Positions 1 through 64,000 of a stretch of DNA of 64,000 bases are shown here, one piece after another; within the stretch, counting starts at the first letter, position 1, and every line of letters starts with the position of its first letter. The position numbers were made by a program, and so were the translations under genes. The notes beneath the pieces are model-generated. The model was not told the origin of the DNA, ran no database searches, and was given only the letters and a program-made list of their open reading frames with translations. The stretch is from Pedobacter westerhofensis (GTDB taxonomy: Bacteria > Bacteroidota > Bacteroidia > Sphingobacteriales > Sphingobacteriaceae): assembly GCF_900182595.1 (NCBI RefSeq), contig NZ_FXTN01000002.1, positions 1 through 64,000 on the forward strand, read 5' to 3'.

Positions 1-584
1 ATATTATAAATCGCCCGGGATTCAACGCCACCGCTCTCCCGAACTTTGTAATGAATGCAGTCCAGGAATACAAAGGGATAAACTGCTTCTAAAGGTCGAT
101 TCCGCCATTCATTCATCGCTGGAATGATCTTATCTGTGATATGAGATATTTCAGTGGCGGAAATATTCATTGCATACATCTCTTTAACGTAATCAGATAT
201 ATTGCGCGTACTCATGCCACGTGCATACATCGCGATTACATTGTCTTCCAGTTCCTCAGTTATAATTAACTGCCGTTTGGGAACGATTTTTGGTTCAAAA
301 GTGCCATTTCTATCGCGGTTGCTCTCTAATTCAAAATGTCCAGACTGAAGGCTCCTTACGGTCTTTTTTGTCTTGCCATTTCGGCGATTATTTTCTCCTG
401 ATGACTTGCTCTCAGCCAGATGGCTATCAAGTTCTCCATCCATCATCGATTCAAGGAGATGTTTGAGCATGGGGGCAAATACACCATCGGTACCGCCCAT
501 CTTTTTACCATTGTAGAGGCCTTCCATTGCTTCTTCTTTGAAGCGTTCAAAATCAAATGGTTTTTTACTGTTCATTGTGTCCAT
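1..584 (-). mobile_element. IS256-family (Mutator-type) transposase, N-terminal part, cut by the window edge
   Basis: Reading the minus strand from the ATG at 584, an open frame continues to base 1 without a stop, giving about 194 residues. It opens MDTMNSKKPFDFERFK and contains the family hallmark LLESMMDGELDSHLAE, then NRRNGKTKKTVRS, then the start of the DDE catalytic domain (VFLDCIHYKVRE, first catalytic Asp). This order is characteristic of IS256/Mutator transposases, which cut and paste the element. About half the usual length (around 400 residues) is present because the window ends. The element's end lies near 653, where it interrupts an AraC-type gene. The family is clear; whether the element is intact cannot be judged here. 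Confidence 0.9.
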
Positions 585-610
585 AAGTTTATACTAATTT
601 ACTTATTCTT

Positions 611-653
611 ACTCTTGATTATCAAGAGTTGACACAGTTTGATTTACAGTCTC
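611..653. repeat. IS right end with internal palindrome
   Basis: On the minus strand the sequence GAGACTGTAAATCAAACTGTG (653 down to about 633) resembles terminal inverted repeats of IS256-type elements, and homology to the flanking AraC-type gene stops at this point. Just inside, ACTCTTGAT-T-ATCAAGAGT (611-629) is a perfect 9-bp inverted repeat with a 1-base spacer, between the IS end and the transposase start. It could form a hairpin limiting read-through into the transposase. The exact boundary and any target duplication cannot be fixed without the other end. Confidence 0.55.
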
Positions 654-781
654 GAAAAGCAGGCAACTTCTGAAATCTTTTCCAGGGACAAATCTGTATC
701 AAGATTTTCATCTATATATTGTAGCGCCTTGTTGACGCTCCTGATGTATGTTATCTGTACTTCTTTATCAAAAGTTGCCAT
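644..781 (-). pseudogene. AraC-type regulator, N-terminal fragment truncated by the IS element
   Basis: From the ATG at 781 the minus strand reads MATFDKEVQITYIRSVNKAL, followed by a segment of the form QYIDENLDTDLSLEKISEVACFSR, and stops at 644-646 inside the IS end (46 codons with stop). The pattern is the first helix-turn-helix of AraC/GyrI-type regulators, which normally continues with a second HTH and a ligand domain (about 280 residues). Everything after the first HTH is missing, so the gene is dead unless the rest lies beyond the element. It sits 40 bp downstream of the oxidoreductase gene on the same strand. Confidence 0.75.
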
Positions 782-821
782 TTTAAAGGAAATGTAATAT
801 TCAAATATACACTACTTCCTT

Positions 822-1793
822 TTATATGGTTACCACGAGTCGTTTTCCATCCGTAACTTCCAGCTCCCATACACTATTAATCCTGTCAATCGGTACGCTG
901 AGGGTTTCAAGTACTATTTTCTTTTCTGCGGCAAGCTGGAACATTTCTGGCAGTATCGATGAAAAAAGTTCTCCTACCTCTTCCCTGGTCCACGAACCAA
1001 GTCCCGAACCGGTCAGCTGCAGGTTACTGCTGCGTAAAATCATAGAAGACAGCTTAATCTCGTCGCCGGCCATGCTGCCTACCGAAACATATTGTATAGG
1101 GTTGCCAAATCCTCCGTCGCCCTTCAATTGATTAAGGATGATTTCAGCTGTATGTCCCCATAAATAGTCGATGACGATATTGATGGGGGTAACCTCCTGT
1201 ATAGCTTCGATTGATCTGCTGAACTGGTGATCATCAGATGAGACCTGTATCATATCATCGGCGCCAATGGCAAGCAGTTCTGTCAGCGACTGCAGGTTAC
1301 GGCCCGTCACGATTACTTTGCCCGCACCGTAGTGTTTGGCAATCTGCACGGCAATCCTTCCGGTAAAACCTGTTGCTCCGTTGATCAGTACAACATCTCC
1401 CGGTTTAATCCCTGCTTTGTATTTGAGGGCCATCGCTGCGCCGAACACTGCGTTTGGCAATGCCGCCGCCGTTGCGTCGTCAAGCGCGTCCGGAATTTTA
1501 ACATAACGATCTTTGGAGATAGTAGCTTTCTCCGCCAGCATCCCGCTGGTAGCTATGCCATAAACACGTGTGCCATCCTCCAGCAAACAGACGCCATCGC
1601 TGCCGATGACCTTGCCTTTTTCATTGGGGATTTCGCTGGTGTAATGTGTTCCGCTGGCCTGGCCCTTATCAAAATTTTTGATGGCCACTGCCTTAACACT
1701 GACCAGGATCTCATTTTCTGTTGCTGGTTCAGGGTTTGGAAATTCCACATATTGGGGCAATTTGCTGTTCTGGTAAATTACTGCTGCTTTCAT
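822..1793 (-). CDS. NADP-dependent zinc-less alcohol dehydrogenase/quinone oxidoreductase (MDR family)
   Basis: A 323-residue medium-chain dehydrogenase/reductase. The N-terminal GroES-like domain (MKAAVIYQ to about residue 115) is followed by a Rossmann fold with the glycine motif GATGFTG at residues 139-145 (VVLINGATGFTGRIAVQ). No zinc-ligand Cys/His cluster is visible, which fits quinone oxidoreductase/enoyl-reductase-like members that reduce a carbonyl or quinone with NADPH. The substrate cannot be read from sequence. I chose the ATG at 1793, because the longer frame to 1826 adds an unconserved MLQLCFTKIRN leader. The Crp/Fnr-type regulator gene lies 68 bp upstream on the same strand and may control or be cotranscribed with it. 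Confidence 0.85.
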   Translation of the reverse strand: MKAAVIYQNSKLPQYVEFPNPEPATENEILVSVKAVAIKNFDKGQASGTHYTSEIPNEKGKVIGSDGVCLLEDGTRVYGIATSGMLAEKATISKDRYVKIPDALDDATAAALPNAVFGAAMALKYKAGIKPGDVVLINGATGFTGRIAVQIAKHYGAGKVIVTGRNLQSLTELLAIGADDMIQVSSDDHQFSRSIEAIQEVTPINIVIDYLWGHTAEIILNQLKGDGGFGNPIQYVSVGSMAGDEIKLSSMILRSSNLQLTGSGLGSWTREEVGELFSSILPEMFQLAAEKKIVLETLSVPIDRINSVWELEVTDGKRLVVTI

Positions 1794-1861
1794 GTTTCTG
1801 ATTTTTGTAAAGCAAAGTTGCAGCAACGCCAGGGCCGGAGCAATAACATATGTTACTAACT

Positions 1862-2446
1862 TTAGAAATGTGCATTCCCTTTGGCTATTTTACTCTTGAT
1901 ACGGCTGAGATGAACTGTGCTTACACCAAGATAGGAAGCGATATAATGCTGACTGACCCGCTGAACAATATGTGGCCTTTCATTTAGTAACCGCAGATAG
2001 CGTTGTTCCCGACTATCCCTGATAAAGGAAATAAATTCACCAGAATAATGTGTAAGACGGCTTGCCGTAATTTTCATAAACATCATCAGGAAATCTGTTT
2101 CTTTGCTTAGCTCGTCCATTAATAACAGGACATGCTTCCGGTGCAGCAAGTAAACGATTGAAGGCTCCATCGTTACAATGGTAAATGGGCTGGGTAAATT
2201 GTTTACAAAGCTATCCAGGGAACTTAAACCTTCTTCTTCAAAAAAGAACTGTACGGTCTTCTCTTCGCCATTATTATTGAAATAGGAGCGGAGGCTGCCT
2301 TTTTCAATATATATCGCGTATTGTGATATCGTACCTTCGTCTAATAAATTTGTTTTTGCGGGAATATCCAGCCGTTTCTGATAGGGAAGGTAGCGCTCCC
2401 AATAGGAATTCAACTGAGGAAATTGTTTTTGGAATTGAAAGATCAT
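1862..2446 (-). CDS. Crp/Fnr-fold transcriptional regulator
   Basis: A protein of 194 residues with a cyclic-nucleotide-binding-like beta-roll (residues about 20-120, including AIYIEKGSLRSYF and FFFEEEGL) and a C-terminal winged helix whose HTH is about residues 160-186 (RVSQHYIASYLGVSTVHLSRIKSKI). The phosphate-binding cassette of true CRP is not conserved, so cAMP binding is not implied. It precedes the oxidoreductase at 822-1793 on the same strand. Bacteroidota carry many such small regulators. Its recognition helix (STVHLSRIKSK) differs from that of the 7130/23077 pair (NPSLSRIRKR), so it probably reads another site. Confidence 0.85.
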   Translation of the reverse strand: MIFQFQKQFPQLNSYWERYLPYQKRLDIPAKTNLLDEGTISQYAIYIEKGSLRSYFNNNGEEKTVQFFFEEEGLSSLDSFVNNLPSPFTIVTMEPSIVYLLHRKHVLLLMDELSKETDFLMMFMKITASRLTHYSGEFISFIRDSREQRYLRLLNERPHIVQRVSQHYIASYLGVSTVHLSRIKSKIAKGNAHF

Positions 2447-2583
2447 CTTGTTCTTCTAACTTGACTGAATATACCTGAATTAATCAAAAGTATCCAAATA
2501 ATCTATGAGCCCGAATTTTCAAAGGATTTAATAATCAATGCTCTTCTCAAAATGGAACGATAGCTTTACATTTGTTAACTTAC

Positions 2584-4338
2584 ATGATCGATATATTCAG
2601 CGATATGGTTAATAAATTAATTCGAAAGTTACGTGAGTCGTTTTTCTTATTAGGAAGCACCTCCATTCAAACGGCAAAATTAAAATTGTTTTACCTGATG
2701 CTCGGTGCTAATGTGTTGAAGGGATTGTTATATCTGGGGGATGCTATTGTAAGGTACCATGGCATGGGAAGCTTCAGGGCTTTGCGCTTAATAGTCACAT
2801 CTATCATCATGATAATGCTCCTGAAACGTTTTCCCAAATTACTGTACTGGGGCATTCATTATGCAATCATTGGTACTATACTGCATCTTTACTACAGGGT
2901 GTTTAATCAGCATGTTGGCGCAGATATCATTTCAATACAATGTATCTATATGGTGATCATATCCGCGTTTTACGGGCTGAACAAGTTCTGGGGCGTGATC
3001 TACACTTTAATCGCAGCGGCAGCGGTCATTTTATACCATTATATCGGATTTAGGATGGATGGCCTGCATCCGCTTCCTATGGTTACAAACGATCTGTATA
3101 TCTGTATCAATTTTATGGTTATCTTGTTGTCTCATATCTATTTTCATGGTGTGCTGTACGGCAATCTGCGTGAAATGGAGTCGTTGAACGAGCAGCTCAG
3201 GATTTCAAATGAACACAGGACAAACTTCCTCTCCACTATGTCACATGAACTGCGCACCCCTTTAAATTCAGTAATCGGGATCTCAGGCTTGCTTATACAC
3301 AACAACTCGGACCCGAGGCAGAAACAGGAACTGGATATGCTCAAATTTTCGGCTGAAGGACTGCTTACGCTGATCAATGATATTTTGGATATCAATAAGT
3401 TTGATTCTGGTAAGCTGGAACTTGAAGTGATTCCATTTAACCTGTCCGCTCTTTTGAATAATATATCTGAAAGCGTTGCCCGTCAGCACACAGCCAAAAA
3501 ATTAGCAGTTGTGATCGAGATTGATGAGGCATTAAAAGAGGTGAGTTTTTTGGGAGACCCTACGCGTTTGGGTCAGATTATGTATAATCTGCTGGGAAAT
3601 GCAATGAAGTTTACCAACGAAGGACAGATAACCGTTAGTGCAGAACTGCTGGGGCAAACTCCGGAATATGATAAAATCAGAATTCAGGTTAGCGATACCG
3701 GAATAGGCATCAGCGAAAGTCAGCTGGAGAATATTTTTGAACCTTTCAGGCAGGCTTCAAACAGTACAACCCGTAAGTTTGGCGGAACCGGACTTGGGCT
3801 GTCTATTGTGAAAAAATTAGTGGAAGCGTTCGGCGGCCAGATACAGGTGAAAAGCGTTCAGGGACAGGGCACCAGCTTTAGCTTTGAGATTGCAATGAAG
3901 CAAACAACGGCGAATGTTCTGCAAAACAGATCAGGAGAGCCACAGGAGGAAAAAAAACTGACTGAGATCCGCATCCTGCTGGCGGAAGATAATATGATGA
4001 ACATCTATTTTATGCAGCAGGTCTTTAAAAGGTGGGAGATAAGTGCTGATGTTGCGGAGAATGGAACGGAGGTACTTGAACTTCTTGCCAAAAATCACTA
4101 TGATGTGATTCTGATGGATATGCATATGCCTGTGATGGATGGAATTGAAGCTACGAGGGAGATACGACAACTGGAAGACCAAAGCAAAGCCAATGTATAC
4201 ATCATCGCGCTAACGGCTACGGTGTCTGATGATATACAGATTAAAGTTAGAGAATATGGAATGAACGATTATTTGCCTAAACCATTTCAACTCGACGAAC
4301 TGAGGAACTTACTATTAATGAGATCGCAGGATGCGTAA
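2584..4338 (+). CDS. Membrane hybrid sensor histidine kinase with receiver domain
   Basis: A hybrid kinase of 584 residues. Several hydrophobic helices fill about residues 35-190 (membrane sensor), followed by HisKA with phospho-acceptor His221 in MSHELRTPLN, a HATPase_c domain with the N box (NLLGNAMKF) and G boxes (DTGIGIS, GGTGLGLSIV), and a C-terminal receiver with Asp512 in ILMDMHMPVMDG and a late KP motif. It autophosphorylates and relays to its own receiver; there is no output DNA-binding domain, so a separate Hpt or regulator is implied. A TTG four codons upstream (2572) is an alternative start. It is divergent from the Crp/Fnr gene at 2446. The signal is unknown. Confidence 0.9.
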   Translation: MIDIFSDMVNKLIRKLRESFFLLGSTSIQTAKLKLFYLMLGANVLKGLLYLGDAIVRYHGMGSFRALRLIVTSIIMIMLLKRFPKLLYWGIHYAIIGTILHLYYRVFNQHVGADIISIQCIYMVIISAFYGLNKFWGVIYTLIAAAAVILYHYIGFRMDGLHPLPMVTNDLYICINFMVILLSHIYFHGVLYGNLREMESLNEQLRISNEHRTNFLSTMSHELRTPLNSVIGISGLLIHNNSDPRQKQELDMLKFSAEGLLTLINDILDINKFDSGKLELEVIPFNLSALLNNISESVARQHTAKKLAVVIEIDEALKEVSFLGDPTRLGQIMYNLLGNAMKFTNEGQITVSAELLGQTPEYDKIRIQVSDTGIGISESQLENIFEPFRQASNSTTRKFGGTGLGLSIVKKLVEAFGGQIQVKSVQGQGTSFSFEIAMKQTTANVLQNRSGEPQEEKKLTEIRILLAEDNMMNIYFMQQVFKRWEISADVAENGTEVLELLAKNHYDVILMDMHMPVMDGIEATREIRQLEDQSKANVYIIALTATVSDDIQIKVREYGMNDYLPKPFQLDELRNLLLMRSQDA

Positions 4339-4383
4339 TTTTATTTAGATATAGATTAAAGCCTGAAGATCAGGTTCCGCTGA

Positions 4384-6771
4384 TCATTTGATTCTTTGGT
4401 TTGCCTCCTGCAAGTTATCATCCTTAGTCAGTTCTTTAGCTTTGACAGTTTGTTTGCCAAATCTGTAAGTGAGGCCAAAAGCTATAGTACGGGTGTCATT
4501 GTAGGCCCTGCTGCTGTATGGCAGAAATAAGGCCTTTTCCCCTTCGTAAGTCCCTTTGAAAATATCATTGCCCCGTATATACAGGATCAACTGAGGCTTT
4601 TTAAATTCCTTTACAAGGGATGCGCTCATATTACTGTAACCAAGATGATGGTATAGCTGATCACTATTCACGTTACTGCCGTTAAAACCTATCCCGATTT
4701 TCCAGTTTTTGGCAAAGGTAAAATCATTATTAATGTTTCCATAGACGTTAATATTGGAGCTGGACAAAGGCAAATCGCGATAGGGTTTCAAATCTATGGT
4801 GAGGAGCCTTCCGTTGATCCTCAATTGCCAGAAGGAAAGCGGGTTTAGCGAATAGTACCCGCCCAAATAATAATAGGCGCCATTAAAATTGTCGTATTGT
4901 TGTTGCAACAGGCCCTGATCGTTTTGCGCAAGCACCGATGAAATCAAGTCCTTGAATATCACTGCACCGAAATTAAATACCAGCTTGTTATTGTATGTAT
5001 AGCTTACATTGATATTATGATTAATGGCAGGTTTGATGTCGCTGTTTCCAACAAAGTTGGCAACAGTGTTATCAGTAAACCTGGAAAAGGGGTTTAACAG
5101 ACTATAGTCAGGCCGGGAAATCTGCTTGCTGTAATTGATATCCAAAGCATTCCTGTCATTGATTTTTTTCTGGATATAGAGGGAAGGAAAAGGACTGAGC
5201 TTATCATATATTTTTTCTTTGCCGCTGCCGTTGGTTTGAGAAAACACCTGATTTTGTTCTGCCCTTAACCCCAGCTGAAAATACCAGGACTTCAGCTGAG
5301 CTTCCCAGGAAGTAAACAGGCCATAATTAACCTCATTGTACCTGAAATTTATCCTGTTGCTGATCATTTCATTTAAGGTTCTTTCTGCGTCCGTATAATT
5401 GAGCGCCAGGTTTTCATTCTCCAGAGTGGTATTGTAATATCTTGCGCCAGAAATCCATTCGCCCTTTAAAAAGGGATGCACATACTGACCTGAAAGCGTC
5501 ACGAACTCAGTATTGCCGGGCAGCACAGCTTTGTAATATGGCGTTTTTGGTTGCAATATGCTTTCGCTGTTATAATTAGCAAAGTCATTAATGATGGTAC
5601 TGTTGTTCTTATTTTTAGAATAAGCCGCAATAAATTTTACACTGTGCCTGGTGCTGTCCCACTTGATTTCATATTGTGCCTGTGATGAAAAGATTTTGGA
5701 AGAGCCATTCACCGCATTGGAACTTTGCCATACGGAATCTTGTAATTGTTTCCTCTCAGCGGTATAGGCGCCATTGTTACCATTAAAAAAGTTGTCAGTA
5801 TTGTTCGGTGCATATTCGGCATACAAAGTGAGCTGGTTGTTACGATCAAAATCAACTCCCAGATTGCCAAATATGCGATGACGATCACTTCTGTTTAACC
5901 CGGTCTGATCTACCTGCCAGGGCAGGTTTTTAGAATTCACAGCGGTACTAAGAACTGATACATTTTCTGTTTTGGACCGCCCATAGGTATAACCTGCCTG
6001 CGAAGTAAGTTTTCCTTTTTTTGCATCAATAGTGAGTCCTCCGTTGTATCTGGAATACACCCCGTTCGTGTTGGCTAAGCTTAAAGTCCCCTTAACGCCT
6101 TCGTACCGCATATTAGTTGTAGTAATTAAAATCACTGCACCGATATTCGAATCGTATTTGGCACCAGGGTGCGCAGAGATTTCAACTTTTTCTATATTGG
6201 CCGAAGGGATGTTTTCCAGGTATTTCATCAGTTCATCACCACTGAGAAACAGCTGCCGCCCGTCTATAAAAACAGTTGCGGCTTTGTTTGATATTTTCAG
6301 GCTGCCATCCATTCCGGCTTCTACCAGAGGGCCAAACTTTAAAGCCTCCCATGTATTTGAAGTTTTTGCCAGTGTATTTTCCTGTATATTCATGATGAAA
6401 TTGCCGTTTTTATTTTCAATGAACTTCTTTTGAGCACGTATTGCAACACCCTTCAATGAAATGGCCTCCTCTCTCAGAAAAAGCGTGATCTCCTCTTGAT
6501 CTCTAATATTAAAAGTGGTGTCGGTTACCGAATATCCTACATAAGAAGTTTGGATCCGGTACCGGCCTGCCGGTAAGTCAGGAATATTTATCCTGCCATT
6601 CTGATCTGTTAACAGTACTTTCCTGAATGTAGTATCTTTTGATATGGTGAAGCTAACTGCCGGCAAAGCACCCTTATCTTTGAAATCTTTGATATTGAAG
6701 CGAATGTTTTGCGCTTGTGCGAGTTCACCGAAAAAAAGTAAAAGAATGAAAAATGAGAGCGTCTTGATCAT
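4384..6771 (-). CDS. Outer-membrane TonB-dependent receptor-like beta-barrel protein
   Basis: A protein of 795 residues with a signal peptide (MIKTLSFFILLLFFGELAQA), a carboxypeptidase-regulatory-like domain (about 22-110, LPAGRYRIQTSYVGYSVTD), a plug-like domain (about 125-220, with VFIDGRQLFLSGDELMKYLE and VEISAHPGAKYDSNIGAVI) and a long beta-barrel rich in aromatic strands (about 230-775). The order matches the outer-membrane beta-barrel family related to TonB receptors rather than SusC: there is no SusD partner next to it. The last residues are not the canonical aromatic terminus, ending in a charged tail after the final strand TIAFGLTYRFGKQ. The cargo is unknown. Confidence 0.85.
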   Translation of the reverse strand: MIKTLSFFILLLFFGELAQAQNIRFNIKDFKDKGALPAVSFTISKDTTFRKVLLTDQNGRINIPDLPAGRYRIQTSYVGYSVTDTTFNIRDQEEITLFLREEAISLKGVAIRAQKKFIENKNGNFIMNIQENTLAKTSNTWEALKFGPLVEAGMDGSLKISNKAATVFIDGRQLFLSGDELMKYLENIPSANIEKVEISAHPGAKYDSNIGAVILITTTNMRYEGVKGTLSLANTNGVYSRYNGGLTIDAKKGKLTSQAGYTYGRSKTENVSVLSTAVNSKNLPWQVDQTGLNRSDRHRIFGNLGVDFDRNNQLTLYAEYAPNNTDNFFNGNNGAYTAERKQLQDSVWQSSNAVNGSSKIFSSQAQYEIKWDSTRHSVKFIAAYSKNKNNSTIINDFANYNSESILQPKTPYYKAVLPGNTEFVTLSGQYVHPFLKGEWISGARYYNTTLENENLALNYTDAERTLNEMISNRINFRYNEVNYGLFTSWEAQLKSWYFQLGLRAEQNQVFSQTNGSGKEKIYDKLSPFPSLYIQKKINDRNALDINYSKQISRPDYSLLNPFSRFTDNTVANFVGNSDIKPAINHNINVSYTYNNKLVFNFGAVIFKDLISSVLAQNDQGLLQQQYDNFNGAYYYLGGYYSLNPLSFWQLRINGRLLTIDLKPYRDLPLSSSNINVYGNINNDFTFAKNWKIGIGFNGSNVNSDQLYHHLGYSNMSASLVKEFKKPQLILYIRGNDIFKGTYEGEKALFLPYSSRAYNDTRTIAFGLTYRFGKQTVKAKELTKDDNLQEANQRIK

Positions 6772-7129
6772 GAGAAGGTTACCGGCTTTTAGCGTTCGGG
6801 AATTGTATTAAAGGTAATAAGTTATCATTAAGAAGTATCATTTTCTACGGGAAAGAATCATTTTATTTTTGGATGGTAATTCATGAATTCTAAACTAACA
6901 TCGTGAATTGCTTTACTATGATTAAAAAAGAGCATTTAAAATTCATTTAGTTATTTTTACTAAATGATAGAAATATTGCATACCTTTATTTTGTGAATTT
7001 TACTAAATGAATGGTTGCTTCACCAAATAATTGTAGTAAATCATCTCAACACCAGTTATTAATGCTTTCGAAAAAAACAAAAATTTAAATAATCTACGCA
7101 GATGATTCTGCAGTAAGCATCAAAACATT
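6772..7129. other. Gene-free interval between the TonB receptor and a Crp/Fnr gene
   Basis: AT-rich spacer between divergent genes. It holds a perfect 12-bp palindrome AATTCATGAATT (6878-6889), the TTAGT-N7-ACTAA repeat described separately (6943-6967), and a second weaker copy (TTTGT-N7-ACTAA, 6990-7006). TACCTTTA at 6981-6988 is a plausible -7 element for the plus-strand regulator. No coding frame or RNA signature is visible. Confidence 0.5.
6943..6967. promoter_or_regulatory. Inverted repeat, candidate operator of the Nudix-type regulator
   Basis: TCATTTAGT (6943-6951), 7-base spacer, ACTAAATGA (6959-6967): perfect 9-bp arms. The core TTAGT-N7-ACTAA has the same half-sites and spacing as the palindrome at 9402-9418 next to the Nudix-type regulator gene. 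A weaker TTTGT-N7-ACTAA follows at 6990-7006, on the other side of a candidate -7 element. That the Nudix regulator binds here and controls the Crp/Fnr gene at 7130 is inference. Confidence 0.5.
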
Positions 7130-7729
7130 ATGAGCGAACATTTTGAAACACTTAGAACACACCTGATCAACTTTGCTGCGCTGACTGATAAAGACATTGA
7201 TGAAAGCCGGCCATTCTGGAAACCGCGCAAAGTTTATAAAGGAGATTTTTTCAATTTGCAGGATATCGTGTGCAATGATCTGGGATTGGTAATTAAAGGA
7301 ATCTTCAGGGTGTATATTATGGATGAGGAAACCGGTTTAGAGAAGAACCTGTTTTTCTTTTCTGAAAATCAGTTTTTAGTCTCATTCAGAAGCCATCTCA
7401 ACCAAAAGATCTGCCACTATTTTATCCAGGCCATGGAAGATTCTGAAATGATCTATATTTCCAATAGCAATTTAAGCAGCCTGTACAAAACGCATCCTAA
7501 CTGGGCGGTTTTCGGAAGGTTGCTGGCCGAATTATTTTTCACCTATTCGCAGTCCCGAACAGAGGAGCTGCTTTTTGTTTCGCATGAAAAGCGTTATATG
7601 CGGCTGTTGGATGAACATCCAACTATCCTTGAACGTATTCCAGCTTATCACATTTCTTCTTATCTGGGGATTACGAATCCTTCATTAAGCCGTATCCGCA
7701 AAAGGATCACCACCAAGGAATATCAATAA
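7130..7729 (+). CDS. Crp/Fnr-fold regulator, paralogue of the regulator at 23077
   Basis: A protein of 199 residues: beta-roll domain (about 25-120) and C-terminal HTH (about 160-192, PAYHISSYLGITNPSLSRIRKR). It is a close paralogue of the 23077 product. Shared segments include NFA-LTDKDI, FWKPR, CNDLGLV-KGIFR, KNLFFFSENQF and an identical ITNPSLSRIRKRI recognition region. Both contain Cys48 and Cys95 at identical positions and no other cysteine. The matching recognition helix suggests it reads the same ACTTAAGT palindrome. Its own upstream region lacks that palindrome and instead carries TTAGT-N7-ACTAA repeats. The ligand is unknown; a thiol redox input is inferred. Confidence 0.85.
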   Translation: MSEHFETLRTHLINFAALTDKDIDESRPFWKPRKVYKGDFFNLQDIVCNDLGLVIKGIFRVYIMDEETGLEKNLFFFSENQFLVSFRSHLNQKICHYFIQAMEDSEMIYISNSNLSSLYKTHPNWAVFGRLLAELFFTYSQSRTEELLFVSHEKRYMRLLDEHPTILERIPAYHISSYLGITNPSLSRIRKRITTKEYQ

Positions 7730-7858
7730 ATATGTTTTTATACTTTCATATGGTCAAGTCTTCTGGAAGCCATTTGTGCTTTGAATGAAATGCCTTTCTA
7801 TTTGAATTAAAGATAGATAACAAAAATATTGAGTATTTTCATGAGATTTTTACCGGGG

Positions 7859-7904
7859 TTTTAACTTAAGTGAAAAACCGGAATGAGGATACAGCATACC
7901 TTTG
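7859..7904 (+). promoter_or_regulatory. ACTTAAGT-type activator site and -7 element, site a
   Basis: Palindrome TTTTAACTTAAGTGAAAAA (core 7864-7871, centre 7867.5) followed by the -7 element TACCTTTG at 7897-7904, a perfect TAnnTTTG. Centre-to-element distance is 29.5 bp, identical to the seven other sites. Predicted transcription start is near 7909, 24 bp before the DUF308 gene. There is no separate -33 element; the palindrome takes its place, as in class II activation by Crp/Fnr proteins. Confidence 0.75.
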
Positions 7905-7932
7905 ATTATCAAATCATCAAAAAGATCATATC

Positions 7933-8523
7933 ATGACAACAACAAATCAATCTAATTACGGTGGTGCCAGCCAGGCTGTGCAAACTGCAACTGCATTGCG
8001 TAAACTTTATATTACACGTGTAATATTCTCATTAACATGGATAGCCCTGGTACTCACAGTGGCGAAAACAAATCATACGCTTGCAACCATTCTATTTATC
8101 ATTTACCCTGCATGGGATGCTGTGGCGACATATTTCGATATCAACGCCAATCCGGCTACGGTAGACAAAACCCCGCAGTATATCAATATGGGTGTAAGTA
8201 TACTTACAGCTATCGCAGTAACGGTTGCGCTGCAAACCGGCATTCCTGAAGCACTAATGGTGTTTGGAGTATGGGCATTTCTGGCAGGGCTTTTTCAGCT
8301 GATCATAGGTATCCGCCGCAGGAAAAACTTTGAGGGACAATGGCCAATGATCATCAGTGGTGCCCAATCCATGTTAGCCGGTGTCGCGATTTTCGCTAAA
8401 GCACATGTACCTAACCAGGGTGTGGATACACTGGCCGGGTACTCAGCATTTGGTGCATTTTACTTTGCTTTGGCTGCCTTCCGTTTAGGTAAAACCATTA
8501 AAGATGCAAGTGTTACTGCATAA
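7933..8523 (+). CDS. DUF308-like multi-pass membrane protein
   Basis: A protein of 196 residues with about six hydrophobic segments (VIFSLTWIALVLTV, HTLATILFIIYPAWDAVATYF, INMGVSILTAIAVTVAL, EALMVFGVWAFLAGLFQLIIGI, MIISGAQSMLAGVAIFAKA, AFGAFYFALAAFRL). The pattern resembles DUF308/HdeD-like inner-membrane proteins, some of which protect against acid or other stress; no enzymatic motif is seen. It is the first gene with an ACTTAAGT site at class II spacing and it ends in a strong terminator, so it is a monocistronic member of the putative thiol-stress regulon. Family membership is moderately sure; the role is unknown. Confidence 0.7.
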   Translation: MTTTNQSNYGGASQAVQTATALRKLYITRVIFSLTWIALVLTVAKTNHTLATILFIIYPAWDAVATYFDINANPATVDKTPQYINMGVSILTAIAVTVALQTGIPEALMVFGVWAFLAGLFQLIIGIRRRKNFEGQWPMIISGAQSMLAGVAIFAKAHVPNQGVDTLAGYSAFGAFYFALAAFRLGKTIKDASVTA

Positions 8524-8550
8524 GTCCATCTACATAATTTTGGTAACATG

Positions 8551-8583
8551 CGCTGGCGGGATATATTCCTGCCGGCGTTTTTT
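8551..8583 (+). terminator. Rho-independent terminator after the DUF308 gene
   Basis: CGCTGGCGGG (8551-8560) pairs with CCTGCCGGCG (8568-8577), 10 bp with two G-U pairs and a 7-base loop, followed by six T. It ends the DUF308 transcript just before the convergent Nudix gene. Confidence 0.85.
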
Positions 8584-8586
8584 GTT

Positions 8587-9378
8587 TTAGCTTAATACTA
8601 ATCCTTCTTTCAGTGCCAATGTATACTTTTCCCTATCAAAGCTATATAAATGTGGTGAGCGGTGTGCGCCGATACTTCGCTTTTCCGTCAGTTTGTTTAA
8701 CAGGCCCAGAGCGATCAGCTTTTTAGGGAAATTACTTACATCCAGTTTTTTGCCCAGCAGGGTTTCATATAGCGCATGGATTTCACTTAATGTGAATTTC
8801 TCTGGTAGCATATTAAGACCAATCGGATAATGGTACAGATGCAGGCGCATGGTATGCAGCGCTTCCTTTACCATTTCGCTGTGATCAAACTCTAAGGGGG
8901 GCAGGCTGCCAATGTCAAACCAGGCGCATTCCGCGATGCTGATATCGGTTTGAAGTACGGTTTCTGAAAAGTCAGTAACTGCATAAAAGCCTACGGAAAT
9001 GGTATGATCCATGAGCCAGTTGCCTTCCCACGATGTCAGCCCGGTAATTTCAAACCACTTCTCTTTGTCAAACTTATTGAATTGAATGCGGTTGGGATCA
9101 CCAAATGTTTTAAACTGCTGCAAAAAGAGATTGTCAAGCCCCGTGTGCATTCTCACATTACGGGACGCAGCCTCCACCAGGGTTTCGCTGCGTTTAATAT
9201 GTCCTCCGGGCAAGCTCCAGCTGCTCATGTTTCTGTGCCTGATCAGCATTAATTTCAGCGTCTGCTCATGATAGCCAAAGATTGCACAGTCTATTGATAC
9301 ATTTGGAATATAATGCAGATGACCGTTAAGTATAAAATCTTTAAATTCTTCTTCCGTTTGCATATTCAAAAGTACCAT
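8587..9378 (-). CDS. Nudix-fold transcriptional regulator (NrtR-like), catalytically degenerate
   Basis: A protein of 263 residues: a Nudix domain (about 25-165) and a C-terminal winged helix (about 180-255). The Nudix box at residues 58-81 begins GGHIKRSETLVEAASRNVR and lacks the REXXEE glutamates needed for hydrolysis; this loss is typical of NrtR/AraR-type regulators that use the fold to sense a nucleotide or sugar metabolite. A perfect 8-1-8 palindrome (9402-9418) lies directly upstream and probably is its operator; the divergent acyltransferase gene shares that region. The ligand cannot be told. An alternative start is Met6 (9363). Confidence 0.85.
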   Translation of the reverse strand: MVLLNMQTEEEFKDFILNGHLHYIPNVSIDCAIFGYHEQTLKLMLIRHRNMSSWSLPGGHIKRSETLVEAASRNVRMHTGLDNLFLQQFKTFGDPNRIQFNKFDKEKWFEITGLTSWEGNWLMDHTISVGFYAVTDFSETVLQTDISIAECAWFDIGSLPPLEFDHSEMVKEALHTMRLHLYHYPIGLNMLPEKFTLSEIHALYETLLGKKLDVSNFPKKLIALGLLNKLTEKRSIGAHRSPHLYSFDREKYTLALKEGLVLS

Positions 9379-9401
9379 TTCAGATGTGGCAAAAAGACTA
9401 A

Positions 9402-9418
9402 TTAGTAAAATTTACTAA
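9402..9418. promoter_or_regulatory. Palindromic operator between the Nudix regulator and acyltransferase genes
   Basis: TTAGTAAA-A-TTTACTAA, perfect 8-bp arms around a single base, 24 bp upstream of the Nudix regulator start. On the plus strand it sits just upstream of TATCTTCG (9433-9440), a near match to the Bacteroidota -7 element, so binding would cover the -33 region of the acyltransferase promoter and suggests repression and autoregulation. The same TTAGT-N7-ACTAA pattern recurs at 6947-6963. Confidence 0.6.
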
Positions 9419-9452
9419 ATATAGGGATTTTGTATCTTCGCCACAGAGTGGA

Positions 9453-9497
9453 ACTAATGGTTGAAAGGCAGATTGAGACTAATCGTTGAAAGGTTGA
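9453..9497. repeat. Imperfect direct repeat in the acyltransferase leader
   Basis: ACTAATGGTTGAAAGGCAGA and ACTAATCGTTGAAAGGTTGA are two 20-base units spaced 25 bases apart (16 or more identities) in the 5' leader. The first contains an ATG opening a 10-codon frame (MVERQIETNR) that ends in the second unit. It could be a leader peptide or a chance duplication. Confidence 0.4.
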
Positions 9498-9593
9498 TCC
9501 GTATTGTTGGTGGCGTACTGGATTTATTCTGTTTCTTTGCTACAGGCTCAGAAGCATGTTTTTAATGCAGGATGAGCAAGGAGAACTAACCAG

Positions 9594-10685
9594 ATGAATA
9601 CCGTACAATCCGATCAGACCATTTTAAAAACCAGGCAACATTTTGAAATCCTTGATGGATTACGGGGCATTGCGGCCATTGCTGTAGTTATTTTCCATTT
9701 TATGGAATTTGCCGTTCCCGATTATAAGGACAATTTTATTGCACACAGTTACCTGGCGGTCGATTTCTTTTTCTGCCTTTCAGGTTTTGTAATTGCCTAC
9801 GCGTATGACAGCAGGGTAGAGCGCATGGGCGTGCTACGGTTTATTCAATCGCGGCTGATCCGTTTGCACGTGCTTGTAGTGATTGGTGCGGTAATCGGCC
9901 TGCTCGCTTTTATATTTGATCCTTTCAGCAATCTTTATGAGGGCTATGGATCAGGCAAAACGTTGCTCATGTTCCTTTCTGCTGGTTTGATGATCCCATA
10001 CCCACTGGTGCATGAGCGCTATTTTAACCTCTTTCATCTTAATCCGCCAACATGGTCACTTTTCTGGGAATATATTGCGAACATTTTTTATGTTTTTATA
10101 CTCTACAAAATAAAAAAACCATTATTATACGCACTGGTATTCATTGCGGCCCTGCTGCTTATTTATGAAGCCCATTTTGCAGGGAACCTGGCAGTAGGAT
10201 TTGGGGGTGAAAACTTTTTCGGTGGGGGCATCAGGATGTTTTATTCCTTTCTTGCAGGTATAGTGGTTTACCGCAACAGCTGGATGATCAAATCGTCTTT
10301 AAACTTTCTGGTGATGGGCATCTTACTGTTTGCTGTCTTTTTAATTCCCTTTCATGATAAAGCTAATGCGATAATAGATTCAGCAGTTGCTATCATTTAT
10401 TTTCCGTTTTTGGTTGCCCTGGGGGCAGGAGCAGGTCTGCATACTGTTTATAATAAGGTCTGTAAGTTCCTGGGGGATATTTCTTATCCCTTATATATGA
10501 TCCATTATCCTTTTCTTTGGATTTTCCTGAGTTATGTAGAAGCGAAAAAACCGCCGATGAATGAAATGGTGGTGATCATCAGTATATCAATATTTTTATT
10601 AATTGGGATGGCTTATTTGGTCATGATCTATATTGATGCGCCTATCCGTAAATATTTGAATGCGAAAATCAGAAAAAGTATTTAG
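9594..10685 (+). CDS. Membrane acyltransferase (OafA/YrhL, Acyl_transf_3 family)
   Basis: A protein of 363 residues with about ten membrane helices. The N-terminal motif HFEILDGLRGIAAIAVVIFHF carries the family's conserved Arg and His, and AVDFFFCLSGFVIAYAY and PTWSLFWEYIANI are typical of O-acyltransferases that move acetyl or other acyl groups onto surface sugars or similar acceptors. There is no fused SGNH domain. Transcription probably starts near 9446, giving a leader of about 150 nt with a direct repeat, under the Nudix-regulator palindrome. The acceptor is unknown. Confidence 0.9.
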   Translation: MNTVQSDQTILKTRQHFEILDGLRGIAAIAVVIFHFMEFAVPDYKDNFIAHSYLAVDFFFCLSGFVIAYAYDSRVERMGVLRFIQSRLIRLHVLVVIGAVIGLLAFIFDPFSNLYEGYGSGKTLLMFLSAGLMIPYPLVHERYFNLFHLNPPTWSLFWEYIANIFYVFILYKIKKPLLYALVFIAALLLIYEAHFAGNLAVGFGGENFFGGGIRMFYSFLAGIVVYRNSWMIKSSLNFLVMGILLFAVFLIPFHDKANAIIDSAVAIIYFPFLVALGAGAGLHTVYNKVCKFLGDISYPLYMIHYPFLWIFLSYVEAKKPPMNEMVVIISISIFLLIGMAYLVMIYIDAPIRKYLNAKIRKSI

Positions 10686-10817
10686 ATAAAAATTGTGTCG
10701 CTACCACCAGCCAGCTGTTCCAGATCAATATTTACATTTTTGACAATATTAGCTTACTTTTTATAGAAAAATTGGATAACCCGCCCACTTGTTTTATATT
10801 TAATTAAAGCTATAAAA

Positions 10818-11552
10818 ATGCCAAACTTAATACAAGTATCAATTCCGCCCTTAACTGAGGCCAGCTACCTGCGGAACATTCCAAGCCTCAGCAAAGGAAT
10901 GCAACTTAAACTCACTAACAATGTGACGTTTTTTGTGGGTGAAAATGGCTCAGGGAAATCTACACTGCTTGAAGGTATTGCCGAACGCTGCGGGTTTAGC
11001 CTGAGAGGCGGAAACAGAAACCACAATCTGAATACAGGCTATCGCTTTGACGGATATGAATCGCCACTGGCAGACCTGCTGGAATTATCCTGGTCGCCAC
11101 GGAAGATCAACGATGGTTTTTTTATGCGGGCAGAAAGCTTTTTCAATTTCGCTTCCTATATAGATGAGCTCGCAAAAGAGGATGCCCGGATTCTGCAGGC
11201 ATATGGCGGAAAATCACTGAATGAGCAATCGCATGGGGAGTCGTTCCTCGCTTTATTTAACAATCAGTTTGAATCGGGCATTTACATTCTTGACGAGCCT
11301 GAAGCAGCACTGTCGCCGGCAAGGGTATTAGCTTTTATGGCGGTTATCCATCAACTGGATATCACTGGCCGGGCGCAATTCCTGATCGCTACCCATTCCC
11401 CTTTGCTGATCTGCTATCCCGGAGCAACGATTTACCAGTTTGATGACGAGGGCGTGAGGGAAACCCATTATGAAGATACGGAACATTTTAGCCTGACCAA
11501 AGCCTTTTTGAACAATCCTAAACTGTACCTGCACCATCTGATGAATGGCTGA
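10818..11552 (+). CDS. AAA/ABC-type ATPase, stand-alone
   Basis: A protein of 244 residues. Walker A is GENGSGKST at residues 41-49, a signature-like SHGESFLALF follows, then Walker B in IYILDEPEAALSP, and a switch histidine in ATHSPLL. It is a soluble ABC-class ATPase of the kind annotated as AAA family ATPase or predicted ATPase; no partner permease is adjacent. It overlaps the convergent CPBP gene by 35 bp at the 3' ends. The function is not assignable from sequence. Confidence 0.85.
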   Translation: MPNLIQVSIPPLTEASYLRNIPSLSKGMQLKLTNNVTFFVGENGSGKSTLLEGIAERCGFSLRGGNRNHNLNTGYRFDGYESPLADLLELSWSPRKINDGFFMRAESFFNFASYIDELAKEDARILQAYGGKSLNEQSHGESFLALFNNQFESGIYILDEPEAALSPARVLAFMAVIHQLDITGRAQFLIATHSPLLICYPGATIYQFDDEGVRETHYEDTEHFSLTKAFLNNPKLYLHHLMNG

Positions 11553-12429
11553 TAAAACGGGAGCTCTGCTGACCCAGTTCCTTCCTCCTGGTCCAGAAGT
11601 AAATGGCACAGATCAGGGTTACAACAGCAAGCGCCGCCCCAAACTCGTCTATGAAATAACTGGTTTTGCTGCTGGTAACGATGGTGATGGGTGTAAAAAA
11701 GCTTTGTACAAATAAATTGTGGCTGGCATGCAGCATTACCGGGGCCCATAAGCTGCCGGATTTTAGCCTGAACCAGGTATAAATAAAACTTGCGCTAACT
11801 ACTGCTACGGTAAAACAGGTTAATCCATACCAGACTGGAGTGCCGCCATTATAATGCCCCCAGATAATCAAAGGGTAGTGCCACAAGGCCCATATGCCGC
11901 CACCAATCAGCGAGGTATACGTATAGCTTGTCACATTATTTAAATGCGGCACTAAAAATCCGCGCCAGCCTATCTCTTCGCCCAGGGCGGTAGACATGCT
12001 TCCAAACAAGCCAATTACGCCGTTGACGATAAAAAATAATACGATAAACACGCCCGGAGGAAGGTTGCTCCAGCCCAGTGATTTTGCCGCTTCAGCAACA
12101 AATTCCTTGTTGTAGAACCCTCCCCATCCGGCAAACCATATGATCAGATAAGCGATGAGTGCATAGCCCAAAGGAATAAGATAAGCCCAAAGCAAATATT
12201 TTGGCTTGCCCCATTTCCAGGCAAGATCACTGATCTTATATTTCATGATCCTGCAGGTGATCCAGGTGGCGAGGGCCGGGCACCACATAATGCCATATCC
12301 ATAAATTCTGCCGCCGATGCGGCCTTCGCCGGAGTGAAGGGTTAATATCCAGACGATAGCGCTCAGGGCTAAAGTCAGCACCAGAAATATTCCGATCGCT
12401 TTTTTACTCTGTGATGTAGAAATGTCCAT
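11518..12429 (-). CDS. CPBP-family intramembrane glutamic endopeptidase (Abi/CAAX protease-like)
   Basis: A protein of 303 residues from the chosen ATG at 12429 (a longer frame starts at 12459). It is multi-pass with the CPBP motif 1 EEIGWRGF (Glu151, Glu152, Arg156) and motif 2 in WALWHYPLIIWGH (His at about 187); these form the membrane-embedded active site of Rce1-like proteases. Bacterial members are linked to bacteriocin immunity, abortive infection or prenyl-protein processing; none is evident here. It converges with the ATPase gene, overlapping by 35 bp. Confidence 0.85.
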   Translation of the reverse strand: MDISTSQSKKAIGIFLVLTLALSAIVWILTLHSGEGRIGGRIYGYGIMWCPALATWITCRIMKYKISDLAWKWGKPKYLLWAYLIPLGYALIAYLIIWFAGWGGFYNKEFVAEAAKSLGWSNLPPGVFIVLFFIVNGVIGLFGSMSTALGEEIGWRGFLVPHLNNVTSYTYTSLIGGGIWALWHYPLIIWGHYNGGTPVWYGLTCFTVAVVSASFIYTWFRLKSGSLWAPVMLHASHNLFVQSFFTPITIVTSSKTSYFIDEFGAALAVVTLICAIYFWTRRKELGQQSSRFISHSSDGAGTV

Positions 12430-12519
12430 TTGCGTGATATAAAACTGCCGGCCTCTCATTTAAACATATAGCATCGTACAGCAGCGGATTTCAAAGGTAA
12501 AACTAAAATAAAAATCTGC

Positions 12520-12565
12520 TTTTCACTTAAGTGAAAAATTTGCAGCAGATATCGGGTGAAATTTG
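12520..12565 (+). promoter_or_regulatory. ACTTAAGT-type activator site and -7 element, site b
   Basis: TTTTCACTTAAGTGAAAAA (core 12525-12532, centre 12528.5), near-perfect palindrome, then GAAATTTG at 12558-12565. Centre-to-element distance is 29.5 bp. The predicted start near 12570 gives a 33-nt leader to the peroxiredoxin ATG. Confidence 0.75.
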
Positions 12566-12602
12566 AAGCATCAAATAAATATACAAAGCAAAAAAGAAAG
12601 TT

Positions 12603-13154
12603 ATGAAAATTAAATCAAAAAAATCCGCATTAGCTGCACTGGCAATGGTCCTTTGCACTGTAACCTTTAGCGCCTCTAAAGTAGCCGCACAGGAAACTTT
12701 AAAAAAAGGCGATAAAGCGCCAAACTTTACCCTGAAAGATCAGGATGGAAATGATTTCCAGTTGGCTGACCATATCGGGAAACAAAAAGTAGTTATCTTT
12801 TTCTACCCTAAGGATGAAAGTGCAGTTTGCACCAAAGAAGCCTGTGCTTTCCGGGATGCTTATGCGAAATACAATGATGCCAATGCACTTGTTGTGGGCA
12901 TTAACGGTGGTACAGTAGAAAGCCACAAAGCTTTTCAAAGCAAGGAACACCTGCCATTCCAGTTGTTAAGCGATCCTGGTAACCAGGTGCTTGGAATGTT
13001 TGGCGTTAAAGAACAGGCTTTTGGTGAGATGAAACTTACCGGCCGCGAAACCTTCGTGATTGGCAAAGACGGAAAAATTGTTTACAGTTTCCGCGACTTC
13101 ATGAAAGGCGATGAACATTCTAAACAGGTACTGACTTACCTGAACAGCAAATAG
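12603..13154 (+). CDS. Exported peroxiredoxin of the PrxQ/Bcp type
   Basis: A protein of 183 residues: a signal peptide (about 1-30, ending SKVAAQ) and a redoxin domain (33-183). The peroxidatic Cys76 in ESAVCTKEACAF and the resolving Cys81 form the C-X4-C arrangement of PrxQ/Bcp peroxiredoxins. It reduces hydroperoxides in the envelope and needs a thiol donor. The DsbD-type reductase and thioredoxin encoded directly downstream are good candidates. It has its own ACTTAAGT site and terminator, so it is a separate member of the regulon. Confidence 0.92.
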   Translation: MKIKSKKSALAALAMVLCTVTFSASKVAAQETLKKGDKAPNFTLKDQDGNDFQLADHIGKQKVVIFFYPKDESAVCTKEACAFRDAYAKYNDANALVVGINGGTVESHKAFQSKEHLPFQLLSDPGNQVLGMFGVKEQAFGEMKLTGRETFVIGKDGKIVYSFRDFMKGDEHSKQVLTYLNSK

Positions 13155-13176
13155 TCTTAAAATAGGTGATGATTGG

Positions 13177-13207
13177 GCCGTGTACAGTATTGTACCGGCT
13201 TTTTTTA
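13177..13207 (+). terminator. Rho-independent terminator after the peroxiredoxin gene
   Basis: GCCG-TGTAC (13177-13185) pairs with GTAC-CGGC (13192-13199), one bulged T, followed by seven T. It separates the peroxiredoxin transcript from the next ACTTAAGT promoter. Confidence 0.75.
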
Positions 13208-13230
13208 TTTACTGTCATTTTTCTTCCCGG

Positions 13231-13275
13231 TTTAACCTTAGTGAAAATTTGCCGGTTGGATACTCAGCAGATTTG
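13231..13275 (+). promoter_or_regulatory. ACTTAAGT-type activator site and -7 element, site c
   Basis: TTTAACCTTAGTGAAAAT (core ACCTTAGT 13235-13242, centre 13238.5; two changes from the palindrome core) and CAGATTTG at 13268-13275. Centre-to-element distance is again 29.5 bp. The predicted start near 13280 gives an 89-nt leader to the DsbD-type gene. Confidence 0.7.
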
Positions 13276-13368
13276 TATCAGCGGAAAGGTTCATCACTGC
13301 TAAACCAGGCGGGGAGCGCTCTTGAGAACTGCTAAAGAAAACAACGAACGAAAAAGACAATTACTCAG

Positions 13369-15348
13369 ATGAGAAAATTAATTTTAATGCTTTTTTGCCT
13401 GCTGAGCATGCAGGCATTTGCAAAGATCGATACACCGGTACACTGGAAGTTCAAATCTGCCAGTACAGGTAAGGATCAATATGCGGTAACTTTTACTGCT
13501 ACGATTGACAAGGGATGGCATATGTACTCGCAGTTTCTGAAAAGCGGCGGACCGGTGCCAACATCTTTTAAATTTGATAACCTACCTTCTGCTTCGCTGC
13601 TGGGCAAGGTAACAGAAAAGCCTGCAGCCTTAAAGGGTTACGACCAATCCTTTGGGATGACCATTGAATACCATGAGAATGAGGTAACTTTCACGCAGAT
13701 TGTCCGCAGTACGGATGAGAAAGCCCACCTTACAGGCACCTTAACCTATATGGTTTGCAGTGGCCAGAAATGTTTACCGCCCAGCGATATCAACTTTGAT
13801 ATTCCTGTATCGGGGGCTTTGATTGCAGACGGAAACCAGGCCACACGACCTGAAAAGCAAAAGGTTACAGCACCAGCTCAGGCGCCTGTACAGTCTATGG
13901 CTGATGCGGATCATTCGCTGCTGGGCATATTTATTGCCGGCTTTCTCGGTGGGCTCGCAGCATTCTTTCTGCCCTGTATCTACCCGATGGTGCCGCTCAC
14001 GGTATCATTTTTTACAAAAAGATCAGGGACACGTGGACAGGGGATCAGAGCTGCGGTCATCTATGGATTGTCTATCATCACGATTTATGTGGGGCTCGGC
14101 CTCCTGATCACCGGTATTTTTGGAGCCTCGGCACTGAATGAGGCAGCAAGCAGCGCCTCTTTTAACCTGCTGTTTTTTGCGATTCTGCTGGTTTTTGCCT
14201 TTTCATTTATGGGCGCGTTCGAAATTACGCTGCCATCTTTTTTTGTGAACAAGATCGATCAGAAGTCGGAAAGTGGCGGCTGGATAGGGCTGTTCTTTAT
14301 GGCTTTCACACTTGCGCTGGTTTCATTCTCCTGTACCGGCCCGCTGATCGGCACATTGCTGGTAGAGGCTGTAAGCAAGGGCACATATCTCGGCCCTGCC
14401 CTGGGGATGTTTGGTTTCTCGCTGGCATTATCCCTGCCTTTTACTGCTTTCGCAATCTTCCCATCATGGCTCAAAGCCCTGCCTAAATCGGGCGGCTGGC
14501 TGAACTCGGTAAAAGTTTCGCTGGGCCTGCTGGAACTGGCGCTGGCTTTCAAATACCTCACTAATGTTGATCTGGCTTACCACTGGGGATTGCTGAGCCG
14601 CGACCTCTTCCTGGGGATCTGGATCATTATCTTCGGCACGCTTGCCTTCTACCTTCTTGGCAAAATCAGGTTAAACCATGATACGGAGGTAACTTCATTG
14701 CCCTTGCCACGACTGGTCCTGGCGATGGCGACAATGGTATTTATCGTCTATCTGATTCCCGGACTTTTCGGCGCGCCCCTCAAAGCAATCAGCGGCTGGT
14801 TGCCGCCACAGAGCACGCAGCAGTTTACGCTGACAGGCAACGGCCCGGCAGCAGATGCACCGCCCTCAACAGGTCATAAGTATGCCGGCCTGTTCCATGC
14901 TCCGGATAACATTGATGCATTTTATGATTATGAAGAGGGCTTGGCCTATGCAAAAAAAGTGAATAAACCTGTTTTACTGGATTTTACAGGCTGGAGCTGT
15001 ACCAACTGCCGGAAAATGGAAGCCTCGGTATGGTCTGACCCGCAGGTGCTGAAAAGGCTTAAAAACGACTATGTGCTGATCTCCCTGTATGTGGATGACA
15101 GAACGGGGCTTAGCGAATCGGAAAAATACACCTCCAAAGTTTCCTCAAAATACATCAAGACACTCGGACAAAAATGGAGCGACCTGCAGGAAGCACAGTT
15201 CAATACCAATGCGCAGCCATTTTATGTAGTACTGGAGCCTAACGGGAAACCGGCTGCGGAACCAAGGGCGTTTGACCTGGATATAGATGCTTATACCAGC
15301 TTCCTCGATAAGGGCATTATGGCTGCCAAAAAATCTGTCTCATTGTAA
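13369..15348 (+). CDS. DsbD-type thiol:disulfide reductase with C-terminal thioredoxin domain
   Basis: A protein of 659 residues. It has a signal peptide (1-18), an N-terminal DsbD-alpha-like domain (about 20-145) with a cysteine pair in MVCSGQKCLPP, an eight-helix electron-conducting membrane domain (about 180-470) with the redox cysteines in FFLPCIYPMVP and SCTGPLIGTLL, and a thioredoxin-like domain (about 510-655) with WSCTNCRK (Cys544, Cys547). The full DsbD path is present: electrons move from cytoplasmic thioredoxin through the membrane to envelope proteins. It is followed 17 bp later by a secreted thioredoxin, so the two form an operon behind site c. Confidence 0.93.
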   Translation: MRKLILMLFCLLSMQAFAKIDTPVHWKFKSASTGKDQYAVTFTATIDKGWHMYSQFLKSGGPVPTSFKFDNLPSASLLGKVTEKPAALKGYDQSFGMTIEYHENEVTFTQIVRSTDEKAHLTGTLTYMVCSGQKCLPPSDINFDIPVSGALIADGNQATRPEKQKVTAPAQAPVQSMADADHSLLGIFIAGFLGGLAAFFLPCIYPMVPLTVSFFTKRSGTRGQGIRAAVIYGLSIITIYVGLGLLITGIFGASALNEAASSASFNLLFFAILLVFAFSFMGAFEITLPSFFVNKIDQKSESGGWIGLFFMAFTLALVSFSCTGPLIGTLLVEAVSKGTYLGPALGMFGFSLALSLPFTAFAIFPSWLKALPKSGGWLNSVKVSLGLLELALAFKYLTNVDLAYHWGLLSRDLFLGIWIIIFGTLAFYLLGKIRLNHDTEVTSLPLPRLVLAMATMVFIVYLIPGLFGAPLKAISGWLPPQSTQQFTLTGNGPAADAPPSTGHKYAGLFHAPDNIDAFYDYEEGLAYAKKVNKPVLLDFTGWSCTNCRKMEASVWSDPQVLKRLKNDYVLISLYVDDRTGLSESEKYTSKVSSKYIKTLGQKWSDLQEAQFNTNAQPFYVVLEPNGKPAAEPRAFDLDIDAYTSFLDKGIMAAKKSVSL

Positions 15349-15365
15349 CATTTAATTTAATATAT

Positions 15366-15836
15366 ATGAAAAATCAATTTTTTAAATACAGCCTGCTGTT
15401 GTTCTGCACCATGCTGATTACCGGAATCTCTTCATTTAAAGCCAATGCACAGCAAAGCGCTGCAGGGCAGGAAATCAGGTTTAGCACAAAGACTTATAAA
15501 GAGGTTTTAGCTGCCGCCAAAGCCAGTCATAAAATGGTATTTGTTGATGCCTATGCCACATGGTGCTCGCCCTGTAAGGAACTGCATAAAACTACTTTCA
15601 GGGATCCCAGGACTGTGGCTTACTTCAACAGGCATTTTATCAATTACACGGTTGACGTAGAAAAAGGCGAGGGGATTAACCTGGCCATGACCTGGCAGAT
15701 CGAAGGATTGCCAACCCTCCTGATCGTAAATGAAAATGGTAAAGTGGTAGCCAATCACACAGGCTATGTGAATGGTAGCGGACTCATGCAGTTTGCACTG
15801 GAAGCTACAGAAAGCAGCAAGCCAAAAGCCAAATAG
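15366..15836 (+). CDS. Exported thioredoxin-like protein
   Basis: A protein of 156 residues: a signal peptide (about 1-29, ending FKANAQ) and a thioredoxin fold with the redox motif WCSPC (Cys67, Cys70) and a cis-Pro-like EGLPTLLIV. It is probably reduced by the DsbD-type protein encoded 17 bp upstream and passes electrons to envelope peroxiredoxins or other substrates. It is the second gene of that operon. No terminator is seen directly after it; the site-d promoter starts 15 bp downstream. Confidence 0.9.
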   Translation: MKNQFFKYSLLLFCTMLITGISSFKANAQQSAAGQEIRFSTKTYKEVLAAAKASHKMVFVDAYATWCSPCKELHKTTFRDPRTVAYFNRHFINYTVDVEKGEGINLAMTWQIEGLPTLLIVNENGKVVANHTGYVNGSGLMQFALEATESSKPKAK

Positions 15837-15853
15837 CAAATTTTTCCTTTGGG

Positions 15854-15899
15854 TTTTAACTTAAGTTAAAATCCAAAGGAAAAATAAGGCTAAAATTTG
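15854..15899 (+). promoter_or_regulatory. ACTTAAGT-type activator site and -7 element, site d (drives an RNA, not a protein gene)
   Basis: TTTTAACTTAAGTTAAAAT (core 15859-15866, centre 15862.5), perfect palindrome, and AAAATTTG at 15892-15899. Centre-to-element distance is 29.5 bp. The predicted start is near 15904. No recognisable protein gene follows on this strand; the next structure is a run of hairpins ending in a terminator at 16065. Confidence 0.75.
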
Positions 15900-15903
15900 C
15901 TTC

Positions 15904-16065
15904 CATAAACCTGCAGAGAAAAACGTATTAATGAAATCCCGGACTCTCGTCTGGGAATGCTCCTTTAATGTGGTAGGATAAAAGGAGCGCATCACGCTGT
16001 TGGCGTTGTGGTAGGCGCAGCACGTGATGCATTGGCCAGGGACTGAATTGTTCCTGGCCTTTTTT
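15904..16065 (+). ncRNA. Predicted structured small RNA of the thiol-stress regulon
   Basis: About 162 nt between a site-d promoter and an intrinsic terminator. After a 33-nt unpaired 5' stretch come four consecutive hairpins with almost no bases between them. TCCCGGAC/GTCTGGGA (15937-15944/15949-15956, one G-U, 4-base loop). GCTCCTTT/AAAGGAGC (15959-15966/15981-15988, perfect). GCATCACG/CGTGATGC (15989-15996/16023-16030, perfect, plus inner CTG/CAG). GGCCAGG/CCTGGCC (16034-16040/16053-16059) then six T. The only small frame is a 16-codon one from 15931 (MKSRTLVWECSFNVVG), without a clear ribosome site. By analogy with Fnr- or CRP-activated small RNAs it may repress mRNAs. Targets are unknown. 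Confidence 0.7.
16034..16065 (+). terminator. Rho-independent terminator of the small RNA
   Basis: GGCCAGGGA (16034-16042) pairs with TTCCTGGCC (16051-16059), 9 bp with one G-U, followed by TTTTTT (16060-16065). The T tract is on the plus strand only, so it serves a plus-strand transcript. Confidence 0.85.
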
Positions 16066-16076
16066 ACATCTGGCCA

Positions 16077-17663
16077 CTAATGCGCGCCCGCTTCGGCCAG
16101 CGAAATCTTACGGGCCGATTTCCTTACAAAGATCAGGACAAAGGGTATGCAGATCAGGAAAAGCGTTCCTATCCACAGAAAGACATCCATATAAGAAAGC
16201 AGAGTAGATTGCTTTTGAACAGTAACTTCGAGGAGGTTATAAGCTGCGTGTCTGGCTCCTGCCAAATCATAACCCTGCGACTGGAACCGGGCAGTAAGCA
16301 GGTTTACCCTTTGCTGTACAGCCGGGTCATTTGCAGGCAGGTGACTAATCAGGGCAATACGATGCTGCTGCGACTGCCGTGAAACAAAGGTTGTAATGAG
16401 TGCTACGCCAAATGCGCCGCCAAGTTGCCGCAGCATCCCGGTAAGGGCCGCTCCCTGGCCAATCTCTTTTCCCTCTAAAGTGGATAGAGACATCGCGGTA
16501 ACTGGTACGAAAAGAAATCCGAGACCAAGAGCGCGGACAAATAATACCAGATACAGATTGCTGCTCCCGGTTTCAAGGGTAAGTAAATGATATGACCAGT
16601 AGCCGTAAACAAAAAATACAGCCATTCCAAGCGCAATCAGGTATTTGGACTGCGCACCGCGCTGGATCAGTTGCGATACAAGGGCAATCATCACTGCTGT
16701 AAATAAGGTTCCGGGCAGCAACAGCAAGCCCGACTGTAATGCAGTCCAGCCAAGCAGTCCCTGTGTATACAGGGGCAGCACAAAGGTAGTACCGAAGAGG
16801 CCGAACCCGATCAGGAAGGTGAGGATCGAGCCTATACGAAGATTGGTGTCACGGAGCACGCGCAGTTCCACAACAGGATATTGGTACACGAGTTCCCGCC
16901 AGATAAACAGCAGGATCCCCAATATCGCAATAACCGTAAGCAGGATGATCAGTTTACTGCTAAACCAGTCGTCTTCCTGGCCTTTCTCCAGCACGTATTG
17001 CAGGGAGGCCACACCGGCAGTGAGCAGGCCTATTCCCAGCCAGTCTACCTGGCTGGCCGGTCGTTTCTTTTCGTACCGGGGGCTTTTTACATATCGGATA
17101 GCCAGCACTGCTGCCAATAAACCGATGGGCACGTTGATATAGAAGATCAGGGGCCAGGAATAATTGTCGATCAGATAGCCGCCAAGCGTTGGGCCTATAC
17201 TTGGGCCAACTAACAGGCCTAAGGTATAAATCCCCTGGGCAATTGCCCTTTTCTCTGCGGGCCAGCTTTCGGCAATAATGGTTTGCGAGGTCACCAGCAA
17301 AGCGCCGCCACCCAGGCCCTGTATAAAGCGAAAGATCACCAGCTCCCAGATGCCCGTGGCGTGTCCGCATAAAAAAGAACAGATGGTGAAAATTAAAACC
17401 GAGGCCGCAAAATAATTCCGCCGCCCGAATTGCTGGGATAACCAGCTGGTCATTGGTACGATGATCACGTTGGCGAGGGAATAGGCGGTGATCACCCAGC
17501 CGATCTCGTTGACGGTTGCGCCAAGATTACCGCGCAGGTCGTTCAATGCCACATTGACGATCGTGGTGTCAATCAGTTCCAGCATTGCACAGACCACAGC
17601 GGTGATCGTAATGATGATCCGGCGCGATCCGTATTCTACAAGTGAATTAGCAGTTGTTTCCAT
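16077..17663 (-). CDS. DHA2-family drug:H+ antiporter (EmrB/QacA type)
   Basis: A protein of 528 residues with about 14 membrane helices. Typical DHA2 motifs are seen: LIDTTIVNVAL in helix 1, WVITAYSLANVIIVPMTSWL, the A-motif-like QFGRRNYFAAS, RFIQGLGGGALLVTSQ, and motif C GLLVGPSIGPTLGGYL. It exports amphiphilic or toxic compounds. It is the last gene of the OsmC-TrxB-MFS series, but a strong minus-strand terminator lies between trxB and this start, so it may be made mainly by read-through. No EmrA or TolC partner is adjacent. Confidence 0.92.
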   Translation of the reverse strand: METTANSLVEYGSRRIIITITAVVCAMLELIDTTIVNVALNDLRGNLGATVNEIGWVITAYSLANVIIVPMTSWLSQQFGRRNYFAASVLIFTICSFLCGHATGIWELVIFRFIQGLGGGALLVTSQTIIAESWPAEKRAIAQGIYTLGLLVGPSIGPTLGGYLIDNYSWPLIFYINVPIGLLAAVLAIRYVKSPRYEKKRPASQVDWLGIGLLTAGVASLQYVLEKGQEDDWFSSKLIILLTVIAILGILLFIWRELVYQYPVVELRVLRDTNLRIGSILTFLIGFGLFGTTFVLPLYTQGLLGWTALQSGLLLLPGTLFTAVMIALVSQLIQRGAQSKYLIALGMAVFFVYGYWSYHLLTLETGSSNLYLVLFVRALGLGFLFVPVTAMSLSTLEGKEIGQGAALTGMLRQLGGAFGVALITTFVSRQSQQHRIALISHLPANDPAVQQRVNLLTARFQSQGYDLAGARHAAYNLLEVTVQKQSTLLSYMDVFLWIGTLFLICIPFVLIFVRKSARKISLAEAGAH

Positions 17664-17671
17664 TTACGATT

Positions 17672-17709
17672 AAAAAAAATGCGAAGGCATGCCTTTTGGG
17701 CAGCCTTCG
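17672..17709 (-). terminator. Minus-strand terminator between trxB and the MFS gene
   Basis: On the minus strand CGAAGGC (709-703) pairs with GCCTTCG (688-682) around a 14-base loop, followed after CAT by eight T (679-672). It ends 9 bp before the MFS start codon. Its position inside an otherwise co-directional series suggests partial termination or attenuation. Confidence 0.75.
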
Positions 17710-17771
17710 GGTGGTGTAATGAATAGAAGAAATAGTTGCGGCAGCCTGAATTATCCGGCAATCCGGGGTTT

Positions 17772-18725
17772 TCAGACCAGCTCTGCTTCCCGGGCAGCCA
17801 GAAAGCGTTCTGCATCAAGTGCAGCCATACAGCCTGTTCCCGCCGCCGTAATCGCCTGGCGGTAGATATGGTCCTGCGCGTCACCGCAGCAAAACACGCC
17901 CGGAATAGCGGTAGATGTTCTGCCGGGCAGGGTCTTGATATACCCGGTTTCATCCATATCAAGCAGGCCCCTGAAAATATCAGTATTGGGCTGATGGCCA
18001 ATAGCAACGAACAGGCCCGAAACCGGGATATCCATTTCCTGCCGGGTGATACTATTCAAAACCCTGACGGCTGTGACATTCTTATCATTGCCAATGACCT
18101 CCGTGATTTCCGAATGATAGCGAACCTCGATATTTGGGGTGTTAAGGACGCGGTCGATCATAGACCTAGAAGCGCGGAATTCACCACGGCGGACAAACAT
18201 ATGAACCTTGCTCACGAGTTTGGAAAGATATGTTGCCTCTTCTGCAGCGGTGTCGCCACCTCCAACCAGTGCCACTTCCTGGCCCCTGAAAAAATACCCA
18301 TCGCATACTGCGCAGCCTGATACGCCAAAGCCATTGTACCTGGCCTCGGATTCAAGCCCCAGCCATTTGGCGGAAGCACCGGTTGAAATGATCACGGTGT
18401 CGGCCACCACGGTTTTGGTCTCGTCGATCGTTACCTGAAAGGGATAACTGCTGAAGTCTACCCCACTCACATAGCCAAACCTGATTTCGGTGCCAAAGCG
18501 CATTGCCTGTTTCTGGAGGTCTTCCATCATCTCCGGACCAAGGATTCCGTTTGGATATCCCGGAAAGTTTTCTACTTCAGTAGTTTGGGTGAGCTGTCCC
18601 CCAGGGTTCATGCCTGTATATATGACGGGTTGAAGACCGGAACGGGCAGCATATATTGCGGCTGTATAGCCGGCAGGTCCCGATCCAATGATCAGGCACC
18701 TGATGTGTTCTGTTTCTGTTTGCAT
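17772..18725 (-). CDS. trxB: Thioredoxin-disulfide reductase
   Basis: A protein of 317 residues, the normal size. FAD-binding GSGPAGYTAAIYAARSG at about 14-30, NADPH-binding GGGDTAAEEA in the central domain, the redox pair Cys138/Cys141 in CAVCDGYFF, and the C-terminal FAD motif FCCGDAQDHIYRQAITAAGTG. It uses NADPH to reduce cytoplasmic thioredoxin, the electron source for DsbD-type proteins and peroxiredoxins. It lies 53 bp downstream of the OsmC gene and is presumably cotranscribed from site e. Confidence 0.95.
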   Translation of the reverse strand: MQTETEHIRCLIIGSGPAGYTAAIYAARSGLQPVIYTGMNPGGQLTQTTEVENFPGYPNGILGPEMMEDLQKQAMRFGTEIRFGYVSGVDFSSYPFQVTIDETKTVVADTVIISTGASAKWLGLESEARYNGFGVSGCAVCDGYFFRGQEVALVGGGDTAAEEATYLSKLVSKVHMFVRRGEFRASRSMIDRVLNTPNIEVRYHSEITEVIGNDKNVTAVRVLNSITRQEMDIPVSGLFVAIGHQPNTDIFRGLLDMDETGYIKTLPGRTSTAIPGVFCCGDAQDHIYRQAITAAGTGCMAALDAERFLAAREAELV

Positions 18726-18778
18726 AATAAAATTGAATTGACCGGGCAGCAGCTATACACGCACTGCCCGGGATATAT

Positions 18779-19204
18779 TTATTCCTGATAACTTACAGTA
18801 AGTTCTATCTGTACAGCAGACAATGCTTTGGAGATCAGGCAATTGTTTTTGGCCATCAGGGCGACTTCTCCGAACCGCTCTGCTGACAGATCTTCGATCG
18901 CTGTTGCAGAAAGCTCAAGGTTAACCTTAGTGATACTACCTGTAGACATATCCAGTGTTACAGTAGCTGTTGTATTCAGCTCTGCCGGAGCGAAGTTCTG
19001 TTGCGTTAAGGCATGGGAAAGGGCCATGGTGAAACAACCGGCGTGGGCCGCTGCAAGCAATTCTTCCGGATTGGTGCCTATTCCATCTGCGAAACGGGTG
19101 TTGAATGAATATTGTACATGATCTAGTACCTGGCTTTGAGTGGATATGGTGCCTTGCCCCATTTTGATATCGCCTTGCCAGAAGGCTTTTGCTGTTCTTT
19201 GCAT
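18779..19204 (-). CDS. OsmC-type organic hydroperoxide reductase
   Basis: A protein of 141 residues from the ATG at 19204. A longer frame to 19258 would run through the promoter and operator, so I rejected it. Family marks: [24 protein letters not shown] with Cys57 and NNCLISKAL with Cys122. These are the two reactive cysteines of OsmC (positions close to 59 and 125 in E. coli). The C-P of CPxSK is replaced by C-L. The protein reduces organic hydroperoxides in the cytoplasm. It is the first gene of the OsmC-trxB(-MFS) operon behind site e. Confidence 0.9.
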
Positions 19205-19223
19205 GATTTTACAATTTGTGATG

Positions 19224-19267
19224 TAAAAGTCCGGCAAATACCAGGATTCTTTTTTCACTTAAGTTAA
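19224..19267 (-). promoter_or_regulatory. ACTTAAGT-type activator site and -7 element, site e
   Basis: On the minus strand TTTAACTTAAGTGAAAAAA (core 19264-19257, centre 19260.5) is followed by GACTTTTA at 19231-19224. Centre-to-element distance is 29.5 bp; the element keeps A at position 2 and TTT at 5-7 but has A instead of the final G. The predicted start near 19219 leaves a 15-nt leader to the OsmC ATG, which supports that start codon. Confidence 0.7.
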
Positions 19268-19294
19268 ACCAGGCATAATATTTAGTCCATTCTA

Positions 19295-20059
19295 TTATAG
19301 ATTCATTCCCCCGGAGGCCTCAATACGCTGTGCTGTGATCCAGCTGGCATCTGCTGTGCACAGGAAAGTAACTACGCCGCCGATGTCACTCGCCTCTCCG
19401 ATACGTCCCAAGGCAGTTGCTGCCAAAGTATTGGCCCTGAAAAGGGGATTGTCCCTCACCAGTCCGCCGCCAAAGTCGGTGGCGATAGGGCCGGGCGCTA
19501 CGGTATTAACTCTGATTCTCCTTGGGGAAAGCTCCTTGGCCTGGTACCGGGTAAGTGTTTCCACTGCGCCTTTCATCGCCGCATAGGCAGAAAATCCGGC
19601 AACGCTGGCTTGGGCAAGCCGGCTGGACATATTGACGATCGCCCCGCCATCGTGTATAAAAGCAAGGCTCTGCTGGGTGAAAAAGTAAAGTCCTTTAAAA
19701 TGCACGTTCAACAGGTAATCAAACTGTTCTTCTGTAGTTTCTTCGTAAGTTGCATGCAGCCCAACACCTGCATTATTGATCAGGTAGTCGAAACGGCCGG
19801 CACCAAACTCTTTCTGCAGGAGCACCTCAAGCTCCTTAAAAAAAACAGTAAACTTTTTGATCTGCACGATATCAAATTGTAGTGCAACAGCATGAACGCC
19901 TGCCTGTTTCAATTCTTCTACCACCTGTAGTGCAGCTTCTTTGTTTGTCTGATACGTAAAAATGATGTTTACACCCTTTGCCGCGAGTTTTAGCGCAATG
20001 TTTGCTCCCAATCCGCGGCTTCCGCCAGTGATCAAAGCGATTTTCTTTGTTTCTGTCAT
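19295..20059 (-). CDS. Short-chain dehydrogenase/reductase
   Basis: A protein of 254 residues from the ATG at 20059; the frame to 20104 adds an unconserved leader. It is a classical SDR: cofactor motif TGGSRGLG (11-18), NNAG (95-98), catalytic Ser about 145, Tyr159 and Lys163 in SAYAAMKG. It reduces or oxidises a small carbonyl or alcohol with NAD(P). It is a paralogue of the SDR at 33491-34255, of the same length, and like it is accompanied by an AraC-type gene. The AraC gene lies 65 bp upstream on the same strand. No ACTTAAGT site precedes this pair. Confidence 0.9.
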   Translation of the reverse strand: MTETKKIALITGGSRGLGANIALKLAAKGVNIIFTYQTNKEAALQVVEELKQAGVHAVALQFDIVQIKKFTVFFKELEVLLQKEFGAGRFDYLINNAGVGLHATYEETTEEQFDYLLNVHFKGLYFFTQQSLAFIHDGGAIVNMSSRLAQASVAGFSAYAAMKGAVETLTRYQAKELSPRRIRVNTVAPGPIATDFGGGLVRDNPLFRANTLAATALGRIGEASDIGGVVTFLCTADASWITAQRIEASGGMNL

Positions 20060-20123
20060 GTTGTATTTTGTTTGAATTACAGATACAAATTTAGACAGCA
20101 GCACGCTGGGGACCTTTAGCCGA

Positions 20124-20978
20124 TTAATGGCTTTGATTGGACAATTGATGGTTTATATTTCTGAAATCCATAGCAGTTATGCCGGTATGTTTTTTAAAGA
20201 AGCGTGAGAAATAGGCATGGTCTTCATAGCCTAAATCATATGCGATTTGTTTTACATTCCGCGAGGTATAATACAGCATCCTTTTGGCTTCCAGTAGTAT
20301 TTCCTGGTTGATCCAGTAACTGGCCGGAAAGCCGGTGATTTCTTTTACTGCTTCGTTCAGATACAGGGGTGTGATATGTACCAGTGACGCATAAGCCTTA
20401 ACCTGCTTCAGTTCTTTGAATTTTTCGCGAACAAGGCTTTTAAAGTGGATAACGAGGCTGTGCTTATGACCGCCGGAATACCTGACATTGGGCTGGTTTT
20501 GTAAAATCTGTGACGCGATCATACCTGATAGTGTCGCGATAAGTGTTTCCGTAAGGGGCTTTAGAAGGGGCAATGATTCCTGTTTCAGCATCTGATCAAG
20601 GACAGTTACGATCCTGAATACCGGATCGCTTTGGATGGTTGCGCAGTTTTGAAACGCGTTGAGGTACACATCGAAGATTTCGCGGTACTGGCCTGGGATC
20701 AGCCGGCTATCCGCAAAAACCAGCCAGCCTTCTGAGTGTTCAAAGTTGATATACCGGTGTACCTGGCCGGGGGCGATGTAACATAAGGAAGGCCCATCCA
20801 AAATCATTTCCTTATAATCTACTTCCCAGGTAAATGAACCGCCTTCCTGTATCAAAAACATATAATGGTCATCCCTGTGGGGTAGGGGACCGGTATAACC
20901 CGCTTCGCTGACCGGCAGTACATCAACACCGCTGGCATCCAGCTCATCCTGATGTAAACTAATTTTGTCACTTTTCAT
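20124..20978 (-). CDS. AraC-family transcriptional regulator
   Basis: A protein of 284 residues from the ATG at 20978; the frame to 21008 is a longer alternative. N-terminal cupin-like domain (about 15-150, with GGSFTWEVDYKEM and PGQVHRYI) and a C-terminal double HTH (about 185-280) ending in ARMLYYTSRNVKQIAYDLGY, followed by the typical F-R-F-KK and G-T segment. It lies directly upstream of an SDR gene on the same strand and probably regulates it. The inducer is unknown. Confidence 0.9.
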   Translation of the reverse strand: MKSDKISLHQDELDASGVDVLPVSEAGYTGPLPHRDDHYMFLIQEGGSFTWEVDYKEMILDGPSLCYIAPGQVHRYINFEHSEGWLVFADSRLIPGQYREIFDVYLNAFQNCATIQSDPVFRIVTVLDQMLKQESLPLLKPLTETLIATLSGMIASQILQNQPNVRYSGGHKHSLVIHFKSLVREKFKELKQVKAYASLVHITPLYLNEAVKEITGFPASYWINQEILLEAKRMLYYTSRNVKQIAYDLGYEDHAYFSRFFKKHTGITAMDFRNINHQLSNQSH

Positions 20979-21100
20979 CTGATCTCTTCTGCTGAAGGTA
21001 TACTGCAAAAGTAATCACAGCTTTGCTCAGTTGCAGAAAATAATTTGTGGGCAATAAAAAACATTTTCTGTAATGATTTTTTAGGAAAAAAAACCCAGGG

Positions 21101-21146
21101 TTTTCACTTAAGTTAAAAAAGCAAAGTGTTGTGTTGCCGTAATTTA
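21101..21146 (+). promoter_or_regulatory. ACTTAAGT-type activator site, site f, in front of a dead gene
   Basis: TTTTCACTTAAGTTAAAAA (core 21106-21113, centre 21109.5) with GTAATTTA at 21139-21146, 29.5 bp from the centre. TTT is kept but the A at position 2 and the final G are lost, the weakest -7 element of the eight, in line with decay of the gene it served. Testing the opposite direction gives no TTT at the corresponding place. Confidence 0.6.
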
Positions 21147-21157
21147 CGTGCAAATAA

Positions 21158-21315
21158 TTGAAGATTAGGAAACATTATGATGCCATAGTGATCGGCTCGG
21201 GACAGGCCGGATTACCTATCCTACCTATTCAGAGTCGCTGAATAATCTGTTTATGAAGCTGGGAAACGAATCGAAAGATTTTACCAGGTTATTTATCCGC
21301 CATTGCGGCGGGTAA
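21158..21315 (+). pseudogene. Remnant of an FAD-dependent pyridine nucleotide-disulfide oxidoreductase
   Basis: From a TTG at 21158 the plus strand reads KHYDAIVIGSGQAG, the N-terminal FAD-binding Rossmann motif of mercuric-reductase-like flavoproteins. Within a few codons a frame change leads into PTYSESLNNLFMKLGNE, the end of the dimerisation domain, and a stop at 21313. About 14 N-terminal and 35 C-terminal codons of a protein of some 450 residues remain, so a large internal deletion joined the two ends near 21212-21220. The promoter palindrome is still in place. The family assignment is from the two motifs only. Confidence 0.8.
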
Positions 21316-21319
21316 TAAT

Positions 21320-21895
21320 CTATATTCTGCAGTTAATCGATCCTGTTTGCAGGAGTTCATTGTGCAGGAATTTCCGGATGTCATCTACGGGCAGGTGGTC
21401 GCCCAGGTACTGATTATAATAGGGGTACACAATGATACCTGCTTCGTCAATCAGGAAGTCGGCCCCTAATAGATTGAGATGCCCTTCAGGCTCAAATTTT
21501 TCCTTAAACAGCTTGTGTCCTTCCTTCGCTTTTGCATAGGCACCTTTGTACATCGAAAACAAGATCTTCAGGGTATTGAGCTCGATATCATATAAAGTAT
21601 AAAGGTCAAATCCGGGATTGGGGATGATATGTGCGTAAAACGATTCATTGGCGCTGTAGCGCTTTAAGTTTTCTATTGAGCTTTCATATACCGCAAGAAC
21701 AACCAGGCCCATCTCCCTGAAATATCCGTCCATCTGCTGCAGTTGCAGGAAACGAAGATTGGTAAAGGGGCAGGCTACATGCCTGTAAAATGTAAGGAGT
21801 ACTTTTCTGCCTCTGAAAGAGCTGAGTTTTACCGGGTTCCCTGACAGGTCTGTAATGTGAAAATCAGGAGCCGGTTGGTTGGCAAGTAACGACAT
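21320..21895 (-). CDS. Peroxiredoxin-like (AhpC/TSA-type) protein
   Basis: A protein of 191 residues with a redoxin fold: APDFHITDLSGNPVKLSSFRG at the N-terminus and the active-site region TFYRHVACPFTNLR, with a single N-terminal cysteine in the peroxidatic position. It lacks a close resolving cysteine, and the sequence around the active site belongs to a peroxiredoxin-like branch rather than classical AhpC. Cytoplasmic, no signal peptide. It ends 4 bp from the end of the convergent flavoprotein remnant. It is probably the downstream gene of the hydrolase transcript (52 bp gap, same strand), which would bring it under site g. Confidence 0.8.
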   Translation of the reverse strand: MSLLANQPAPDFHITDLSGNPVKLSSFRGRKVLLTFYRHVACPFTNLRFLQLQQMDGYFREMGLVVLAVYESSIENLKRYSANESFYAHIIPNPGFDLYTLYDIELNTLKILFSMYKGAYAKAKEGHKLFKEKFEPEGHLNLLGADFLIDEAGIIVYPYYNQYLGDHLPVDDIRKFLHNELLQTGSINCRI

Positions 21896-21946
21896 ATGAA
21901 GCGCATTATGCCGGCAGTTGTTAAACCACCGGCTGTTGTGAATTGA

Positions 21947-22795
21947 TTATTTTATGATTTGCAAAAGGATTGCGGTTACCTGATCAGGGACAGAAAGAAA
22001 AGGGCAATGACCTGAATCAAGGGTAAATACGTTTTTGATGCCATGTTCAGCTACAATTTTCTTTTGAAGTTCGTAGGGGGCAACCAAATCCTTTGTGGTA
22101 TGGATATAGTATTTTGGGAGCGCAGCCGCTGCCGGATTATTCTTTAATACGATCTTTTCCATTTGTGGGTGGAGAGGCTCCGGCCTGTTATTGGCAATCA
22201 GCAATTGTTTGACTTCCTCCGAGCCGTCCTGGCAGAAAATTGAAAATACTTTGTCGTTAGATATACTGCCGGTGAGGCCATCTGCGGATGGGGTTACATT
22301 GGGAAAAAGTTGTGAACTTGCGTCCATGCCCACGATATCATCTAAAGACTGTCCGTTTTTAGGAATTGCTGCGGCAATATATACCATCTTTTCGATGTGT
22401 TCGGGAATGGAATCCGCTACCCCTGTAATTACAGAACCACCTGCACTGTGGGCTACAAGTACAACTTTGCCGCTGATGCCTGTGATGGCAGAAATTACTT
22501 TGTTACGGTACGAATTAAGCGTAAGAGTTGCCACAGGGGTTTGGTCTGAACCATGTCCCGGAAGTTCCACAACCACCACCTTTTGTCCTGCGGCCTCGAG
22601 CTGGGCTTTTACGTATTTCCAGGCATATGCTCCCTGGAAAGCGCCATGCACAAGCACAAAGGTTTTAGTTTGTGGAGGAGCAGGGTTATGGTCGTCATCT
22701 TTATCACAGCCCGTCATCGACAGCAGAAAGGCAAATGCCAGTATAAATGCAGCCATTACAGGGACTGCAAATTTTCTTGTTTTGTTTGTATTCAT
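21947..22795 (-). CDS. Alpha/beta-hydrolase lipoprotein
   Basis: A protein of 282 residues. The signal peptide ends in a lipobox with Cys30 (LLSMTGC), so it is anchored in the envelope. The hydrolase fold shows the oxyanion region VLVHGAFQGAYAW, nucleophile Ser117 in LVAHSAGGS, an Asp in KDLVAPYE and a terminal His in LDSGHCPF. It resembles the salicylate/methyl-ester esterase-like AB hydrolases. The substrate is unknown. It has an ACTTAAGT site with a perfect -7 element (site g). Confidence 0.88.
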   Translation of the reverse strand: MNTNKTRKFAVPVMAAFILAFAFLLSMTGCDKDDDHNPAPPQTKTFVLVHGAFQGAYAWKYVKAQLEAAGQKVVVVELPGHGSDQTPVATLTLNSYRNKVISAITGISGKVVLVAHSAGGSVITGVADSIPEHIEKMVYIAAAIPKNGQSLDDIVGMDASSQLFPNVTPSADGLTGSISNDKVFSIFCQDGSEEVKQLLIANNRPEPLHPQMEKIVLKNNPAAAALPKYYIHTTKDLVAPYELQKKIVAEHGIKNVFTLDSGHCPFLSVPDQVTAILLQIIK

Positions 22796-22817
22796 GATAT
22801 TTCTTTTTTAACTGTTG

Positions 22818-22863
22818 CAAATATCAGGGTTCATCTGCTGCATGTTTTTCACCTAAGTTAAGA
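22818..22863 (-). promoter_or_regulatory. ACTTAAGT-type activator site and -7 element, site g
   Basis: On the minus strand TCTTAACTTAGGTGAAAAA (core ACTTAGGT 22858-22851, centre 22854.5) and GATATTTG at 22825-22818. Centre-to-element distance is 29.5 bp. The predicted start near 22813 gives an 18-nt leader to the hydrolase ATG. Confidence 0.72.
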
Positions 22864-22973
22864 CCGGGATTTTTTTCAGTACAGCAGCCGGATGTAATTA
22901 CGAATTTGTCATGACCGGGAATTAACCTGTTTGTTTCTGCTATGATCAGATCTTTTCTTAATTTCAGGGCATA

Positions 22974-23019
22974 AATTAACTTAAGTTAAAATGGCGTTGG
23001 ATTTAATTGTCCAAATTTG
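22974..23019 (+). promoter_or_regulatory. ACTTAAGT-type activator site and -7 element, site h (autoregulation)
   Basis: AATTAACTTAAGTTAAAAT (core 22979-22986, centre 22982.5), perfect palindrome core and inner flanks, then CAAATTTG at 23012-23019. Centre-to-element distance is 29.5 bp. The predicted start near 23024 gives a 53-nt leader to the Crp/Fnr gene at 23077, implying that the regulator activates its own synthesis. Confidence 0.75.
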
Positions 23020-23076
23020 GCGCGCTCGCCCGATGTTGTTCTCAAGAAGGCCGTTTTGAAAAATTAAGAATTGATC

Positions 23077-23664
23077 ATGAATGACAAAAATGAAATTATA
23101 GCCCAGCATCTGCGCAATTTTGCCTCGCTGACAGATAAGGATATTGCCCAGGGACAACAGTTCTGGAAACCGCGGTCGATAAAAAAAGGGGATTTTTTCA
23201 ATATGCAGATGATGGTCTGCAATGATCTTGGATTGGTAGTTAAAGGAATCTTTCGAATATATTACCATGATCCAAAAACGGACACGGATAAAAACCTGTT
23301 TTTCTTTTCAGAAAATCAGTTTGTGGTGTCTTTCAGAAGCTTCATCTCCCAAAACCCCTGCTGGTATTATATCGAAGCAATGGAAGATTCTGAAATTGTT
23401 TTTATATCCTATAAGGACCTGAACGGTCTGTATGATACCAATGCCAACTGGGCAAAGTTTGGCAGGCTGCTGGCGGAACTGTTTTTCGCGTATGCACAAA
23501 CACGCACCGAAGAATTTGTGTTTTTCTCACATGAGGAACGATACCTGAGGTTGCTGGAGGAACACCCAAATATTATAGAGCGTATTCCTTCATATCATAT
23601 TTCTTCTTTTTTAGGTATCACAAATCCATCACTGAGCAGGATCAGAAAGCGCATCAAAAAGTAA
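23077..23664 (+). CDS. Crp/Fnr-fold regulator, candidate master of the ACTTAAGT regulon
   Basis: A protein of 195 residues from the ATG at 23077 (a TTG two codons earlier is possible). Beta-roll domain (about 25-120) and C-terminal HTH (about 160-190) with recognition segment ITNPSLSRIRKR. The only cysteines are Cys48 (VCNDLG) and Cys95 (PCWYY), both kept in the 7130 paralogue. It lies at the end of a cluster of thiol-redox genes and has the palindrome in its own promoter. I infer that it binds TTTnACTTAAGTnAAA as a dimer and activates at class II spacing, with the cysteines as a possible sensor. No Fe-S cluster motif of Fnr and no cAMP cassette is visible. Confidence 0.85.
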   Translation: MNDKNEIIAQHLRNFASLTDKDIAQGQQFWKPRSIKKGDFFNMQMMVCNDLGLVVKGIFRIYYHDPKTDTDKNLFFFSENQFVVSFRSFISQNPCWYYIEAMEDSEIVFISYKDLNGLYDTNANWAKFGRLLAELFFAYAQTRTEEFVFFSHEERYLRLLEEHPNIIERIPSYHISSFLGITNPSLSRIRKRIKK

Positions 23665-23745
23665 TGGGCCCACATCCCTTCCATGAAAGAAAACAATGTC
23701 TGATTTTATGTGTTGATTGATCTGAATTTACCATACTGAAAGCAT

Positions 23746-24009
23746 ATGATCAACAAAGAGGATGAACTGTTCAATGAACAGGGAAATGATGAAAACGAAA
23801 ATACGGATTTAAAAGGCTCCAACACGGTCAAAGATCCTGATGAATGGACTACCGGGGACGAACCCATGACCGGAGCGCAGCATTCTTATCTGAAAACACT
23901 GTCTGACGAGGCAAAGGAAGATTTTGATGAAACCCTCAGTAAATCTGAAGCATCAAAACGTATTGACGAGTTACAGCACAAAACTGGCAGAGGTTTAGAA
24001 AACAAATAA
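23746..24009 (+). CDS. Small acidic protein with DUF3072 motif
   Basis: A protein of 87 residues, very acidic at the N-terminus, then DEWTTGDEPMTGAQHSYLKT and a helix DEAKEDFDETLSKSEASKRIDELQ ending KTGRGL. This matches the DUF3072 pattern (TGDEPMTGAQ, then E/D-rich helix, then SKxxASxxID-LQ). It is soluble, with no signal peptide and no known function. It is followed by a strong hairpin terminator. Confidence 0.8.
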   Translation: MINKEDELFNEQGNDENENTDLKGSNTVKDPDEWTTGDEPMTGAQHSYLKTLSDEAKEDFDETLSKSEASKRIDELQHKTGRGLENK

Positions 24010-24015
24010 ACATAT

Positions 24016-24054
24016 AAAGCGGCCAGGTAAGGATTATACTTGCCTGGCCGCTTT
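24016..24054. terminator. Long bidirectional hairpin terminator
   Basis: AAAGCGGCCAGGTAAG (24016-24031) pairs with CTTGCCTGGCCGCTTT (24039-24054), 16 bp with one G-U pair and a 7-base loop. Short A and T runs close both ends. It lies between the DUF3072 gene and the small convergent frame at 24061. Confidence 0.85.
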
Positions 24055-24060
24055 ATGTGT

Positions 24061-24237
24061 TTATTGATCTGGTCCGGGTTGCCCGTCTTTTGTAATATCA
24101 TATTCCTTTAACGCCTGGTTGTATCCCAGGTTATAACTCATCTGTCCCCATGCCGTCAGCATCAGTATAATATCTTCATCCTTTAACGGCCCTTTCACCT
24201 GATTCTGGCAATATACCAGGAAATCGCTTTCTGTCAT
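24061..24237 (-). CDS. Small hypothetical protein, 58 residues
   Basis: Minus-strand frame ATG 24237 to TAA 24061, convergent with the DUF3072 gene and sharing its terminator. It begins MTESDFLVYCQNQVKG and continues DEDIILMLTAWGQMSYNLGYNQ, ending KDGQPGPDQ. Residue composition and codon use look genuinely coding. There is no recognised family and no membrane segment. Confidence 0.6.
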   Translation of the reverse strand: MTESDFLVYCQNQVKGPLKDEDIILMLTAWGQMSYNLGYNQALKEYDITKDGQPGPDQ

Positions 24238-24474
24238 TCTATATCTTTTTATGTGAATCCTTCAATATCTTGCGCAAAATAACGATTTGGAACAAACTGC
24301 AGGATGCCCCATAAAAAAAGCGCTGCATCAGGCAGGGCTCTATACCGTATGAATGAAGAATGATTGCATCAATTTACTTTTTTGGGTGCTGAAATACAAA
24401 TTTTTTAAGGCATAATTTTTTGTTAATCGAAACCAAATCCGCTGCAGGCTGTTCTTTATTCAAAATCTACGATC

Positions 24475-24726
24475 ATGGAATCAAACGAAGAAAAACAACT
24501 GGACATTGATAATAAATTGATTATTTCTGCGGAAGAGGCTTCCACTAAACCTGAAAAGCCTGTAAACGAGGAAGTAAATAAGGGTTATAATTCTGCGGAC
24601 GACACTGGTAACAGCAATGAAGACCTGGAGCTTGACCCAAGTGATGATCCCGAGACAAATGTTGATGAGTACGATCTGGAAGCTTTAAACGGAGAAGATA
24701 TTGATGCAGGTGGATCAGATCTTTAA
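24475..24726 (+). CDS. Small acidic hypothetical protein
   Basis: A protein of 83 residues, strongly acidic and probably disordered, with LELDPSDDPETNVDEYDLEA near the C-terminus. It has no known domain. The composition resembles the DUF3072 protein encoded 0.5 kb upstream, and both may be stress-related acidic proteins. I do not recognise it. Confidence 0.6.
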   Translation: MESNEEKQLDIDNKLIISAEEASTKPEKPVNEEVNKGYNSADDTGNSNEDLELDPSDDPETNVDEYDLEALNGEDIDAGGSDL

Positions 24727-24804
24727 TATTAAAACCATTTTGTGCTGCATTCCCTACGTAAATTCAAATCGTATGTATATTTTGCAGACCTATAAAAAAT
24801 AAAT

Positions 24805-25668
24805 ATGGCTGCAGGTTTTTTTGCGATTTTGGATGATATTGCTTCTTTGATGGATGATGTTGCGCTGACGGCTAAGGTGGCTACCAGGAAAACTGCCGGC
24901 ATACTGGGAGACGACCTGGCGGTAAACGCAGAAAAAGCTACAGGCTTTGTTTCATCGCGCGAGCTGCCGGTGCTCTGGGCCATTACCAAAGGTTCACTGC
25001 TGAACAAACTGATTATTGTTCCCATCGCCTTATTGCTCAATGTATTTTTTCCTGTAGCGATCAAGTTTGTACTGGTACTGGGTGGGGTTTACCTGGCCTA
25101 CGAGGGTGTAGAGAAAATAATTGAATACTTTTTTCCGCATGCTCATGCCCCGCAGGAAGAAAGTGCAGCTGCCGGAGAGGACGAAGCTACTGCCGAAAAA
25201 GCAAAGGTTAAGTCGGCCGTAACTACGGATTTTATCTTATCTGTAGAGATTGTGATTATTGCACTGGGTACCGTTTTGGAGGAGAGCCTGATGGTACAGA
25301 TTGTTACCGTATCTATCGTTGCGATCCTGGCTACAATCGGCGTGTACGGTATTGTGGCTCTTATTGTGAGGATGGATGATACAGGTTACAAACTGATTAA
25401 ACGTTCAAATGATAAGGGTATATTTTCGGGCATTGGCCATGTACTGGTTAAAGCACTTCCTGTGATCATCAGAATTTTAGCAGTGGTAGGTACTATAGCA
25501 TTGATCCTTGTTTCAGGAGGTATTTTTGTACATAACATCGAATTTTTCCACCATATATTGCCAAACGTTGCTTCAACAATCAAGGAGCTTGCCCTGGGCC
25601 TGATTGCAGGGTTGCTTGCTGTAGGAGCAGCCACTGCCGGCAAAAAGGTATTTGCGCTCGTTAAATAG
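24805..25668 (+). CDS. DUF808-family inner-membrane protein (YedI-like)
   Basis: A protein of 287 residues. The opening FFAILDDIASLMDDVALTAK, then TRKTAGILGDDLAVNAEKATGF, is the family signature, followed by about six membrane helices and a histidine/alanine-rich loop (HAHAPQEES). It is an integral membrane protein of unknown function. It lies 78 bp downstream of the acidic 83-residue frame. Confidence 0.9.
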   Translation: MAAGFFAILDDIASLMDDVALTAKVATRKTAGILGDDLAVNAEKATGFVSSRELPVLWAITKGSLLNKLIIVPIALLLNVFFPVAIKFVLVLGGVYLAYEGVEKIIEYFFPHAHAPQEESAAAGEDEATAEKAKVKSAVTTDFILSVEIVIIALGTVLEESLMVQIVTVSIVAILATIGVYGIVALIVRMDDTGYKLIKRSNDKGIFSGIGHVLVKALPVIIRILAVVGTIALILVSGGIFVHNIEFFHHILPNVASTIKELALGLIAGLLAVGAATAGKKVFALVK

Positions 25669-25709
25669 TATGCGCGGTTCCAAATAACTATGTCAACCGG
25701 CATATCATT

Positions 25710-26459
25710 ATGATTTATAAAGAAATCCAGCCTGCTATTACCTTACTACCTTATGTGAAATGCTTTTGGTGGTTTGAAAATCCCGCTGAAAAAGTCCTGA
25801 ATCTAACGATTTTGCCAGACGGTTGCTTTGACATCATCGTTGTTTTCAAAAATAATATTCAGACTGAGATCTCTTTGACCGGTCTTTGGACACAACAAGT
25901 TGAGGTCCCAATTGAGCCAAATACACAGATCTTTGGAATACGGTTTAAGTTATTGGCGGCTGATTACATCCTTAAACAAAAACTGGCAGCAATATGTGAT
26001 ACTGAGCAAAAATTGCCTCTCAATTTTTGGAATATTGATAAGATGAGCTTTACCCGTTTAGAACAGACAGCAGAAAAATTTAATGATATTATCCTGGATG
26101 TAATCGGAGATCTGGCAACAGTTGAGAGTAGAATATTAAACTTATCAAATCTGCTTTATGAAACAAATGGTGAACTTACTGTTCAACAGTATTCGCTGGA
26201 GGTATTTTGGACAAGCCGTCAAATAAACAGATACTTTAGGGATAGATTTGGACTTTCGCTAAAGTCTTATGCTAACATATTGAGATGTTTTGCTTCATTT
26301 CAGCAACTGAGAAACGGAAATCTATATCCTGAACAAAACTATTTTGATCAGTCACACTTCATTAAAGCATTGAAAAAATATACAGGCAATAGCCCTACAG
26401 AATTGTTTCAAAATAAAAATGACCGATTTTTACAATTGGCCGTGTTAACAAAAAAGTAA
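25710..26459 (+). CDS. AraC-type regulator with DUF6597-like N-terminus
   Basis: A protein of 249 residues. The N-terminal half (KEIQPAITLLPYVKCFWWFE, LPDGCFDIIV, FGIRFKL) is the domain common before AraC HTHs in Bacteroidota, and the C-terminal HTH is about 160-235 (QYSLEVFWTSRQINRYFRDRFG, YFDQSHFIKALKKYTG). It is AT-richer than its neighbours. A VOC-family gene starts 10 bp after its stop, so the two form an operon that could have been acquired together. Confidence 0.85.
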   Translation: MIYKEIQPAITLLPYVKCFWWFENPAEKVLNLTILPDGCFDIIVVFKNNIQTEISLTGLWTQQVEVPIEPNTQIFGIRFKLLAADYILKQKLAAICDTEQKLPLNFWNIDKMSFTRLEQTAEKFNDIILDVIGDLATVESRILNLSNLLYETNGELTVQQYSLEVFWTSRQINRYFRDRFGLSLKSYANILRCFASFQQLRNGNLYPEQNYFDQSHFIKALKKYTGNSPTELFQNKNDRFLQLAVLTKK

Positions 26460-26468
26460 TTTTGAAAG

Positions 26469-26894
26469 ATGAGTAACTCAAATCAAATTGGAATGAAATT
26501 AAGCAACATCAGACTTTTAGTAAATGATTTTGATAAATGCTTCGCTTTTTACAGTGACACGCTTGGCCTGGAATGTTCATGGGGCAAACCTGGTGACAAT
26601 TACGCCAGTTTTAATATTGGGCTTCCCTCAGGTCTTGCACTATTTAAGGCTAACCTGATGAGCCAGGCAATCAACAAGGCCGGAGCTGCTGAGAATACAG
26701 TTGTTAATGATAAAGCGGTAATTATCTTCGAGGTGGAAAACGTAGATGCAGTATTTATAAATCTTGAAAGCAAAGCCGTAAATTTTCTCACAGCACCTAA
26801 AGACATGCAGGACTGGGGAATCAGAGTAGTGCATTTGAGAGACCCTGAAAATAATTTGATTGAGTTATTTACTGCATTGCCTGTGCAAAATTAG
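26469..26894 (+). CDS. VOC-superfamily protein (glyoxalase/bleomycin-resistance fold)
   Basis: A protein of 141 residues with paired beta-alpha-beta-beta-beta units: LSNIRLLVNDFDKCFAFYSDTLGL and the C-terminal half DWGIRVVHLRDPENNLIELF, where the final Glu is a typical metal ligand. These are small metalloenzymes or drug-binding proteins; the substrate is unknown. It is translated right behind the AraC-type gene. Confidence 0.85.
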   Translation: MSNSNQIGMKLSNIRLLVNDFDKCFAFYSDTLGLECSWGKPGDNYASFNIGLPSGLALFKANLMSQAINKAGAAENTVVNDKAVIIFEVENVDAVFINLESKAVNFLTAPKDMQDWGIRVVHLRDPENNLIELFTALPVQN

Positions 26895-26965
26895 AAAGGT
26901 TCGTGGGCCAATGGGGATCTCCAATCTTTATGTCAGGGCTTCATGAAATTAATGCTACATTAGCG

Positions 26966-26999
26966 GCGGAGTATTGCAATAAGAATCACAGTACTCCGC
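26966..26999. terminator. Hairpin after the AraC-VOC pair
   Basis: GCGGAGTA (26966-26973) and TACTCCGC (26992-26999) form a perfect 8-bp stem with an 18-base loop. No T run follows, so it is a weak terminator or a processing or protective hairpin upstream of the riboswitch. Confidence 0.4.
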
Positions 27000-27019
27000 T
27001 GGTTCTTCATTAAATTTAT

Positions 27020-27195
27020 TTTCAAGTTAAAGGTTCTGTATAAAGCAGAATAATAGGGAATCATGTGAAAATTATGAGCTGTCGCGCAACTGTAAGTAAC
27101 ACATTTTGTTACAAGTCAGATACCTGCCTTTTATTGTACTGATGATGCTTTCGCGGTTTGAAGCAGGGATCAATTTGAAACAGATGGTATCTAAT
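27020..27195 (+). promoter_or_regulatory. Cobalamin (B12) riboswitch
   Basis: The conserved elements come in order: AAAGGTTCTG near 27029, the GGGAA-TCATGTGAAAATTATGAGCTGTCGCGCAACTGTA core region (27056-27094), a variable hairpin GTAAC/GTTAC (27096-27112) and the B12 box AAGTCAGATACCTGCC (27113-27128). It lies 100-270 nt upstream of a cobalt-transporter-like gene, which fits repression by adenosylcobalamin. About 170 nt remain between the B12 box and the start codon, enough for an expression platform, but I could not settle the switching helices by eye. Confidence 0.88.
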
Positions 27196-27297
27196 CCTGT
27201 TGGGCTGTGCTTTCTATTCCTCTCCCTTCTGAATCGTGTTGCGTAAAATTTAAGCCTTAGAGCCTTGTAAAAGGATTTTAAAACGCAATTTACAAAC

Positions 27298-28029
27298 ATG
27301 AGTTTCCTCAACTTTAGCCGCCCTTTACTGGCAGGTATATTACATTCATTTGAGCCGGACCACATCACGGCAGTATCTGTTTTGGCTTCGGAGCAGGCGA
27401 TCAGGAAAAAAAGAATTTCCTGGGGCGTAATTTTCAGGGCTTCGCAGTGGGCACTGGGGCATTCTGTAACCCTGCTGATTTTTGGCGGCATCGCCCTTGC
27501 ATTTAAAGCATCCCTGCACCATTACGTAACCAATATTTCTGAGTTTGCAGAGATTGCGGTTGGCCCTATCATGGTTATTTTGGGTATCAAAGCAATCAGG
27601 AGCAATGCTAAAATGGATGAAATGATCAGGGCAAATGCAACAGCAGAAATCCATCACCATGCTGCAACCGGCCCTATACATCTACATGGAAAAAACGGGG
27701 AAGTGATTGTTGCCAATCCATTAACACGTTCCTTCTGGGTAGGCATGATCCACGGGCTTGCCGGTACAGGAGGGGCGCTGACCACGGCTTTAGTGATCAG
27801 TGCTGCCACCATTCAGGCTTCGATTATGGTGCTGGTGATAGAGTCTGCCGGGATCATCCTGGCGATGAGCATCTATAGTTACATCCTGATCTCTACGATG
27901 AGCAGGTACCTCAAAAAAAATATGTTTGTTTTTAAATGGATCAATGGAATTGCCGGTCTGGGCTCTGCAACCGTTGGCTGCATCCTGATTTATAAGGTGA
28001 TCTCTGCGAGATATTTTGGCGCGCAATAA
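27298..28029 (+). CDS. Riboswitch-controlled cobalt/nickel transporter (NiCoT-like)
   Basis: A protein of 243 residues with about six membrane helices. HSFEPDH (His16, Asp21, His22) fits the HX4DH metal motif of nickel/cobalt permeases, and a second histidine motif HGLAGTGG occurs later, with a His-rich loop (EIHHHAATGPIHLHGK) between. The B12 riboswitch directly upstream argues for cobalt uptake for cobalamin synthesis or repair. It is shorter than classical HoxN/NixA (about 330 residues), so it may belong to a related short family. Confidence 0.8.
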   Translation: MSFLNFSRPLLAGILHSFEPDHITAVSVLASEQAIRKKRISWGVIFRASQWALGHSVTLLIFGGIALAFKASLHHYVTNISEFAEIAVGPIMVILGIKAIRSNAKMDEMIRANATAEIHHHAATGPIHLHGKNGEVIVANPLTRSFWVGMIHGLAGTGGALTTALVISAATIQASIMVLVIESAGIILAMSIYSYILISTMSRYLKKNMFVFKWINGIAGLGSATVGCILIYKVISARYFGAQ

Positions 28030-28041
28030 TTTTTCTTAAAA

Positions 28042-28085
28042 TTGACTTATTATTTAGAAATATAATAATTTATAAATTATATTTG
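28042..28085 (+). promoter_or_regulatory. Promoter with 16-bp palindrome in front of the DUF3800 gene
   Basis: ATAATTTATAAATTAT (28065-28080) is a perfect 16-bp palindrome. It overlaps TATATTTG (28078-28085), a perfect TAnnTTTG -7 element, 30 bp before the DUF3800 ATG. A protein bound to the palindrome would block the promoter. The repressor is unknown. Confidence 0.5.
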
Positions 28086-28114
28086 AGTAATTAAAAGAAA
28101 ATAAATAACCTGTC

Positions 28115-28867
28115 ATGTATTTTTTATATGTTGATGAGAGTGGAGATGCAGGCAAATTTGATTCATCTAATCTTACGAAGACAGGATCGCCATATCTGAT
28201 TTATACTGGTCTTGTCGTTCACGATGCTCAATGGAACCAAACGCTTAATACAATCAAAAATTTCAGGAAGAAAATTGCGAAGGAAAGTTTTGTAAGTTAC
28301 AATCAGGAATTTCATTGTGCTGAAATGATTGATCCGCGGAAAATTGGAGCATTTACGCAAATCAGTGTTCCTGACAGATGGAAGTTAATCGAGGAATATT
28401 GTGATCTTATTGGCAAGGTAGTCAAAAGTTCAATTATAGCTGCCGTGCTCAATAAAGAGACATCTTTGTTAAAACCTGAAGAATATACAATAGCTATGAT
28501 CACCAAACTTTATCAATCCTTTAATCATTTCTTACTTCAGAAGAAGGAAAGAGGCCTGGTTTTTTTTGACCGGGCAAATGAGCGAAAGATCTCATCACAT
28601 GTGAGAAAATTATTAGGTACCAATGTTACAGACCGGCCTTTAGAAATTGAACAAATAGATTGTATACTGGAAGATCCGGTTTACAAAGCATCATCAGATT
28701 CAATGTTAATACAGTCTGCCGATGTTGTTGCTTACACTGTCAAAGAAAAGGAGTTTCCCCGGGCGGCCAGAAAGAAATTTGATGCAGATCTAATTTTCGA
28801 CAGAAAATTGCTGGCTAACTGCTATAATTCTCATGTGAGTGATAACGATGGAATTATTAGAAGATAA
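28115..28867 (+). CDS. DUF3800-family protein
   Basis: A protein of 250 residues. It starts FLYVDESGDAG, the family's first acidic motif (RNase H-like fold), followed by a conserved acidic strand GLVFFDRANE and SDSMLIQSADVVAYTVKEKE, whose LIQSAD motif closes the putative active site. DUF3800 proteins are often found in mobile or defence contexts, but their activity is not settled. It is AT-rich compared with neighbours and stands alone, suggesting acquisition. Confidence 0.85.
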   Translation: MYFLYVDESGDAGKFDSSNLTKTGSPYLIYTGLVVHDAQWNQTLNTIKNFRKKIAKESFVSYNQEFHCAEMIDPRKIGAFTQISVPDRWKLIEEYCDLIGKVVKSSIIAAVLNKETSLLKPEEYTIAMITKLYQSFNHFLLQKKERGLVFFDRANERKISSHVRKLLGTNVTDRPLEIEQIDCILEDPVYKASSDSMLIQSADVVAYTVKEKEFPRAARKKFDADLIFDRKLLANCYNSHVSDNDGIIRR

Positions 28868-28890
28868 AAAAACCCCGGTCCCAAACCGAG
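28865..28890 (-). terminator. Minus-strand terminator at the end of the DUF3800 gene
   Basis: On the minus strand CCTCGGT (890-884) pairs with ACCGGGG (878-872), 7 bp with one U-G, 5-base loop, followed by seven T (871-865). The T run is on the minus strand and overlaps the DUF3800 stop codon. It may end a short minus-strand RNA (see 28866-28937) or act in both directions. Confidence 0.65.
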
Positions 28891-28937
28891 GATTTGTTCA
28901 AGGCCATCAGAAATTGTACAACTTCCCAGGTCCTGAC
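28866..28937 (-). ncRNA. Possible short RNA, related promoter to the one at 62130
   Basis: Minus-strand GATATTTG (949-942) fits the -7 element and leads into TTGTGTCAGGA; a terminator with seven T lies 70 nt downstream. The stretch ATCCCnnATATTTG plus TGTCAGGA recurs at 62130, also followed by a minus-strand terminator. Apart from the promoter and first bases the two RNAs are not alike. Transcription is unproven. Confidence 0.3.
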
Positions 28938-29230
28938 ACAACAAATATCGGGATAATATTTTAATAATCAAATTTAATTACTAAATAGAAATTTTGACCG
29001 CCTTTGGAAGCTTTGCTGGAATCCAGCTGTACAAGCGTTAGCCAAATCGTGTTTCAGACGGTTTATGGTGTTTTGTAATAAGCTAACTCAATATTTAAAA
29101 TTTATTCTCTGCCTGCATAGGGGTAAACCAATACTGGCGTGTTTTATAAGCAGACGAGGGAAGAACTTCTGTTCTTTACTGTTAAATAACTATAATTGTT
29201 AAACAATGCTTAACCTAAATCGCCACAGTT
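28938..29230. other. Gene-free interval before the ECF sigma operon
   Basis: No coding frame of note. Near the sigma gene are two small inverted repeats: AAGAAC/GTTCTT (29161-29176) and ATTGTT-A-AACAAT (29195-29207), either of which could be an operator. I see nothing else. Confidence 0.4.
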
Positions 29231-29815
29231 TTGGATTTGAATAACGAACAGCTTATACCCCTATTGCTTTCAGGAGATGAGAGGACTTTTGAAGGCGTGT
29301 ATAAACATTTCCTGAAGCCGCTGCATGTATACGCCATTACGATGCTCAAAGATGAAGAAGCAGCCAGAGGAACCGTACAGAATATCTTTTTAAAACTTTG
29401 GGAACGTAGAAGTACCTTAAACTTTAACGGCTCCCTTAAAGCTTACCTGTACAGTGCTGTATATCATGAATGCCTCAATTACATCCGGCACCAAAAAGTT
29501 AAACTCAATCACCAGGATCATCTGGTATACACGATGAAAAATACAGAGGAACACGACAGCGGTATTGAGCTTACAGATTTAAAGGGAAAACTACAGCAGG
29601 TGCTGAACGACCTGCCTGAAAGATGCCGCACAGTTTTTCAGCTGAGCCGTTTTGAGGAACTAAAATACAGGGAAATTGCCGACCAGATGGGGATTTCTGT
29701 AAAAACCGTGGAGGCGCAAATGGGGAAAGCCCTGAAGATCCTGCGGCATGAGCTCGCAGATTACCTGCCGCTGATCATCTGGGTCATCAGCCATCAGTTT
29801 ATCATATTTAAATAG
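29231..29815 (+). CDS. ECF sigma factor (sigma-70 family)
   Basis: A protein of 194 residues. Region 2 (about 20-90, with AAARG-like EEAARGTVQNIFLKLWERRS and SLKAYLYSAVYHECLNYIRH) and region 4 (about 125-180, DLPERCRTVFQLSRFEELKYREIADQMGISVKTVEAQM). It is the Bacteroidetes-expanded type normally paired with FecR. The start is a TTG; no ATG is available before region 2. It begins an operon with FecR (9 bp gap) and an STN protein. Confidence 0.9.
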   Translation: MDLNNEQLIPLLLSGDERTFEGVYKHFLKPLHVYAITMLKDEEAARGTVQNIFLKLWERRSTLNFNGSLKAYLYSAVYHECLNYIRHQKVKLNHQDHLVYTMKNTEEHDSGIELTDLKGKLQQVLNDLPERCRTVFQLSRFEELKYREIADQMGISVKTVEAQMGKALKILRHELADYLPLIIWVISHQFIIFK

Positions 29816-29823
29816 AAAGAGAA

Positions 29824-30777
29824 ATGGACGAGATTTTAATAAAATATGTAATTGGTGAAGCCACTCCGGCCGAGGAAGAAATGGTGGCAGGATGGCTGAA
29901 GGAAAGCATTGCGAATGAGAAACACCTGGCACACATCAGGCTGATCTGGGAAACCAGCAAGACGCTGCAAACTGAGAGCGGCCTGGATGAAGAATCATCG
30001 TGGCAGGAATTTTTACAGTTGAGGGACAGGCCTGGGCAGAGATTAGAGCGGCCGGAAAAAAACACACACTGGTTACGGATTGCAGCATTGTGGGTCGTGA
30101 TCTCGGGTACAGCCCTGCTGTTATTTACCAGATACTATCAGGCAAAGCCGGAAATGCTTACTCTGCAAAGCTACGATACAGTAAAAACAGATACCTTATC
30201 TGACGGATCTGTGATCACCCTCAACAAGAACTCTGTGATTGAATATCCGGCTAAATTTACCGGCAACACCCGCGAAATGAAGCTGCTGAGCGGCGAAGCT
30301 TTTTTCAGCATTGCACATAACAGGCAGAAACCATTTATTGTACATATAAATGATGCGGCGGTAAGGGTGGTAGGCACATCCTTCAACATCAGGAACGATC
30401 ATTTGAAAGCACAGGTGATTGTAGAAACAGGGATTGTTGAGGTAACAAGAAAAAAGGTAGTAATCAGGCTTGTTCCGTCAGAAAAGGTAGAAATTGATTA
30501 CCGTTCAGGTGAATTTAAAAAAGGTATGAGTAAAGATAATTTTTACAACTATTACCGCACAAAGGAGTTTATGGCCAATAAAACCCCTTTGTGGCGTGTA
30601 GCAGAAGTGCTCAATGATGTATACAAGGTTAACATCCAGATCCCTGATCAGGCACTGGCAAACAGACAGATTACCACTACTTTCAGGCTGGGGAGCCTTG
30701 ACCAGATCCTGGAGATTATCTCTTTTGCCTTTAAAGTGCAGGTTATACATGAATCAAATAAAATTATTATTCGGTAG
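29824..30777 (+). CDS. FecR-family anti-sigma factor
   Basis: A protein of 317 residues: N-terminal anti-sigma segment (about 1-75), one membrane helix (LRIAALWVVISGTALLLFTR), the periplasmic FecR domain (about 110-220, with SDGSVITLNKNSVIEYPAKF and GEAFFSIAHNRQKPFIV) and a C-terminal DUF4974-like domain (about 245-315). It holds the upstream sigma factor and releases it on an envelope signal. The next gene overlaps the usual place of a TonB receptor but is not one. Confidence 0.9.
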   Translation: MDEILIKYVIGEATPAEEEMVAGWLKESIANEKHLAHIRLIWETSKTLQTESGLDEESSWQEFLQLRDRPGQRLERPEKNTHWLRIAALWVVISGTALLLFTRYYQAKPEMLTLQSYDTVKTDTLSDGSVITLNKNSVIEYPAKFTGNTREMKLLSGEAFFSIAHNRQKPFIVHINDAAVRVVGTSFNIRNDHLKAQVIVETGIVEVTRKKVVIRLVPSEKVEIDYRSGEFKKGMSKDNFYNYYRTKEFMANKTPLWRVAEVLNDVYKVNIQIPDQALANRQITTTFRLGSLDQILEIISFAFKVQVIHESNKIIIR

Positions 30778-30786
30778 CCCCGGGAT

Positions 30787-32526
30787 ATGAGAGATATGAA
30801 AAGCCTGATTACGATAGTTTTTTGCCTGCTTTCGACCTGCGTAATGGCACAGGGCAAACTGGATAGGGATATCAGTATCCATGCCAGGCAAACTAAACTT
30901 TCGGCCCTGCTGGATACGATAGGGAAGAGGAACGGCTTTTATTTTTCGTACAGTAACGATCAGATCAATGCCGATAGCCTGGTTAATTTATCAATTGATC
31001 ATCAGCCCCTGCGCATTGTATTAGACTCCTTATTTAAGGGAAATGTAGATTATAAGGAGAGCCCAGGATATGTGATCCTTCGCCTTGCGCCAAATGAGCT
31101 GACACTAAAAGCTGAAAATGCAGGGGGCAGGGAACAGAATTATTTTATCAGCGGATATATCCTGGATGAGCACACAGGACTGGGGATCCCAAATGCCAGT
31201 GTGTACGAAAAACGGTTGCTGGTATCTACGTTAAGTGATCAGAAAGGGTATTTTAAGATCAAAATCAAGGCCGCGGGGATGGTTACGCTCACCGTGAGCA
31301 AAGAGTTTTACAAGGACGCCAGCGTTAACTTTCTGAGCGATGTGAGCATTGGCCTCAAACCGCGCGATCCTGATTACAATGGGGCCGGAAATCCTGATAA
31401 GGCTGCAAAAACCTGGCTGGGCAGGATCTTTATTTCCTCCAGGCTACGAACACAGGGCATTAACCTGCGCAATTACTTTGCCACGGCACCCTACCAGACT
31501 TCCTTAACGCCGGGGCTGAGCTCGCGGGGCATGATGAGCAGCCAGGTGGTAAACCATTTTTCATTAAATGTGATTGGCGGATATACTGCCGGACTGGACG
31601 GGGTAGAGTTTGCCTATATATTTAACATCAACAGGCTGGACGTAAGATATCTGCAGATAGCGGGGCTTTTTAATGTAACCGGCGGGAATTTTACCGGCGT
31701 ACAGATCGGTGGAATAGGCAATAATGTGCTTAAAAAGGTAAATGGGCTGCAAATGGCTACTATCTACAATATGGTGACGGACAGTGTGAAGGGTGTACAG
31801 ATCGGTGGAATTTTTAACAGCACCAAAAGCAGTGTAAAAGGTGTACAGACAGCTGGTATATTGAACTACGCCGGAAAGAACAGCAGCGGGTTCCGCATTG
31901 CCGGGATTGCAAATATTACCGGCGATACTGCAAGCGGGGCCCAGATCGCAGGCATCCTGAATAAGGCCAGGGTAATGAATGGATTTTCGTTTGGCATCAT
32001 CAATGTGGCTGATACCCTGAATGGTTATGCCTTGGGTTTATTGAATTTATCTAAAAACGGCTATCATAAAATACTCGCTTATTCCAGTGACATTGCCCCG
32101 GCAAATGTTGGCTTTAAAACCGGTAACCAAAAATTGTACGCAATACTTTCAGCAGGCATAAACCCCGGCAGCAATGCTACATATTTTGCCCTTGGATATG
32201 GTGTAGGGCATGAATTTGTCTTTAATGACCGCTATTCAGTCTCTGCAGAAATCTGGTCGCAAACACTGCAGGCCGACAAATGGAAAAATTCACACCAGGT
32301 GAGCCGTATCAATGCGCTGTTTAATTACAGGCTGAACCAAAAAGTTGCTTTGTTTGGCGGCCCTTCGTTTAACCTGCTTTATAGCCAGGGCAAAGGGAAA
32401 AGCCCTGAGGAGAAAGAGGTCCTGCATCAGGAACAGCAGCAAATCACAAGGAACAAGCCCGGCCTGGTGAATATTGGTAACGGTAAAGGCTGGATAGGAT
32501 GGACGGTAGGGATTTCCTTCCTGTAA
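30787..32526 (+). CDS. STN-domain surface protein with LA_2272-like repeats
   Basis: A protein of 579 residues: signal peptide (about 1-21), an STN domain (about 25-100, ISIHARQTKLSALLDTIGKR) such as normally begins signalling TonB receptors, a carboxypeptidase-regulatory-like domain (about 120-195), then at about 275-420 a run of short units of the type GVQIGGIFN/GVQTAGILN/GFRIAGIAN/GAQIAGILN, and a beta-rich C-terminus. There is no plug or TonB barrel. It shares an operon with the ECF/FecR pair and may be both signal input and surface product. The function is unknown. Confidence 0.75.
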   Translation: MRDMKSLITIVFCLLSTCVMAQGKLDRDISIHARQTKLSALLDTIGKRNGFYFSYSNDQINADSLVNLSIDHQPLRIVLDSLFKGNVDYKESPGYVILRLAPNELTLKAENAGGREQNYFISGYILDEHTGLGIPNASVYEKRLLVSTLSDQKGYFKIKIKAAGMVTLTVSKEFYKDASVNFLSDVSIGLKPRDPDYNGAGNPDKAAKTWLGRIFISSRLRTQGINLRNYFATAPYQTSLTPGLSSRGMMSSQVVNHFSLNVIGGYTAGLDGVEFAYIFNINRLDVRYLQIAGLFNVTGGNFTGVQIGGIGNNVLKKVNGLQMATIYNMVTDSVKGVQIGGIFNSTKSSVKGVQTAGILNYAGKNSSGFRIAGIANITGDTASGAQIAGILNKARVMNGFSFGIINVADTLNGYALGLLNLSKNGYHKILAYSSDIAPANVGFKTGNQKLYAILSAGINPGSNATYFALGYGVGHEFVFNDRYSVSAEIWSQTLQADKWKNSHQVSRINALFNYRLNQKVALFGGPSFNLLYSQGKGKSPEEKEVLHQEQQQITRNKPGLVNIGNGKGWIGWTVGISFL

Positions 32527-32537
32527 AAGCTGAGCGT

Positions 32538-33452
32538 TTATTCTGCCATCCTGAAAGAGCTGGGCGTATAGGTAGTTTGCTTTTTAAAAAAATTAGAAAA
32601 CTGTGCCAGGTCGTCGAATCCTAAAGTCCAGGAGATCTCGGCAATGTTCCAGTTGGTCTGTTTGAGCAGGATCTTTGCTTCGGTGATCACTCTGTTGCTG
32701 ATCAGGTGCGTGGTGGTGCTGCCGGTCACATCTTTTAAGACTTTATTGAGGTGATTAACATGTACCGCCAAGCGATCGGCATAGTCTTTTGCAGTGCGGA
32801 GATTTAAACGTTGCTGCGTGGAGTCCAGCGGGAACTGGCGTTCCAGCAGCTCCAGGAACAAAGAAGAAATCCTTTCTGAAGCATTTTGTGTATTACTGAG
32901 CGAAGTCATCGGCTGCAGTTTCTGTCCGTAATGGATCAGCTCCAGCACCAGGTTCCTGAGCAGGTCGTATTTGAACCTGTAGTCAGAGCCCATTTCTTTG
33001 AGCATTTTGCGGAAGATGTACTCTACTTCCTGCTGTGCTTCATCGCTAAGCTCAAAAATTGGGGTTTGGCCCGACTGGAAGATCGGGAGCTCATCCAATT
33101 GGATGCCTGTGCTGCCAGACCATAAAAACTCAGGGGTAAAAATGCAGAACATGCCTGTTTGATCGCTGTTTTCGGGCATCCAGTGATAGGGGATCTTGGG
33201 TGTAGCAAACAAGAGCGCATTTCCCCGGATGTCGATTACTTTGTCGGCATATTCTGCCTTGCTTTTTCCATTGAGCCAGCTGATTTTGTAATATGCGCGG
33301 CGGCTGTAGGGCATCACACGTGTACCGTCTTTTTTGTTGAAGAGCTTTTCGCTTTCAAAAATATTGAAATGACCAATCTCACGCGCCATACCGTCCGGTA
33401 AGGCGGCACCGTTTCTTTTGTAAAAATCGTCTAGTGATGTGTTGGTGATCAT
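32538..33452 (-). CDS. AraC-family transcriptional regulator
   Basis: A protein of 304 residues: cupin-like N-terminal domain (about 30-180) and C-terminal double HTH (about 205-300, TAKDYADRLAVHVNHLNKVL, ILLKQTNWNIAEISWTLGF). It lies 38 bp downstream of an SDR gene on the same strand. This pairing mirrors the SDR/AraC pair at 19295-20978, but the order is reversed. It probably controls the SDR and is coexpressed with it. Confidence 0.9.
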   Translation of the reverse strand: MITNTSLDDFYKRNGAALPDGMAREIGHFNIFESEKLFNKKDGTRVMPYSRRAYYKISWLNGKSKAEYADKVIDIRGNALLFATPKIPYHWMPENSDQTGMFCIFTPEFLWSGSTGIQLDELPIFQSGQTPIFELSDEAQQEVEYIFRKMLKEMGSDYRFKYDLLRNLVLELIHYGQKLQPMTSLSNTQNASERISSLFLELLERQFPLDSTQQRLNLRTAKDYADRLAVHVNHLNKVLKDVTGSTTTHLISNRVITEAKILLKQTNWNIAEISWTLGFDDLAQFSNFFKKQTTYTPSSFRMAE

Positions 33453-33490
33453 TTCAGCAGTTCGTGTATATGTAAAGATAATAAAATAGG

Positions 33491-34255
33491 TTAAACCATC
33501 AGTCCGCCGGAAACTTCTATCCGCTGTCCGTTAACCCAGCGGTTGTCTTCAGATAATAACGAAGCGATCATCGGACCGATATCATCAGGAAGTCCTGGTC
33601 TGCCTAGTGCTGTTGCATTGCTCACCATCGCGTTTACCTCCGGGTTGTCGCGCACTATACCTCCGCTGAAATCGGTTTGGATGGCTCCCGGAGCAACTGT
33701 ATTCGCTTTGATCCTGCGGGGGCCAAGCTCTTTTGCAAGATAACGCGTAAGCACCTCAACTGCACCTTTGATAGATGCGTAAGGGCCGCTTTCGGGAACG
33801 CTCACACGGGTCAGCCCGGTAGAAATATTGACGATGCTGCCGCCGTCGTTGATCAGGGGCAAAAGTTTCTGGGTTAAAAAGAAAACCCCTTTAAAGTGAA
33901 TGTTATACAGGAGGTCCAGTTCTTCTTCTGTGGTTTTTTCAATAGAGTTATGGTGAGAGGTACCTGCATTGTTCACCAGGTAATCGAAACGTTCTGCGCC
34001 CATTTCTTTCAGCGCAGCTTTCACTTCTTCTGCAAAGGGTTCAAATAAAGTAATATCACTTGTGTCTAATTTCAGGGCGATCGCCTGCACGCCTTCCTGC
34101 CTTGCCAGCTCTGCAACTTTTTCTGCCTCCTCCGGTGATGAATTATAAGTGAAGATGGAATTAACGCCTCTTTTTGCGAGATTAAGAACAGTATTCCGGC
34201 CGAGTCCGCGACTGCCGCCGGTGATTAATGCGATTTTACTTGCTGTTGTTGCCAT
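33491..34255 (-). CDS. Short-chain dehydrogenase/reductase
   Basis: A protein of 254 residues with TGGSRGLG (12-19), NNAG (95-98) and the catalytic Ser145, Tyr159 and Lys163 (GPYASIKG). It is a close paralogue of the SDR at 19295-20059 through the whole length, including LITGGSRGLG and AKEL-PRRI--NTVAPG. It is an NAD(P)-dependent oxidoreductase of unknown substrate, translated upstream of an AraC-type gene. Confidence 0.9.
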   Translation of the reverse strand: MATTASKIALITGGSRGLGRNTVLNLAKRGVNSIFTYNSSPEEAEKVAELARQEGVQAIALKLDTSDITLFEPFAEEVKAALKEMGAERFDYLVNNAGTSHHNSIEKTTEEELDLLYNIHFKGVFFLTQKLLPLINDGGSIVNISTGLTRVSVPESGPYASIKGAVEVLTRYLAKELGPRRIKANTVAPGAIQTDFSGGIVRDNPEVNAMVSNATALGRPGLPDDIGPMIASLLSEDNRWVNGQRIEVSGGLMV

Positions 34256-34471
34256 GTTTATTGTCTTTGATGATTAAATATTGTAATACAAAATTAGCTG
34301 ATCGGGCAGCACAAGTGTTTGGTGAAATCAATCGGATAGTTGAGAATTTCAATCAATTGCTGGAACGTAGGTGGTGACCTGGCTTTTGGGATGTTGGTTA
34401 TGCAGGATATTCTATATCTTTACCCTGTAGGCCCGGAGTAGGATAAACTTAAGTTTTCCGGACTGATTTTA

Positions 34472-37400
34472 ATGGAACAACAAAACATCGCCAATACTGA
34501 ACAATTTCTCTCCGGCGGCGGCGAGATGGGAAAGCTGATCCGGTCAATGGACTGGTCAAAGACAGCACTTGGGCCAATAGAAGAGTGGCCGCAAAGTTTG
34601 CGTACCTCTGTAAGTCTTTGCCTGTCCTCAACTTTCCCTATCCTTATTGCCTGGGGACCGGAGACCATACAGATTTATAACGACAGCTACCGGCCAATCT
34701 GTGGTGCCAAGCACCCGGAGTCTATGGGGCAGAATTTTCGTATATGCTGGGAAACAGCCCTGCCTGTGGTAGGGGATGCGTTTACCAGAGGGCAGCATGG
34801 TGAAGGTACGTACATCAAAGACCAGCAGATGTTCCTGGACCGTTATGGTTATATCGAAGAAACCTACATGACCTTCTCTTTTGCCCCCATCAGGGATGAA
34901 TCCGGGGGTGTTGGAGGAATATTCCATCCGATCACAGAATCTACCGAAAAGATGCTGAACGCCCGGCGTACCAGGGTGCTCAGAGAATTTGGCGCTTCTC
35001 TGGCCAAAGCTAAATCTGTCGCAGAGATCGGCCGCGTGACAGCCGAAAAATATGATGAATATCAGTATGATCTTCCTTTCCTGATGTTCTATCAGATAGA
35101 TTATGCTTCAGGATTGGCGCAGCTGGTTAGCAGTGCGGGTATCCCGGAAAGCCTCCCTATTCCAGACCATATCAATATAGAAGACCCTGCTAACAACTGG
35201 GAGCTTCAGCGGGTGCTCAAGTCTGGCGCAAATACACAGATCAATATAGACGAATGGCTTGGCGGGCAGCCAATAGGCCCTTTTGCAGAAATACCCACTA
35301 CAGCGATGGTACTCCCTTTGCGAATCACTGGACAGCCGGAAATTTTCGGGTTTATGATAGCCGGCGTGAGTGCCTGCAGAGAGCTGGACCCTGAATATTT
35401 AAGCTTTTACGACTTACTCGCCAATACACATAATACAGCGGTATCCAGTGTTTACGCTTACGTGCAGGAACAGAACCGCGCTGAAGCCCTTGCGGCAATA
35501 GACCGCTCTAAAACAGCATTTTTTAGCAATGTGAGCCATGAATTTCGCACGCCACTCACACTGATGCTGGGCCCACTGGAGGATATTCTGGATAAGGATA
35601 ACTTGTCTGATGATGTAAAGGAACCTCTTGATACAGTGTACCGTAATGCGGTGCGCCTGCTGAAACTGGTAAATAACCTGCTGGATTACAGTCGTGTTGA
35701 AGCTGGCCGCGCTCAGGCAGCTTATCAGGAGATTGACCTTCCAGAGTCGACTACAGATCTGGCCAGCAGTTTCCGCTCAATTATTGAGAAAGCGGGAATG
35801 GAGCTTATTGTTGACTGCCGGGAAATCAATGGCGTAGTTTATGCCGACCGCCAGATGTGGGAAAAGATTGTGCTCAATCTCTTATCCAATGCTTTTAAAT
35901 ATACACTGGAAGGATCCATCAGGGTTTCTTTGCAGCAGGAAGGAAATTTTGTAGTGCTCAGGTTGCAGGATACGGGTGTTGGTATTCCTGAAAAGGAACT
36001 GCCGCATATGTTTGAGCGTTTCCACCGTATCGAGAATTCTGCAGGGCGAACGCATGAAGGCACAGGAATAGGCCTCTCGCTGGTTCATGAATTGGTGAAT
36101 CTGCACGGAGGGGATATCTCTGTAGAAAGTATTGAAGGGACTGGCAGTACGTTTACGGTCAAAATCCCACTTGGAAAAGCGCATCTGCCGCAGGAACAGG
36201 TATTGCAAAAAGCAAAGGAAATTGATTCCACTGCTTTGACAGGCGCTTTTATCAAAGAAGCTTTTACCTTATTGCAGGATCAGCTGTCACATCCCGACGT
36301 CCAGTCTGCAAATAGCCCGACTACAGTTCATGATATTACCCAAAGCCAGGAAACCCGCATTTTGATTGTTGATGATAATGCCGATATGCGGGATTACCTG
36401 CAACGGCTGCTTGATCCATATTTCACTGTTGTGCTTGCCATCAATGGCGAGGATGCCCTGGCTAAAATAGAAAATATTAACCCCGACCTGGTATTAAGCG
36501 ACATTATGATGCCGGTAATGGATGGTACCACCATGCTTAAACATGTACGGGCTAACGCATCGAGTGCACATTTGCCAGTGATCTTTCTTTCTGCGCGTGC
36601 AGGTGAAGAGGCCCGTATTTTTGGCCTTGAAGCAGGTGCAGATGATTATCTGGTAAAGCCCTTTTCGGCAGCAGAACTGCTGACCAAAGTGAGGGCGCAG
36701 ATCAAGATCAGCACTGCCAGGGGCATGGCAGAACAGCAGTTAAGGGATCTTTTGATGCAGGCACCTGTGGCTATTGCCATTTATCGCGGCAAAGACCATA
36801 TGGTGGAGATGGCCAATGAGCGGATGCTTCAGTACTGGGGACGCAGTGCCGAAGATACATTTAACAAGCCTCTTCTGCAGGCCATACCAGAATTGAAAAC
36901 ACAAGGGTTCGACCGGCTGATGGAACGTTTGCTACAGTCGGGCCACCGCGTTACGATAAGCGAAATCCCCGTATTTGTTGACCGTCACGGCAGCAGGGAT
37001 ACAGTCTTTACCAACCTTACCCTGGAGCCCCTGAAGAATGCAGATGGTGTTATCACCGGAACAATGGCTGTTGCGGCAGATGTGACGGAACAGGTGATCG
37101 CACGTAAAGAACTTGAAAAAACTACAGATACCCTGCAACTGGCAATGGACGCCGCCGGAATGGGCAACTGGATAGCCGTCTCGGGTACTGGTATTCTGGA
37201 GATTTCCCGTCAGGCAAGGGTTATCCATGGGCTTCCTGCTGATCTGGAAATCTCGGTTAATGATGCAACAATGATGATTGTTCCTGAGCACCGCGACCGC
37301 GTGTTGGCAAGCATAAAACATGCCGTGGATACAAGAGAAAGGTTTGATGAGGATTATCAGATCCAGCCCTACAACAGCGGCAGGAGAAAATGGCTAAACA

Positions 37401-38164
37401 CTACAGGAAAGATTGAACTAAATAATGATGGCAGCGTAAAAGCGGTCATTGGCACAATCCTGGACATTACTGAAGCCAAGGAAGATGCTTTGCGGAAGGA
37501 TGATTTTATTGGAATGGTCAGCCACGAATTAAAGACACCGCTCACCTCACTGGTGGGATATTCGCAGATACTTGACTTACATGCCAGGAGAACAAAGGAT
37601 GCGTTTGCGAAAGATAAGATCGATAAAGTTTTGATCCAGGTAAAAAAAATGAATACGATGATCAATGGCTTCCTCAACGTAAGCCGGTTGGAATCCGGAA
37701 AGATTCAGTTAAACAAACATCTCTTTTCGATGAATACCCTGATCCATGAGACCATTGAGGATCTTGGCGTACGCACCGGAACCCATCAGCTTAGCTTTCT
37801 AGAATGTCCGGATACAAATATCCTGGCTGACAGGGACAAGATTGGTACCGTACTTTCTAACCTTATCAGTAATGCGGTAAAATACTCACCGGCAGCGATG
37901 CAGATCGTGATCAGTTGTATCACTAAGGAACAGTCTGTCATCATCAGTGTGACAGATGAAGGTATGGGTATTGCGCCTGCCGATCTGGAGAGGCTTTTCG
38001 ACCGTTATTTTCGGGCAGAGAACAAACAAATGGAGCATATCAGCGGGTTCGGGATCGGCTTGTATCTGTGTGCAGAGATTATCACCCGGCACGAGGGTCG
38101 GATCTGGGCAGACAGTGAAGTAGGGAAGGGGTCAGTATTTCATTTTGAACTTCCGCTGGAATAA
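34472..38164 (+). CDS. Hybrid histidine kinase with two kinase cores and internal receiver
   Basis: A 1230-residue soluble protein. N-terminal PAS-like (about 25-150, WSKTALGPIEEWPQSLRT) and GAF-like (about 165-335) domains; HisKA with His356 (SNVSHEFRTPLT) and HATPase (NLLSNAFKYT, GTGIGLSLV); receiver with Asp677 (LVLSDIMMPVMDG); two PAS domains (about 757-1000); a second HisKA with His1018 (MVSHELKTPLTS) and HATPase (NLISNAVKYS, GFGIGLYL). No membrane helices. This is an intramolecular relay with two independent phospho-acceptor histidines around a single receiver. The signal and output partner are unknown. Confidence 0.9.
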   Translation: MEQQNIANTEQFLSGGGEMGKLIRSMDWSKTALGPIEEWPQSLRTSVSLCLSSTFPILIAWGPETIQIYNDSYRPICGAKHPESMGQNFRICWETALPVVGDAFTRGQHGEGTYIKDQQMFLDRYGYIEETYMTFSFAPIRDESGGVGGIFHPITESTEKMLNARRTRVLREFGASLAKAKSVAEIGRVTAEKYDEYQYDLPFLMFYQIDYASGLAQLVSSAGIPESLPIPDHINIEDPANNWELQRVLKSGANTQINIDEWLGGQPIGPFAEIPTTAMVLPLRITGQPEIFGFMIAGVSACRELDPEYLSFYDLLANTHNTAVSSVYAYVQEQNRAEALAAIDRSKTAFFSNVSHEFRTPLTLMLGPLEDILDKDNLSDDVKEPLDTVYRNAVRLLKLVNNLLDYSRVEAGRAQAAYQEIDLPESTTDLASSFRSIIEKAGMELIVDCREINGVVYADRQMWEKIVLNLLSNAFKYTLEGSIRVSLQQEGNFVVLRLQDTGVGIPEKELPHMFERFHRIENSAGRTHEGTGIGLSLVHELVNLHGGDISVESIEGTGSTFTVKIPLGKAHLPQEQVLQKAKEIDSTALTGAFIKEAFTLLQDQLSHPDVQSANSPTTVHDITQSQETRILIVDDNADMRDYLQRLLDPYFTVVLAINGEDALAKIENINPDLVLSDIMMPVMDGTTMLKHVRANASSAHLPVIFLSARAGEEARIFGLEAGADDYLVKPFSAAELLTKVRAQIKISTARGMAEQQLRDLLMQAPVAIAIYRGKDHMVEMANERMLQYWGRSAEDTFNKPLLQAIPELKTQGFDRLMERLLQSGHRVTISEIPVFVDRHGSRDTVFTNLTLEPLKNADGVITGTMAVAADVTEQVIARKELEKTTDTLQLAMDAAGMGNWIAVSGTGILEISRQARVIHGLPADLEISVNDATMMIVPEHRDRVLASIKHAVDTRERFDEDYQIQPYNSGRRKWLNTTGKIELNNDGSVKAVIGTILDITEAKEDALRKDDFIGMVSHELKTPLTSLVGYSQILDLHARRTKDAFAKDKIDKVLIQVKKMNTMINGFLNVSRLESGKIQLNKHLFSMNTLIHETIEDLGVRTGTHQLSFLECPDTNILADRDKIGTVLSNLISNAVKYSPAAMQIVISCITKEQSVIISVTDEGMGIAPADLERLFDRYFRAENKQMEHISGFGIGLYLCAEIITRHEGRIWADSEVGKGSVFHFELPLE

Positions 38165-38219
38165 GTATTAACATGAATTATTTTGCTAATTTGATGTACC
38201 ATTTTTAATGATCGAACAT

Positions 38220-38720
38220 ATGAATAAGAATCTGTTAATCACAGGCATGACCGTTCTGTTCCTTTGCACAGTTTCTGCCGTAAAAGCCCAGAATGTAGAT
38301 GTGAATGTAGGCGGCAGCGTTGCCAAACCCTATAAAATAAATGCTGCTGCAATCGCGGCCATGAAAAAAGTTGAGGTGACAGTCAAGGACCACGACGGCA
38401 AAGACCATCATTACAGTGGCGTTTCGCTTTATGAGATCATCACAAAAGCCGAAGCCGTACCAGGCAATATGCTGAAAGGAAAAACGATGGCCAAATATGT
38501 TCTGATCACGGCTGCGGACAATTACCAGGTGGTGCTTGCTATTCCTGAATTCGATCCTGCATTTACAGATAAGGTTGCTGTTCTGGCGGATAAAGAAGAT
38601 GGTGAAGCACTGGCGGCAAACCTTGGCCCGTACCGCTTGATCGTACCTGGCGATAAAAAACCGGCAAGAAGTGTAATGCGCGTTACATCTATTGAAGTGC
38701 TTGATGCAAGAAAGCCCTAG
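38220..38720 (+). CDS. Exported molybdopterin-oxidoreductase-like (sulfite-oxidase fold) protein
   Basis: A protein of 166 residues from the ATG at 38220 (38208 is an alternative). Signal peptide (about 1-23, ending SAVKAQ), then a compact domain resembling the molybdopterin-binding fold of sulfite-oxidase-like proteins: VTVKDHDGKDHHYSGVSLYEII, LITAADNYQVVLAIPEF, YRLIVPGDKKPARSVMRV. The cofactor-ligating cysteine of true enzymes is absent, so it may bind but not catalyse. It is convergent with the peroxidase gene. Confidence 0.7.
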   Translation: MNKNLLITGMTVLFLCTVSAVKAQNVDVNVGGSVAKPYKINAAAIAAMKKVEVTVKDHDGKDHHYSGVSLYEIITKAEAVPGNMLKGKTMAKYVLITAADNYQVVLAIPEFDPAFTDKVAVLADKEDGEALAANLGPYRLIVPGDKKPARSVMRVTSIEVLDARKP

Positions 38721-38734
38721 AAATTATAATTGGC

Positions 38735-38752
38735 ACTAGCTGATGAGCTAGT
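38735..38752. repeat. Short perfect hairpin between convergent genes
   Basis: ACTAGCT-GATG-AGCTAGT, 7-bp arms and 4-base loop, without a T run. It is possibly a weak terminator. Confidence 0.35.
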
Positions 38753-38771
38753 TACTCCGCTGCGGGGGCTT

Positions 38772-38831
38772 CTAAACGTTAATCAACCGGCAATCGTCGA
38801 TCAGCCAGGTATTTGCTGCCTGAAAGCCCTA
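38772..38831 (-). repeat. Tandem duplication of the 3' end of the peroxidase gene
   Basis: Directly after the peroxidase stop codon the minus strand repeats the gene's last about 42 bases (31 of 42 identical), in the same frame and again ending in TAG: WLIDDCRLINV against HLINDRRFINF. It is a diverged copy of the C-terminal tail, left by duplication or by loss of an adjacent paralogue. Confidence 0.6.
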
Positions 38832-39893
38832 AAAGTTAATGAACCGGCGGTCGTTGATCAAGTGGATATCTGTCAGGGTTTTCAGAAAGGCAATCAACTG
38901 CGATTGCTCAACTATGCTCAAAGGTATTCCCCTGGATCCCGTTTTGTTTAAAATGGGATCCAGGTTTGCATGGTTCCTCACATTTGAAGCATAATGCTGC
39001 AAAACTTGTTTCAGGGACCCAAATCTACCGTCATGCATATAGGGCCTGGTAATTTCTATATTACGGAGTGTAGGCACCCTGAATCTTCCCCTGTCGCTGA
39101 TCAGGTGCGTAATGCTGTCACGCCCTCTGTCTTTCGATAAGTCATCAAGGCCATTATTGCGGTAAGATCCGTCAGTAAATAAGGGCTCTTTATGGCAGCT
39201 GCTGCATTTTTCCTTGAAAAGGATGTACCCACGCTGTTCGTCTGCGGTAAAATCAGCCCCCATCTCTTTCCGGATGTACCTGTCATATTTTGTATCCGCA
39301 GATATGATCATCACCGTAAATTGTGTCAGCGCAGTAAGCACGTTTTCTGTTTTGATGCTGTTACTGCCAAAGGCCTGCTCAAAAAGTGCAGGGAATACGG
39401 AGTCATTTTTCAGCATTTTTATAATGCTGTCAGGCTGATTGTTCATCTCGCAGGGACTGGTAAGCGCATTTGTGGGTACGTCAAGGATATTTTTGATCCT
39501 TCCGTCCAGCATAAACTCCTTTTGCCAGGCAAGGTTAAACAAAGGCGGCGCATTGCGGTCGCCAAGGCAATCCCTTACGCCTTTGCTGACCGCGGTATTC
39601 AGATTAGCGAAGGCTGCCGAAGCCTGATGGCAGCTGCTGCAGGATATTGAATGATCTGAAGATAATACAGCTCCGTAAAACAAAGCTTTTCCCAGTTCAA
39701 ACTTTGCTTTGGTAATCGGGTTTTGGTCGAAGTTATATACCGGTTTTGGGAAATTGACTGGCAAGACAACTCTAATCGTATCTGTTTCAACTTTTCCCAA
39801 TGGCGCTGACCTGTACGAAGACATACAAAACACAAACACAGCAATTCCCAGCATGATCAGTATCCTGGTTGTTTTTATTATATTTAATTTCAT
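38829..39893 (-). CDS. Di-heme cytochrome c peroxidase (MauG/CcpA type)
   Basis: A protein of 354 residues with an N-terminal membrane anchor or signal (about 10-28) and two heme-binding motifs: CSSCH with Cys85/Cys88/His89 and CSSCH with Cys230/Cys233/His234. LFYGAVLSSDHSISCSSCHQ, GDRNAPPLFN and FRVPTLRNIEITRPYMHDG are typical of di-heme peroxidases. It reduces hydrogen peroxide in the envelope, or acts as a MauG-like oxidase. It is divergent from the ECF operon at 40002 across a 108-bp spacer. Confidence 0.92.
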   Translation of the reverse strand: MKLNIIKTTRILIMLGIAVFVFCMSSYRSAPLGKVETDTIRVVLPVNFPKPVYNFDQNPITKAKFELGKALFYGAVLSSDHSISCSSCHQASAAFANLNTAVSKGVRDCLGDRNAPPLFNLAWQKEFMLDGRIKNILDVPTNALTSPCEMNNQPDSIIKMLKNDSVFPALFEQAFGSNSIKTENVLTALTQFTVMIISADTKYDRYIRKEMGADFTADEQRGYILFKEKCSSCHKEPLFTDGSYRNNGLDDLSKDRGRDSITHLISDRGRFRVPTLRNIEITRPYMHDGRFGSLKQVLQHYASNVRNHANLDPILNKTGSRGIPLSIVEQSQLIAFLKTLTDIHLINDRRFINF

Positions 39894-40001
39894 CGCTGTC
39901 CTTAGTGGTGTTAGGCATGATGCAAAAGCAGCTGTAACATTTCAGTAAGCGTCGTATCTAACCCGGCATAAATAAAACCAGAACTGAATCATCCCGGCAA
40001 C

Positions 40002-40481
40002 ATGACAGACTTTGACGACATCTATAATCGCTATGCCCCACAAATTTATAGAATTTGCATGGGTTATACGAATAATTCAGAGCAAGCTAAAGATCTGGTC
40101 CAGGAAACTTTTATTGGCATATGGAAAGGCCTGCCCGCGTTCCGGCAGCAGTCGCACATTGGTACCTGGATCTTCAGGATAGCAACTAACAACTGTCTGC
40201 GCGCCATGGAAGTTGCCAGGCGCATGCCGCAGTCTGACCTTCCCTTTGATCTTGCAGAACAGCGGGAAGAATCTCCTGAAGAGAAGCTGGTTTTTTTATA
40301 CCGTTGTATCGGAGAACTGGAGGAAACTGACCGCATCATTATCTCACTTGTCCTGGAGGATTTGCCGCAGGCACAGATTGCTGAAATTATAGGACTGAGC
40401 AACGTAAATGTGAGGGTGAAGGTTCATCGTATAAAGGAAAAGCTGGCTAAAAAATTTAAAGCATATGGACAATTTAACTGA
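40002..40481 (+). CDS. ECF sigma factor
   Basis: A protein of 159 residues: region 2 (about 5-75, YAPQIYRICMGYTNNSEQAK, DLVQETFIGIWKG) and region 4 (about 100-155, RIIISLVLEDLPQAQIAEIIGLSNVNVRVKVHRIKEKL). The 17-bp overlap with the following membrane-protein gene suggests translational coupling and a sigma/anti-sigma pair. It is divergent from the peroxidase gene, and a link to that gene is possible but unproven. Confidence 0.9.
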   Translation: MTDFDDIYNRYAPQIYRICMGYTNNSEQAKDLVQETFIGIWKGLPAFRQQSHIGTWIFRIATNNCLRAMEVARRMPQSDLPFDLAEQREESPEEKLVFLYRCIGELEETDRIIISLVLEDLPQAQIAEIIGLSNVNVRVKVHRIKEKLAKKFKAYGQFN

Positions 40482-41079
40482 TCTGAAAGCGATTTGGCAA
40501 ACAGCGAAAACAGACAGCCTGCCAAGTGCTGCCGAAACGCGGGCGCTCGTGAAAAAGTTCCGCAGGCAGCGGCTAAGAAAAAAGTGGATGGTAATCTTCG
40601 CATCTTCGGTAATGGTCATAATTATGGCGGGAATGATGTTTGTTGAACACTCCAAAATGATCACTACACAGATTGGAGGGCTTTTGATCATATCAGCAGG
40701 TACTGTTCTTGCGGCCACTAATATCAGGTCGCTCAGGCGTTTCTATGCACTCGATGATGTGAGTAATTTTGAGTTCCTGGCCTTTATTGAACAAACCCGC
40801 CTGAATCAACTCTACTTTTACAAGAAAACACAGCTGGTTATCTTTATGCTCACATCAGTTGGATTGCTTTTTTCCCTTTATGAACCTTTTAGCAAGCATC
40901 CATTGAAATCTGCGGTGCTGTTGATCACATGCACAATCTGGCTGCTATTCAGCTTTCTCGTGATGCGGCCTCGGGCTTACAAAAAAAATGCGGCGGCTTT
41001 AAATGCCATGAAGGAACGTCTGGAAAAGATTTCGAAACAGCTCAGTGATCAGGCAATGCCAGAAGACCATCAGATCTGA
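40465..41079 (+). CDS. Four-helix membrane protein, probable anti-sigma partner
   Basis: A protein of 204 residues: a cytoplasmic N-terminal segment (1-42, LTDLKAIWQTAKTDSLPSAA), two helices (WMVIFASSVMVIIMAGMMFV and GGLLIISAGTVLAATNI) and two more after a loop (LVIFMLTSVGLLFSLY, SAVLLITCTIWLLFSFLV). The overlap with the sigma gene and the soluble N-terminus followed by membrane helices fit an anti-sigma factor; no zinc-binding or FecR motif is seen. The family is not recognised. Confidence 0.65.
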   Translation: MDNLTDLKAIWQTAKTDSLPSAAETRALVKKFRRQRLRKKWMVIFASSVMVIIMAGMMFVEHSKMITTQIGGLLIISAGTVLAATNIRSLRRFYALDDVSNFEFLAFIEQTRLNQLYFYKKTQLVIFMLTSVGLLFSLYEPFSKHPLKSAVLLITCTIWLLFSFLVMRPRAYKKNAAALNAMKERLEKISKQLSDQAMPEDHQI

Positions 41080-41109
41080 AAAACGATACATAAACATAGA
41101 ACAAATCAT

Positions 41110-41304
41110 ATGAAACGGCAAAAATTATCTGCAGGCACATTAGTTTACCTCTTATCCGGACTATTACTTGTTGTGGTAACACCACCTCTCGGCAAGCATT
41201 TGGCGATGCCCGATATGCTTAAAGGATTTTTAACGGGATTAGGCATGATGCTGGAAGTTATAGCCATTATCAAAATGCAAAAGAGCAGGTCCAGAAGTAG
41301 CTGA
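41110..41304 (+). CDS. Small membrane protein, 64 residues
   Basis: Two hydrophobic segments (TLVYLLSGLLLVVVTPPL and LKGFLTGLGMMLEVIAIIKM) and a basic tail. It follows the presumed anti-sigma gene by 30 bp and is likely its operon mate. Not recognised further. Confidence 0.65.
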   Translation: MKRQKLSAGTLVYLLSGLLLVVVTPPLGKHLAMPDMLKGFLTGLGMMLEVIAIIKMQKSRSRSS

Positions 41305-41387
41305 TCAGATTTTAATTTGCATTGTTATCACCGCAATCGTTTTTGAATCATTCCTGGCAGACCCTAATCCTGATAATTAAGCAAGCA

Positions 41388-41529
41388 GCTAGTCTAACTA
41401 TTTGATGAAAAATAAATCAGCTGGTCTAACTTTACGGTAAATAATAAATCAATTAGTTATCCTAATTGATGAAAAATGAATCAAATAGTCTAACTAATTG
41501 ATGAGATACAAATCAAATAGTTTGTATTT
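41388..41529. repeat. Four tandem 32-bp repeats plus partial fifth
   Basis: Units at 41388-41419, 41420-41451, 41452-41483 and 41484-41515, each exactly 32 bp, and a 14-base start of a fifth. The consensus is about TAGTCTAACTAATTGATGAAAAATAAATCAA. Each unit contains the small inverted repeats TAGT/ACTA and TTGAT/ATCAA. Units 1, 3 and 4 are most alike; unit 2 is the most diverged. They lie between the ECF operon and a decayed ATPase gene. The regular period without unique spacers rules out CRISPR. They could be an array of protein-binding sites. Confidence 0.8.
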
Positions 41530-41543
41530 ATCTATACTTATCT

Positions 41544-41834
41544 TATGATATACAACTGAAATCACGAGGAACTATTCAATATTTTCAAAAGAAAAGCGGA
41601 CAGGGAATTGATTTTGTCTTTAATGGCGATACCGCGCTGGAGGTAATAGAAACGCCTATCGAGCAGGATAAGCTGACTGTTGAGCAGAGGGCTGCTGATA
41701 TAGATCTCAAAAAATCGTTTGTCGTCGGCCATAATCCTTCCAGTAATGGGTTCGCTGATTTCGTCTGGGCTGGTAATATCTTAAACACAGTATACCTTTT
41801 CGCAAATACTGCCTCAGGAAATTCAGATACCTGA
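41544..41834 (+). pseudogene. C-terminal remnant of a DUF4143-type AAA ATPase
   Basis: A plus-strand frame without a start codon reads RGTIQYFQKKSGQGIDFVFN, then ALEVIETPIEQDK, then LKKSFVVGHNPSSNGFADFVWAGNIL, which matches the C-terminal nuclease-like end of archaeal-type ATPases with DUF4143. The N-terminal P-loop domain (some 280 residues) is absent, and the frame opens directly after the tandem repeats. It reads beyond the normal end to a stop at 41832-41834 within the terminator hairpin. Confidence 0.65.
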
Positions 41835-41841
41835 GGCAGTA
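41807..41841. terminator. Strong hairpin at the end of the phosphoesterase operon
   Basis: TACTGCCTCAGG (41807-41818) and CCTGAGGCAGTA (41830-41841), a perfect 12-bp stem with an 11-base loop, 16 bp beyond the phosphoesterase stop. T runs are short on both sides. Confidence 0.7.
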
Positions 41842-41856
41842 TATTAAAATAACTGT

Positions 41857-43269
41857 CTATTTCGCAGAAATCTCGCTCTGGTACTGATTGCCCCAGCGAT
41901 CAGTAGCCACTACTTTCACTTTATTTACTGACACATCAAAGTTCGCCGAGAACAGGTGTCCTGTCTGGTGAGGCTCCACAAAATGCCGGCCCTCCGGTTT
42001 ATTCTCTCCGCGGTATAAATCAACCGAAAGCGGATCATATCCTGTTTCTTTATTGAGTTCGCCCGCTGCTTTACCATCCAGGAAATAGCTTATTTTCCAT
42101 CGCGGATCATAATCCCAGATGTTTGCCAGCAGGCGCATCTGGCTGTCCTGTTTTTCTACATACAAGCTGATCTGGTTTTCTTTAGGCAGTCCGGTTGATT
42201 TGTAATACCATTTCAGGTCAGTACCATTTACTTCATAAACGCCATAACCCCGCGGCGTGCCATCAGTACAAACTGGCCCCGTCCACCAGGCCCCGCATAC
42301 GGTACCGTGGTTATGCTCATAAACCCCATTGCTGAAATTATTATCATGATAATGTGTATGGCCAGACATCACGTGCACGTTTTTGTAGGCCCTCAATACC
42401 TGATAAAAGGCGGCATTATTTTTAACCCCGCTGTAAACCGGGATATGGAGGTTGATAATGATCAGCTGGTCCTGCGCCACATGCTCCAGGTCTTTGGCCA
42501 GCCAGGCAAGCTGCTCTTCGGTGATATATCCGTCATATTCGCGCTCTGTACCGAGGTAACGCACATCGTCCAGTACGATATAATGCGCTTTGCCGCGGTT
42601 AAAGGAATAGTACGTAGGGCCGTAAAAGTTCTTGAAGGTTACATCCGACGTTTCGTCGCCACCCATCCGGTAATCCATATCGTGGTTGCCGATCACCTGG
42701 AAAAAGGGGATGCCCAGCTTTGCAATCGCTGCATTATACTCAGGGAAGAGCGCATGATTGTCCCAAACCATATCGCCCACACAGATGCCATGTACCAAAG
42801 CATCTTTTCCCAATGACCTGATCGTTGCGATGGTATCAGGAACGGAGGTCTCCATCATCTGCTGTACATCTTTTTTGTTTTTTACCTGCGGATCTGCCCA
42901 GATAATAAAATGATGATGGTTATCATTTGCCTTTAGCGGCTCCAGTTTAAAATCAAACTGCCCGCTGCCATCCAGTTTTTCATACTGCCTGGCGATGTTG
43001 TAGTCATTTCTGTACTGGTAACCGGCTGGTGTGCTCATGAAAACACTTTTCGCTTTTTCGCTGGGCATCAGCTCATAATGGCCCCTGTCATCTGTAAGGA
43101 CAACGGTAAATCCGTCGGAGATGGCTACATTTATTAAGCCCTTTTTGCCAGCGATTACCCTGCCTTTAATCAGTGTGTTATCAGCAAAGCCAAGGGCATT
43201 GGTATTAAGTGCGATAAATGCGCTTCCGGCAATGAGGCCCGCGCTGCGGAGGAATGATCTTCTGTTCAT
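41857..43269 (-). CDS. Secreted calcineurin-like phosphoesterase
   Basis: A protein of 470 residues. The N-terminus MNRRSFLRSAGLIAGSAF has a twin-arginine-like signal. An N-terminal regulatory-like domain (about 30-120) precedes the metallophosphoesterase core with DPQVKN, GDMVWDN, GNHDMDYR, INLHIPV and SGHTHYHD, which together hold the two metals, and a C-terminal beta domain (about 330-470). It hydrolyses a phosphoester outside or in the periplasm. Its start codon overlaps the stop of the DUF5689 gene by one base (TAATG), so it is translationally coupled to the SusCD operon. Confidence 0.9.
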   Translation of the reverse strand: MNRRSFLRSAGLIAGSAFIALNTNALGFADNTLIKGRVIAGKKGLINVAISDGFTVVLTDDRGHYELMPSEKAKSVFMSTPAGYQYRNDYNIARQYEKLDGSGQFDFKLEPLKANDNHHHFIIWADPQVKNKKDVQQMMETSVPDTIATIRSLGKDALVHGICVGDMVWDNHALFPEYNAAIAKLGIPFFQVIGNHDMDYRMGGDETSDVTFKNFYGPTYYSFNRGKAHYIVLDDVRYLGTEREYDGYITEEQLAWLAKDLEHVAQDQLIIINLHIPVYSGVKNNAAFYQVLRAYKNVHVMSGHTHYHDNNFSNGVYEHNHGTVCGAWWTGPVCTDGTPRGYGVYEVNGTDLKWYYKSTGLPKENQISLYVEKQDSQMRLLANIWDYDPRWKISYFLDGKAAGELNKETGYDPLSVDLYRGENKPEGRHFVEPHQTGHLFSANFDVSVNKVKVVATDRWGNQYQSEISAK

Positions 43270-44768
43270 TAGTTTTTAAGTGTGGTAAAACCTGTGCCTG
43301 TTTCTATGGTGTTCAGTGCTGATGTTTTGGTCAGCGGGATGCTGGTAACCGTCCGCCCTGCAATCCATTGCCCGGTAGAGGCATCATAGATACCGCCAAG
43401 CTGGGTAAAGTTTCCGGTTGCCGGGAAGGTTAATTTGGACGTATTTGTTCCGCCGCCGTAAAAGCCCTGGGTTAAGCGCGTAACCGGGTTGATGGTACTG
43501 TAGTAGTCGGTATTTGTAATCCTGTAGCCAATTTCCGGCGGGCCTGCAGCATAAACGGTACCGTTACCACCATACATGATCACGTCCAGCGGAACGGTTG
43601 ACGCATTTACCGTGATGCCCCTGAACACAGCGATACCCGCAACGTTACCGCTGTTGGCCAGCAGATTGGTACTTGCTGCGCCAAAGTCTGCCCCCGGAAC
43701 ATTGGCATACTGCGTGCTGTTGATCCATGGCGCCGCACTGATATCAGTTGAGCCCGCGCCCCAGATATTCTTGCTGCCGCCAACATAAAAGAACTGGCCC
43801 TTGGTCACTTTTCCTGAGACCAGGTTAAGTTTGTAGCTCCGGGCAGCACCTACAGCCCATCCATTGGCAGGAGCGGGGTTGGTACCTGCATTATTGCAGG
43901 CCACAAGAGAATAACTGGTAACTGCGAAATCAATATCCTGGGTAGCCAGCAGCTGAATATATTCATAATTTCCATCTGTACCGTTCGGATCTGTCAGGTA
44001 CCCGGTAATTATTACGGGCGAAGGCTTGATCAGTGGCAGCTCAAAAACATCATCTGCGGTACGCGGCCATAGTTGAATACTTGTTTTATCGCCACTGGCC
44101 ACAATCACAGGGATACCGGTGAAGTTGGCACTTGCAGGGATTGCAGCTGCTGCAAATGTTGCCGAGGCTTCTGTATGCAGGGTTAACTTACCAAAACCAT
44201 CATTGATGGTTTTATCACCTTTAAAGGTGTCTCCCGGCTGAGGTTCCGGCTCGGTAACCGCCTTGCTGATAGTGACAAGGGTGTTTTCGTATACATCGGG
44301 TGATGCAAGCAGGGTGCCCGACTGAACGGATTGCAGGTTCAGGGTGTTTAATGCTGCAACTTTGTTTACGGCGCCTGCAGGCAGGCCTTTGAGGTGCATG
44401 CTGCCGTTTACCCTGCCGAGCGTTGCGCCTGCAACCTGTACAATGACAGAGTCGCCGGGCTTATAGGTGGCCGCTGCGGCACCCAGTTCCAGGGCAATAC
44501 CCCTCAGCGCATTGCGGCGGTAGTTCTGGATGACCACGATCCCGGCAGGAGTATTTGCTGACTGGGCATCCGAGATCACTACACCAGCAATTTCTTTGGC
44601 ACCCGCAAGATTTGCCGTACTGAGGCTAAGGTCACTGCCTTTGTACAGATCTTTTAAATCCACGATGGCAATCACCGGACTGAGCGTTCCTTCTGCATTA
44701 TCGTTTTTCTTACATCCGGAGAATGCAGCCATGGCGATGAGGACAAGGAATAAATATATCTTTTTCAT
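43269..44768 (-). CDS. DUF5689-containing surface lipoprotein
   Basis: A protein of 499 residues from the ATG at 44768. The signal peptide ends in a lipobox (MAAFSGCKK). The N-terminal region AIVDLKDLYKGSDLSL and IAGVVISDAQSANTPAGIVVIQN is the DUF5689 pattern, followed by beta-rich domains (GYLTDPNGTDGNYEYIQLLA, resembling lamin-tail-like units). It is probably exposed on the surface beside SusD and may capture substrate for the operon's phosphoesterase. The role is inferred from context. Confidence 0.8.
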   Translation of the reverse strand: MKKIYLFLVLIAMAAFSGCKKNDNAEGTLSPVIAIVDLKDLYKGSDLSLSTANLAGAKEIAGVVISDAQSANTPAGIVVIQNYRRNALRGIALELGAAAATYKPGDSVIVQVAGATLGRVNGSMHLKGLPAGAVNKVAALNTLNLQSVQSGTLLASPDVYENTLVTISKAVTEPEPQPGDTFKGDKTINDGFGKLTLHTEASATFAAAAIPASANFTGIPVIVASGDKTSIQLWPRTADDVFELPLIKPSPVIITGYLTDPNGTDGNYEYIQLLATQDIDFAVTSYSLVACNNAGTNPAPANGWAVGAARSYKLNLVSGKVTKGQFFYVGGSKNIWGAGSTDISAAPWINSTQYANVPGADFGAASTNLLANSGNVAGIAVFRGITVNASTVPLDVIMYGGNGTVYAAGPPEIGYRITNTDYYSTINPVTRLTQGFYGGGTNTSKLTFPATGNFTQLGGIYDASTGQWIAGRTVTSIPLTKTSALNTIETGTGFTTLKN

Positions 44769-44823
44769 TTGATAACTGATCTGCATTTATTTCAATATTA
44801 TTATAAGGATATCCATTGATTAA

Positions 44824-46314
44824 CTAAGGTTTTTGCCACCATACCTGTGTACTGATCTCATCAGCTCCCTGCGATGCTACTGCCGCTTTGTAATTGTCGG
44901 GGTTGGAAGACTGCACATATACCGGATAATAGAGGCGTGCGGGCATGATGCCGTTGTTGACCAGTCCGGCACCTTTTGGTAATACCGGGTGCCCGGTACG
45001 GCGGTATTCAAACCACTGCTCAAAGTCGGTACCGAACATGGAATAATACTTTTGCGCATGGATCAGCTCCATCTTCTGGTCAAGCGTGGCGGTATTGCTC
45101 CATGAAATATCCGCAGCGGCCAGATAAGTTTCGATGGGCGTATTAAATGCAGGTACCCATAAAGTGATGCCTGATAAAGTACCATTGTTATAATACGTTC
45201 TGGCATCACCGGCGATCCATCCCTTTGCAGCCGCTTCTGCCAGGATAAACTGCAGCTCGGAATAATTCATGATATTGCCCATCAGCGGTTCGTTCATCAG
45301 GGTAGTGGCAGAGGTGGTGGACAGAAAGTATGATTTGATCGCCAGGATCTGTCCCGGTGAATAACCGCTTGGCACACCTACAAAACTTCCCTGGTAAGTG
45401 GCTATGGAAAAGCGGTTGCCGGGTGTTAATCTTGGGTCGGCCCAGCGACTAAGGTTATTGATGAAAAACTCGGTTATCCCTACTGCGCGAAAGTCCTGTT
45501 CACGCACGCCGCCAATAAATGGCGAGGTAAGTGCGCCCACGCCTGTCCAGCGTAATATTGCGGCATCGGCATTACTGTTCATGATGGGATAGGCTCCAGG
45601 GTTGGTATCTACAATTTCCTTAATTTTCGCGATGCAGGTTGCAGATATTTCGGCCTTGCCGGAAAGCCGCATCAGCAGGCGCAGGTACAGGCTGTTTCCA
45701 AACTGGCGCCATTTTGCAGCATTGCCATTGTAAACGGGATCACTGGAAGCACTAACGTTTCCGGCACCAATCAGCAGCGTATCGGCAGTTTCCAGTTTTT
45801 TAAAGATATCCAGATAGATATCTTTCTGCTGATCAAAGATGGGCGTAAAGTTGCCCTCTTTGCCCATGTTGGATTGCGAATAGGGAACATCGCCGTAAGT
45901 GTCGGTCAGCATCGCATATACCCAGGACTGGCAGATGAGCGATATGCCCATATAAGTTTTGCTGTAGGTGAGGGGCTGACTGGCTACATTATAAATATCC
46001 TTAAAGTTGGTAAGCTGTGTGTACCAATTGTTCCAGGTATAATCTGCCCAGGTACGCTTGATATCATACCTGAAAACTTTGCCTTCGCCATCGCCGGGAT
46101 CTACCGTTACCTGCATCAGCTCATTGTTAAAATTGCGGTTGCGCAACATATTGGTGCTTACGGTATTTACTAGTGCCGGCGCCAGCAGTTGCTGCGGCAA
46201 TGCGTTAGGGGTGCCATTGGGATCTGTATTGAGCTCCACAAATCCGTGTTTACATGATGATAGTGTGGCAAGGGCTAACATCAGGACAGTAATGATTTTA
46301 AAATATGTCTTCAT
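44824..46314 (-). CDS. SusD/RagB-type nutrient-binding lipoprotein
   Basis: A protein of 496 residues. Lipobox at LATLSSCKHG; FVELNTDPNGTPNALPQQLL is the typical start of the SusD-like_2 family; TPR-like helices follow. It caps the SusC barrel at the cell surface and binds the substrate. It begins 11 bp after the SusC gene. No glycan enzyme is present in the operon, so the substrate may not be a sugar. Confidence 0.93.
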   Translation of the reverse strand: MKTYFKIITVLMLALATLSSCKHGFVELNTDPNGTPNALPQQLLAPALVNTVSTNMLRNRNFNNELMQVTVDPGDGEGKVFRYDIKRTWADYTWNNWYTQLTNFKDIYNVASQPLTYSKTYMGISLICQSWVYAMLTDTYGDVPYSQSNMGKEGNFTPIFDQQKDIYLDIFKKLETADTLLIGAGNVSASSDPVYNGNAAKWRQFGNSLYLRLLMRLSGKAEISATCIAKIKEIVDTNPGAYPIMNSNADAAILRWTGVGALTSPFIGGVREQDFRAVGITEFFINNLSRWADPRLTPGNRFSIATYQGSFVGVPSGYSPGQILAIKSYFLSTTSATTLMNEPLMGNIMNYSELQFILAEAAAKGWIAGDARTYYNNGTLSGITLWVPAFNTPIETYLAAADISWSNTATLDQKMELIHAQKYYSMFGTDFEQWFEYRRTGHPVLPKGAGLVNNGIMPARLYYPVYVQSSNPDNYKAAVASQGADEISTQVWWQKP

Positions 46315-46325
46315 TTCTTTAAATA

Positions 46326-49300
46326 TTAAATACCGATAACCAGATTGAAACCAAAGGTGCGTGTAGAAGGGAACTGCGCCACTTCAAAGCCCTGTACAAT
46401 ATCACTGCCGGACAGGGTTCCGAACTCAGGATCGAAAATCGGCCACTTGGACCAGATGTACAGGTCCCTGCCATACACACCTACAGTTGCGCGCTGCAGC
46501 CCCAGGCGGTGGGTAAGGTTTTTGCCAATCGTAAAATCAAGCCTGGCCTCGCGGAACTTTACAAAGTTGGTAGAGAAGGTATTGCCCTCGGCATTGTCTA
46601 TCCCGTAATGTGAGCGGTAGTAGCCATCGACATCTGTAGCGATCACATCATTTTTGCGATAGGTACCGTCCGCATTCAGGATTACGCCATTACCGATTAT
46701 ACCGTTGTATCTTCCCGGCAGGGTATTGGTGGTCTTGCCCTGTTCTGCCAGTTTGTAATTGCTGAGGGAATAGGCTACAGCACCAAACTGGGCATCAAAT
46801 AACAGGTGGAGGCCAAACTGTTTATACTTAAAATCGTGTCCCATACTGGTTTTCCATTTCGCGGTAGTGTTGCCCAGGTAAACCAGGTCGTTGGATAGTT
46901 TGGCGAATCCTGTAGCCGCATCATAAACGATTTGCCCGTCGGGCGAACGCAGGTACCCGCGGCCGAACAGATCGCCCATGCTTCCGCCAACCCGTGCCAC
47001 GATCTGCGCACCGCCGGTAGGGCCGTTACGCAATACTACCGCGCTGTCTGCCAGCTCCTGGATCTTGTTTTTGTTGGCACTGAAGGTGCCAAAGACTGTC
47101 CAGCTGAAACCTCCCGGAGTCTGGACGGGTATACCGTTTACTGAAATCTCCAGTCCTTTGTTGTTTACCCTGCCCACATTGATCACCGCCTGACTGAAAC
47201 CGGAAGACTGATCTACAGTACGGTTGAGGATCTGGTTTTTGGTATTGCCGCTGTACACGGCCACATCAAAGCCGAGGCGGCTTTTAAAGAATTTCATCTC
47301 TGCCCCAAGCTCCAGTGTGGTGGTACGCAGCGGCTGAAGGTTGGCATTGGAGAGCGTACGCGGATTTTGCAAGCCGCCGGCATAGGTGCTGCCGGCAGTA
47401 ATATAGTTAAATGTAGTCTGGTAAGGTGTTGTTGTTCCGCTGCCCACACCGGCAAGTGATGCCCTCAGTTTGGCGTAGTTGATAACTTCAGGCAGTTTGA
47501 ATGCTTCAGAAGCGATAAAACTGAGACTGGCAGAAGGGTAATAGAAGCCCACCTGGTCGGTCCTGTCGGCAGTAGCCAGCGTACTCACCCAGTCTTTACG
47601 GGCTGTGATATCCATATACAGATAGTCCCTGAAGCTGGTTGACAACAATCCATAGAAGCTGTTCAGTGCATATTTCGATTTAAAGGGCGCGCTGATCAGC
47701 GGCCCTGCATTGTTGGCCATGGAGTAGATTCCCGGGTATACCAGTGAATCGGCACGTACTTCATCCCTGTTGTAATTGTTGCGCAGCATACTGCCGCCGG
47801 CCGTTGCAGTAACATTGAAATCTTTGTTTACTTTTTTGTTATAACGCAGCAGGAAATCCCCGCCCGCTTCCTGTGAGTAGATGTTCTGTGTGCGGTAAGA
47901 TCCTTTCGGATATTTGGTGCCGGCATCATACGGACGTTCCTGTGCACGCTGTTCATAGCCCATATCGAGTGTAGCTCTTACCTGCAAACTGAGTGCGCTG
48001 GTGATTTTGTACTCAGCCTGTACATTGCCCGTTACCGAATTACGGCTGGATTTATTGATAAATTCTTCGGAGATGGCATAGGGGTTCTCCGGGAAAGTAC
48101 TGAAAGGGTAGAAGATCTTTCTGTCTTCCTGGCCGTTTACCCAGTAATTCTTAAGCCAGTTGAGGTCTGCACTGGGCTGCCAGAAGATATACCAGTACAT
48201 GAGCGACTGGTTACCATATCCTGCGCCGGGCAGGTTGGCACTGCTTTTATTGTTATAATTTACCTTTGAGCTGATCGTCAGTTTATCATTGATCTTGGAA
48301 TTTACCGATAAGGCGACGCTGTTGCGGGTATATCCTGTGTTGGGGGTAATCCAATGGTTGGTTACGTTAGTAGCCGAGAAACGGGCCGATGTTTTATCCG
48401 TACCGCCATCCACGCTGATGGAGTTGGTATAGGTGCGCCCTACGTCGAAAAACTCACGGCTCTGGTTTTTATAAGGTACCCATGGTGTTCTTACGGTAGA
48501 TTGTTTTTGCGTTACAGGGTCAAGCTGGTAGAACATCTGTCCATCGTATTTTGGCCCGTACGCCGAGCTGGTACCGCTGGTACTTGCACCATCCGGCCCC
48601 GCACCATATGAATAATACCTGGAACCACCGATTCCCTGTCCGTATTCATACTGCAGGTCTGGCCAGCGGTTTACAGATTCCATCGAGGTATTGGAATTGA
48701 AAGTGATCCCCAGTCCGCTTCTTTTAACACCGGATTTGGTGGTGATAATGATGGCGCCGTTTGCCCCGCGCTGTCCGTATAATGCGGCAGCTCCCGGGCC
48801 TTTCAGCACACTTACATTTTCGATATCCTCGGGGTTCAGGTCGTTCAGATTGCTGCCGTAATCCGCAGGCAAATTATCACTGCTGGTACCGTATACGTTT
48901 TCGCCTGCATTGGACGTCCGCCTGCCGCTGCCCTGGTTGATCACTACCCCATCTACCACGATCAGGGCTTCGTTATCCCCCGTAAGGTTGTTCTCTCCGC
49001 GCAGGATGATCTTGTTGGAACCCGCGGGGCCACTGTTGGAACGCACCAGGTTAAGCCCGGCTACCTTGCCGGAAAGGGCATCCGTCCAATTGCCCGAGAG
49101 GGCACTGGTGAGCTGCTCGCCCTTTACTTCTGTGACCGAATATCCCAGTGATTTTTGCTCGCGTTTGATGCCGAGCGCGGTTACAACCACCTCGTTAAGG
49201 CTGTTGTCTGCCTCATTGAGCGTTATATTAAGGACGGTTGTCCCATTGGCTTTTGCCGTAACGTTGTCTACCGTTTTTGTTTGTGCGGAGAGGTAGCTGA

Positions 49301-49778
49301 TCTCTACAGTATAAGTTCCTGCATCTGCGTTCAGTACATAGCTGCCGTCGTTGACAGACATGACGGCAATCCCCGCCGAGCGGATCCTTATGGATGCCCC
49401 GGGTATAGGTTCGCCTGTTGCAAAAATTACTTTTCCGGTAATGCGGCCTTTTCCCTGTGCCTGCGGAATGATCAGTATATTCTGGCCGCCTGTTTGCCTG
49501 TAGGTAGATCCGGTTCCCTTTAATAGTAAACTGAGTGTTTCTTCGATGCTGCGCTGTCCTTTCGCAATTCTTACCGTCCTGTTTTCGTCCAGCGTATTGT
49601 TGTTATAGCTGATGCTTACATTGCCCAGTTTTTCCAGCTGCTGGAAAGCATTTTTGAGGGTAATTCCTTCTGCCCCGAAGGAGATTTTTTTATTTGTTAC
49701 AGGCTGTGCCCCTGCGCTAAACACGCCAAAAGGGATATATAGCAGTAAAAGTATGGTGAATAACCACAATTTTTTCAT
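46326..49778 (-). CDS. SusC/RagA-type TonB-linked outer-membrane receptor with STN domain
   Basis: A protein of 1150 residues: signal peptide (about 1-24), STN signalling domain (about 30-105, GITLKNAFQQLEKLGNVSISY), carboxypeptidase-regulatory domain (about 112-195), plug (about 205-350, SLGYSVTEVKGEQLTSAL, LKGPGAAALYGQRGANGAIII) and a TonB barrel to the C-terminus, which ends in FGFNLVIGI. The STN domain receives the signal that is passed to the upstream FecR/ECF pair. It imports an unknown oligomer together with SusD. Confidence 0.95.
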   Translation of the reverse strand: MKKLWLFTILLLLYIPFGVFSAGAQPVTNKKISFGAEGITLKNAFQQLEKLGNVSISYNNNTLDENRTVRIAKGQRSIEETLSLLLKGTGSTYRQTGGQNILIIPQAQGKGRITGKVIFATGEPIPGASIRIRSAGIAVMSVNDGSYVLNADAGTYTVEISYLSAQTKTVDNVTAKANGTTVLNITLNEADNSLNEVVVTALGIKREQKSLGYSVTEVKGEQLTSALSGNWTDALSGKVAGLNLVRSNSGPAGSNKIILRGENNLTGDNEALIVVDGVVINQGSGRRTSNAGENVYGTSSDNLPADYGSNLNDLNPEDIENVSVLKGPGAAALYGQRGANGAIIITTKSGVKRSGLGITFNSNTSMESVNRWPDLQYEYGQGIGGSRYYSYGAGPDGASTSGTSSAYGPKYDGQMFYQLDPVTQKQSTVRTPWVPYKNQSREFFDVGRTYTNSISVDGGTDKTSARFSATNVTNHWITPNTGYTRNSVALSVNSKINDKLTISSKVNYNNKSSANLPGAGYGNQSLMYWYIFWQPSADLNWLKNYWVNGQEDRKIFYPFSTFPENPYAISEEFINKSSRNSVTGNVQAEYKITSALSLQVRATLDMGYEQRAQERPYDAGTKYPKGSYRTQNIYSQEAGGDFLLRYNKKVNKDFNVTATAGGSMLRNNYNRDEVRADSLVYPGIYSMANNAGPLISAPFKSKYALNSFYGLLSTSFRDYLYMDITARKDWVSTLATADRTDQVGFYYPSASLSFIASEAFKLPEVINYAKLRASLAGVGSGTTTPYQTTFNYITAGSTYAGGLQNPRTLSNANLQPLRTTTLELGAEMKFFKSRLGFDVAVYSGNTKNQILNRTVDQSSGFSQAVINVGRVNNKGLEISVNGIPVQTPGGFSWTVFGTFSANKNKIQELADSAVVLRNGPTGGAQIVARVGGSMGDLFGRGYLRSPDGQIVYDAATGFAKLSNDLVYLGNTTAKWKTSMGHDFKYKQFGLHLLFDAQFGAVAYSLSNYKLAEQGKTTNTLPGRYNGIIGNGVILNADGTYRKNDVIATDVDGYYRSHYGIDNAEGNTFSTNFVKFREARLDFTIGKNLTHRLGLQRATVGVYGRDLYIWSKWPIFDPEFGTLSGSDIVQGFEVAQFPSTRTFGFNLVIGI

Positions 49779-49887
49779 ATGTTTAATTGATTTATTCTTG
49801 CTTAGCGGTGAGTTTAAATGTTCAATAACCGGCCTGGGATTGTTAGAGCAATTCCGGGCTTCATGGTCTTTAATGGCCTGGTAGATA

Positions 49888-50904
49888 CTATTTCATAATC
49901 TTTCCTCCTTTTTGGTTATTATTTGAGATGTACAGGTGATTTCCGTTTTGTGTAAAGGCGAGCCCCGAGAGGATGCTGATGTTTTCCATCGCCTCAGTAA
50001 GTGTAATGTTTTTGAACTTGGCAGTAAGCCTCACTTTACTGAGGTCGGGATCTGTAAATTCTATAGCTATCCCATAATGATGCTCCAGCGCCGTGGCGAT
50101 ATCCTCCAGGGACGTATTGTAAAAGATAAAATCATGGTTGATCCATGAAACTACATCGTTTGCGCTGATTTCGCTGAATGTATACAGGCCGTTTTGGGTG
50201 TTAATGCTGATCTGATCATCCGGCAGCAGATATTTGATCACCTGGTCCTGTCCATTATGCTTTGCCATCACGGCAACTTTACCAGTTTTTACGGTAACAG
50301 CTACCTTATGCTCAGTATCATATGCTTTGATATTAAAAGAGGTGCCCAGGACTACCGTAGTAATGTCGCCCGTATTTACCGTAAAAGGATGTGCAGACTG
50401 ATGAACAACATCGAAGAAAGCCTCTCCGTCGAGATCTACGTTACGTATTTTTCCGTTAAAGTTTTTTGGATATTTTAACGTGCTTCCCCCGCCGAGATAT
50501 ACCACTGAACTGTCGGGAAGGGTAAACCTGGCCTGCTGTCCGTTGCGATTGCTTACGGTCTGGTATATTTCGCTGCTGCCAGGGCGGTACTGGTATAACG
50601 CGGTGCCCAGGATGCAGCAGATCAGGCAGGCTGCTGCATAGCTGATCCATTTGCGGCCCTGCCGCTTTGCCAATTGCGGGAGATCCTCCCTGCTGATATG
50701 GGCATGGATTTTTGACCAGGCTTTTTCTGGATATACCTGCTGTTTAAAATAGGATTTTGATGCTTCAAGGATCTGGATGGTTTCGCTGAACTGAGAGAGG
50801 TGCTCCGGGCTCGCTTCTATCCATTCCTGTAGCTGGTTGAGGCCCTCATCGCTGATGGTCTTCTCAAAATATGCAATAATTAATTTGTAGCTGTTGTCTT
50901 CCAT
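49888..50904 (-). CDS. FecR-family anti-sigma factor
   Basis: A protein of 338 residues: cytoplasmic N-terminal segment (about 1-85), membrane helix (WISYAAACLICCILGTALYQY), FecR domain (about 125-225, LPDSSVVYLGGGSTLKYPKNF and GEAFFDVVHQSAHPFTV) and a DUF4974-like C-terminal domain (about 255-325). It links the STN domain of the SusC protein to the sigma factor encoded upstream. Confidence 0.93.
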   Translation of the reverse strand: MEDNSYKLIIAYFEKTISDEGLNQLQEWIEASPEHLSQFSETIQILEASKSYFKQQVYPEKAWSKIHAHISREDLPQLAKRQGRKWISYAAACLICCILGTALYQYRPGSSEIYQTVSNRNGQQARFTLPDSSVVYLGGGSTLKYPKNFNGKIRNVDLDGEAFFDVVHQSAHPFTVNTGDITTVVLGTSFNIKAYDTEHKVAVTVKTGKVAVMAKHNGQDQVIKYLLPDDQISINTQNGLYTFSEISANDVVSWINHDFIFYNTSLEDIATALEHHYGIAIEFTDPDLSKVRLTAKFKNITLTEAMENISILSGLAFTQNGNHLYISNNNQKGGKIMK

Positions 50905-50987
50905 TACTGTCTCTAAAAGGAAAGACAGGATTTTAATCAGTTCTACGTATCCGGAAGCGTTAAGGTTATATTAACAAATCGTTAATT

Positions 50988-51551
50988 TCAGGAAGCAGAC
51001 CGGCGGAAGTCTTTTAACAGCAACCTCAGTTTTTTGATGGATTTGTACAGGGTGGTATCTACGGTACGCACGGAGATCCCCAGGATCGTGGATATTTGAC
51101 GGTTGTCGAGACTGTCGATATGGCTCATCAGGAGGATCTGTCGCTGACCGGGCGGAAGAGTATCAATTACTGTTAGGATACCTGCATAAGATTCGCGGCT
51201 GGAAAGGATCCTGAATGGGGTATCCCGGTCCTGAAACTTAGATTCGCAGATATTGATATCTTCAATGGAATCTACAGGTTCTTTCTTTTTTTGATTGTAA
51301 TTGAGTGCCAGGTTTTTTGCTGATACAAACAGGTAACTCCTGATGTTGAGGATCAGGGAGCCATGCCTGCCATCCCATAACTTGATAAAAAGATTGGCTA
51401 TAATTTCTTCTGCAGCCGCGTAATCCCTGGTGTAAACCGCGCAGAACTGGCATAGAGGCTTGTAATGACGGTTGAAAAGAGTTTCAAGGGCTAAATGGTC
51501 ATTTTTCCTTAAAAGATCTGTTAAAGCTTCATCTGTAAGTTGCAGGTACAT
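50988..51551 (-). CDS. ECF sigma factor of the SusCD operon
   Basis: A protein of 187 residues: region 2 (about 15-85, NRHYKPLCQFCAVYTRDYAA, ANLFIKLWDGR) and region 4 (about 125-180, TLPPGQRQILLMSHIDSLDNRQISTILGISVRTVDTTL). It is the first gene of the ECF/FecR/SusC/SusD/DUF5689/phosphoesterase series, all on the minus strand, and is expected to activate the SusC promoter. Confidence 0.92.
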   Translation of the reverse strand: MYLQLTDEALTDLLRKNDHLALETLFNRHYKPLCQFCAVYTRDYAAAEEIIANLFIKLWDGRHGSLILNIRSYLFVSAKNLALNYNQKKKEPVDSIEDINICESKFQDRDTPFRILSSRESYAGILTVIDTLPPGQRQILLMSHIDSLDNRQISTILGISVRTVDTTLYKSIKKLRLLLKDFRRSAS

Positions 51552-51638
51552 GCCGGTTGGTTGTTTTTACAAATCTAGGGTTGTGATATTAACTTAATAT
51601 TAAATACCCGGGATCGTTGCCTGTAAAGAATACCGCCC

Positions 51639-51902
51639 TTATTTTGTGATAAGATCCTGTTTGGTGATTGGTTTTTCCGGCAGGAAATATCTTGGTGTAA
51701 TATCAAAGTAGTTGGCCAGGGCATTGATATGTTTTAAATTATACTTGGCAGGATTTTTATAATTTTCAACATTTCCAATGAAGGATGTTTTTGTATTGAT
51801 AATCTTACCAATATCACTCTGTTTAAGATTATGTTTTCTTCTTAGCATAATCGTTACGTCAATAGTATATTGTTCGATCGGATCAAGAAGAGGCTGCTGC
51901 AT
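51639..51902 (-). CDS. XRE-type HTH regulator, small
   Basis: A protein of 87 residues, almost entirely one Cro/CI-type HTH (TIDVTIMLRRKHNLKQSDIG, TSFIGNVENYKNPAKYNLKHINALANYFDI) with a short tail. It sits upstream of the SusCD operon on the same strand and is separated from the DUF2911 gene by a divergent spacer. Such small XRE proteins often repress their own promoter. The partner is unknown. Confidence 0.85.
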   Translation of the reverse strand: MQQPLLDPIEQYTIDVTIMLRRKHNLKQSDIGKIINTKTSFIGNVENYKNPAKYNLKHINALANYFDITPRYFLPEKPITKQDLITK

Positions 51903-52194
51903 ATTAGTAGGTTTACGTTATAACAAATATATCCTGAAGGAGTAATAAATGTTGAGCGTGTATATACGTGTTATTTGCGGGTGATATAACAGAAATATAT
52001 GCGTTAAACCACGTAATTAGTAGCGACGCTTATTTTTATACAACCTCAGGGTGTGAAGTACGCAAAGAAATCGTTATGAGAGCCTAGCCTGTATCTGTCG
52101 TATTTTTGTAATATATAAGCGTCACGGCATGCTTTACCGTTCTCTGAGGATATAATTAATTATACTTACGCCAATTAATCAAAAAAACTAAAGT
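51903..52194. other. Spacer between the XRE and DUF2911 genes
   Basis: It contains a perfect but widely separated inverted repeat GACGCTTAT (52025-52033) and ATAAGCGTC (52115-52123). TATTTTTG (52101-52108), a perfect -7 element, places the DUF2911 transcription start near 52113, within the second arm. Nearby GTATATAC and two ATATAAC-like words could be XRE sites. No gene. Confidence 0.45.
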
Positions 52195-52719
52195 ATGACG
52201 ATCAAAACAATCAAGTCTGGAGTATTGGCACTTGCCTTAGTGCTGTCAGCTACAACAATGCGGGCACAGGAAAGCAGGCCAAGTCCGGCTGCAACTGCAA
52301 CAGGTACCGTTAATGGTGCAAATATTTCGATCAGCTACAGCAGTCCTGCTGTAAAAGGCCGCAAGATCTTTGGTGGCCTGCTGCCGTACAACGAAGTATG
52401 GAGAGCCGGAGCAAATGAAGCTACAGTATTTAAAACTGACAAAAAGGTAATGGTAGGAAAAACACCTCTTGAAGCTGGATCTTACAGCATCTATGTCATT
52501 CCTAACGAAAAATCCTGGAAGGTGATTTTCAACTCGCAGACAGGACAGTGGGGCACCGGAAAAAATGGTTCTACACGCGTTCCTGAAAAAGATGTAACTA
52601 CTATCGTGGTTAAAACTGTTAAAACTCCTGCACTTGTAGAGCGCCTTAAATATGAGGTTACACCAAAAGGCGTCGTACTGGCCTGGGAAAACTCATCAGT
52701 ACTGGTTCCGATCAAATAA
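52195..52719 (+). CDS. DUF2911-family exported protein
   Basis: A protein of 174 residues: signal peptide (about 1-24, ending TTMRAQ), then the DUF2911 pattern ISISYSSPAVKGRKIFGGLLPYNEVWRAGANEAT and LEAGSYSIYVIPNEKSWKVIFN. It is a beta-rich periplasmic or surface protein of unknown function that is widespread in Bacteroidota. It has its own promoter and terminator. Confidence 0.9.
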   Translation: MTIKTIKSGVLALALVLSATTMRAQESRPSPAATATGTVNGANISISYSSPAVKGRKIFGGLLPYNEVWRAGANEATVFKTDKKVMVGKTPLEAGSYSIYVIPNEKSWKVIFNSQTGQWGTGKNGSTRVPEKDVTTIVVKTVKTPALVERLKYEVTPKGVVLAWENSSVLVPIK

Positions 52720-52760
52720 GCGTTAATTTTCATTTCTAAATTCCGCTTTATCTTTTATAT

Positions 52761-52797
52761 AGTGCCCCCGGATTAAAAATCCCAGGGGCACTTTTAT
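52761..52797. terminator. Rho-independent terminator between DUF2911 and the hybrid kinase
   Basis: AGTGCCCC (52761-52768) and GGGGCACT (52785-52792), extended by a few more pairs, followed by TTTTA. It ends the DUF2911 transcript and lies at the 3' end of the convergent kinase gene. Confidence 0.8.
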
Positions 52798-55700
52798 TTC
52801 AGCATACTTTTATAGGCGATGATGAAAATTTCCTTCAATTTTTCAAGGCTCATGGGTTTGGAGATATACTCGTCCATTCCACCTTTCAGGTAGATGTCTC
52901 TTTCTTCGGGCATTGCATTTGCCGTAAGGGCTACGATATAAGGTTGATAGGGCAGGGTTTCGCGGATCAGCCTGGTGGCTTCCATACCATCCATCACAGG
53001 CATCTGAATATCCATCAGCACCACATCAAACTGCTGCAGCAGCAGTTGCTCCACGGCCTGTTTCCCGTTATCCACCATTTCAATCTGGTAGCCCAGTTTG
53101 TGAAGCACCCTTTCAATCAGTTTCTGGTTGATCAGATTATCTTCGGCAACGAGAATATTTAAGGGATATGATTCGCTGAAACGGTCGCTCAGTACCTGCG
53201 TGGGCTTATCTTCTGCCGGCGAACTGTGGAAGATCGAAAACTGTCTTTCAATGCTTTTCCACAATTGTTTTTGCTTCACGGGCTTGGTAAGGATTGCGGA
53301 GAAGAGATTGGAAAAGCTTTTCATGCTTTCGTCACCAATGGAGCTGAGCATGATCACCGGTAACTTGCTGTTACTGGCTTTGACTTCCTTTGCAAAAGCA
53401 ACACCGTTCATCTCCGGCATCTCCATATCTGTGATCACCAGCTCAATGTTGTCATTTACTTTCATCACCTCCAGGGCTTCCTGTCCTGAAGATACCGTAA
53501 CCGGGATAAAGCCCCATAGTTCGAGCTGGGTATTGAGTATCACACGATTGGTATAGTTATCATCTACTACCAGGATGTGCTTTCCTTTGATCTCAGGATG
53601 TACGGTCTCCAGCGGGGCATTAAAGAGTTGCTTTGCGCTTTTGATGACCCGGGCAGTAAAATGAAAAGTAGAGCCTTCATTGATCTTGCTTTCTACCCAG
53701 ATCTCGCCGCCCATCAGTTTAATAATTCGTTCACAGATGACCAGCCCCAGTCCGGTGCCCCCATATTTGCGGGTAGTGGATGAGTCTACCTGCGAGAAGG
53801 GCTTGAAAAGATCTTTGATTTTATCTGCCGGAATGCCGATGCCGGTGTCTCTGACACTAAATTCAATCAGTAATTTATCCTCAGTGAGGACCTGGCTGAG
53901 GCTTACTTTTAAAAATACTTCTCCTTTTTCAGTGAATTTTATCGCGTTGTTGACCAGGTTGATCAGCACCTGTTTTAACCTGAGGCTGTCGCCGGTGATC
54001 TGCAGGGGCAGCTGGTGTTCAATATCATAAACGAGATCGATCTTTTGGCGGGCCGATTTCTGCGAGAACATATCCATCACTTCCTCTATGCAGTTTCTCA
54101 GATTGAAATCTTCCTGCTCGATATCCATTTTGCCGGATTCGATCTTTGAAAAATCCAGGATGTCATTGATTACGCTTAAGAGATTTTCGCCGCTCTTGAT
54201 GATGGCATCAGTGTATTCTTTCTGCTCTTCGGTAAGGCTGGTTTCTGTGAGCAGAGAGGCCATGCCCACCACCCCATTCATTGGAGTCATGATTTCATGG
54301 CTCATACTGGCTAGGAAAATGCTTTTTGCCTGATTAGCTTTATCTGCTTCGGTGCGTGCAAGATGTTCCTGTTCCCGCTGGTAATGGAGTTCTTCTGACT
54401 GTACCATAAGCTCTTCTGACTGGGCCTGGAGTTCTTCAGACTGTACCTGCAGTTCTTCATTGATGGACTGTAATTCCCTTGCCTGCATAGAAACCTCTGA
54501 GGTACGTTCCTTTACCAGTGTCTCCAGTGTTGCTTTTTGCCTGATGATGGAGTTGATCCTGGAGCGGTATACCAGATAAACAGCCGTCAGTAAAACTACT
54601 GCTGAAATCAGCTTAAACCACCAGGTTAACCAGAATGGCGGTACGATAATCAGTTGCAGCCTGATTACCGATGTGACAGATCCTTTCTGATCACTGTTGC
54701 GGCATTTCACCATAAAGGTATAATCGCCATGTGGCAAATTCGTGTATACAGCAGAGTTTTTGCGCCCTACGTTATTCCAGCTTTTATCAAAGCCCTTCAG
54801 GAAATAAGAATAGTTCTTTTTTCCGTGCGAGAGAAAGTCGAGCAGTGCAAAATCAAAAGAAATGGTAGATTGATCATAAGGCAAGGTGATGGATTTGGCT
54901 TCTGTTATATCTTCTCTCAGAACAGAAGTGTCGGAGCTGTCTTTTGCTATAGCTACTTCTTTATTAAACAACTGAAAACCCGTTAACAGGAGCGGGGCGC
55001 TGGATTTTACATCCCTGATCTGTTCTGGATAGAATTTATTAAAACCATTCACGCCGCCAAAGAACAACTCTCCTGTACTGCTTTTGAGTGCAGAATGGGG
55101 TTTGTATTCATCTTCCTGCAGCCCGTCTTCATCAGTAAAATTTGTAAAAGTGCCCAGCTTGCTGTTATATCTGGAGAGTCCACTGTTTGTACTGATCCAG
55201 AGGTTATACCGGTTGTCTTCGAGAATGGCATAGGTAAAATTGTTCTGCATGCCATCTTCCGTAGAGAAACGGGTAAAAACTTTTTTTGAGGGATCCAGCA
55301 GGTTAAGGCCGTCAAAAGTGCAGAGCCAGAGGTTACCGGCATGGTCCTCTTTAATATCAACCACGGTATTGTTACTGATGCTGGTTTTAGTTGCAGTATG
55401 TTTAAAATGCCTGAATGTCCCTGTTCCAGGCTCAAAAAGATCCAGTCCGGCATCATTAGTGCCTACCCAGAGGTTGCCCTTACTGTCTTTTAATAATGAA
55501 TTGATACGATCGCTGGCGAGGCTTTTTGGATCACCGGCATTATGCCTGTAGTGGGTAAATTGATTGGTTGCCGGATCAAACAGGTCCAGTCCGCCGCCAA
55601 ATGTGCCTATCCATATTTTCCCTCCGGGATCAGGACATATCGTATAGATATTATCTGCACTGATGCTGTTATCATCCTTTGTGTTGTGCCTGTAGGTTTG

Positions 55701-57056
55701 AAACTGCTTTGTTTGCAGGTCCAGAACACTGATCCCGGCGCCCCAGGTAGCTATCCAGAGCTGCTTATGCTGATCTTCCCTGATGTCAAGAACGTAATTT
55801 CCAGAAATGCTGTTCCTGCCTTCCTGATGCTTGTATACTGTAAAATCGTCTGTACGATTGTTAAATGAATTGAGCCCGCCGCCATCTGTTCCCAGCCAGA
55901 AATGGTGGTTGGAGTCTTCAAAAATGCTCAGTACAAAATCGTTTGATAAGCTGTTTGGGCTCCTGCTGTGCTTGTAATGCGTAAAGTTGGTACTGTACTT
56001 TTTATAAAGGTGCAGGGCGCCGCTAAAAGTGCCCACCCACATATTTCCAAAACGGTCTTTAAAGATGGCATCCACAGAATTGGTGTTCAGGCTGCTTTGA
56101 TCAACATCATCATGGACATAGGTTTCAAATGTATTTTGTTTATAGTTAAAAATACTCAGCCCGGCATTTTCAGTTCCTACCCACAGATTTTTTTGATCAT
56201 CTTCCGCGATGCTCTGTATGCTGTTGCCCGCAACTGAATTCTTATTTTTCTTATCCGTTACAAAGTGTTTAAAACTATTGCTGGCGTAATCGTACAGGTT
56301 TAGGCCCTGATCCTGTGTACCTATCCAAAGCTGGCTGCTGCTGTCTTCAAACAGGTACGTAATCCTGTTACTTGAAATACTGCCCGGAACACGATCCTGG
56401 TGTGAAAATCTGGTAAAGCTGCGGGTCTTGCTGTCAAACCGATTGAGCCCGGTTAGCTGGTCCCCTGCCCAGATGTGATTGCGGCTGTCTTTAAATACCG
56501 TAATGATATTATTGCCGCTGATACTTTTAGGGTCAAGCTTTTGGTTGCGGTAATGGACCGCTTTGTTCAGTTTTGTATTGAAGAGGTCCAACCCATCATT
56601 CTGCGTTGCAATCCAGATATTGTCCTGGTCATCAAATACAATTCTGTTGATAAAGTTGCTGGCGATGCTCTGATCGTCTCCCTGATGGTGCTGATAATGC
56701 GAAAACTTATTGCTCCTGCGGTCGAATTTATTTAATCCGCCGCCCATCGTTGCTACCCAGATATTTCCATATTTATCCTCTGCAATATGGGTGATATAGT
56801 TGTTGCTGATGCTGTTGGGGTCATCCGGGTTGTTGCGGAATACTTTGATTTTATACCCGTCATACCTGTTGAGACCGTCCCGGGTACCAATCCACATAAA
56901 ACCTCTTTTGCCCTGATAGATATAATTGACATTCCTTTCTGACAGGCCGTTCCTGTAACCAATATGCGAGAAATGTATCTGTTGACTTTGAGAGAATGCT
57001 AGTATTGAGATTGCCTGAAGCAAAATAATCAGCAATGGTTTAATTTTGGAAATCAA
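52794..57056 (-). CDS. Large hybrid histidine kinase with ligand-binding propellers and two receivers
   Basis: A protein of 1420 residues: signal peptide, about 13 regulator-propeller repeats (roughly 40-690, motif WIGT-DGLN/FD), a Y_Y_Y domain (about 700-780), a membrane helix (about 785-808), a coiled coil of repeated QSEEL units (about 830-880), HisKA with His920 (SMSHEIMTPMNG), HATPase (NLVNNAIKFT, GGTGLGLVI) and two receivers (VITDMEMPEMNG and VLMDIQMPVMDG). It lacks the AraC HTH of classical hybrid regulators. The periplasmic sensor probably binds an oligomer. The H box has Met in place of the usual Arg (HEIM for HEIR). Confidence 0.92.
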   Translation of the reverse strand: MISKIKPLLIILLQAISILAFSQSQQIHFSHIGYRNGLSERNVNYIYQGKRGFMWIGTRDGLNRYDGYKIKVFRNNPDDPNSISNNYITHIAEDKYGNIWVATMGGGLNKFDRRSNKFSHYQHHQGDDQSIASNFINRIVFDDQDNIWIATQNDGLDLFNTKLNKAVHYRNQKLDPKSISGNNIITVFKDSRNHIWAGDQLTGLNRFDSKTRSFTRFSHQDRVPGSISSNRITYLFEDSSSQLWIGTQDQGLNLYDYASNSFKHFVTDKKNKNSVAGNSIQSIAEDDQKNLWVGTENAGLSIFNYKQNTFETYVHDDVDQSSLNTNSVDAIFKDRFGNMWVGTFSGALHLYKKYSTNFTHYKHSRSPNSLSNDFVLSIFEDSNHHFWLGTDGGGLNSFNNRTDDFTVYKHQEGRNSISGNYVLDIREDQHKQLWIATWGAGISVLDLQTKQFQTYRHNTKDDNSISADNIYTICPDPGGKIWIGTFGGGLDLFDPATNQFTHYRHNAGDPKSLASDRINSLLKDSKGNLWVGTNDAGLDLFEPGTGTFRHFKHTATKTSISNNTVVDIKEDHAGNLWLCTFDGLNLLDPSKKVFTRFSTEDGMQNNFTYAILEDNRYNLWISTNSGLSRYNSKLGTFTNFTDEDGLQEDEYKPHSALKSSTGELFFGGVNGFNKFYPEQIRDVKSSAPLLLTGFQLFNKEVAIAKDSSDTSVLREDITEAKSITLPYDQSTISFDFALLDFLSHGKKNYSYFLKGFDKSWNNVGRKNSAVYTNLPHGDYTFMVKCRNSDQKGSVTSVIRLQLIIVPPFWLTWWFKLISAVVLLTAVYLVYRSRINSIIRQKATLETLVKERTSEVSMQARELQSINEELQVQSEELQAQSEELMVQSEELHYQREQEHLARTEADKANQAKSIFLASMSHEIMTPMNGVVGMASLLTETSLTEEQKEYTDAIIKSGENLLSVINDILDFSKIESGKMDIEQEDFNLRNCIEEVMDMFSQKSARQKIDLVYDIEHQLPLQITGDSLRLKQVLINLVNNAIKFTEKGEVFLKVSLSQVLTEDKLLIEFSVRDTGIGIPADKIKDLFKPFSQVDSSTTRKYGGTGLGLVICERIIKLMGGEIWVESKINEGSTFHFTARVIKSAKQLFNAPLETVHPEIKGKHILVVDDNYTNRVILNTQLELWGFIPVTVSSGQEALEVMKVNDNIELVITDMEMPEMNGVAFAKEVKASNSKLPVIMLSSIGDESMKSFSNLFSAILTKPVKQKQLWKSIERQFSIFHSSPAEDKPTQVLSDRFSESYPLNILVAEDNLINQKLIERVLHKLGYQIEMVDNGKQAVEQLLLQQFDVVLMDIQMPVMDGMEATRLIRETLPYQPYIVALTANAMPEERDIYLKGGMDEYISKPMSLEKLKEIFIIAYKSMLK

Positions 57057-57352
57057 TTTGTGTTTATAAATGGTTTAGGGTGTTTTGGATTGAAGGTATC
57101 GCTAATTACATACAAGATAATATATTATTATGGTAAGTTTTGACAAAAAAAAGATATAATCTTTGCTTTTAATCAATTTAAGCAGAATTGTTGTCTGCCG
57201 ATTTTTCGCTTGCACAATACTCGCGGTGAGTATATACAATGCGAAAGCTTTTTTATAAAAGTATAGTGCATGATATGATATAATCAGCGCATTTTCTGCT
57301 TAGGAACCAAAGGCTGGATTGATTATATTCATGGCCTTAGAAACCGAAATAT
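57057..57352. other. Spacer between the hybrid kinase and peptidase genes
   Basis: AT-rich. An inverted repeat ATACTC-GCGGT-GAGTAT lies at 57217-57233. TTTTGAC (57138-57144) and AATCTTTG (57158-57165) could be -33 and -7 elements for a long-leader plus-strand transcript, although the spacing is short. No gene. Confidence 0.35.
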
Positions 57353-58426
57353 ATGATTGGTATTATTCAGAACTTCAAGCAACTAAAAGCGGGCGTAGTC
57401 TTATTGATGTGTTTGCTTGCACAAGCCTCTTTTGCACAAGCCTCTTTTGCACAAATGACAGAGCCAAAATACGTAATGGTTATTCATGGCGGTGCCGGAA
57501 CGCTGAGCAGAAAAAATATGAATGCAGAAAAAGAGGCGGCTTACCGGGCGGGTTTAACACTTGCACTGCAAACAGGTTACAATGCAATAAAAACCGGTAA
57601 ATCCAGTCTTGACGCCGTGGAGGCCACGATACATACCCTGGAAGATAACCCGCTTTTTAATGCCGGTAAAGGAGCCGTGTTTACGCATGAGGGGCGCAAT
57701 GAAATGGATGCTGCGATCATGGACGGAAAAACAAAAATGGCAGGAGCCGTGGCAGGAGTTACGGTAATCAGAAATCCTATTTCTGCTGCAAGGGCAGTGA
57801 TGGAGAAGTCGGAACATGTGATGATGGCGGGCCCTGGTGCCGAAGCTTTTGCCAGACAGGCGGGACTTGAAATTGTAGACCCTAAATATTTTTTCACGAA
57901 AGAACGCTGGGACGGCCTGCAGAAAGCAATAAAAGATGATTCTGTGAAAACAGAAGTGGATCATGGAGGTAAAAAATCCATGCGCCTTGGTACCATCAAT
58001 CCTGATTATAAATTTGGTACAGTAGGAGCGGTGGCGCTGGATCAGGCGGGCAACCTTGCTGCGGGAACTTCTACAGGAGGCATGACCAATAAAAAGTATG
58101 GCCGTATCGGCGATTCGCCAATAATCGGCACCGGAACTTATGCCAATAATGCAACAGCCGGTGTCTCATGTACCGGCTGGGGAGAGTTTTATATCAGGAA
58201 TGTAGTGGCATACGATATATCTGCGATGATGGAATATAAGAATATGACTGTTGCAGATGCCGCCCGGGCAGCAATTGAAAAGGTTGGCAAGATGGGCGGA
58301 GACGGCGGTTTGATCGCACTTGATGCAAAAGGCCATATGGCGATGCCATTCAATACCGAAGGGATGTATAGAGGAACTGTTACCGAAGATGGCAAAATCG
58401 AGGTGCTGATCTTTAAAAAAGACTAA
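57353..58426 (+). CDS. Isoaspartyl peptidase/L-asparaginase (Ntn-hydrolase)
   Basis: A protein of 357 residues, exported. The type 2 asparaginase pattern is clear: VIHGGAGTLSR, NPLFNAGKGAVFTHEGRNEMDAAIMDG, and autocleavage at FGTVGAVALD with catalytic Thr223, followed by GTSTGGMTNKKYGRIGDSPI. It splits into alpha and beta chains and removes isoaspartyl residues or hydrolyses asparagine. The signal peptide contains a 15-bp tandem duplication (57421-57450), repeating QASFA. Confidence 0.93.
   Translation: MIGIIQNFKQLKAGVVLLMCLLAQASFAQASFAQMTEPKYVMVIHGGAGTLSRKNMNAEKEAAYRAGLTLALQTGYNAIKTGKSSLDAVEATIHTLEDNPLFNAGKGAVFTHEGRNEMDAAIMDGKTKMAGAVAGVTVIRNPISAARAVMEKSEHVMMAGPGAEAFARQAGLEIVDPKYFFTKERWDGLQKAIKDDSVKTEVDHGGKKSMRLGTINPDYKFGTVGAVALDQAGNLAAGTSTGGMTNKKYGRIGDSPIIGTGTYANNATAGVSCTGWGEFYIRNVVAYDISAMMEYKNMTVADAARAAIEKVGKMGGDGGLIALDAKGHMAMPFNTEGMYRGTVTEDGKIEVLIFKKD
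57421..57450. repeat. 15-bp tandem duplication in a signal peptide
   Basis: ACAAGCCTCTTTTGC occurs twice in a row without change. It adds five residues (QASFA) before the cleavage site and keeps the frame. It is a recent slippage event. Confidence 0.9.
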
Positions 58427-58866
58427 GCCTTCTTATTGATGAGGTTCACAACCGCTGCGGTAACGAGTGCCCCGAATAAATAATATCCAACAGTCAGGAT
58501 CTTTACCTCGTCGGTTTTAGTTACAGGCGTGTCGTCAAGGCCCATAGGTTTGGGTAATTTTACGGCTCCGATACCTGCGCTTAATCCTACAAATATGGCT
58601 TTTGGCCAAAGATATTTTGCAGAGCCGGCACCAATCAGGCTATAATAAAGTGTATTGCCTACCAGATCGCCTGCCAGTGTTGCATTATACAGCGTTTCCT
58701 TATCGTCTATATGTCCCCCAAAATAACGCAGTGTTCTCTGGATAGCATCTTCTCCCAAAAGATCAACCCTTGGGACATTGCTGCTCTGTTTTTTTAATGT
58801 CTCGTGAAGGATATTCAGTGCTGCTGCACCGGCAAGTCCTGCAATCAGGTTTGTTATTTTGCTCAT
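58423..58866 (-). CDS. Hypothetical membrane-associated protein, 147 residues
   Basis: Alanine/glycine-rich with three hydrophobic stretches (ITNLIAGLAGAAALNIL, YLWPKAIFVGLSAGIGAVKL, KILTVGYYLFGALVTAAVVNL) and a polar middle (VDLLGEDAIQRTLRYFGGHI). It overlaps the convergent peptidase gene by 4 bp at the stop codons. I do not recognise the family. Confidence 0.7.
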   Translation of the reverse strand: MSKITNLIAGLAGAAALNILHETLKKQSSNVPRVDLLGEDAIQRTLRYFGGHIDDKETLYNATLAGDLVGNTLYYSLIGAGSAKYLWPKAIFVGLSAGIGAVKLPKPMGLDDTPVTKTDEVKILTVGYYLFGALVTAAVVNLINKKA

Positions 58867-58941
58867 TTTATTTCTGGGTTAGTGTTGTGGGTACAACATG
58901 TTGATTTGATGAATGTTTGTGATATTTTTATATAAATAATG

Positions 58942-58967
58942 GCGCGGCCCCAGACCGGGCTCCGCGC
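58942..58967. repeat. GC-rich inverted repeat upstream of the ABC permease
   Basis: GCGCGG (58942-58947) and CCGCGC (58962-58967) with inner CCC/GGG pairs form a GC-rich hairpin in an AT-rich spacer of about 280 bp. No T run on the plus strand. Confidence 0.4.
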
Positions 58968-59143
58968 AGACAGGAACTATTTCAGGCAGAAACGAGTACT
59001 GTACGTTATCGGGCAGATGAATGATCAGAAATGAACAGTCTGGCGGTTAGGTTTCTTTGAAAAAGCCTGTTTAGGGACAGAGACCAACTGTTTAAAAACT
59101 GGCATACAGATCGCTGATATTGAATCAATATGCAACCTTTCGT

Positions 59144-61534
59144 ATGTTTAAACTGAACTTTAAAATCGCATGGAGGAACCTTTGGAAATATAAAGGTTAT
59201 ACGCTCATTAATATACTCGGTCTTTCAGTAGGAATGGCATGCTGTATCCTGATCTTTCTGTTTATACGCTTCCAACTGAATTTCGACAATGGGTACAGCA
59301 ATGAAAACCGGATCTACCGTTTTGTGACCAGCTGGAAGTATGATAGTTACAGCGATTATTCCCAGGGCGTTCCTGTTCCGCTGTTCGCTGCTGCAGCAAA
59401 TGAACTTGCCGGCCTTGAGAAAGTTTCTCCTTTGGTACGCAGATGGCGGATGATACATGTGAAGGATAAAACTGGCAGGGTCATCTTCAAAACAGAAGAT
59501 GGGGTGTTTTATACCGGGCCCGGTCTCTTTGATATTTTTAACATCAGCTGGCTTCATGGAAATCCTGAACAGGCACTGGCGGCTCCAAATACCGTTGCCC
59601 TGTCTGAAGCAACGGCGAAGAAATTTTTTGGCAGTACAGGGAATGCCATCGGGCAAACGATCCTGTTAAGTAATCAGACGAACCTGAAAGTCACAGGTGT
59701 ATTTAAAGATATGCCTGAAAACAGCAGTTTGCCTTTGAAGATCGTGGTCAGTTACCAGACTTTCGACCAGAAAAATGCTAAGAACTGGGATGCTGTAGCT
59801 TCACAAACGGAATGTTACGTGCTCTTAAAAAAAGGGTTAAAGGTAGAAGACCTGCAAAGCCCTCTGGCACATTTTAACAAAAAGTATTTTGAGGACCCAA
59901 AGATTGCAGGCAACCAGAAGGTTGCTTTGCAGGCTTTGAGAGCTATACATTTTAGCGAACAATACGGAAATTTCGCTGATACCTCCATCACGATGAGCCA
60001 TATTTATGGCCTCGCCACGATAGGCGTGTTTTTAATGCTGACGGCCTGCATAAATTTCATCAACCTGTCCACCGCCCAGTCTGTATACCGCTCTAAAGAG
60101 GTGGGCGTTCGTAAGGTAATGGGCAGTAAACGCAGTCAGTTAGTCATTCAGTTTTTAACCGAGACCTGCTCTGTGGTGATGCTGTCTCTTTTAGCAGCGT
60201 GCATATTAGCCGAGCTTGCTATTCCTGCAATGGAAAATCTGTTGGGCAACAGGATGACTTTGCGCCTGGCATCAGATCCGGTCGTTTTTATCTTTATGTT
60301 TATCCTGCTGATCCTTGTAAGTGTACTTGCCGGTTTTTATCCCGCAATGGTGATCTCTGGTTTTAGTCCCGCACTGGCCATAAAGAACAAAGTGACGATC
60401 AACAATAATGGTTTAAGCTTACGGAAAATCCTGGTGGTACTGCAGTTTGCAGTAACTATTGTTTTGATCATTGGTACGCTGATCATCGTTGGCCAGATGC
60501 GGTATATACAGCAAAAACCACTGGGCTTTACAACATCCTCCATTGCAATGGTCAATATGCCGGGCGATAGCCTCAGCCGGATCAGATTTAACACTTTTAA
60601 AGAAAAAGTACTGCATACACCGGGTGTCAAAATGTTGAGTTATTGCACGATCCCTCCATTATCTGAAGATACCTGGGCGACAGATTTTAGTTATAATGGC
60701 GTTAAGAATACTGACTTTGAACTGCGAATGTCTATCGCAGATGGCAATTATTACAAGCTGTTTGGCCTGAAAGTGATTGCCGGTACAGCAGACTTTAAAA
60801 CTGACACCGTTAAGGCTTGTGTGGTAAATGAGACTTTTGTCAGAAAGATGGGAATTTCAAATCCGCGGGAGGTACTTGGGAAAACAATTGAAGCCGGCGG
60901 TAATATGCTGCCAATCAGGGGCGTGATCAAAGATTTTAATGATAAGTCTTTGAAAGAAAGTATTTCTGCATTGCTTATTTTTCCGAAGAAGAACGAATAC
61001 TATAAAGCTGCTGTTCAAATAGACACAAGGCTCCTTATGCCCGCAATGAAGAAGGTGGAGTCCTTGTGGAATGATGCTTTTCCCAATTACATTTACAGCG
61101 CACGGTTTGTGAGCGATGAGGTGAACAAGCATTATGAAAGCGAACGGATAACCGGTGTTTTGTTCAGGGTATTTGCGGGAGTGATCATTTTCATCTCTTT
61201 CACCGGTCTGTTTGGCCTGGTATCATTTGTTGCTTCCCAGCGGACAAAGGAAGTGGCCATCAGGAAAGTGCTGGGTGCATCAACACTGGAATTAGTGAAG
61301 ATGCTGAACAACTCATTTGTACTGATGGTTCTGATTGCAAATCTGGTTGCCTGGCCGCTGGGCTATATTTTTATAGCTAAATGGCTATCTGGCTTTGCTT
61401 ACCGGATAGATATCAGTATATGGCCGTTTATGCTGGCGTTTGCAATTTCCATGCTGATCACCCTGATTACCGTGAGCATACAATCGTATAAGGCTGCGGT
61501 GGCGAATACGGTTGATGCCCTGAAATATGAGTAG
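59144..61534 (+). CDS. ABC transporter permease of the MacB/FtsX type
   Basis: A protein of 796 residues from the ATG at 59144 (a TTG at 59120 is less likely). MFKLNFKIAWRNLWKYKGYT, then INILGLSVGMACCILIF, is the standard start of these permeases. It has two MacB-like periplasmic domains and two FtsX cores, with SKEVGVRKVMGSKRSQLV and TKEVAIRKVLGASTLELV as coupling helices. It acts as a mechanotransmission-type permease; no ATPase gene is adjacent. The substrate is unknown. Lone permeases of this family are common in Bacteroidota. Confidence 0.93.
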   Translation: MFKLNFKIAWRNLWKYKGYTLINILGLSVGMACCILIFLFIRFQLNFDNGYSNENRIYRFVTSWKYDSYSDYSQGVPVPLFAAAANELAGLEKVSPLVRRWRMIHVKDKTGRVIFKTEDGVFYTGPGLFDIFNISWLHGNPEQALAAPNTVALSEATAKKFFGSTGNAIGQTILLSNQTNLKVTGVFKDMPENSSLPLKIVVSYQTFDQKNAKNWDAVASQTECYVLLKKGLKVEDLQSPLAHFNKKYFEDPKIAGNQKVALQALRAIHFSEQYGNFADTSITMSHIYGLATIGVFLMLTACINFINLSTAQSVYRSKEVGVRKVMGSKRSQLVIQFLTETCSVVMLSLLAACILAELAIPAMENLLGNRMTLRLASDPVVFIFMFILLILVSVLAGFYPAMVISGFSPALAIKNKVTINNNGLSLRKILVVLQFAVTIVLIIGTLIIVGQMRYIQQKPLGFTTSSIAMVNMPGDSLSRIRFNTFKEKVLHTPGVKMLSYCTIPPLSEDTWATDFSYNGVKNTDFELRMSIADGNYYKLFGLKVIAGTADFKTDTVKACVVNETFVRKMGISNPREVLGKTIEAGGNMLPIRGVIKDFNDKSLKESISALLIFPKKNEYYKAAVQIDTRLLMPAMKKVESLWNDAFPNYIYSARFVSDEVNKHYESERITGVLFRVFAGVIIFISFTGLFGLVSFVASQRTKEVAIRKVLGASTLELVKMLNNSFVLMVLIANLVAWPLGYIFIAKWLSGFAYRIDISIWPFMLAFAISMLITLITVSIQSYKAAVANTVDALKYE

Positions 61535-61543
61535 CTATTTGTA

Positions 61544-61963
61544 CTACTGCGGGAGCGACTTTACTTTTTCGTAATGTGATTCTGTACCATCGGCCGCGAT
61601 AACGCCCAGGAAAACGATCAGTTTCTTTCCCGTAAGATTGATATATACTTTATCCTTATTGTTGTTGAACAACAGGCTGTAATTGGATGTACTGTTATTG
61701 ATGGCCATCACGTCTGGCTGCACGGTAAATGTTCCGCTTGCTTTGAGTTTATTATTCTCGTACCATTCAAAGTTACTGCCGCTGAAGGTGAGGATATTGC
61801 CCGTTCCGGATGCAAAGTTTGGGTCAGCACCGGCAATTTGGATACCTTCAATACGTTTAAGTTCCCAGCTGCCGTTCAGGCTTGATTCTTCGGTTTTCTT
61901 TTTGCAGCTGTTTAGTGACAGCAACAGTAAGATGCTGATTGAGAGCGTTAAGATTTTTTTCAT
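61544..61963 (-). CDS. Lipocalin-like lipoprotein, hypothetical
   Basis: A protein of 139 residues: lipobox LLLSLNSCKKK, then SLNGSWELKRIEGIQI, ILTFSGSNFEWYENNKLKASGTFTV and a terminal strand, a pattern of small lipocalin-like beta-barrel lipoproteins (SxxGxWELxxxxG). Probably outer-membrane anchored. Its leader contains a terminator-like hairpin (see 62034-62067). Function unknown. Confidence 0.75.
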   Translation of the reverse strand: MKKILTLSISILLLLSLNSCKKKTEESSLNGSWELKRIEGIQIAGADPNFASGTGNILTFSGSNFEWYENNKLKASGTFTVQPDVMAINNSTSNYSLLFNNNKDKVYINLTGKKLIVFLGVIAADGTESHYEKVKSLPQ

Positions 61964-62033
61964 TAAAAGATGCGCATGTGAAAGCCTGCATTGGCTTCTT
62001 CCTGTAAAGCGCAGGCGGAGCGCAAAACGCTAC

Positions 62034-62067
62034 AAAAAATGAGAGCCGGATGAGTAAACCGGCTCTC
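62034..62067 (-). terminator. Minus-strand terminator in the leader of the lipoprotein gene
   Basis: GAGAGCCGG/CCGGCTCTC (62041-62049/62059-62067), a perfect 9-bp stem, followed on the minus strand by A and six T (62039-62034). It lies 70 bp before the lipoprotein start on the same strand, so it either ends a short RNA or acts as an attenuator. Confidence 0.8.
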
Positions 62068-62130
62068 ATAAAAAACGACGAATTATACAGAATTTTATTC
62101 TGCGTATTTATGGTACGCACCAGAAATCCT
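62034..62130 (-). ncRNA. Possible short leader RNA or attenuator
   Basis: Minus-strand CATATTTG (62142-62135) fits the -7 element; a transcript from near 62130 would form the hairpins TGCGTA/TACGCA (62119-62101) and CAGAAT/ATTCTG (62102-62088) and stop at the T run at 62034, about 97 nt. The promoter and first bases (ATCCCnnATATTTG, TGTCAGGA) resemble those at 28937. It may be an independent small RNA or a terminated leader of the lipoprotein gene. Confidence 0.4.
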
Positions 62131-62142
62131 GACACAAATATG

Positions 62143-62635
62143 TGGGATTAATAATTGAAATTAAACCAATTTTTAGCAATAAGGAAAAATTTCTGCAGCC
62201 TGGATTTTTGAGTTGCAATTGTTTTGTTTGGCGGCTTAAAAATGTATGTTGCAAAATATAATTTTACAGTGATGTACAATCTATGTAATTCTTTCATATA
62301 ACTGATTATAAACAAATTACAACTAATCCGATTTAGTGTTGTAACTTTAACCTGATGGTGTATTTGAGCTAAAAAAGAGTGGTGATTTAGCGCTTATTAA
62401 TAACATCTATTTGTGTGAAAATCTCATAAATATTTTTAGATTTGTTTAATAGGGATAATAAATTACAGAATTTTTGTGTCAGTATGACTTGTTTGCGGAT
62501 GTTTACCGCAGGGTAGGATTATGCAATATTAGCTGTGAGTTTAATAGCTTACAATTTGTCGTTAAGTTGATCAGCCCATTAGATATTATCGCCAGTAATT
62601 AATATAAAGTTTTCAGGAATTTGTAGAGAATTTTT
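62143..62635. other. Long AT-rich spacer before a Crp/Fnr gene
   Basis: About 490 bp without a credible frame. AATTTTTGTGTCAG (near 62467-62481) repeats the TTTG-TGTCAG arrangement seen on the minus strand at 28937 and 62130, here on the plus strand and 155 bp before the Crp/Fnr ATG. TGCGG/CCGCA (near 62491-62510) could form a hairpin in the leader. Nothing else is seen. Confidence 0.4.
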
Positions 62636-63232
62636 ATGGTAAACCACGGATTATATGACGTTCTTTTTAATGTCAAAAACTTGCCGGATGAGCTTAAAGA
62701 TGGTAACACCCGTGAAGAGCTGATGCGTTTTATTGATTTACACCTTACTACCAGCAATCATAAAAAAAATCAGTTGCTGCTCACACCGGGCCATATTGCA
62801 GACCAAATTTATTTTCTTGAACGCGGAGCTGCCCGGGGTTACTTTCATGATGAAGATGGAAAGGAGCATACCTTATATTTCTGGGATGAAAAGAGCTTTG
62901 TTATTGATTCCTTAAGTTTTTTTAGTGATCAGCCCAGTGATCTTTATATTGAAGTGATGCAGGACAGCATTCTTTTATCGCTTTCGCGCAGGAAACTGAA
63001 TGAAATTTTGAAAAGCTTTCCTTGTCTTAATATGGTAATAGATCTCATCATGCTTAATGATTTTAAGCAATGCCGTAAAAGAATAATGGATTTTATCTCG
63101 CTTAACCCTGTTGGCAGGTATGTTCAACTGGTTAAATCCATTCCGCGGGTAGATCTAAAATTTCATCAGCAGGAAATCGCTTCTTATCTGGGCACCAGCC
63201 GTCAGACAGTTTCCCGTTCAAAACGTGCTTAG
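62636..63232 (+). CDS. Crp/Fnr-fold transcriptional regulator
   Basis: A protein of 198 residues: beta-roll (about 35-130, LLLTPGHIADQIYFLERGAARGYF, LYFWDEKSFVIDSLSFF) and HTH (about 170-196, FHQQEIASYLGTSRQTVSRSKR). The wing after the recognition helix is very short, ending SKRA. A perfect 10-bp inverted repeat begins inside the last codons (63213-63222) and ends after the stop (63252-63261). It is distinct from the 7130/23077 pair. It may act on the DoxX-like gene downstream. Confidence 0.83.
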   Translation: MVNHGLYDVLFNVKNLPDELKDGNTREELMRFIDLHLTTSNHKKNQLLLTPGHIADQIYFLERGAARGYFHDEDGKEHTLYFWDEKSFVIDSLSFFSDQPSDLYIEVMQDSILLSLSRRKLNEILKSFPCLNMVIDLIMLNDFKQCRKRIMDFISLNPVGRYVQLVKSIPRVDLKFHQQEIASYLGTSRQTVSRSKRA

Positions 63233-63261
63233 CCCTGGCTTAGAGGGCATCTTTGAACGGG
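63213..63261. repeat. 10-bp inverted repeat across the 3' end of the Crp/Fnr gene
   Basis: CCCGTTCAAA (63213-63222) and TTTGAACGGG (63252-63261), perfect, 29-base loop, covering the stop codon at 63230. No T run; possibly an mRNA 3' structure. Confidence 0.5.
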
Positions 63262-63418
63262 TTTAGGGATAACTATCTTTATTTCGGATTTTGTAACATT
63301 TGTTACAGCGTTTTGTGAAAAACTTACATCACTTTGTATAAAATGAGAATCTCTTTGCTCCAAACGGGCACAACTATAAGGAATATCGTGTTTAACTTGG
63401 TACTATAATTTTTAACCT

Positions 63419-63877
63419 ATGGAAACCACATTAAATAAACTGCCATCCTCTAAAATTTCAAGTAAAACCAAAGCGGTTATTGCTGACGTTGCAGCTTATT
63501 CTTTCATTATCCTGTTTATTTACACCGCAACCAGCAAAATCCAGTCTTTTGAATCTTTCAAATTAGTGCTGAGCAAATCAGTATTGATAGGTCAGTACAG
63601 TACCTTGGTTGCCTGGGCTGTTCCTTCTGCAGAAATTATCATTAGCCTGTTACTTATTTTTCCGCTTACCCGAAAAGACGGGTTGATTTCTTCTCTGGCA
63701 ATTATGCTGGTTTTTACAGCGTATCTGATTTATATGGTGAATTCCGGAACGCAGTTGATCTGTACCTGTGGAGGCGTTCTTAGCTCCCTAACCTGGCAAC
63801 AGCACATTTGGTTTAATGCTGTTTTCATTGTGCTCGCTGCTACAGGGTTGAAATTTTACAAATCTGAACAACTGTAA
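63419..63877 (+). CDS. DoxX/MauE-type membrane protein
   Basis: A protein of 152 residues with four membrane helices: AVIADVAAYSFIILFIYTATSKI, YSTLVAWAVPSAEIIISLLLIF, LISSLAIMLVFTAYLIYMV and IWFNAVFIVLAATGL. LICTCGG provides a Cys-X-Cys in the loop after helix 3, as in MauE/DoxX redox-associated proteins. It is probably linked to the small exported protein that starts at 63942. Confidence 0.8.
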   Translation: METTLNKLPSSKISSKTKAVIADVAAYSFIILFIYTATSKIQSFESFKLVLSKSVLIGQYSTLVAWAVPSAEIIISLLLIFPLTRKDGLISSLAIMLVFTAYLIYMVNSGTQLICTCGGVLSSLTWQQHIWFNAVFIVLAATGLKFYKSEQL

Positions 63878-63941
63878 TGCCTGATAAATAAAACTGAACA
63901 AACAAAATATTACCTATTATTCAAACCTTAAATTTTAAACC

Positions 63942-64000
63942 ATGAACAAAATTATTATTGGCTTACTTGCCGCAACAGTTGCTGCAGGGGGCAGCGTATT
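63942..64000 (+). CDS. Start of a small exported protein, cut by the window edge
   Basis: An ATG at 63942 opens MNKIIIGLLAATVAAGGSV, a signal peptide; the rest lies beyond the window. It follows the DoxX/MauE-type gene by 64 bp, a position where small secreted proteins are commonly found in this phylum. The family cannot be assigned. Confidence 0.6.
   Translation, partial: MNKIIIGLLAATVAAGGSV

Follow-up and report, generated by a model that had tools for sequence, protein, structure and literature searches.

FnrS and similar RNAs are Fnr-activated small RNAs of enterobacteria. In Bacteroides thetaiotaomicron, strain-specific sRNAs make up 27 of the 49 intergenic ones of high confidence (PMC7366714), and the same paper notes no obvious Hfq or ProQ homologue in Bacteroides. 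The −7 element of F. johnsoniae is described as T-12 A-11 T-8 T-7 T-6 G-5 in PMC6847099. In the 64,000-nucleotide stretch of Pedobacter westerhofensis DNA analysed here (the window), a structured small RNA had been predicted behind one operator, site d, of a redox regulon. Among the literature listings searched for Pedobacter sRNAs, the operator core together with Fnr, a Crp/Fnr redox regulon in Bacteroidetes, and sRNAs from broken genes, no earlier report of such an RNA was seen, the first two being judged by title.

Site d is the sequence TTTTAACTTAAGTTAAAA at 15854-15871, with no strand assigned, and is one of the operators of the Crp/Fnr-type regulon of the window. The exact core TTNACTTAAGTNAA occurs nine times in the 6.35-Mb genome, site d included, and six of the nine sites fall within a 15-kb part, 7861-22989. 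With one mismatch allowed, the genome holds 34 sites compared to 40 for a reversed control pattern, which is no excess, and in the window alone, eight operator sites with at most two mismatches were found compared to 4.2 expected, a number that 6 of 100 shuffles reached. Weight was therefore placed only on the exact operator sites and their spacing. Among ten operators examined for spacing, the nine exact sites and the two-mismatch site 13232, eight have the TTTG of a −7 box exactly 34 bases past the operator centre, site d among them, while 19254 and 21103 fit this spacing more poorly. An operator with TTTG at 25-27 bases is present at 48 places in 28 of the 145 genomes of the genus, eight of these places being in the P. 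westerhofensis genome itself, compared to eight places in all, and none in this genome, for the control pattern.

At site d, the −7 box AAAATTTG (15892-15899, plus strand) carries its TTTG 34 bases after the operator centre and matches five of the six positions of the F. johnsoniae consensus, closer, as read by eye, than its counterpart in Pedobacter hartonius. Applying the F. johnsoniae positions, with the G at −5, gives a predicted start at 15904 and an operator centre at −41.5. The operator and −7 element named in the original prediction are thus present at site d with the spacing seen at most operators of the genome, which is what a regulated promoter of an activator-controlled sRNA would have, the binding of the protein itself being predicted. 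A centre at −41.5 is the position of an activator that touches the −35 region (class II).

The genes of redox type in the regulon include AhpC/TSA, DsbD, thioredoxin, and OsmC by Pfam, as well as genes that we take from their sequences to encode TrxB, MsrA, and MsrB. The likely regulator of the operators is the 197-aa protein encoded at 23071, which carries a cyclic-nucleotide-binding domain (PF00027, Pfam) and whose gene is preceded by an operator site with the same 34-base spacing; it would belong to the Crp/Fnr family and bind these operators. Two similar Crp/Fnr-like regulator genes, 7130-7729 and 23071-23664, each lie near an operator of the same type, with the Pfam check covering 23071-23664 only. 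The operator at 12522-12535 is flanked on either side by a −7 box at +34, faces the peroxiredoxin gene (12603, plus strand) and a 313-aa open-reading frame (12459, minus strand), and may serve two divergent promoters.

Site d is embedded in a 46-bp palindrome (15840-15885, no strand assigned) with 23-nt arms that are 96% complementary, and as RNA this palindrome would form a 21-pair hairpin directly after the trx stop codon (−25.3 kcal/mol, z −8.2). Palindrome arms of at least 15 nt were found in 4 of 46 distinct operator contexts. Where operators sit in palindromes with arms of 21-23 nt (15840-15885, L069:7672-7713 in P. hartonius, and L128 around 1501), the outer parts vary yet are complementary. 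In both P. westerhofensis and P. hartonius, the operator hairpin of site d follows the stop codon of the upstream operon, as if operator and 3′-end hairpin formed a single element.

The operator, the −7 box, four hairpins, and a run of six T follow one another in the interval from the trx stop (15836) to the point where a convergent minus-strand MFS gene ends (16077). The predicted transcript of ~160 nt would extend from 15904 to 16065 on the plus strand, with its start and end taken from spacing, consensus, and fold. Hairpin H1 (15937-15956) has 8 bp and a loop of 4 (z −5.0), H2 (15959-15988) has 8 + 2 bp and contains the presumed deletion junction discussed below (z −3.5), H3 (15989-16030) has an 8-bp base with 17 pairs in all and overlies the end-of-gene homology (z −2.8), and H4 (16034-16059) has 10 bp, all on the plus strand. 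The four strong tandem hairpins that had been proposed were found, with the correction that the last stem has 10 bp and not 9. H4 and the T6 at 16060-16065 make up the predicted intrinsic terminator (16034-16065, plus strand), in keeping with the earlier description and with the ending of an activator-controlled sRNA. Folding of 15904-16068 gave a minimum free energy of −70 kcal/mol compared to −44.3 (sd 3.7) for shuffled sequences (z −7.0, equalled by 0 of 200), and H1-H3 without the terminator hairpin still gave z −5.36 (0 of 300 shuffles), or −5.34 on repeat. Among 2664 stretches of 96 nt from both strands of the window, the one starting at 15937 on the plus strand ranked second by free energy and eighth by z. 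As a prediction from folding, the hairpin structure is real and far beyond chance. By both stability and significance, the top 96-nt fold of the same scan lies at 24001-24096 (z −8.6 on the plus strand), and a cobalamin riboswitch is found at 27014-27145 (RF00174, 70.1 bits).

Every plus-strand frame of 15904-16065 contains at least two stops, which upholds the claim that no intact protein gene stands behind site d. A 16-codon frame is present at 15931-15981; its ATG has A-rich surroundings and lies 27 nt past the predicted transcript start. The 9-mer TGTGGTAGG occurs twice, at 15969-15977 in H2 and at 16007-16015 in H3, and may be the mark of a deletion event or a motif.

The origin of this arrangement was approached through the related soil bacterium P. 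hartonius DSM 19033 (L069), whose trx orthologue is 75% identical; no genome nearer than this one with the same slot was found. In P. hartonius, the order is Prx, DsbD, Trx, MsrA, MsrB, operator, a 332-aa protein gene (L069:7785-8783, 999 nt), and terminator, with TrxB and OsmC on the other strand. In the window, the order is trx, operator, hairpins, terminator, and MFS gene, with trxB on the other strand, and msrA, msrB, and the 332-aa gene are missing from the slot. These three genes are found together in the P. westerhofensis genome on another contig, C4, at 443.7-445.9 kb, preceded by a lipase-like gene that has an operator. The 332-aa protein encoded there is intact and 71% identical to that of P. 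hartonius, and the 332-aa protein has no Pfam match. The terminator after the P. hartonius gene resembles the window terminator at 16034-16065, which is in turn 90% identical to the terminator of the C4 paralogue (E 3e-8, query 186-227). Site d therefore shares slot and terminator with a gene of which intact copies exist elsewhere, as a gene remnant would.

Alignment of the remaining sequence points the same way at its 3′ end. In alignment with the final codons and 3′ UTR of the P. hartonius gene, the 44 bases directly upstream of the terminator (15990-16033) score 31.5, compared to a null mean of −1.4 and maximum of 18, and none of 5000 shuffles reached this score. Against the C4 paralogue, the same bases score 25.5 (null maximum 19, 0 of 5000 shuffles), and since the P. 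hartonius and C4 gene ends score 25.0 against each other, the window sequence aligns with each of them as well as the two do with one another. Of all 127,912 positions scanned on the two strands of the window, 15990-16033 alone passed the joint threshold. The P. hartonius gene has two stops in tandem, the second of which is matched by the remnant stop at 16012-16014. At the 5′ end, similarity to the start of the gene gave P values of 0.009 and 0.018 with ATGAAA held fixed, a score matched at 12 of 127,922 window positions and exceeded by the unrelated trx start, and the 5′ UTR has no homology to that of P. hartonius (score −8 compared to a null mean of 1.3). The presumed remnant of the 332-aa gene would thus span 15931-16014 on the plus strand, with weak homology in the start region and strong homology from the last codons to the stop, and the 16-codon frame hints at beginning about where the start of the 332-aa gene would lie. 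At 84 nt compared to 999, the reading frame is destroyed, as is also characteristic of a gene remnant.

The cluster has lost a regulated gene by internal deletion before. Two short pieces of a 461-aa flavoprotein gene (L164:168-1553, mercuric-reductase-like) follow the operator at 21103, its start in 21169-21195 and its end in 21218-21260, so that within 21103-21260 the two ends are left and ~1.3 kb of the middle is missing. Matches to this second remnant outside the P. westerhofensis genome were found at 10 places among 60 genomes of the genus, nine to the end part and one to the start part, and Pfam returned nothing at the family cut-off for either piece. The fold of this remnant is not unusual (z −1.5), nor is that of the P. 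hartonius gene end without its terminator (z −1.0). Given the ordinary fold at 21103, such deletions do not simply produce hairpins like those of site d.

Searches for relatives of the hairpins gave little. BLAST with 15886-16068 (183 bases) against 145 genomes of the genus, own included, returned weak matches at E ≤ 0.1 in 40 of the 145, which outside the P. westerhofensis genome cover at most 77 of the 183 bases, the best being the P. hartonius terminator region. For 29 of the 43 matches in other genomes the surrounding DNA was read, and those examined closely are coding or terminator sequence. A covariance model (R1), for which two copies of the one window sequence served as input, had hits at E ≤ 1 in 4 of the 145, the P. 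westerhofensis genome among them; its matches in C4, P. hartonius, and genome G131 rest on the terminator, and that in genome G120 rests on the first hairpin. In a family sample, R1 matched 5 of 399 genomes at E ≤ 0.1, own included, with genome G295 as the new one. Leaving G295 aside, neither BLAST in the 145 genus genomes nor R1 in these and the 399 family genomes found a homologue of H1-H3 beyond terminator-type matches, a result that may miss distant homologues since R1 has a single sequence behind it and strict filters were applied in the large searches. Conservation with compensatory changes, as for an FnrS-like sRNA, was thus not found among these genomes, which offered no homologue in which covariation could be read. 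No second copy of H1-H3 exists in the P. westerhofensis genome. Rfam gave no match at gathering score at site d, and the best of its 26 sub-threshold matches were microRNA hairpin models on the operator palindrome. The original prediction had looked to the 5′ stretch and the loops for targets; the best duplexes of the 5′ stretch and two loops with the start regions of window genes were equalled by 9, 14, and 57 of 100 shuffles, which is no excess. With neither a homologue nor a target signal above shuffles among window genes, the claim of a selected regulatory RNA of the redox response is not supported, so that the original prediction is borne out in part.

Taken together, site d is probably an orphaned regulon promoter followed by an internally deleted remnant of the 332-aa gene and its retained terminator, a reading that sequence comparison supports through the slot, the operator spacing, the terminator match, the end-of-gene homology, and the intact paralogue. 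The ancestral operator would have driven the 332-aa protein gene, with the terminator at 16034-16065 closing the unit, an arrangement that persists in P. hartonius. A large internal deletion would then have removed the protein gene, leaving in the old slot the promoter, ~40 bases from the beginning of the gene and ~45 from its end, and the terminator. A copy of msrA-msrB-332aa stands on C4. The homology of the start region, continued use of the promoter, and idleness of the RNA would be further parts of this account: the remnant may be transcribed, the promoter probably still firing when the regulator is active and yielding a hairpin-rich RNA of ~160 nt that would have no selected trans-acting role. 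The 16-codon frame could instead define a short mRNA for a 16-residue peptide from 15931, and the A-rich context of its ATG at 27 nt from the predicted start would suit this; we consider it very unlikely, as an out-of-frame beginning of the lost gene explains the frame, and the 145 genus and 399 family genomes yielded no relative with it. Hairpins arising by chance or from a mobile repeat unrelated to the gene would agree with the lack of a clear alignment of the 5′ UTR and start region, but the end-of-gene homology and the shuffled folds argue against chance, and a repeat is opposed by the single genomic copy of H1-H3, the absence of a plasmid match, and a lone 31-base phage match at E 0.4, making this account hardly probable.

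Decay by itself leaves the hairpins unexplained, H1-H3 having z −5.3 without the terminator compared to −1.5 for the second remnant and −1.0 for the P. hartonius gene end, so an sRNA newly born from the remnant is conceivable. Such an RNA would have kept operator, promoter, and terminator, gained its hairpins under selection, and joined the redox regulon as a four-hairpin sRNA, acting in trans or by binding protein in the oxidative-stress response. The −7 box that is nearer to consensus by eye than that of P. hartonius and the recurrence of TGTGGTAGG in both H2 and H3 speak for it, and missing conservation is not decisive given the strain-specific sRNAs described for B. thetaiotaomicron (PMC7366714). 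Against it stand the lack of a homologue, and hence of covariation, and duplexes with window-gene starts that are not unusual compared to shuffles, and we regard this origin as possible but rather unlikely. Site d illustrates that a promoter, hairpins, and a terminator without a gene can mimic an sRNA gene, and that synteny with one relative can tell the two readings apart. A functional remnant RNA would offer a dated case of a bacterial sRNA derived from a protein gene and inheriting ready-made regulation.

Compared to known systems, site d is like FnrS in its short structured transcript, here predicted, its promoter site of Crp/Fnr-family type, and its intrinsic terminator, and unlike FnrS in that neither conservation nor a target was found, that it probably derives from a protein-gene slot, that the transcript is predicted only, and that it belongs to the phylum of Bacteroides, for which no obvious Hfq or ProQ homologue was noted (PMC7366714). 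It shares a −7 box of the TAnnTTTG type, an intrinsic terminator, and the lack of wide conservation with the strain-specific sRNAs of B. thetaiotaomicron (PMC7366714), and the same box type and an intrinsic terminator with Rfp18 of Flavobacterium psychrophilum (PMC9723704). Both the B. thetaiotaomicron sRNAs and Rfp18 were seen as transcripts (PMC7366714, PMC9723704), whereas the site d transcript is predicted, and Rfp18 is described as conserved in its genus (PMC9723704), unlike the site d hairpins. With internally deleted pseudogenes, site d has in common the conserved slot and terminator, the end-of-gene homology, the broken frame, and the intact copies elsewhere, and it differs from them in its unusually strong hairpins and an apparently intact regulated promoter.
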